A stretch of 64,000 bases of DNA from Branchiostoma floridae (Eukaryota; Chordata; Leptocardii; Amphioxiformes; Branchiostomatidae), in the NCBI RefSeq assembly GCF_000003815.2, contig NC_049985.1, forward strand, positions 1,579,410-1,643,409, given 5' to 3'. The stretch's first letter is position 1, and every line of letters starts with the position of its first letter. Of this stretch, positions 1 through 64,000 are shown one piece after another. The notes under the pieces were generated by a model. It was not told the origin of the DNA. It saw only the letters and a program-made list of their open reading frames with translations, and ran no database searches. Made by a program: the position numbers and the translations under genes.

Positions 1-1573
1 TGGTACCATTCACTCCCACAGTCACTCTTCCACCTGACTCAGCACTTGCAATCAGCCCAGATGGGAGAGTGACAAGGATATTTGGAGGAGGCATTCCTGA
101 AGCTTCACAGACCAAATACAGAGTCTCCCCCTGCGCTAATGCACTGTTGCTTACCTTAAACCTCACAATCGCAGGCTTTTTCGACATCATGCCATCAGAA
201 TGTGCGGCAGTGGATAAGCCCGACATGACTGATGTTATAGTTTCTACCTCAACAAACTGTCCGTCAGATGTCCTCAGCCTTTTGAACATCATACCGTCAG
301 TGTGGGCGGCAGATGTTAAAACTATGACATCAGAGGTCTCCACAAGGCTAGTGGATACGACTGGCATGGCCGATGTTGGGATTTCTATCACCACAAATAG
401 GTTGACATATGCAAAGCCAAGTGAATTTCTCGCAGTACAGATGTACTTACCAGCATCAGCTGCAGTAACATTAGTTACGATGAAAGTACCGTTCACTCCC
501 ACAGTCACTCTCCCACTTGACTCAACAGTCGCTTTCAGTCCAGGTGGGAGGGTGACTGTGATGTCTGGTTTAGGGATACCTGAAGCTGCACAGACCAAAT
601 GGAGAGTTTCTCCCAGCATCAGTCTGTTGCCTTTGATGTTTTCAAAGCTCACAATCTTTGGTTTTGTACAGATTAGATCGTCTGGATCTATTTCGTCCAG
701 TTTTCTCCCGTGGAGGTTGCTAGGTTCTTGACACGTTATTTTGTTATTGAATTTAAAGGTTTTCTTGACATCTACCATCCTACAATCGCAATTCCATGGG
801 TTTTCATCCAGGCGTAACGTTTTAAGATTAGTTAGATTTGAGAATTCCCCAGGTTGAATGTCACGTAATTGATTACTTGATAGCTCCAAAGAGCGAAGTC
901 TGGGCAAATCTGAAAATGTGCCAGTCTTGATGTCAGTTATTTGGTTGTTGTGCAGCGACAAACCCTTGAGACGTCGTTTATTTGTGAATGTACCTGGAAG
1001 GACTTTAGTTAGGCTGTTGGAGTTTAGGCTCAAACTATAAAGCCCCGTTAGATTCCGGAATGTACCGAGCGGAATTTTAGTTATTTTGTTGTTACCTAGG
1101 TTCAGAGATCTTAGCCTTGATAAACATGTAAATATACCAGCAAAACATGAAAATGTACCAGGATCAATGTTGGTTATCTTGTTGCCGTTCAGGGACAGCT
1201 CTTGGAGCTGGAATAGACGCGAAAATGTACCAGGCTGAATGTAAGTTATCTTGTTATCTGACAGTGACAACTTTTGGAGCTGGCTAACACCCGAAAACGC
1301 CCACTTGTGGACTTCAGAAATCTCATTCTTACTTACATATAACTCCTTCAACTTTGAGTACATTGAGAATCCATGTCTTCTTAAGTTTGTGATAGAATTG
1401 CGGTACAGCATAAGGCTGGTGATGGTTCTAGGCAGGTTCAGAGGAACACGGGAGTAGCCCCTACCGGCGCAATTGCAGGCTGATGGACAGCTGCTGCCGC
1501 AGAGTAGGGTCTGTCCAGCTTCCCGCAAAATGATGATCAGAAGGACCAGGAGTGTCGCCAGCTTGTTCGCCAT
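1..1573 (-). CDS. LRR-Ig transmembrane receptor, copy 1 (C-terminus beyond left edge)
   Basis: This is an intronless open frame from an ATG at 1573 down to the window edge. Checking triplets by hand found no stop in 524 codons. It aligns without net gaps to the complete paralog (position 1 matches 9155, 1573 matches 10727). It encodes a signal peptide, LRRNT cysteines, eight leucine-rich repeats of the LxxLxLxxNxI type, a cysteine-rich LRRCT (NPWNCDC), a first Ig domain, the Thr/Ser-rich linker and the start of a second Ig domain. The membrane segment and tail would lie outside. Proteins of this build are expanded in amphioxus and are taken to be cell-surface recognition or adhesion receptors; the ligand is unknown. 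The ATG is the first in frame after a possible 3' splice site (GTAG, then GAAATG). Divergence from copy 2 is uneven: near identity over the first LRRs, many changes in the Ig1-Ig2 linker. Confidence 0.85.
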   Translation of the reverse strand, partial: MANKLATLLVLLIIILREAGQTLLCGSSCPSACNCAGRGYSRVPLNLPRTITSLMLYRNSITNLRRHGFSMYSKLKELYVSKNEISEVHKWAFSGVSQLQKLSLSDNKITYIQPGTFSRLFQLQELSLNGNKITNIDPGTFSCFAGIFTCLSRLRSLNLGNNKITKIPLGTFRNLTGLYSLSLNSNSLTKVLPGTFTNKRRLKGLSLHNNQITDIKTGTFSDLPRLRSLELSSNQLRDIQPGEFSNLTNLKTLRLDENPWNCDCRMVDVKKTFKFNNKITCQEPSNLHGRKLDEIDPDDLICTKPKIVSFENIKGNRLMLGETLHLVCAASGIPKPDITVTLPPGLKATVESSGRVTVGVNGTFIVTNVTAADAGKYICTARNSLGFAYVNLFVVIEIPTSAMPVVSTSLVETSDVIVLTSAAHTDGMMFKRLRTSDGQFVEVETITSVMSGLSTAAHSDGMMSKKPAIVRFKVSNSALAQGETLYLVCEASGMPPPNILVTLPSGLIASAESGGRVTVGVNGT

Positions 1574-1626
1574 TTCCTACGTATCAACATGAGTTACATC
1601 GTAATACATCTTGGAATATTATATAG

Positions 1627-1671
1627 TTATCTTGCAACTAACGGTGAACAAATTGCCAGCTTGTTTGCCAT
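1627..1671 (-). promoter_or_regulatory. Upstream ORF repeating the receptor's first six codons (copy 1)
   Basis: A 14-codon ORF lies about 55 bp upstream of the receptor start. It begins with the same residues as the receptor (MANKLA) and then runs into a stop. It looks like a small duplication of the start-codon region. The same uORF sits before copy 2, so it predates the gene duplication. It could lower translation of the main frame if included in the mRNA. Confidence 0.5.
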
Positions 1672-1673
1672 TG

Positions 1674-3300
1674 AAGGCGCTACACTGCAATACAATGGGA
1701 ACAAGAGTTCGGAGACCTCGTACCTCCGTGAAATAGAGTTTTTGTAAATTGTTTCATCTCCCCTCTTTGTTTATAGAAATTAGCATAATCCATATTAATT
1801 GATGGTCGGTTCTACCTGATTTGCGTTTATTGTATATGTGAAAGTCCAAGAATTCGGAATGAATCCATTATGTTCATAGTATTTTATCACTCATTATGCA
1901 AATTACTTCAACACTTTTTATGAATCTATGCATAATTGATGTCAACAGACTAGCACTCATTTTGTTGTTAAGCACTTTTATGCTGCGTAAACTTTTGTGT
2001 CAATAAATATACTTTTAATTTAAGCCTATTATATCATTGACTTGATTTTCTTCCTATGTAATATGATTTTATATGTTACTTAATTTAACATTTTAGCAAC
2101 AGTTGTTAATTTCCAACATGGTGGCCATTTCATAAGCTTTCAAGCTTCTAACCACCCTCACCCAGTTGTTTCACTATTAGTTATTTTATTTGTTTGTAAT
2201 TGTTTTAATCAAGTTTTCTCTTTAAATAAAGAATAAACAATGAAATAGATAACAGCGAAAACACAGAAAACAGACATGTCAAAAACACTATCTCTGCATG
2301 AATTGTTAACCTCTTACGTGGACTTCTTTTCATGAGCAACTAGTTGTGGGAAAATGTGCAAAAGGCTGTGAACTGTATACTTCCTGTTAGTCGCAAGACT
2401 GACATTCATTGTACCCTTCTCAATGCCCCTGCTGTTCCAAAATGAAATGTTAGGGGCTCAAACTTGTTACACCATGTCCTGATGTCCTCAGCTACCTTCC
2501 ACCTCAATGTCAAGACGACCTCATGTACGGGACAGGAAATACATTACAACTACAAAGATGAAATATTTTCATCAATTAATCGAATTTCCTCCCATTTTGC
2601 ATAATTTACATTTCACTTCGTACATCTTTGTCTAAGCTACCTACTTACAAAAAATCATGCCTATCCATAAGTCCCTTCTTGAGTTTTGGGCAACAATGTC
2701 CCTGCAATTCCTAAACTAGCCGCTAAGGGGTCCAAACTAATGTAACTTGTTCTGGAGCACAAAAACTATCGAACACCTAATAAATCATTGCAATCCATCT
2801 TAAGGTTCTTCACACAAGTTTACTTAAAACATAAAAATAAAACACCTTCTGAAGTACCATGGTCAACCACCAGAAGGCTAAAAAGTGCATAAAACCCTTC
2901 ACGATCACAGCACCTAACCACCATAAAAATATCATCGCAACCCATAGGTTCTTAAGATATTCACTGCACACACAAACATCCACAAAACAAACACTCCTGC
3001 TGATCCACAGCAAGCAACTAGAAGGCCGACATTCGCAGCAAATCCACATCCGCTATACACCTACTCACCATATCTAAATCAACACCACAGCAAGTCCAGA
3101 TGAAAAAAATATGACACAAAACGTGTTGACGCAGTACCAAGGTCAACCAACAGGTGGCGCAAAATCCACCTGCACCGCATCACCATCACCATCCCCACAC
3201 GTACCCACCCACCGAAAACTATTGCAAACCTTCCATCGGTTCTTGACATGTACATCACATGACCTCCATAGTGAATATGGCAACAATACCGCTATCTTCA
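1674..3300. other. AT-rich upstream DNA specific to copy 1
   Basis: No gene seen. Homology with the copy-2 flank runs from the start codon to about 1802 (10951 in copy 2) and resumes near 3308 (about 11180). Copy 1 therefore carries about 1.5 kb where copy 2 has about 0.23 kb. A degenerate repeat containing a 'taccaaggtcaacca'-like core occurs near 2856 and 3137. Confidence 0.55.
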
Positions 3301-6260
3301 AGGAAGTAACAACGTAACATCGTTGGATAACATAGAATTGGTTCTAATAAGACTGGGTGCGGAACTCAAGAAAATATTGCCACCAATGCATACATATTTC
3401 AGAATCCAGTAGAGCTTTCATCCCACATAAACCACACATGTTGTGTACAGGAGACTATTTCTTTTACAGTGCCGCACCCTTACATCATGCAATACATTCA
3501 ATTTACTTCACAATTACTATGGCCAGCAATAACAGAGACTAATCAGTCGCTGATCTGAGCTTAATTACTGATGTCGGCCTGCTCAAAACCGGGCCGACAT
3601 ATTTTCTTCTTTTTTTCTTCTCGGTTCCTACAAAGACCAAAATAAACATCAGACCAACCTGTCTTCGGCAATTTTCCTTCGGTAGATTCTTTGTGACACT
3701 TCAGCACAGATCATTGGACACGAACTCCCCTAAGTCCTGGTCGTACCTGTAATACAACGAAAACAAATTTAACTTCACGCAGACAAACCTTATGCAAGCT
3801 TTCCACTATGGATTTTGATGTTAACAATGCATTGCTATCAAATTATCAAAAAATAAGAGCAGCTTCCATCTCTATTCCTGGTGCACACTAATATAGCAGA
3901 CAGAGAATCAGCCCCCAGAATGTGCGAACACGCCTGGACCTGTTTATTAGCGTCTGGGTCTAGACCAGACGACACATGCGCAGTGTGTAGATTGATATGC
4001 GTTTACGAGGTAATCAACTGTTAAAAGAGCCCGACGCTGCCTACCCAGACGTATTATGCAAGAAATAATTTTCATTCTTGTAAAAGCATACTATAGATAC
4101 ATGTATAACATTCTTCTCAAACGTGAGCTAGACATCTCAGACACCCCTTATTTTAAAACCATCCAACTCAATTTTTAATTATTGTAATTATTGCCACCGG
4201 TGCATAACGTTACATTTATCATAAGCTGTAAAGCTCGTACACAGATAAAGTAGACCTGTCATGTGCTATTATTCCTTTCTTTCCCCACAGTACCACGCCC
4301 TTACATCAAAAGCAGACATAGAATTACTTCGGCCAGCAATAACAGAAAGTAATCAGCCGCTGTTCTATAGATCTAGTGCTGATAACTGATATCGGCTTGC
4401 ACAAAGCCAGCCCGGCATATTTTTGTGTCTATTGATCCATAATTACATCTAGCGCCCAAACAAAATATAACAGACCAACCTGTTTTCAGCAATCTTCCTT
4501 CAGTAAGGTTCTTCGTGACAGTTCAGTACAGATCATCGGACACAAACTCTCCTATATCCTGGTTTAACCTGTAATACAACGAAGTCAAATTCAACTTTTA
4601 GGCAGACCAACCTTTACAATCTTTCTGTTGGGGATTGAATCTTAACAATCCAATACTATCAAACTATAAAGCAAAACAAGTCTTAGAGCAGTTTCATTCT
4701 CTGTACCCGATCCACACTAATGTAGGAGGCAGAGATACGGTCCCACGATGTGTGAGTGGAAAGAACACGCCTGGATCTGTTTATTAGCGTCTGTGTCTAG
4801 ACCAGACGTCACATGCGCATGCGCAGTTTATAGATTGTTATGTGTTTACGTGGTAATCAACTGTTAAAAGGACCCGACGCTGCCTCTCTTGAATTTTCTT
4901 GTCTATTGATCCATAATTACAGCAAGCTCCGAAACAAAGTATAACAGACCAACCTGTTTTCAGTAGTCTTCCTCCTGTGTGTCTCTTTGTGACAGTTCAG
5001 CACTGATCATCGGACGCAAACTCCTGGGCGTACCTGTAATCGAACAACGAAGTCAAATCTAACTTATAGGCAGACCTTTTGTGATCTTTCTCCTGTGGAT
5101 TTTAAACTGAAAAATGCAATGATAGATTATCAAAATCAAGTGCAGTTCCCTTCTCTGTACCTGATTCACACTAATATAGCAGACAGAGGTACGGTCCCCC
5201 CGATGTGCGAGTTGAAAAAACACGCCTGGATCTGTTTATTAGCGTTTGGGTTTACATCGGACGACACATGCGCAGTTTATAGATTGAAATGTGCTTACGT
5301 GGTAAACAACTGTTAAAAGGGCCCCACGCTGCCTCTCTTGAATTTTCTTGTCTATTGATCCATAATTACATCAAGCCCCCCCCCCCCCCCAAAAAAAACA
5401 GACCAACCGGTCTTCAGGAGTCTTCCTTCCGCACGTTTTTCGTGACAGCTCAGCAATGATCATCAGACACAAACTCCTGGGCGTACCTGTAACACGACGA
5501 AGTCAAATTCAACTCATAGCCAGACCAACCTTTTGTGATCATTCTCTTGTGGATTTTAATCTGAAAAATGCAATGATAGATTATCNNNNNNNNNNNNNNN
5601 NNNNNNNNNNNNNNNNNNNNNNNNNNNNNNNNNNNNNNNNNNNNNNNNNNNNNNNNNNNNNNNNNNNNNNNNNNNNNNNNNNNNNNNNNNNNNNNNNNNN
5701 NNNNNNNNNNNNNNNNNNNNNNNNNNNNNNNNNNNNNNNNNNNNNNNNNNNNNNNNNNNNNNNNNNNNNNNNNNNNNNNNNNNNNNNNNNNNNNNNNNNN
5801 NNGATAATTACAGCAAGCTCCCAAACAAAATAAAACCAACCAATTAAAGCAACCTGTCTTTAGTAGTCGTCTTTCCGAAAGTTTTTTCGTGACAGTTTAG
5901 CACTGATCATCAGACACAAACTCGTGCTCGTAGCTGTAACACAACGAAGTCAAATTCAACTTATAGGCAGACCAACCTTTTGCAAGCTTTCTCCGGTGGA
6001 TTTAATCTTAAGTTGAATTATAAAAGTTAATTATCAAGTTAAATTATAGAATTAACAACATCAGTTCCCTTCTCTGTACCTGTTTCACATAAAGCAGACA
6101 GAAGCACGATCTCCACAATGTGCGAGTGGAAAAACACGCCTGGATCTGTTTATTAGCGTTTAGTAGCGCAGTTTATGGATTGATATGTGTTTACGTGGTA
6201 AACAACTGTTAAAAGGACCCGACACTGGCTATCCAGACGTATTATGTAAGAAGTGTTTTG
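3300..6260 (-). repeat. Tandem exon-like cassette array upstream of receptor copy 1 (five units)
   Basis: Units of roughly 450-820 bp repeat in the same orientation. On the minus strand each has a TATA-like stretch (TCTATAAACTGCGCATG), a conserved block, then a pyrimidine-rich tract ending in TTACAG, followed by an 80-90 bp segment that usually ends CAG/GTTGGT. These acceptor/donor-like bounded segments are 3659-3746, 4480-4568, 4954-5033, 5409-5486 (donor side weakened) and 5854-5933. All contain a short frame ending F-(V/A)-S-(D/N)-D-x-(C/Y)-stop, with one 9-bp in-frame length difference. They may be alternative 5' exons of the receptor, or remains of an unknown short gene. An assembly gap interrupts the array. 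Confidence 0.6.
5586..5802. other. Assembly gap (217 N)
   Basis: A run of 217 N lies inside the cassette array, so the number and spacing of repeat units here are uncertain. Confidence 0.99.
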
Positions 6261-7913
6261 GATTCCTAGTAAAAGCATACCTGAACAGTGACGCTATGGA
6301 TACCTGTATGGCATTCTTCAAAAAACATGGGCTAGACATCTCAGACACTCCGAACTCGTAGAGACATAGAAGACCATACCTGATCTACATGTATACCTTA
6401 GTCATTGGGTTTGCTGGTACAAGATAGAGAGAAATGGTTTGATTTGATTCGCTTCAAATAGAAATAACAGAAAGTAATCTGTGGATTCTCTTATGTTGAT
6501 AACTGATGTCGGCCTGCTCAAAGAGACATGCTTCTGTTAATTGTCTGTACATGTAACAAGCAGCACGAAAATAAAAGAAACCACCGACCTACCTTCGGTA
6601 TGTTTATTTTCTTTATTGATGTCCGTAGGCTGTGTAGAAGATAACAGACCAAGAGAATGTGTCTTGTTCTCTCCATGTCAAATGCCATGTGTATTCTCTT
6701 TGTCTCCCTCTGCAAGGCTTGTATATGGCCTTCTTCGGACAATATTGACCATGGTAAAGTTCTAATTGATATAAGCCCTACAGCGTGGCTAATCAGTCCT
6801 ATACGAGAAATAAGCTGGCCATGGCATTTCTTATACCTACAGACTGCTGAATGGACAAAGCAATAAATTATTACCCCTGAGAAGGTTCACCTCGTCTCCG
6901 AGACAGAAATGAGGACCAGAAACACTGATAGTGTGTCAAGATTGCTTTATTTCCATAGTAGGTGAATGTTCTTTAATTACTGCTCTGCAACTGACATCCT
7001 TGGAATTTTAAGATAGCAAAGTAAATGCTAAAGTGTTCAAGATATTAAAGTCGACAAATATTAAAAAACTCGAACACAACTCATAAGATTTGCTTGTCAA
7101 GCGCTAGCGTTATAGATGCAGACACATGAACATCAGGTTCCTGATATGAATACGAAGTTACAAATATGTTTTTCTCAAATAAATACATCATGTTGCCTTC
7201 AAATGCCGTAAAGTGAACCAATAGGTGCAATAAAGGTAGCTTGGTAATTGTTCATAATATACCCCTCCTTTACATCCTTTATATCCTTTACATCCTTTAT
7301 ATTTACACAATTAAGATCTACTTTACTCATTAATAACATTTAAAAGGTAACCTTTTCACGAACATAATTTTTTTTTGCTTTTTGGTTTTCAATGACATCA
7401 ATTTTTTGTTAGGAAATGTTAAGTCATCCAAGATATCATTCCGACCTAGATATCGTCAGAACACTACAGATGGTCATAAAGCCCCTCTAGTTTTTTTCTA
7501 CTTTAAGTTTTTTTCTACAATTCTCAAATCTTTTTCAACTCTTGACGTTACGACTATTTCACTGCACACTATAATCCAAGATTGCTACGCTACTCTGTAA
7601 CCCGCTAATAAGTTTCAAATCACCCTTACACGCTCTGCTGACTCTTGGAACTTGAATGTTACTTTTACAAAAAGTTCATAAACATGTCAAATAAGGATCT
7701 GCAAAAATATGTTTGCATGTTGGTCAGAGTTACAGACAAACCATCTTCACCTCAATATTCCGAAGATTTCATCTATTTGAAACTGACTTCCTGAAATAAA
7801 GGAATAGATAGAAAATTCCTCATTTACCTTTGTACCGTTACATGTAGTTGAGGTTTTAGATTTTCGACTTCAAGATACATTCTTTATGATTTCTTCGGGT
7901 AGTACAGTACTCG

Positions 7914-7959
<46 letters not shown>

Positions 7960-8024
7960 CGCACACGCACACACACACAAACAAACGCACCTTCTGACTC
8001 ACATACATGTACATACATGCACGT
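6260..8024. other. Intergenic region and 3' flank of receptor copy 2
   Basis: No coding gene seen. Around 6503-6610 is the outer end of the upstream block, with an AAG/GTAGGT donor-like site on the minus strand near 6596; the paralogous stretch is at 13925-14020. The complement of tttatt at 6946-6951 is an AATAAA on the minus strand, about 1.07 kb beyond the receptor stop, and could end its transcript. Confidence 0.5.
7916..7979. repeat. (CA)n microsatellite
   Basis: Nearly uninterrupted CA dinucleotides, becoming CACG-interrupted towards 7979, about 45 bp past the receptor stop codon and therefore probably in its 3' UTR. Confidence 0.95.
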
Positions 8025-10727
8025 TCATTCTTCATCATTATTCTCATAGATCAAACAAGAAGCAGTAGCTGCCGTTTTCTCATTATCTGCCTCATAGATA
8101 TCATGAGAATCCTGAGACTCTGGTTTCTCACTGTCTTTCTTGTAAATAGAGTTAGATGCAGAAGATTCTGCTTTCTGGTCATCATTTCCTTGGACGATAT
8201 GAGAAGCCTGAGACTCTGGTTTCTCATTGTCAGTCTTGTAGATGGATTGAGATGCAGCACACTGTGCTTTATCATCTTCATGACCATAAATAACCTCAGC
8301 AGAAGCATACAGCACTGCTTCGTCTTTAACGGTATTCTCGGTAACATGAGAGTTACCATGGTCTGTTTCCTTCACATGTCTGTTCTCATGGCTGGGATCA
8401 GAATTAGCAGCTGCTGCTTTTTCATGGCCATCAGGACCAATGTTATTAGAACTAGCAGCTTCTGCTTCTTTTTTAGGCATAGAAATAATGAGCTTCTCAT
8501 CCTCCAAGTCAGACATACCCTTCCCATACTCGATGTTTTCTAGTTCATGTCTAACTGTCATTGACTTTGAGGCCAACACAGCTTTTGGTGCACATACTGA
8601 TTGTTCTTTTGAACCTACAGGACCTCTAAGAGGACCAGCCTGGTCTTCACCATACATGACGTTTACTAGTTCATGGACTGTTACTGGCTTTGGGGCCGAC
8701 GCTGCACATACCACTGATTCTTCTTTTGGATCTACAGCACCTTTAAGAGGGCTAGTGAGGATGGCTACGAGAGATTCGGGGTCCTCATACACCTTTTCAG
8801 GCGCATCGACCTGATCTCCTGAGGTATTGAGCGACTTGTTAGCCACGTCGTCTGTACGGGTATCAATTGTTGGTGCTGATGGTGCGTGGGCTTTTTTCTG
8901 TCTTTTTTTCTTCCAAAAAGCAAGAAAAAGGGCAAGAGAAATCATTATGACTCCGCCAGTAGTGGCAAGACCGATAGCTGGGGGCAGAGGAAATTTTGTT
9001 GGATCGCCTTCTGAATGGCCAAGTGGGGGTGAAGTTGAATTATATGTGGCGGTTTGGACATCAACAAACACTTTGGCCGACGCCGAGCCCTCAGGGTTTG
9101 TTGCAATGCAGATGTACTGACCAGCATCTGCTGCAGTAACATTAGTTATGGTGATGGTACCATTCACTCCCACAGTCACTCTTCCACCTGACTCAGCACT
9201 TGCAATCAGCCCAGATGGGAGAGTGACAAGGATATTTGGAGGAGGCATTCCTGAAGCTTCACAGACCAAATACAGAGTCTCCCCCTGCGCTAATGCACTG
9301 TTGCTTACCTTAAACCTCACAATCGCAGGCTTTTTCGACACCATGCCATCAGACTGTGCGGCAGTGGATAAGCCCGACATGACTGATGTTATAGTTTCTG
9401 TCTCAACAAACAGTCTGTCAGATGTCGTTAGCCTTTTGAACATCACACCGTCAGTGTGCGAGGCAGATGTTACAGCTATGACATCTGAGGTCTCCACAAG
9501 GTCAGTGGATACAACTGACATGGCCGATGTTGGGATTTCTACCACCACAAATAGGTTGACATATGCAAAGCCAACTAGATTTCTCGCAGTACAGATGTAC
9601 TTACCAGCATCAGCTGCAGTAACATTAGTTACTATGAAAGTACCGTTCACTCCCACGGTCACTCTCCCTCCTGACTCAACAGTCGCTTTCAGTCCAGGTG
9701 GGAGGGTGACTGTGATGTCTGGTGTAGGGATACCTGAAGCTGCACAGACCAAATGGAGAGTTTCTCCCGGCACCAGTCTGTTGCCCTTGATGTTTTCAAA
9801 ACTCACAATCTTTGGTTTTTTACAGATTAGATTGTTTGGATCAATTTCGTCTAGTTTTCTTCCGTGGAGGTTGCTAGGTTCTTGACAAGTTATTTTGTTA
9901 TTGAATTTAAAGGTTTTCTTGACATCTACCATCCTACAATCGCAATTCCATGGGTTTTCATCCAGGCGTAACGTTTTAAGATTAGTTAGATTTGAGAGTG
10001 CCCCAGGTTCAATGTCACGTAATTGATTACTTGATAGATCCAAAAGATGAAGTCTGGGCAAATCTGAAAATGTGCCAATCTTGAAATCAGTTATTTGGTT
10101 GTTGCGCAGCGACAAATGCTTGAGACGTCGTTTATTTGTGAATGTACCTGGAAGGACTGTAGTTAGGCTGTTGGAGTTTAGGCTCAAACTAGAAAGCCCC
10201 GTTAGATTCCGGAATGTACCGAGCGGAATTTTAGTTATTTTGTTGTTACCTAGGATCAGAGATCTTAGCCTTGATAAACATGTAAATATACCAGCAAAAC
10301 ATGAAAATGTACCAGGATCAATGTTGGTTATCTTGTTGCCGTTCAGGGACAGCTCTTGGAGCTGGAATAGACGCGAAAATGTACCAGGCTGAATGTACGT
10401 TATCTTGTTATCTGACAGTGACAACTTTTGGAGCTGGCTAACACCCGAAAACGCCCACTTGTGGACTTCAGAAATCTCATTCTTACTTACATATAACTCC
10501 TTCAACTTTGAGTACATTGAGAATCCATGTCTTCTTAAGTTTGTGATAGAATTGCGGTACAGCTTAAGGCTGGTGATGGTTCTAGGCAGGTTCAGAGGAA
10601 CACGGGAGTAGCCCCTACCGACGCAATTGCAGGCTGATGGACAGCTGCTGCCGCAGAGTAGGGTCTGTCCAGCTTCCCGCAAAATGATGATCAGAAGGAC
10701 CAGGAGTGTCGCCAGCTTGTTCGCCAT
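8025..10727 (-). CDS. LRR-Ig transmembrane receptor, copy 2 (complete, 900 aa)
   Basis: This is a complete intronless frame. In order: signal peptide (1-24), LRRNT cysteines (C25, C29, C33, C35), eight LRRs (about 51-250; the fourth carries a CFAGIFTC insertion), LRRCT (259-303, NPWNCDC), Ig-like domain 1 (305-396, C328 and C379 with the DAGKYIC motif), a Ser/Thr-rich linker (397-463), Ig-like domain 2 (466-558, C489 and C540, DAGQYIC), a short stalk, one membrane helix (583-605) followed by a KKKR stop-transfer, and a 295-residue acidic tail. The tail has nine tyrosines (647, 692, 734, 807, 814, 830, 862, 878, 894), several in degenerate repeats such as SIYKTDNEKPES. YENN at the C-terminus fits the YxNx pattern bound by Grb2-type SH2 domains. 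This suggests a surface receptor with phosphotyrosine signalling; ligand and pathway are unknown. No classical ITIM is seen. Confidence 0.93.
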   Translation of the reverse strand: MANKLATLLVLLIIILREAGQTLLCGSSCPSACNCVGRGYSRVPLNLPRTITSLKLYRNSITNLRRHGFSMYSKLKELYVSKNEISEVHKWAFSGVSQLQKLSLSDNKITYIQPGTFSRLFQLQELSLNGNKITNIDPGTFSCFAGIFTCLSRLRSLILGNNKITKIPLGTFRNLTGLSSLSLNSNSLTTVLPGTFTNKRRLKHLSLRNNQITDFKIGTFSDLPRLHLLDLSSNQLRDIEPGALSNLTNLKTLRLDENPWNCDCRMVDVKKTFKFNNKITCQEPSNLHGRKLDEIDPNNLICKKPKIVSFENIKGNRLVPGETLHLVCAASGIPTPDITVTLPPGLKATVESGGRVTVGVNGTFIVTNVTAADAGKYICTARNLVGFAYVNLFVVVEIPTSAMSVVSTDLVETSDVIAVTSASHTDGVMFKRLTTSDRLFVETETITSVMSGLSTAAQSDGMVSKKPAIVRFKVSNSALAQGETLYLVCEASGMPPPNILVTLPSGLIASAESGGRVTVGVNGTITITNVTAADAGQYICIATNPEGSASAKVFVDVQTATYNSTSPPLGHSEGDPTKFPLPPAIGLATTGGVIMISLALFLAFWKKKRQKKAHAPSAPTIDTRTDDVANKSLNTSGDQVDAPEKVYEDPESLVAILTSPLKGAVDPKEESVVCAASAPKPVTVHELVNVMYGEDQAGPLRGPVGSKEQSVCAPKAVLASKSMTVRHELENIEYGKGMSDLEDEKLIISMPKKEAEAASSNNIGPDGHEKAAAANSDPSHENRHVKETDHGNSHVTENTVKDEAVLYASAEVIYGHEDDKAQCAASQSIYKTDNEKPESQASHIVQGNDDQKAESSASNSIYKKDSEKPESQDSHDIYEADNEKTAATASCLIYENNDEE

Positions 10728-10780
10728 TTCCTACGTATCAACATGAGTTACATCGTAATACATTTTGGAATATTACATAG

Positions 10781-10825
10781 TTATCTTGCAACTAACGGTA
10801 AACAAATTGCCAGCTTGTTTGCCAT
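10781..10825 (-). promoter_or_regulatory. Upstream ORF repeating the receptor's first six codons (copy 2)
   Basis: A 14-codon ORF starts 98 bp upstream of the copy-2 start codon, begins MANKLA like the receptor and stops at 10781. It is the counterpart of 1627-1671. Confidence 0.5.
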
Positions 10826-10958
10826 TGAAGGAGCTACACTGCAATACAATGGGAACAAGAGTTCGGAGACCTCGTACCTCCGTGAAATGGAGATGTAAAT
10901 TGTTTCCTCTCCACTCCTTGTTTATGGAAATTAGCATAATCCATTTTAATTGACTTTT

Positions 10959-11094
10959 ACCGTGGAAGGAGTTTACCGAGGAGGGGAGTTTCGCCATGGA
11001 AGGGAGTTTGCCGAGAAAGGGAGTTTACCGGGGAAGGGAGTTTGTCGAGGAGGGGAGTTTGCCGAGGAAGGGAGTTTGCCGTGGAAGGGAGTTT
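10959..11094. repeat. 17-bp minisatellite, eight units
   Basis: About eight copies of a 16-18 bp unit, consensus GCCGAGGAAGGGAGTTT, lie about 230 bp upstream of receptor copy 2. The equivalent place before copy 1 lacks it. Confidence 0.9.
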
Positions 11095-11179
11095 TCAAGA
11101 GGGCCTGTCTGAAAAATTATAAAAATCTTAATAAAACCTTCAGCTATCGTGGCCACAAGAAACAAAGAACAAAACCAAC

Positions 11180-13260
11180 AACGCTACATCGTTGGATGAC
11201 GTAGACTAGTGTCGGTTCCGATAGAAAGACTTGATGGGGAACTCAAGAAAATATTGCCACCAAATTGGTATACATTTTTCAGAATGCAGTACAAATTTTA
11301 TCCCACATAAGCCACACCTGATGTGTACAGGAGACTATTACCTTCACAGTGCCGCACCCTTACATAATGTAATAGGTTTACTTTACTTCACAATTACTGT
11401 GGCCAGCGATAACAGAAAATAATCAGTCGCTGGTCTGAGCTTAATTACTTGTGTCGGCCTGCTCAAAACCGGGCCGACATATTTTCTTGTTTTATTTTTC
11501 TTCTCGGTTCCTACAAAGACCAAAATAAACAACAGACCAACCTGTCTTCGGCAATTTTCCTTCGGTAGATTCTTTGTGACACTTCAGCACAGATCATTGG
11601 ACACGAACTCCCCTAAGTCCTGGTCGTACCTGTAATACAACGAAAACAAATTTAACTTCACGCAGACAAACCTTATGCAAGCTTTCCACTATGGATTTTG
11701 ATGTTAACAATGCATTGCTATCAAATTATCAAAAAAATAAGAGCAGCTTCCATCTCTATTCCTGATGCACACTAATATAGCAGACAGAGAATCAGCCCCC
11801 AGAATGTGCAGACACGCCTGGACCTGTTTATTCGCGTCTGAGTCTAGACCAGACGACACATGCGCAGTGTGTAGATTGATATCTGTTTACGAGGTAATCA
11901 ACTGTTAAAAGAGCCCGACACTGCCTACCCTGACGTATTATGCAAGAAATAATTTTCATTCTTGTAAAAGCATACTATAGATACATGTATAACATTCTTC
12001 TCAAACGTGAGCTAGACATCTCAGACACCCCTTATTTTAAAACCATCCAACTCAATTTTGATTATTGTAATTATTGCCACCGGTGCGTAACGTTACATAT
12101 ATAATAAGCTGTAAAGCTGTGGTACCCAGATAAAGTACACCTATCATGTGCTATTATTCCTTTCTTTCCCCACAGTACCACGCCCTTACATGAAAAGCAG
12201 ACATAGAATTACTTCGGTCAGCAATAACAGAAAGTAATCAGCCGCTGTTCTATAGATCTCATGCTAATAACTGATGTCGGCTTGCACAAAGCCAGCTAGA
12301 CATATTTTCGTGTCTATTGATCCATAATTACAGCAAGCGCCCAAACAAAATATAACAGACAAACCTGTCTTCAGCCGTCTTCCTTCAGTAAGGTTCTTCG
12401 TGACAGTTCAGTACAGATCATCAGACACAAACTCTCCTATATCCTGGTCGAACCTGTAATACAACGAAGTCAAATTCAACTTTTAGGCAGACCAACCTTT
12501 ACAATCTTTCTGTTGGGGACTGAATCTTAACAATCCAATGCTATCAAATTATAAAGCAAAACAAGTCTTAAAGCAGTTTCATTCTCTGTACCTGATCCAC
12601 ACTAATGTATGAGGCAGAGATACGGTCCCCACGATGTGCGAGTTGAAAAAGCACGCCTGGATCTGTTTATTAGCGTCTGGGTCTACACCAGACGTCACAT
12701 GCACATGCGCAGTTTATAGATTGATATGTGTTTACGGGGTAATCAACTGTTAAAAGGACCCGACGCTGCCTCTCTTGAATTTTCTTGTCTATTGATCCAT
12801 AATTACAGCAAGCTCCGAAACAAAGTATAACAGACCAACCTGTCTTCAGTAGTCTTCCTCCTGTGTGTTTCTTCGTGACAGTTCAGCACTGATCATCGGA
12901 CACAAACTCCTGGGCGTACCTGTAACACAACGAAGTCAAATCTAACTTATAGGCAGACCTTTTGCGATCTTTCTCCTGTGGATTTTAAACTGAAAAATGC
13001 AATGATAGATTATCAAAAACAAGAGCAGTTCCCTTCTCTGTACCTGATCCACACTAATGTAGGAGATAGAGGTACGATCCCCACGATCCCCACAATTTGC
13101 GAGTGGAAAAGACACGCCTGGATCTGTTTATTAGTGTCTGGGTCTACATCGGACGACACATGCGCAGTTTATAGATTGGTATGTGCATACTTCATAGTAG
13201 TTACTGCAGTAAACAACTGTTAAAAGGGACCGACGCTACCTATCCAGACGTATCTACTAT
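11180..13260 (-). repeat. Tandem exon-like cassette array upstream of receptor copy 2 (three units)
   Basis: Paralogous to 3300-6260. Segments bounded by acceptor-like TTACAG and donor-like CAG/GTTGGT on the minus strand are 11542-11629, 12365-12453 and 12840-12919. Each keeps the short frame ending in F-V-S-D/N-D. The outermost counterpart (13925-14020) matches 6503-6610. Confidence 0.6.
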
Positions 13261-14600
13261 GTAAGTATTATGTAGTATTATGTAAGTGTTTTGCACTCCT
13301 AGTAAAAGCATACCTGTACAGTGGCGCTACATATGCATGTATGGCATTCTTCACAAAACATGGGCTAGCCATCTCAGACACCCCGATCTCGTGGAGATAC
13401 CTGATACGCCATACTTGATATGTTTGCTGGTACAAGATAGAGAGAAATGGTTTGGTTTGATTAGCTTCGACTAGAAATAACAAACTAATCTGTGGATTCT
13501 CTAATGTTAATAAGACCTTGTTGATTTGATTACATTTGTATATGGATGACTTCCGCGCGTGCATCAACTTTCGGCCGTTTCCACAAAAAAAAAAAAACAT
13601 TTTCAATCATACTGTTAATCGTACAAAGCAGTTTTAAAATAAGCAATACTAGTAAATGCAGAGTATTGCAAAACCAATTATCAGAACAAGTATACTAGTG
13701 TTGAAGAATATTCCAAGGTCAGAGAAGCTGTGAAAGAATAAAAATGAATAATCTATTATTTGGTATACTCTATCCTGTGTGTTCAGTCATATGTTCAGCA
13801 TTCTTGGTCACTTAAATTTCATAATGAAATCAACTCTGTTTTTGGTGATACCTTTTTTATTTGCACGCTAACACCAGTTTTTGGTTCCCAGAGGATGTCA
13901 TAGAACCAAATCCACATGGCCTAACTGATGTCGGTCTGCTCAAAGTGGCATGTTTTCTGTAGATTGTCTGTAACAAGCAGCACAAAAATAAAAAGACCGA
14001 CCGACCTTCACTTCAGACGTCTTTTCTCTGTAAATCTTCTTCACGATGAATCAGCTTTTATCGATTCTTGTCCACCGAAGATTTTGCCCCCTATCTGTCT
14101 CTTCTGGCTTGAGTAAAAACAAACGGAGTACGTTGTACCATGGGTTTTTCTTACGTGGGCGAACGGGAGCGCGCATGCGCCTCGCTATATTTACTACCGT
14201 CTTGGCTCCGAGCACACGTCACCAGGAGCATGCGCAGTATGTGGTATGCCTGCCTGGGAGACAGAAAGTTTGTAGATTGGCATCATCAATATTCGTTTGG
14301 CTACATTCGTTTGAAAGAGTAGAGAATTATCAGCAAGCGAAGATTAGAGAGACTGTGTGAATGAAATAAATTGCCTGCGCTTTAATCAACGTTTTGATGT
14401 GAATAGATGACGTTACGAATCTGAAATAGCACCTCACTGATGCACAAGATGTTACCAAGTTTGAACCAAAGTTGACGTAAACCTCGGTCAAATACATCGT
14501 AGGATGTACATACATTGGAGGGTGTGTCTGTAATAGCATATATATAGCAATATACCATGAATAGGAGGATGCCGTAGGAAGATGGATAATTTCACTTACG
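13261..14600. other. Intergenic, end of duplicated block
   Basis: No gene recognised. Homology with the copy-1 flank is clear to about 14040; beyond it the sequence is single copy apart from short GC-rich stretches such as GCGCATGCGC near 14170. Confidence 0.4.
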
Positions 14601-14628
14601 ATTTGCCCAAAAAGACGGTAAATCGTAA

Positions 14629-14773
14629 TACCCCCCTCACATTAGGCGAAAATCGATCGGTCAAGTCTGCAAACTCTCGATTACAAGGAGGCATGACCCT
14701 GACGGGAAGGGGAGAACTCTGCCATTTCTTCGTCGGCAGCAGGGTCATGCCTCCACTAATGTGAGGGGGGGTA
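14629..14773. mobile_element. Palindromic MITE (TA-CCCCCC...GGGGGG-TA)
   Basis: A 145-bp element with inverted ends CCCCCCTCACATTAG/CTAATGTGAGGGGGG, flanked by TA on both sides. The long arms nearly meet, so the element folds into one hairpin. A second, 193-bp copy is at 58553-58745. The TA flanks suggest Tc1/mariner-type insertion. Confidence 0.85.
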
Positions 14774-14874
14774 TAACTATAAAGAAGACTCTTGTGACAG
14801 ATCACATCCTAGGATGACGTAGGACGTTTGTGACCCCGGATCTATACTTGGTTTGGTTTTAATCAGGATCTCTA

Positions 14875-15258
14875 TACACCTTTCTCACGCGGCGGCCATG
14901 ATAGATCTAAAACGAGTTCAATGTGGCAAACAAAAGGCTGTCCATCATAATTAGCAGTTCGACCAATGGTATCCTACCAATTAGGAAATCGACCAATAAG
15001 TGAATGACTGCAAATTCGTTAAAAATTTGCATTATTATGTTTTTATTTTGCATCTCTTAAGGGACTACACTACTATAAATTGCTACATCTTTCGGTGCAT
15101 AACACTCCTTGTAATATTTATTATTCTATCTTATATCATGAAAATTTGTGTGGTTTGGGGGAAAACTAAATGGGACCTGATTTTAGAAATAAGTCTTGTC
15201 TGTTTGCCTCATTGACCTCTTCTTCGATCTATCATGGCCGCCGCATGAGAAAGGTGTA
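14875..15258. mobile_element. Foldback element with 33-bp inverted ends
   Basis: The left arm TACACCTTTCTCACGCGGCG and its continuation to GATC are mirrored at 15226-15258 with one mismatch. The interior is AT-rich and carries no transposase frame. Family not recognised. Confidence 0.8.
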
Positions 15259-15302
15259 TTAGTGACTGATACTTCACTAATCTTCCTGGAGTCCGGGTGA
15301 AT

Positions 15303-15435
15303 GGTACTCATGTTTTACTTGAGTGAAGTAAGGAAAATATGTAAAGTGCCTTTCCCAAGGGCACAAGATCGGTGACATGGCAGGGTTCAAACTCAGGACC
15401 TTTAGCCTTAATGCTGATTGCGCCACGCGACCTCA
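15303..15435. repeat. Dispersed SINE-like repeat
   Basis: Shares blocks with 24717-24850 (GGTACTC, then AAAATGCCTTTCC, then ACCTTTAGCC). It contains GGTTCAAACTC, close to a Pol III B-box. Probably a short interspersed element remnant. Confidence 0.4.
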
Positions 15436-15989
15436 CGCAAATGACCCCACTTAAAGACCTCACGCAAACGACCTCACTTTAATATAAACTATTGCGCCCG
15501 ATTTTTCCCAAACGTTCGGAGTTATTACCGCAAATAAAATGAAATCGTGCAATGTATGTGACCGAGACTCAAGAGACCGTCATAACTTTATCAAGTCACT
15601 TAATCTCCCAAAATGCAGAAAAACACTAGGTCTATGCTCTCGTGGAATAAGAAGGGAATATGAAAACACCATAGAAAATCCATTGCCTAGAATTCATTTA
15701 TATTCAATTAGCAGGTCTTTAAGTAGTACAACTTTTTTCTGAGAAAAGCACCAGTGAGAAAAAAAAAGTTAAGTTCCGTTCCATTCTGGTGCTGTGTACT
15801 ACCAAACAAGGCATCCTGAAGTAGATTGTTTTACACTCGACTGGCCAGCTTTACATTTTCATAATGCAACATTGTTGAATATATACATACATACATACAT
15901 GTATCATTTGTGTGTAAAGCTATCTATCTTGCATAAGGATATTATTAACACACGTTATGGAAGACAATTTCATTTCAATCTCTATACAA

Positions 15990-16276
15990 GGCCACACCAA
16001 TTTGATTTGGCTTCTTCTCAGATTTGAAACAAATTAAAAAAACAATGGTCTATTTTGCTACAAAGGATTCTGTTTTGTGGAGTATCCGACAAGTGGGTCC
16101 AACAAGAAAAAATGGTTTTGTCTCGGTACCTGTACCCCTAGTCAGATGGGAAATTTAGTACCTGGAACTGAATATGGTCAGATTCAAGTCTTGTCCTCTT
16201 CTAGTTTTTTCCTCTTGCAGTTTCAGTTTTACTCTAAAACGTCCAAGATATGAGCACAAAATAAAGTGGTGTGGCC
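15990..16276. mobile_element. MITE with GGCCACACCA ends
   Basis: Left end GGCCACACCAATTTG and right end TGGTGTGGCC are inverted. Same family as 39271-39664, where the flanks suggest a TAA target duplication. Confidence 0.6.
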
Positions 16277-17285
16277 AAAGCTCAGGTCTACATTGGTGTG
16301 AGGTATTTGTCAATAGCATACAATGTACAAAGTAATGTTTCGAAACAAACATGCACCCTGAATTCAGGCACTTAAAGGGGGAGCAAGAGCCACCCTTGTC
16401 ATCCACTGGTCTCCTGGGAGTACTGAATAAAGTAACACTTTTCTGGTCATGTCTCTGTTCATCTTAGCATACCAGTATCCAGGTAGACAAATCTGTACAT
16501 GATTCTCAATAGTAAATCACTTCTAATTAATATACATGTGAGACTAGTTCTATTCAGCTGCATTGGTGATATCATTTCCTACGTTTCACCTTTCACGCTC
16601 ATTTCTGCTTACCTTAGAAACTAGGGATATTTCTTCACTGCAATGTCTTGAATCGTTCTAGCTATCATAAAGAGCTACATGTGCTACAAGTGAATCAACT
16701 TGTAGCCCTAGTGTGAGTCCTTATATTACTCCCTTACATGTACGTGTGAATCAGTGAAAGACACCTTTCTTGGATCCTGTTCAAAAGCTGAGCAACCAGA
16801 CAGAGAGCAAAAACTAGTACTGTATTACAAGGAACTCATAATTTGTGGGGATAACTCACACCCTCTATGAATCAAAAGTCTACATTTTCATTTTTTGAAT
16901 TTTGCAATCTTTGAGTACTTTCAGTTTGTAAAATTTCAGAATTCCTTTCAACTTATTGTAACACTTTGATATAACAAAAAAAAGGTTCATCGTTATGAAA
17001 ATCAACTACACATTCCATATCATGTTGAAACGTAGGGATTTTCCTTCAGTGCCCTTGTAATTACAAAAATAACTTTACAAATCAAATATCAATCTTTTCT
17101 TTTTCTTAAACTTTGCTTGCAGTATATATCTACATTCTGCATTTGCTCTTTGCATATTTTCGCCTATATTGTAGTAACTATATGGAAGGGCAACTTGTGT
17201 TGGCATAAAGGACCTGTTTTGTCCTATCTTTAAATACTCTGTGCTAAACTGAAATAAACCTTTTATATTGGAAGGCTTAAACGTG
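16277..17285. other. Intergenic, no feature seen
   Basis: AT-rich single-copy-looking DNA downstream of TDRD3. Short open frames here lack codon bias, splice sites or recognisable motifs. Confidence 0.5.
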
Positions 17286-17630
17286 CAGGGCTCGAAATAC
17301 CACATGCGTGTGGCAAATACTCTCAGACCAAACTCCCACTGGTGCAAGTTGCTTTATTTGCTCTATCTGCCGTTACCTAACATTAGAAAAAGCATACACA
17401 CACCTAGAATATTATCTCTCCTTGAAAGGTAAAAAAAAATAACTCTAAATCAAAAAATAAGCCTAAATTCTTCATGTTTTACTCACACACATTTCTAAAT
17501 TTTATAAGAGAAGGTATAGGATTAATAGTCCACTACTATAGGTTATGCAAGTAATCTTCCTTTGATGCAGGTAACTTTTGGCTTAACTTGTACCAGTGCA
17601 AGTGGGTCCAACAGTGTATTTCGAGCCCTG
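17286..17630. mobile_element. hAT-like MITE in the TDRD3 3' UTR
   Basis: The ends CAGGGCTCGAAATAC and GTATTTCGAGCCCTG are inverted. Related ends bound 35173-35430 and 57965-58306. The element's edge is 12 bp past the TDRD3 stop codon, and it contains a minus-strand AATAAA (17353-17358), so it may supply the 3' UTR and polyadenylation signal. No clean 8-bp target duplication remains. Confidence 0.8.
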
Positions 17631-17642
17631 ACGAAGGCCCCC

Positions 17643-17900
17643 TTACTCAGGGGATTGTTTCTTCTTCGCGGGTGGTTGGTAGATGGGTAGGGCGGGTCGG
17701 CTGGGTTTCTTGGGCTCCTTGGGTTGTTCCCTGGGTCCCCTTCCGTGGGTCGGGGCAGACTGGGCGCGATCCTGGGGCGGTCTCCGTCGATCGCCGCTCC
17801 GGTGGAACTCCAAAGTGGTGTTGATGTCCCCCTGGTATGGCTCGTATTTCTGGTTAGCGCTTGGTGTCACACCCGTGGACACAGGATCTGGGGAGTCCAT
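17643..17900 (-). CDS. TDRD3: TDRD3 exon 14 (C-terminal tail and stop)
   Basis: The acceptor is TTCCTCTAG/ATGGACTCC and the exon runs 85 codons to TAA. It contains [12 protein letters not shown] and ends near YQPPAKKK, matching the vertebrate TDRD3 C-terminus (LEFRRGGD and YQPP), a region described as a short EJC/FMRP-interaction tail. Confidence 0.92.
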   Translation of the reverse strand: MDSPDPVSTGVTPSANQKYEPYQGDINTTLEFHRSGDRRRPPQDRAQSAPTHGRGPREQPKEPKKPSRPALPIYQPPAKKKQSPE

Positions 17901-20900
17901 CTAGAGGAAGGAGTAAGACAAAACAGTCACCTACAGATATAATGTAGTTGTGACCCACTGAGTGCCTAGCCTGGGTACCATCCGGATAGTAGTTTGCTCC
18001 TATGTTCGCTTCTGCTATCCGTCTGGAGATGTGCGCATTCAAACCGTTTGGCGGTAACGTCAGTTAATGAGCGAATCTAGGAATAGGTTCTACAGCGCTT
18101 GTTCGATGACAACAGGCCTCCCACGAGCGGGCGGAGGGCTTGTCCAGCGTTGGAACGTCTGTTCGAACGAGCTCTTGAATCCATTCCATATTTCGCTCAT
18201 GTGTAGGGACCAATCAGCGCCTGCTTCCAAAATTTGGACGATTCCAGACGTTAAGATGGTCCGCGTTCCCAGACAGAAGCACAGAGAAGCGACTGTATAT
18301 AGTGTATAATGAATGTCAGAGCTAGAAGCGACTGTATATAGTATATAATGAACGCCAGAGCAAACTACTTTCCGGATGGTACCCAGGCTACTGAGTGCCT
18401 ACATGTTCACGTACATCGTGCCTGTTGTGAGCACCACTATAACCTAGTCTCCATCTGCAAAATGTTTCAGCTATATCAGCCATAAGTAGAAGTTGTAAAA
18501 TAGAGGAGACGCTACATGCATGTAGCTACTTGATTGACTTACACAATTAGGCAAGCATATGATGATGATGACCTGCCAAAACCACAATCAAAAAAATTAA
18601 AAACTGTTTTACGTCGACTGATGCTAAACATTCAGGTATGCCAAATAGCAATTATGCAGGCAACTGGATATGATTTTGGACAGTCAAACATTTCAGGTAA
18701 CATCCGTTATCTTTCTCCAGTGACATTTAAGGTATCTTGCTATCTGCAGTCTGACCATTTCCAAAATCATTGTTGTTGGGTGTCCATCCCTCTAAGAAGT
18801 AAGATGATGGTATCCAATTGCTATTTGGTGATCTTATGACATGGATGTATAACCTTAATCAACATAAAAGACAGGGGTCTAGCCAGCATCCGTTTTTCCG
18901 TGAATTGACGGAAATTTGCTGCGTGTGACGGAAATTTTTTTAAACCAATCCGTTAACCTTGACGAACAAAAATTAGCTACAGGCGGCTTGGGGACGCTGT
19001 CCACGGTCGGAAAGCCAAACACTGTTTGTTTTGCTATTGTTATGATTGTTGACGTAGCCTTTCGCATACGATAATCTCATTAAAAACCTGTTTTTCAAGG
19101 TCTCAGTTCCGTCTTTCTAACTTAATTTTCGCGGTTTTCGCAACAATGGGAATTGGCTGACGGAAAACAATTTCGAGCTGGCTAGAGCCGTGGTAAAAGA
19201 GTACATGTAGCTGCAACAAACTAAGGATACATATAACATCCTTGCTCCTAAGAACATAACAACCAACGTCAGGCACTAGTGCTACAGAATAGATGTTGGA
19301 GTAGCACTGAGACATATGGGAGACTCTGGTGAAGTCAAACTCCACAAAATAACCTTCCCCCAACAAAGGTATGACCCATGCAGCAGATGAGCAATGGTTA
19401 CAGTGCAAGGCGGCATGATGGGGGTTAAAGTACCTATGGGCCTGTAGCTTACAGGTCAGTGTCGCCTCTTTCCTTGCTACAGACATGTGGGAAGAGGTAC
19501 AGTCGTGAACAGTCTTATCAGATCGGCACATCACCGGTTAACTCTTTGTACTGTTAAAGTTAAAGTTGCCCATGAATCTGTACATGTAACAATGCTTAGG
19601 GGTGGCACCCATCTCCATTTCTGTAGCCCTTGGGCCACACATTTGTGCAAGCCACTACAGCTGGTGGCTAGTCCACTGGTAGTGATGTGTGTATTACTCC
19701 CATACTCTTCCTAGAAGAGAAAGCTGCATGTACCCCCTTCAAAACAGCCATACTTTCTTCAATAAACCATGTAGTTTGGGTTCTATTGCACCTGTGTTTA
19801 CCTGGAAACCAAGGTACTACTACCCTCCTGTGTTGATAGAAAAAAGAGAACAAGACAGTGTTTTACAAATAATTGTCTCCTTTAAACCAAACCACAATCA
19901 GCAACCTTTTATCAAGCTTAGAATGAGGTATGTCTGTGACTTGATGTAGACAGTCGTTTCTACCTCATTTTTCTTACAACTTTATTCATTTGAAGAAAAT
20001 TGCACACATGCAAGTGTAAAGGGCATTTCTGTTTGCATTGGAGTTGATGATGATAATTAACATAATATCATTAGATATTTATACATAATATCAATACAAA
20101 CTATGACTTACCCATTGGGAATGTTCCATTAACAAGCTTAGAATGAAGAATATCTGTGACCCAAAGTAGACAGTTCAAACTTGTTTCTACCTTATTTCCT
20201 ATAGATTTTATATGAAAATCACACACATGACATAAGTGTAAAGGGCATGACAGATTTTTCGTTTGCCACATATATATTGGTGTTGATGATGTTGGAAAAC
20301 AAAATATCATTTAATATCTATGACTAATAATGTTACACAATGACTTACCCATCCTCCGCCGTGCAAGGGTCGGATGTTGAACATCTCCACCTCTTCGTAA
20401 TTCTCGTACTCTGTGAACAGCACTACTGCAGTACGGCCGTTGGGCGCCACGTCCGTAACCATCGCGGGATAGAACTGCACAGAGCAGAACAGACAGGAAA
20501 TTAGCCTGGGTACCATACAGATAGCAGTTCACTTCGACTTGTATTATACACTTTATACAGTCGCTTCTCGCTCCAACTTTTATGATACACTATATACAGT
20601 CACTTCTCAAATTTTGGACGAGGGCACTGATTGGTCCACACACGAGTGAATTAAAGAATGGGTTTAAGCGCTCACTTGAAGTCGAACAGGCGTTCCAACA
20701 AACGAAAATATGATTATGATTTTTTTTCCAAAACCCAAGAAACAACAGTCTACCTTCCCATCCTCCCAGTATCTGGCCAGGCAGTGGTCGTTTCTTCTCC
20801 ACTTCCTCTGGCCTCCGTCCCCCCCATGTCTGGGCTGGTTGGTACGGTCCGCTCCCTGCCTCTGCCCCCCACCTCTGTCCTCGTAGCTCCCTTGTCTGTT

Positions 20901-23900
20901 GTTCATCCTCCTGCCGTCGTTACGGTCCTGATGCTGCGGCCTCGGATTGTTCCTGTCGCCACGGTGATGATAACCGTCTCGCTGGTTTTCCTGGAAGTCC
21001 TGATGTTGCTGCTTCGGATTATTCCTGTCACCACGGTGATGATAACCATCCCGCTGGTTTTCCTGGAAGTGTTCGTTCTGTCCCCGGAATTCCGGCCTCC
21101 TGGGATTTCCCCCCTCCTGTTGTCTGTTTGGTTCGTTCCGCCGGTGGTCTCGGTAAGAATCATTATTCTGCCCGCGGAACTCCTGATTCTCCGTTTTCCC
21201 ACCCCGCTGTTGTTCCCTCGCGTCGCGGTTTCCGGGCCTGTTGCCCTGCTCCCCACCTCCTCTCCTCGCGTCCCTGTAGTTGTCATGCCGACCGTGAGGT
21301 CCGTTACTCCTGGAATCTTCCCTCTGTCTACCAAACTCATCAAAGTTCTGCCTGTTGTCCTGTCTGTTGTCACCTTTCCTGCCCCGACCGACATCCTCCT
21401 GGTACCCTCTGTTGTAGTTACTGTCGGTGCCGCCTGTACCCCTCCCCCGGCCCCCACCCCCTCGGTCGTGTCTGCCCCCCCTACCACGGCCCCCTCGACT
21501 CCCCCTGCCTCCATCGTACGGTCTGGAGTCGTTGAAGTGCTGCCCCCCCTCCCTGTTCTGATGGTCATACTGCTGCCTGCCACCTGGCTGGTTCCTCTGG
21601 CCCTGGTGGGACAATAAGGGTAAAGTAAGACTAAGAAATAATCATTCTGCATAGGGCTGGGTACCGGTACAGAAAATTCAGGTCCAGGTCCGGTTCAGGT
21701 CCAAAGGATCAGGTCCAGGTCCGGACCTGAACCTGGACCTGATGCAGTATGACTCATACCAATGGTCCATTTCACTACAAAGAAATCTGTTTGGTGAAGT
21801 ATTAGACTTACACTGACGTTTTAAAATCCTACAACGCTAACTGCACCTGTACGATTGACGGTAAAACTTGGTAGAAATTACTATAAACTCTACTCTACTT
21901 CGCTCTTGTTATTTTCTTCCACCTGCAGGCGTCAAAACGTGTGAATGCCTGATAAAGTAATCTGTTAATTTTCTAATCGGTCCAACATCCGGTCCACCTA
22001 ATTTTTTCAGGTCCGGTTTTTCTGGACCGGTCCAATAAGAAAAACCGGTTTTGTACCTGTACGCTGTACCAATACCCAGCCCTAATTCTGCATAATAGGT
22101 AACCTGCCATTAGGCATTACACAACAGTTTTCTAGAGTAAGTACAAGGTCCTTGAGGGGAAGAGGAAACGGGGACATCCTAAAACTACATGGACATGCGC
22201 TGTGGTTAAAGACCTAGCGGCCATTGGGATCCCCTGGGATGCTGGGTAACCCCCAATAAGGGTTACCCCCAAATAGCCCCCCCCTCAACATGGGGGGGAG
22301 GGGGAGATTTCAGTTCCCAGGTTAGGGCAGGCAGGCCCTCTGCCTGGCATGGAAAGACTCAACAGAGGGCCAGGCAGGGCATTCCATTGTAGAAGTTAAG
22401 TTCTATGAAATATTGAAAACTTGTGTTTGTGCGAGCGTATATGGTCTGGTATTTAAAGTGGTGGTTCCCCCGGCTGCACCCTTATCACAGACTTACATGT
22501 ATGTCCCGCATGGGATGCAGAGGATAAGTAAGTAAGTAAGTAATTTCCCTTGACACTTACCCTGAAGTCATTGTTGTTCCTCTGCCCGTAGAACTGAGAG
22601 TCTCCCACCTGCGGCCAGCCCTGCCCATCGTAGTGGTTTTCCCTCCCCCCCTGGGGCTTGTTGTACCTGGGGGGCTGGCTGGTCTGGGCACCGGGGCTGG
22701 GCTTCGAGTCTGGGGACAAGTATAAGGGAAAGGAATATATCTTTAGTCTTCACCATTTAAGAAAGCAAGCAACTCCCATGCATTAGAATATGGTAGCTGA
22801 ATAAATGTAATTTTACCTCTTTGTTTGTTCTTAGTTAACCTTAAGGCTTAACGCTTTTTTGTGTCATAGCCCCCAGTTATGTGTGCTGCACAATACAAGC
22901 AAGCGCTGCTTTTGGTCTTTGTGTTGTGGTGAGGTGAGGTTGTGGCAGTCCAAATAAAGTTAAAAATAGAACTTGTCAGAAGATATTTACATCTACTTGC
23001 AATGTCAGCAAAACCTGATTCTGTAATGATAGTCTCTGTTTACATTGAAAAAACATTATAAATACATTTTTGCCAACCCACCATCTATTTTCAAGTTATC
23101 AATCTTGGACTCCAGGATGAAGTCGAACAGCGTGGCGGGTCCTGATGGTCTGGTACTCACATCCTCCTCCTCCTCATCACCCCTCCCTCGCCTCCCACGG
23201 CCTCTTCCTGTGAAGAAACAGAGAAAGAGCTTTATCCAATCTGTCTCAGTAGTAAACTGTCTTCTGCTTAGAAACAGCACAATTACAGTACTCGCTTTGC
23301 TTCAGGAAGTAATTTCAAGTTAGACAAACCTAGGACAAACTCATTGAAAAGTACATTTAGGTATAGAGCAACATCATTGTGAAACAGGCAACACAGGTGA
23401 ATTTTCTATTGTCCATCCCTGAAGTTACGGAGAAAGTGTGTAAAAAAAAAAACAGCCAAAAATCAGTGGTAGGATAGCCAAACCAGGCGACACCAGCTGA
23501 ACATCTAGCAATATACTTCAAGGGCTGCCACTGTCCTCTCTCTGTCCCATGTCATGTACACTGTCCTGTCATCAGTGTGACAATGATGCATGCAGGATCA
23601 TGATGACTTTAAGTGAAAGTTCTCACCTCTGCCCCCGTCCTCCCTCTGTCCCCTGTCCCCTGCCTGTCACCAGTATGAGTATGACAATGACACATGACAC
23701 ATTCTGAGTGACAGTTCTCACCTCTGCCCCTGTCCTCCCTCTGTCCCCTGTGCCCTGCCTGTCACCAGTGTGACAATGACACATGACACATTCTGAGTGA
23801 CAGTTCTCACCTCTGCCCCTGTCCTCCCTCTGTCCCCTGTGTCCCCTGTCCGGCCTGTCACGCCCCTGTCCCTGTCCTTGTCCTTGTCTGGTCACCAGTG

Positions 23901-26900
23901 TGTTGATGGCCTCCTGTAAAAGATGAAACTTTACTGCCTTTTTGCAAGTCTCCAAATGACTAGCTACACAGGCTATGGGGAGAATACTTTGTCATGGGAG
24001 CTTAACTACATAGGTTTGGATTACGGCTGTGTATTTTAATACCCGTACCTGCACTGTACCTGCAAAAAAGGTACAGGTCCGGACCTAAACATTTGTGTAC
24101 CTGTACCTGTACCTAAACTAACTAAAGCACTATTGGACATCACTTTTTAATACTACAAATAGGTAAAACCTGAATCAACAATCATAATTGTGATCAAAAT
24201 GCAGTTGAAAATTTAGGAAACTTCATTTTAAAGCGCAACCATCCATATCCCGTAGGAACGTCTGGTGGAGGCTACCATTCTTTGCCACCAATGGACCATA
24301 GCAACACAAATAAACATACATTATGGACATACCAAATTTTAAAAAATCCCCACCTGTACGTCTCCGCTGTTCTGCCTGAGACTGGCCACAGAGTCCTGTC
24401 TGCTGAACCCCATCTCCACAAGCTTCTGTACTGACTTCTCCTCGACCTGGGAAGACTGGGAGAACACAACACAATTTATCTATCTATTTATTGAAATTTA
24501 CCAACTTTGTGGAAGGATTAACATTACAGGTGACTATCACCTTTTCAAGATTGTAAGTTTGAGAGAGTGTAAAGTTTATCCTATCACACAGGGAAAGACC
24601 ACTACGATCTTTTTTTTCATGTGGAGGTTTTGATGTGAGGCTCTCAGCCTCTCTCCTGAAAAAAAGGGATAGCTCGTTTTCAACATACTTGAGAGGACAT
24701 CCATGCTCTAAGCTTGGTACTCGTTTTCACCCGAGCCTAGCAAGAAAATAGATGTAAAATGCCTTTCCTAAAGATACGATATTGGGACCTACTAGAGATT
24801 TGAAAGTAGAACCTTTAGCCAGCAACCTTGACCACAAGATCACCTGGCCACCTGTTCACCATGCTACAAAAATCAACTTAAGCTCACTAAAATCTAATCT
24901 TTTACTTTTCACTGTTTCTTTTCTAATGTCTTTCATTTCATATCTATTTATTGTGCATTTGGTATATAAGTTACATTTTGTTTCCAATTATCACTGTATA
25001 TAACATTTATGGTTTTTATTATTTACTTGAATGTGTATTTTGTTTGTTTTGGGGAGACAACCTGCAGAGGTGGCATGTCACCTGTTTTGTCTCCCCTCCA
25101 TTTTATATGGAAAATGCAATAAATAAATAAATAATGTCGAAGTAACTCACCTCGTTGGACAGTTCCCTGTAGACCCCCTGAGGCCTGTTCTCGCCCCTCC
25201 TGTCCGCCGGCCCTCCCCACTTCTTCTCGGGGACGGCGGTCGCGGGCAGACTGCCCGTCCCCCCGAACGTCTTCGTGCCCTCCTTGGATTTGCTGACCTC
25301 GGCGATCACGGCCTTCCTCTGCTCCGAGAACTCGTCGGCTTCTTCTGACTCTGTCTCCTTCTTGGGCAGACTTTTCTTGTTCCTTAAGTCCTTGGTGGCC
25401 ACCGCACCACCGGACACTCTCTGTGGGGTAAGAAGAAAACAGTCAAGAATTTTCAAACCCAGAGTGTCTTAAAGCCCTCTTACAAATCAAGAATTTAGCT
25501 TTGGCGACATGTCGGCGAGCTCTAGTTGGGCAATTTCAGCTGAAGAACGGCCGACGTCTTAGCAACTACGTGGGCTTCTGACGATTTTTAGCAGCTTGGC
25601 CGATGTTCGGGCATCACTGAAAGCTGCGCTTAAATTCAGTGAGGCCTCGGTGACAAATTCTGAACCTTTTATGAGATTTCAGATTGGTCTATAGTAAAAC
25701 TCCCGTTAATATTATTATTTTTAGGTCCTTAAGTCCTTGATAGCCACTACACCAATGGACACCCTCTGTGGTGTCAGAACAAAACAGTCAGGATTCTTGG
25801 ATAACAAGATTCTTTGCACCCAAGTGTTCACCCATCTGTCACCTTCCTCAGGGTAACAATCCTGACTGGATCACATTGTACTGCAGCCATAGGTGTCACT
25901 ACTTACAGAAGCTGTACTGCTTTCTGTATCTGATGTTATATCTTAGTACACTTGGTACAAGAATCTGATCATTAACAGTTAATCAGCAGTTAAGGTAATG
26001 AGTGTCTCAAACCTGTCCGAACGGTACGAACGGTGGGGCACCACCCTCCACCTTCACGTTGGCTCGAGAGTGATGCGCCAGTTTCTGTGGAAGAACACAG
26101 TCACATCACAACAGGTTACAGGTCAAGCTGGATAAGCCCCCCCCCTTCCCCCTCCAAAAAAAAAACTGAATGATTCACAAGCAATTTTTATTACACAACA
26201 CTCCTTCCCAGTTTTCGTGCCAGGCATGTTTCCTTGTAGTCATGAGATACACATGCCCCAGTAACCCCCTAGCCTGCAAGCTTCATGCCCCCAGCACTTC
26301 CCCTTGATAATTTGGAATGAAATGCTAGAGGGAACACTTCTCTAACTTTATTACATTGTCCAACTTGGAATTTACAGGAAAAAATATTGCTTTAGTTGTT
26401 GCTATACAAATGAATGTATAGCCTTATCACAAAGACAATGAATGAAGAATACAATATCCATGGCAGTAGTGATATTCATGTAATAAATAAGAAAACTCAC
26501 TCTTTGAATGTCCCATCTGGAGAAGAGTTTTTCCACCTGCCCCCCTAAAACCTTCACATTGGATCCTTCCAACATCAGGAACCCATTACTGATGGCAATG
26601 GAACCGGTCAGCTTCACTTTTGTGCCAGGAGGGGTGGACAGGCTGTGGAGAAAAAAAGGAGAATTTAGAAGATGTCAGAAGTTTTGGAAATGTTTCTTTT
26701 AGGAATCTAAAATATCTGACAAATATAGCTATGGCAAACAATAAAATCATCATGTTGAAATAAAATAAATGATGATGATAAGATAAAAATAACAATAAAA
26801 GCAATGAAATGTTATGCTATAATGCTATCAAACTGTTCGTAATAAAATTCACAGGAAGAAGAAGACCGATGAAGATGACAGGACAGGGGGTTGTTTGGAA

Positions 26901-29900
26901 AAGAAACAAGACTGGCAATAAAAATGTATTATTGCCATGACGACGATTGGGGGTACAACAATACAGCTCAAATCAGAAATAGACTGGAACTTCCCTGTCG
27001 CACTATCCCTGGCACAATATACGAGCCCACCTGTAACATAAAACTACAGCCAGCAGAAATGTACTATCCCTGGTACAGCACAATGGTCTGCCAGTAACCC
27101 AAACCTACAGCTGAGCACTACAGTGTGTACTGGAGATTAAAAAATAAGGAAGAACCAACTGTTTCCCGCACTTCCGTCCTTGAATGACTTTCTTGCATCT
27201 AACCAACATGGCTGTCCTACTTCGTAATATTCCAGTCCTTGGATAGTGTAATAGGCCTTGAACAATTATGTTTGGCTCTGAATATGATAACCATTTGGAT
27301 GCCATCGTTCAAGATCATGACCTCTATATGAAGTATTTCCTGTCTGCCTGTGGCGTATGGCTTGAACAAGCTCTAGAAAAGAAAATGTATCCTTCATAAC
27401 ATAACATAACAACCAAGACAACGTGATCCATTGTGCAGAGTTTCCCTGTCTAGTTTCAAAGGACAAATTCCTCCAGGGAGCAAGGATCAGCAAGTGTGAC
27501 CTACAGTCCACCATTGCATACCAGAGATACATCTGGAACAGATTTGGGGGGGGGGGGAGGGCTTGAATACCCAGCATACTGCATTCCTGTGGAAAAATTC
27601 CTGTGCAATTCCTAGAATTTTTGCAGACTGAATGCAATATATACCACTTGACGACTCCCCTGAGGCGTCGTCAAAAAATACAGAAGCAAGGGCACAACAA
27701 CAGAGCCTACAAGGGATTCGCACCCAGGACCTTTGCATACTGGGTGGAATACCTTATGTACAATGCCACAAAAAGAAAAGAAAAGAAAGACCCCCACACC
27801 TGAGTTGCTGCACCTGTGGGACCTCCAACCCGATGCAGGTGGTGTGGCCGTCAGTCATCTGCACCTTCAACATCCAAGGGGCGTGGCCAGACTTTACATT
27901 CCGAGTTATATACCTTTCATACAATAAAAAAACACACCTGAGTTGCTGCACCTGTGCGACCTCCAGCCCGATGCAGGTGGTGTGGCCGTCAGTCATCTGC
28001 ACCTTCAGCATCCGGGGGGCGTGGCCAGACTTTACATTCCGAGTCGAATACCTTTCATACAATACAACAATTAAACTAACCCACCTGAGTTGCTGCACCT
28101 GTGTGAAATGTAGGACCTTTACATTCCAAGTTGAATAGCTTACAATACAACAAACAGAAGAAAACCCACCTGAGTTGCTGCACCTGTGCCACCTCCAGCC
28201 CGATGCAGGTGTGGCCGTCAGTCATCTGCACCTTAAGCAACAGGGGGCGTGGCCAGACTTTACATTCCGAGTTATATACCTTTCATACAATACAACAATA
28301 AAACTAACACACCTGAGTTGCTGCACTTGTGCGACCTCCAGCCCGATGCAGGTGGTGTGGCCGTCAGTCATCTGCACCTTCAGCATCCGGGGGGCGTGGC
28401 CGGACTCCTCGTTAGCCTTGGGCGCCGACACGTTCCGAACCTTCGTCACTTGGAGGACACATGGACCAATCAGCTGGAAGGTAAGTTTGATGGGGATTAT
28501 TACCATATTTGGTCGTTAACATTCCAGGAAATATTAAGAAATGAAGACCTTGTCTTAATTCTCTCTTTAAATTGGAAAAAAAAAGAATGCACTAGTACAG
28601 TAAGAAGAGAAAACAGAAGCAATGCACTGTAACATTTGTAATGTGCACCTTACGCAGGGAAGCAGATCCTCTGGCAGGTAGAAACTTTAGATCGACCAGA
28701 GATACTTCTTGGTAATTTCCGTCATCAAGATGTCTCAGAACACAATGTACCCATTTAACTTTAAAAGTCCATATTGCGGAATGGGTAAATCAACAGCATC
28801 CACGCTTCATAACTCAATTCACTTGCACCCCCATTCAATTTCTTTTGTAGAAAAAAACCTCGGCAGTTAATCATAATAAAGTCACATTTGGGGTGATCAG
28901 AAAGCCAAGATCTTCCCTGCCCGCCCTCGGTAGCCAGGCAGTGGTCGACACACACACAGACAACCACCCAGGAGAACCCTGGGATAGCAGCCGCGAGCAG
29001 TCAACCACAACACACAGAATGCGCCACCTGGCCGGAAGGGGGGCTCTGCGAATGGATTGACTGTTACATCATGTCACCCATGTAATAGTATCCTAGTAAC
29101 TTAACTTCGAGGTAGAACAAGACTGGAAAAGGAAGATTTCGCGGTATTTTATAAATCCCACAAATGAAAGATGATTGTAGTCCTCTGTACTTCACCAATA
29201 CATTGGCGACACCACTGTGAACATTAGTAGAAGTACACAGTGGTCTATTGATCTTTTATGTCACTGCTCACTGCTCACTGTTGTACATCTCCACTATCCA
29301 TATTTTGTCTTATTGATTTTGCTGTAATTGATGTGATCAGAAGGGATACAGGACAAGAGGCAGACAGCATTGATTGGAAATGCGATGCTGGAAAGGGACC
29401 TCTGATCAGCCACAGTGGTTTGGGTCAGATTGGCTAGGAAGGCACCTGACATAAGTCATAAGTCAAGTCATACAGCCAAGACTGACCAACTGGCTGGGGG
29501 CTAATTATGATAAGAGCTTGCCTGAAGTTTTAGAACTAATTATTTTTGCTGATTTGGTGTGAAAAGAATTGTTTTGTCTCTTTTTTCAGATAGAGGGAGA
29601 ACTCACTTCACTGCTGCCTCCCCTGCTGATATCTTCAGGCAGAAACTTCTCTCCTATAGACCTCAGGTCCTCCTGGAATGAAAATAATGGCTTAAGTTGT
29701 CACTTCAGTTAATACTAGTACTGGGAAAAACAAGCTTTTTATTAAAAAAATCTCCTGCATCCGGAAGGATGAATAAAATATTATAAGCCCTTACACTGTT
29801 ACATGTGCCAAATACCCGACCGTTACTCAAGCAACTGGTCATGGATATGGTTTGGAAACAGTTTCAGACGTTTCAGATAGAATCTACTAACTTCCGTCAG

Positions 29901-31477
29901 TGACAAATATAGTGAACATGATGACAAAATCTTAAGCACAGGACTACAAGTTGGAAGAACTACCAGGGAAGTACAATCCCTTACAATTAATAAGTTAAGT
30001 AACCATACAAAGTAGCAGCTGTAGACTTACGTCCAGAGCCTTCCTCACGATGCCATCTATAGTGGTGATGTTGTTCTCCTGTTTCAGCGCTGCAATCCCC
30101 TCTGCTGACAGGTGCCTGCAACAGATACATTTCTTCAGTGAATAGTCATCTTTTATGGGGGCAGCCTTTCTTTGTTTCATCAGGTTAGTATGCCACAAAT
30201 ATTTTGCATAAGCTGTCTGTACATATGTAAATACTTTACATTTTGGGACCACATCTGAACTGTGAGCAGCGACACCTGTCCTGCAGTACAATGTGAACCA
30301 GTCAAATTGCCCTGAAGAAGGTGACAGATGGTCACCAAAACGCTGGTGAGAATAAAGCAATGGTTGTGTAAAAAGAGTCTCTTTATTCTACATAATCAGA
30401 CACACTTTTTTTTATAAAAATCTTCCATAACTCCATACTTAGATATCATTTGTGTCGAGCACGCAGCCCTCTGCCAGGTACTAGGGAACTGTAGTAGGCA
30501 AGTAGCGTAATATTCTAATCTCCAAGCACATCCTATGGTGCCGTAAGAAAGTATCAAAGCTGGCCAAGGAGTACAGCTGGCCAAAGGCAGTCATCAGCCA
30601 CTCCGGTAGTCTAACACACTCCTAGGCCAGCTTCACTCCTCTGGCAGCTTTTGATCTTATTCTACCGTAGGATCTGCTTGGAGATTACTGATTAGTAAAA
30701 TTCCAGGTTTGGGCCAAAGTGGTATCAGGACATTTAATCACCTTGACAGTTTGGACCCTAGCTAATATGAACATGTTGGCACCAGGCCTAGGATAGTTAA
30801 GCTTTAGGGTTAACCCCCCTGGACCTGGTAGGGTCAATATAAAACCGTCCAAGGGGAAAAACTATCCAGGTTGCCAAAACATCAGGGAATTCCTCTCTAG
30901 ATCGATCACAAGTCTACATGGTTTATGAATTTACCTGAATTGAACTGAAAATAGTTCCTTTTAGGGGTACATTTTTCCTGATTAATGAAGGTAATGTCAA
31001 ACTCCTCGCGTTTCAAAATCAACATATAATTTCTGGTTTCGTACGAAGGGAGCAAATATCACACAATGTGTGATATGACAAACTGACAAAGCATAAATTT
31101 TAGAGATAGGGGCAACAACTCTTATAGTCCACGTGTTGTTTGCATAATAGAATTATTGGTAATTATTGGTTATTCATTTTACAGGGTTGACATTTTTGGT
31201 TTACAAAAAAAAAGGAAATATCTCATTATCAAAATCCTTCAGCAGATAATAATTTTTCGGTTTCGAAGGAGACGGTGTGGTGGGGGGAGGGGGGCGTCCA
31301 TTCGTAGTGGCTCACCACAATAAGGATGACGTAACGACTGATATAAAGAGCACAGAATTGTTGTACGGATACAATACTTTCTGTTACTCCTAACTACTGT
31401 GTTATATAGGGTGAAGGACAGGAGAAACAGGCGACATACCAGCCTTGCTTCCACAAAACTGCGGCTTCGGCAGCCAT
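17643..31477 (-). CDS. TDRD3: Tudor domain-containing protein 3, 14 exons, 845 aa
   Basis: Coding exons joined 5'-3': 31477-31440, 30115-30031, 29672-29607, 28473-28313, 26642-26501, 26084-26013, 25420-25151, 24446-24354, 23913-23811, 23207-23082, 22709-22561, 21602-20754, 20474-20349, 17900-17643. All introns are GT-AG, phases agree, and the sum is 2538 nt with a single terminal stop. Domains: RMI1-like N-terminal region and OB-fold (about 1-190, GPCVLQV and FVPFGQ motifs), UBA (279-318, EMGFS), [11 protein letters not shown] motif (exon 10), a long Arg/Gly-rich region (436-700), Tudor (about 700-758, RYWEDGKFY and YENYEEVE) and a C-terminal YQPP tail resembling the vertebrate end. In vertebrates TDRD3 reads asymmetric dimethylarginine on histones and RNA polymerase II, partners TOP3B through the OB-fold, and binds FMRP. 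The protein is longer than human TDRD3, mainly because of exon 12. Partial exon copies lie beside exons 4, 7 and 9. Confidence 0.95.
17967..18390. mobile_element. MULE-like MITE with perfect 9-bp target duplication
   Basis: The 33-bp inverted ends beginning TAGCCTGGGTACCATCCGGA match at 32 of 33 positions. The element is flanked by CTGAGTGCC on both sides (17958-17966 and 18391-18399). A 9-bp duplication is typical of Mutator-like elements. No transposase. Lies in TDRD3 intron 13. Confidence 0.9.
18872..19192. mobile_element. hAT-like MITE
   Basis: Inverted ends CAGGGGTCTAGCCAGC and GCTGGCTAGAGCCGTG, flanked by ATAAAAGA and GTAAAAGA (7 of 8 identical), as expected for a hAT insertion. Lies in TDRD3 intron 13. 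Confidence 0.85.
19912..20325. repeat. Intronic tandem duplication (about 210-bp unit, two copies)
   Basis: 19912-20095 and 20126-20325 share AAGCTTAGAATGA, TCTGTGAC, GTAGACAG, AAGTGTAAAGGGCAT and GTTGATGATG blocks in the same order. The copy boundary includes GACTTACCCAT, which also forms the donor of TDRD3 exon 13. Confidence 0.7.
20349..20474 (-). CDS. TDRD3: TDRD3 exon 13 (second half of Tudor domain)
   Basis: The exon is 42 codons, phase 0 at both ends, with acceptor CTGTGCAG and donor TGG/GTAAGT. It encodes the Tudor strands FYPAMVTDV...[21 protein letters not shown]. The usual YGNYEEV loop reads YENYEEV here. Confidence 0.95.
20506..20702. mobile_element. Degenerate relative of the 17967-18390 element
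   Basis: Starts AGCCTGGGTACCAT and continues with the same interior (ACAGTCGCTTCTC, AAATTTTGGACGA, ATTGGTCCAC). The opposite end is lost near TDRD3 exon 12. Confidence 0.65.
20754..21602 (-). CDS. TDRD3: TDRD3 exon 12 (RGG-rich region and start of Tudor)
   Basis: The exon is 283 codons with acceptor TTGTCCCACCAG/GGC and donor AAG/GTAGAC. It encodes an Arg/Gly/Asn/Gln-rich disordered stretch ([14 protein letters not shown]) with a tandem [18 protein letters not shown] repeat, ending in the first Tudor strands ([16 protein letters not shown]). RGG boxes normally bind RNA or become methylated. The long plus-strand frame over this exon is its antisense shadow. Confidence 0.95.
21652..22084. mobile_element. 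hAT-type MITE with perfect 8-bp target duplication
   Basis: Ends TAGGGCTGGGTACC and ATACCCAGCCCTA, flanked by ATTCTGCA on both sides (21644-21651, 22085-22092). The interior is rich in CAGGTCCAGGTCCGG-type repeats. A fragment of the same family is near 24035-24115. Lies in TDRD3 intron 11. Confidence 0.93.
22561..22709 (-). CDS. TDRD3: TDRD3 exon 11
   Basis: 149 nt, acceptor CTTGTCCCCAG, donor AGG/GTAAGT. Encodes [19 protein letters not shown] and a low-complexity Gln/Asn/Gly segment. The first codon is completed by the single G ending exon 10. Confidence 0.9.
23082..23207 (-). CDS. TDRD3: TDRD3 exon 10
   Basis: 126 nt, acceptor TTCTTCACAG. The donor is G/GTGGGT, chosen because it restores frame with exon 11. 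Encodes [15 protein letters not shown], then [20 protein letters not shown], a motif shared with vertebrate TDRD3. Confidence 0.9.
23620..23810 (-). repeat. Two extra copies of the 3' edge of TDRD3 exon 9
   Basis: About 90-bp units repeat the end of exon 9 (GACAGAGGGAGGACAGG), its GTGAGAACTG donor and following intron. The copies end near 23625 and 23718. No acceptor is seen, so they look like decoy donors. Confidence 0.8.
23811..23913 (-). CDS. TDRD3: TDRD3 exon 9 (end of UBA)
   Basis: 103 nt, acceptor TCTTTTACAG, donor G/GTGAGA. Encodes [10 protein letters not shown], the last UBA helix, then a [10 protein letters not shown]-type linker. Confidence 0.92.
24035..24115. repeat. Fragment of the 21652 MITE family
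   Basis: A GGTACAGGTCCGGACC core and GTACCTGTACC repeats match the 21652-22084 interior. The ends are not recognisable. Confidence 0.45.
24354..24446 (-). CDS. TDRD3: TDRD3 exon 8 (UBA core)
   Basis: 31 codons, phase 0, acceptor CTTCCCAG, donor CAG/GTGGGG. Encodes [20 protein letters not shown] and the second helix. The MGFS loop is the usual ubiquitin-contacting motif of UBA domains. Confidence 0.95.
24717..24850. repeat. Dispersed SINE-like repeat, second copy
   Basis: Related to 15303-15435 through shared GGTACTC, AAAATGCCTTTCC and ACCTTTAGCC blocks. Confidence 0.4.
25151..25420 (-). CDS. TDRD3: TDRD3 exon 7
   Basis: 90 codons, acceptor TTACCCCACAG, donor GAG/GTGAGT. Encodes [19 protein letters not shown] and TKTFGG, then GVYREL, all conserved around the linker between OB-fold and UBA in vertebrate TDRD3. 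Confidence 0.95.
25722..25790 (-). repeat. Degenerate copy of the 5' edge of TDRD3 exon 7
   Basis: About 65 bp matching 25385-25446 (acceptor region plus the first 12 codons) with scattered substitutions, in the next upstream intron. Confidence 0.75.
26013..26084 (-). CDS. TDRD3: TDRD3 exon 6
   Basis: 24 codons: [20 protein letters not shown] then PFGQ, a highly conserved TDRD3 signature after the OB-fold. Acceptor TTCCACAG, donor CAG/GTTTGA. Confidence 0.95.
26501..26642 (-). CDS. TDRD3: TDRD3 exon 5 (OB-fold, second part)
   Basis: 142 nt encoding [20 protein letters not shown], then [14 protein letters not shown]. Acceptor CTCCACAG, donor AGA/GTGAGT. The first codon is shared with exon 4 (AG plus C gives Ser). 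Confidence 0.95.
26643..27790. other. TDRD3 intron 4, unremarkable part
   Basis: AT-rich intron with an 11-G run near 27547. No other feature seen before the repeat array beginning at 27790. Confidence 0.45.
27790..28312 (-). repeat. Tandem copies of the 3' half of TDRD3 exon 4 with donor site
   Basis: Three units of about 140 bp (27794-27930, 27936-28070, 28170-28305) and one short unit (28082-28127). Each repeats the last 80-100 bp of exon 4 ([18 protein letters not shown]), its CTCAG/GTG donor and about 55 bp of intron. No acceptors, so they cannot be whole exons. Confidence 0.9.
28313..28473 (-). CDS. TDRD3: TDRD3 exon 4 (OB-fold, first part)
   Basis: 161 nt encoding [20 protein letters not shown], then [13 protein letters not shown]. 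Acceptor TTACCTTCCAG, donor CAG/GTGTGT. This is the OB-fold used by vertebrate TDRD3 to hold TOP3B. Confidence 0.95.
29607..29672 (-). CDS. TDRD3: TDRD3 exon 3
   Basis: 22 codons: [20 protein letters not shown], then SE. Acceptor CATTCCAG, donor GAA/GTGAGT. Matches the conserved DLR-IG-KFLP segment. Confidence 0.93.
30031..30115 (-). CDS. TDRD3: TDRD3 exon 2
   Basis: 85 nt: [20 protein letters not shown], then GIVRKALD. Acceptor TGTTGCAG, donor GAC/GTAAGT. With exon 1 it gives GWHLSAEGI, like the vertebrate GWYLSDEGI. Confidence 0.94.
30225..30390 (+). mobile_element. Retroelement 3'-tail repeat, copy A
   Basis: Shares with 40645-40812 the order ACAATGTGAACCAGTCA, CCCTGAAGAAGG, a GGTGAC/GTCACC hairpin, CACCAAAACG, AATAAAG and TTGTGTAAAA. 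The arrangement resembles 3' ends of retroelements. No reverse transcriptase frame nearby. Confidence 0.5.
30516..30687. mobile_element. MITE with TAATCTCCAAGC ends, copy 1
   Basis: Inverted ends TAATCTCCAAGCACATCCTA and TAGGATCTGCTTGGAGATTA. Same family as 35063-35490 and 35730-36013. Lies in TDRD3 intron 1. Confidence 0.8.
31440..31477 (-). CDS. TDRD3: TDRD3 exon 1 (start codon)
   Basis: 38 coding nt from [15 protein letters not shown] plus two bases. Donor CTG/GTATGT. The start lies in AAAGATGGCTGCC, a good initiation context that also resembles a YY1 site, as in many vertebrate housekeeping genes whose first codons overlap YY1 motifs. Confidence 0.92.
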
Positions 31478-31922
31478 CTTTGCCGGATCCTACCGCTTTG
31501 TAACAAGCGCTCTCATTGGCTCAACCAATCCTGGTACTGAAGTCCGAAATTTTAATAAAGTCTTGTTATACCAAGTTGTTTTCTGTTTCCTATATACGTA
31601 GTGGTTGCTTATGGTATATGTGTATGTTGTAAAGCTTTCATACAGTTTGAATTGTGGTGAAAATATGATTTTTATGAATGAGATGTAAGGAGCGCTCTGG
31701 TTGGTCAAGGTGGAAGTGCCTAAAGACGAAACAAAAATGGCGGACAACGATCGGACGTGGAAAGTCTCAATTAACTTTTTGGGCCTTGTTGACTTCAAGG
31801 ACGGCAATTTCCGACGTTAAACACCGCTGGACGGATACCTGAAGCCTTGCAGGTTGCGAGGGACTGACGGGAGCCGGCGGTTTTTGAATTCGCGTGGGAC
31901 TTTTTAGCTCGAGTTTAGCAAG
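31478..31922. promoter_or_regulatory. Bidirectional promoter between TDRD3 and DIAPH
   Basis: Only 445 bp separate the two divergent start codons, so both promoters and 5' UTRs must overlap or abut. Visible elements are opposed CCAAT boxes (ATTGG 31515-31519, CCAAT 31525-31529), another TTGGTCA near 31699 and AAAATGGCGGAC at 31733-31744 (YY1-like). No clear TATA box close to either start codon. Confidence 0.8.
31737..31820 (+). promoter_or_regulatory. Candidate upstream ORF of DIAPH (27 codons)
   Basis: ATG in AAAATGGCGG opens MADNDRTWKVSINFLGLVDF and closes at TAA, 102 bp before the DIAPH start. It matters only if transcription starts upstream of 31737; the ATG may instead belong to a YY1 site at the transcription start. 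Confidence 0.4.
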
Positions 31923-63477
<31,555 letters not shown>

Positions 63478-63656
63478 GTACGGGGCTGATTTGTTATGAT
63501 TTACTAAGTAATACGTAATTACTTTACTTTACTTTGGACGAGCTACCACTGGAACCAAACTTGAAAGCTGTCTCCATACCACCCTATCTTTCATCAGGGA
63601 CCGATTTGGATTTGATTTACATGTAATTTATTAGGCCTAAAATTATTGTCATATCT

Positions 63657-63692
63657 CAGCGAGCCTGAGCAGTTCTGCGTCATGGTGAGGGC
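63657..63692 (+). repeat. Copy of exon 18 3' edge with donor
   Basis: AGCGAGCCTGAGCAGTTCTG then CGTCATG/GTGAGG repeats the end of exon 18 (SEPEQFCV-). No acceptor. Confidence 0.85.
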
Positions 63693-64000
63693 TGGTTTGT
63701 TTTTATTAAGGCTTAGGGGAAAAAATGCTGTGTTTCCTGTTTTCCGACCTACTCTAGAAAAACCTGCCAACCCTAGACTTTTTTTGGGGGTGGGTAGTGG
63801 AGTCACATAGCAGGCTGAACAAAAATTCTAACTGAAAGTTCCGGTTAGAATTTTTATTCAGCCTGCTTCCTATTGAAGTAAAAATGTCCACTGCTTGTCC
63901 TAACTAATTAAGGATACAGGCAGTGATAGACTGTTATGCTTCAATTCGTGAAGAAATGAAACAAAATTGTATCCTGACAGTTTTTTAAGATATTTCAATA

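What the first reader, a model, noticed from the sequence alone, without database searches (positions are those of the whole stretch)
23620..63692. Exon-edge tandem duplications at nine exons in two adjacent genes
Partial copies of exon edges occur beside TDRD3 exons 4, 7, 9 and DIAPH exons 2, 4, 9, 11, 16, 18. Each copy spans an exon end and flanking intron, usually with an intact acceptor or donor, but never a whole exon with both sites. The density (about nine of 32 exons) is far more than expected from scattered duplications. Such decoys could compete for the spliceosome, shift exon boundaries or seed new exons. Ascertainment matters: duplications wholly inside introns also occur here and are harder to notice.
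Basis: partly seen in the sequence, partly recalled or inferred. Interest (0 to 1): 0.8.

Follow-up and report, generated by a model that had tools for sequence, protein, structure and literature searches.

The report
Amphioxus repeats copying exon edges
Beside many exons of two neighbouring genes, in what looks like an amphioxus genome, sit partial copies of the exon edge with its splice signal; this is a known lancelet oddity called "mirages", seen here in new genes and apparently favouring exon edges.

Summary
I modelled TDRD3 (minus strand, exons 2-13) and DIAPH (plus strand, exons 2-25, the last seven beyond the window) in open frames. All nine named exons carry partial edge copies: TDRD3 4, 7, 9; DIAPH 2, 4, 9, 11, 16, 18. 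DIAPH 18 is copied at both edges, and exons 20 and 25 outside the window are also hit. No repeat found spans a whole exon with both sites.

The kind is already described: "mirages", tandem duplications of exon-intron boundaries in amphioxus genes (PMC3087553, PMC3902484; passages).

New here is a test. Of 40 non-exonic families in 14 gene regions, 20 touch an edge; 4.05 are expected by random placement, 9.9 by a conservative shift null. Measures that count edges, not families, show no significant excess. "Far more than expected" is therefore only partly supported; in the two genes 13 of 25 families touch no edge.

Most likely these are local slippage or unequal-exchange products that splicing ignores. 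All 30 decoys examined would bring a premature stop. Two two-copy cases could be haplotype-merge artefacts.

The parts
20349..30115 (-). TDRD3 gene, modelled exons 2-13 (30031-30115, 29607-29672, 28313-28473, 26501-26642, 26013-26084, 25151-25420, 24354-24446, 23811-23913, 23082-23207, 22561-22709, 20754-21602, 20349-20474)
   Evidence: open frame of 747 aa; Pfam RMI1_N_C, UBA, SMN_Tudor
40846..63477 (+). DIAPH gene, exons 2-18 in the window; exons 19-25 continue to coordinate 68805 (locus L004)
   Evidence: open frame of 1030 aa over exons 2-25; Pfam Drf_GBD, Drf_FH3, FH2, Drf_DAD; diaphanous homolog 1 chains in the PDB, best E 1.4e-166
27776..28406 (-). TDRD3 exon 4 donor mirage: four decoy donors near 27800, 27938, 28085, 28170; real donor at 28313
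25373..25798 (-). TDRD3 exon 7 acceptor mirage: 25373-25453 (real) and 25718-25798 (decoy), 80% identical
23525..23844 (-). TDRD3 exon 9 donor mirage: 89-bp unit, decoy donors near 23722 and 23627
40951..41123 (+). DIAPH exon 2 donor mirage: 40951-41025 (real) and 41049-41123 (decoy), 97% identical
   Evidence: two-copy, could be a haplotype-merge artefact
51290..51532 (+). DIAPH exon 4 donor mirage: 51290-51381 (real) and 51441-51532 (decoy), 95% identical
   Evidence: two-copy, could be a haplotype-merge artefact
54620..55453 (+). DIAPH exon 9 acceptor mirage: seven decoy acceptors each with 15-47 bp of exon start, then the real acceptor (exon 55407-55517)
   Evidence: a 411-bp query from this array matched only this place in the genome
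56709..56917 (+). DIAPH exon 11 donor mirage: 56709-56766 (real) and 56860-56917 (decoy), 86% identical; the alignment ends two bases into the intron
60064..60570 (+). DIAPH exon 16 donor mirage: 99-bp unit, two clear decoys (60193, 60292) and degenerate copies
62605..63393 (+). DIAPH exon 18 acceptor mirage: seven decoy acceptors upstream of exon 63281-63477; AG plus the first nine exon bases unchanged in all eight copies
63448..63691 (+). DIAPH exon 18 donor mirage: 63448-63484 (real) and 63655-63691 (decoy), 86% identical

Best explanation
These are amphioxus 'mirages': local, mostly tandem duplications of roughly 40-180 bp that include an exon-intron junction, half of them amplified to 3-8 copies. 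Slippage or end-joining makes the first copy and unequal exchange amplifies it (inferred). The exon-attached copy stays the functional edge because it alone has a partner splice site at exon distance. The others lie in the intron as decoys with AG or GT kept and are normally ignored under exon definition (inferred, with published RT-PCR on globin mirage genes). Duplications of a complete exon with both sites were not found; selection against extra exons is one possible reason, the need for a longer unit another. Exon edges seem to be hit more often than other places in genes; whether by biased formation or biased survival is open.
For: Copies at 12 edges of 11 exons in two genes, all partial. 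Six of the 12 edges have three or more copies (TDRD3 4, 9; DIAPH 9, 16, 18 acceptor, 20); four of the six two-copy edges are 14-20% diverged. Independent sample: 7 of 67 exons, in 5 of 14 loci (12 myosin, 2 chaperonin). Enrichment by family: 20 of 40 against 4.05 or 9.9 (P 0.0007); without two-copy repeats of >=93% identity 15 of 35 against 3.54. 0 of 30 decoys keep the frame. Literature: like structures in amphioxus globins and PGBD5, with Adh3 and TnC cited, normal splicing suggested, and length difference between two globin haplotypes (PMC3087553 and PMC3902484, passages). Genome size and 18 contigs of 18.6-35.3 Mb fit the 19-chromosome B. floridae assembly (PMC7269912, passages).
Against: Species identity is inferred, not shown. 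No RNA and no second assembly could be read here. Edges covered by repeats are not significantly more than expected from how much of the genes the repeats cover (12 against 9.3; 8 against 5.0, P 0.09; 15 of 178 against 17 of 298 random positions). Two chaperonin loci had no repeats at all, and one myosin locus gives four of the eight independent edge families. A globin search meant as a positive control showed no repeated hits. The published assembly was Sanger shotgun with merged haplotypes, so copy numbers are uncertain.
Confidence: 0.82

Rival explanations
1. Assembly artefact: the two haplotypes of one animal were joined at alignable exon edges, leaving both alleles of the edge in tandem.
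For: The published B. floridae assembly merged two separately assembled haplotypes (PMC7269912, passage). DIAPH 2 and 4 are two-copy at 97% and 95% identity.
Against: Two alleles cannot give three to eight copies (6 of 12 edges) and hardly the 14-20% divergence of four two-copy cases. The excess of edge families stays without two-copy repeats of >=93% identity (15 of 35 against 3.54). Re-sequencing confirmed the lancelet PGBD5 repeats (PMC3902484, passage).
Confidence: 0.07
2. About the excess only: duplications are random, but copies of conserved exon sequence stay recognisable longer (detection bias).
For: The exonic copy is constrained. Measures counting edges show no significant excess. 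Older families show little excess by the shift null (8 of 26 against 5.2, P 0.1).
Against: The excess is strongest among families of >=90% identity: 12 of 14 against 4.7 or 1.7. In the best pair per edge, intron parts are about as alike as exon parts (57 of 701 against 49 of 661 mismatches), though long arrays weigh most there and some intron parts are only 2-7 bp.
Confidence: 0.25
3. The decoy sites are maintained and used, as poison (stop-bearing) alternative edges or as decoys that slow splicing.
For: 54 of 55 decoys at 15 edges keep AG or GT against 46.3 expected from flank identity; random control positions 76 of 88 against 78.1. By column, 1 of 30 splice-dinucleotide columns varies against 4.9 expected, P 0.027. 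All eight DIAPH exon 18 copies keep AG and the next nine bases.
Against: Copies in an array are not independent, and a decoy had to resemble the edge to be listed. Published RT-PCR on globin mirage genes suggests normal splicing (PMC3087553, passage). The stop for all 30 decoys is also what intron sequence gives by chance.
Confidence: 0.1
4. Incipient new exons or mutually exclusive exons.
For: Published intron-gain model from mirages (PMC3087553, passage). One DIAPH exon 18 decoy near 62964 carries about 113 bp of the 197-bp exon.
Against: No repeat family contains a whole exon with both sites; 0 of 30 decoys keep an open frame when used in place of the real site. Use of a decoy as a separate extra exon was not tested.
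Confidence: 0.04

Closest known systems
Amphioxus mirages (boundary-spanning minisatellites: globins BflGb6 and BflGb9, PGBD5; Adh3 and TnC as cited there)
   Same: Tandem partial copies of an exon-intron junction at either edge, decoy AG or GT often kept, gene frame intact.
   Different: New genes (TDRD3, DIAPH, several myosins). Some copies are spaced, not head to tail. Polymorphism and splicing were not tested here.
Partial exons in introns of amphioxus VCBP3 (PMC2632668)
   Same: Complete or partial exon copies, some with canonical splice sites, in introns of the same gene (passage).
   Different: VCBP3 is said to have complete exon copies too; none found here.
Tandem exon duplication / mutually exclusive exons
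   Same: Exon sequence duplicated inside a gene.
   Different: Whole exons with both sites are required; none found here.

Membership tests
Amphioxus mirage | tandem repeat unit spans an exon-intron boundary | tested here: met
   12 edges in TDRD3 and DIAPH
Amphioxus mirage | the authentic exon remains in an intact reading frame | tested here: met
   747-aa and 1030-aa models without stops
Amphioxus mirage | unit length near the published range (10-72 bp Adh3, 150-160 bp globins) | tested here: met
   nearest decoy 74-207 bp from the real edge in 11 of 12 cases, 345 bp in one
Amphioxus mirage | cephalochordate genome | tested here: inconclusive
Amphioxus mirage | length polymorphism between haplotypes or somatic cells | not testable with these tools
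   one assembly only
Amphioxus mirage | normal splicing despite decoys | not testable with these tools
   no RNA data held; 0 of 30 decoys would keep the frame
Tandem exon duplication | whole exon with acceptor and donor duplicated | tested here: not met
   none among 32 families, by ungapped segments
Transposable element copies | copies dispersed in the genome | tested here: not met
   a query from the DIAPH exon 9 array matched only its own place; the only array tested

The most novel reading that the evidence does not exclude
In amphioxus, young local duplications form, or survive, several times more often across exon edges than elsewhere in genes, and the resulting decoy splice sites are held intact by selection, acting as standing decoys or poison sites and as a continuing source of new exon edges and introns.
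Probability: 0.1. Interest if true: 0.8.

Novelty: new member of a known kind. Interest (0 to 1): 0.4.

Why it matters
In the papers I saw, mirages are reported gene by gene. Here they appear in two more genes at high density and in 5 of 14 further loci, with a measured excess of repeat families at exon edges. If the excess holds genome-wide, lancelets are a natural system to watch how splice sites are duplicated, ignored or recruited, which bears on how introns and exon boundaries arise.

Tried and rejected
Self-BLAST of the whole window missed short-offset pairs such as DIAPH exon 2; replaced by a per-offset search. Counting exon edges covered by any copy gave no significant excess (12 against 9.3; 8 against 5.0, P 0.09), and comparing edges with random positions gave 15 of 178 against 17 of 298. 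I keep these as results against a strong excess, while noting that they count decoy copies as places where a real edge could lie. Age as the sole cause of the excess looks insufficient for repeats of >=90% identity. A codon-usage exon finder on 17 random 10-kb windows gave 8 of 60 non-exonic families at a predicted edge (6 of 23 of >=90% identity); these exons are unconfirmed, so they are left out of the main test. L006 was fetched with them but left out of these window counts because it adjoins the window. Families lying wholly inside exons (in the two genes: 20925-21070 and 59278-59454) and families outside the gene spans were dropped before the counts. Of 142 myosin matches the 53 in the 12 fetched loci were used; of 60 chaperonin matches the 14 in the two fetched loci. 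Their exon edges were placed automatically with splice scores trained on TDRD3 and DIAPH, some with weak scores. A globin search meant to find a known mirage as a positive control gave 12 matches with no repeated hits and was not decisive. Look-ups of the Adh3 paper failed: by a DOI I recalled wrongly, by its PMC number; I have not seen that paper.
Full report
Setting. The window lies in a 513.4 Mb genome of 431 contigs; the 18 numbered contigs whose lengths were shown are 18.6-35.3 Mb. This fits the published B. floridae assembly with 19 chromosomal scaffolds (PMC7269912, passages); the species itself is inferred. I built gene models from open frames and splice sites. TDRD3 runs on the minus strand, exons 2-13, 30115 to 20349. 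DIAPH runs on the plus strand, exons 2-25, 40846 to 68805, the last seven exons in locus L004. The translations carry the expected domains and DIAPH matches diaphanous homolog 1 structures. First exons and the end of TDRD3 were not modelled.

Observation. A self-alignment by offset (20-1000 bp, ungapped score >=22; two shuffles reached 18 and 20) found 32 families in 20001-69200. Two more DIAPH acceptors (exons 20, 25) are hit beyond the window. None of the 32 families spans a whole exon with both sites; a copy broken by indels could escape an ungapped search. Thirty decoys were listed for these 12 edges and keep AG or GT (listing required the copy to reach past the edge). Used in place of the real site, each of the 30 would bring a premature stop.

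Copy number and age. Six of the 12 edges have three or more copies: TDRD3 exons 4 and 9, DIAPH exons 9 (eight), 16, 18 acceptor (eight) and 20. The six two-copy edges are TDRD3 7 (80% identical), DIAPH 2 (97%), 4 (95%), 11 (86%), 18 donor (86%) and 25 (86%). In the best pair per edge, exon parts differ at 49 of 661 and intron parts at 57 of 701 positions. Long arrays weigh most in that sum and some intron parts are only 2-7 bp, so it speaks mainly for the arrays.

Is it more than chance? In the two gene spans there are 25 non-exonic families, 12 at an edge and 13 not. Shifting the exon set around the gene gives 9.3 edges expected against 12 seen (not significant) and 6.5 families expected against 12 seen, with P 0.012 for DIAPH and 0.15 for TDRD3. 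That null lets any copy of an array meet a real edge, although only one copy can be the original, so it is conservative. Placing one segment of the unit length at random gives 2.76 expected. As genes not chosen for the feature I took 12 myosin loci (53 exons) and two chaperonin loci (14 exons), with exon edges placed automatically. Seven of 67 exons, in 5 of 14 loci, carry edge copies; the chaperonin loci have no repeats. In the myosin loci 8 of 15 families touch an edge: 1.29 expected by random placement, 3.5 by the shift null, P 0.004; counted as edges, 8 against 5.0, P 0.09. One locus, L031, gives four of the eight families; without it 4 of 11 against 0.92, P 0.009. Together 20 of 40 families: 4.05 expected or 9.9, P 0.0007. 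Among repeats of >=90% identity 12 of 14 touch an edge (1.7 or 4.7 expected), among older ones 8 of 26 (2.4 or 5.2 expected). Against this, edges compared with random positions give 15 of 178 against 17 of 298. I conclude that edges are favoured as places of duplication, by a factor of roughly two to five if families are counted, and not that most local repeats lie at edges. In 17 random 10-kb windows there are 64 families (3.8 per 10 kb), against 6.2 per 10 kb in the first 60 kb of this window; 8 of 60 non-exonic ones touch an unconfirmed predicted edge.

Artefact? The published assembly was made from Sanger reads with two haplotypes assembled apart and merged, which could leave both alleles in tandem. 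Two alleles cannot make three to eight copies, and hardly copies 14-20% apart. Without two-copy repeats of >=93% identity the excess stays (15 of 35 against 3.54). DIAPH exons 2 and 4 remain open to this doubt, and copy numbers in long arrays are uncertain.

Are decoys maintained? At 15 edges, 54 of 55 decoys keep the splice dinucleotide against 46.3 expected from flank identity; random control positions keep 76 of 88 against 78.1. Counted by column, because copies are related, 1 of 30 columns varies against 4.9 expected (P 0.027). The same dinucleotides elsewhere in the repeats vary in 17 of 47 cases against 1 of 15 at the edge. In DIAPH exon 18 all eight copies keep AG and the first nine exon bases. 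This is a hint only; decoys had to resemble the edge to be listed.

Known or new? Boundary-spanning tandem duplications in amphioxus genes are published as mirages: globin genes BflGb6 and BflGb9, with Adh3 cited, with six against three units in two haplotypes of BflGb6, somatic instability cited for Adh3, RT-PCR suggesting normal splicing, and a proposed route to new introns (PMC3087553, passages); PGBD5, with Adh and TnC cited (PMC3902484, passages); partial or complete exons with splice sites in VCBP3 introns (PMC2632668, passages). I saw no test of edge enrichment in the listings. The library lacks most subscription papers, and I did not see the Adh3 paper.

Mechanism. Shown here: partial, mostly tandem copies at both kinds of edge, an intact gene frame, and no copy of a whole exon found. 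Inferred: slippage or end-joining makes the first copy, unequal exchange amplifies it, and exon definition picks the one copy with a partner site. Open: why edges are favoured, and whether any decoy is used.

Noticed in passing
56171-56647 and 66226-67025 (the second in L004): Two DIAPH introns have AT-AC ends with ATATCCTTT donors and CCTTAAC near the acceptor, the look of U12-type (minor spliceosome) introns (motif recalled).
   Followed up: partly
L031 (G000:C10:21154500-21159300): A myosin gene has edge repeats at four of its six modelled edges, one with 21 decoy acceptors in a roughly 50-bp array.
   Followed up: partly
20925-21070: A 72-bp tandem repeat inside the RG-rich TDRD3 exon 12 adds an in-frame 24-residue repeat.
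   Followed up: no
1122-1283 and 10276-10437; 3372-6233 and 11249-14042: The first 14 kb holds two similar stretches: the same 72-bp repeat in both, and tandem units of about 470 bp in both. The second 72-bp repeat lies in a 901-aa frame that looks by eye like a leucine-rich-repeat/Ig protein.
   Followed up: no
20349-68805: TDRD3 and DIAPH lie next to each other and point apart; human TDRD3 and DIAPH3 are also neighbours on 13q21 (recalled), so the linkage may be old.
   Followed up: no
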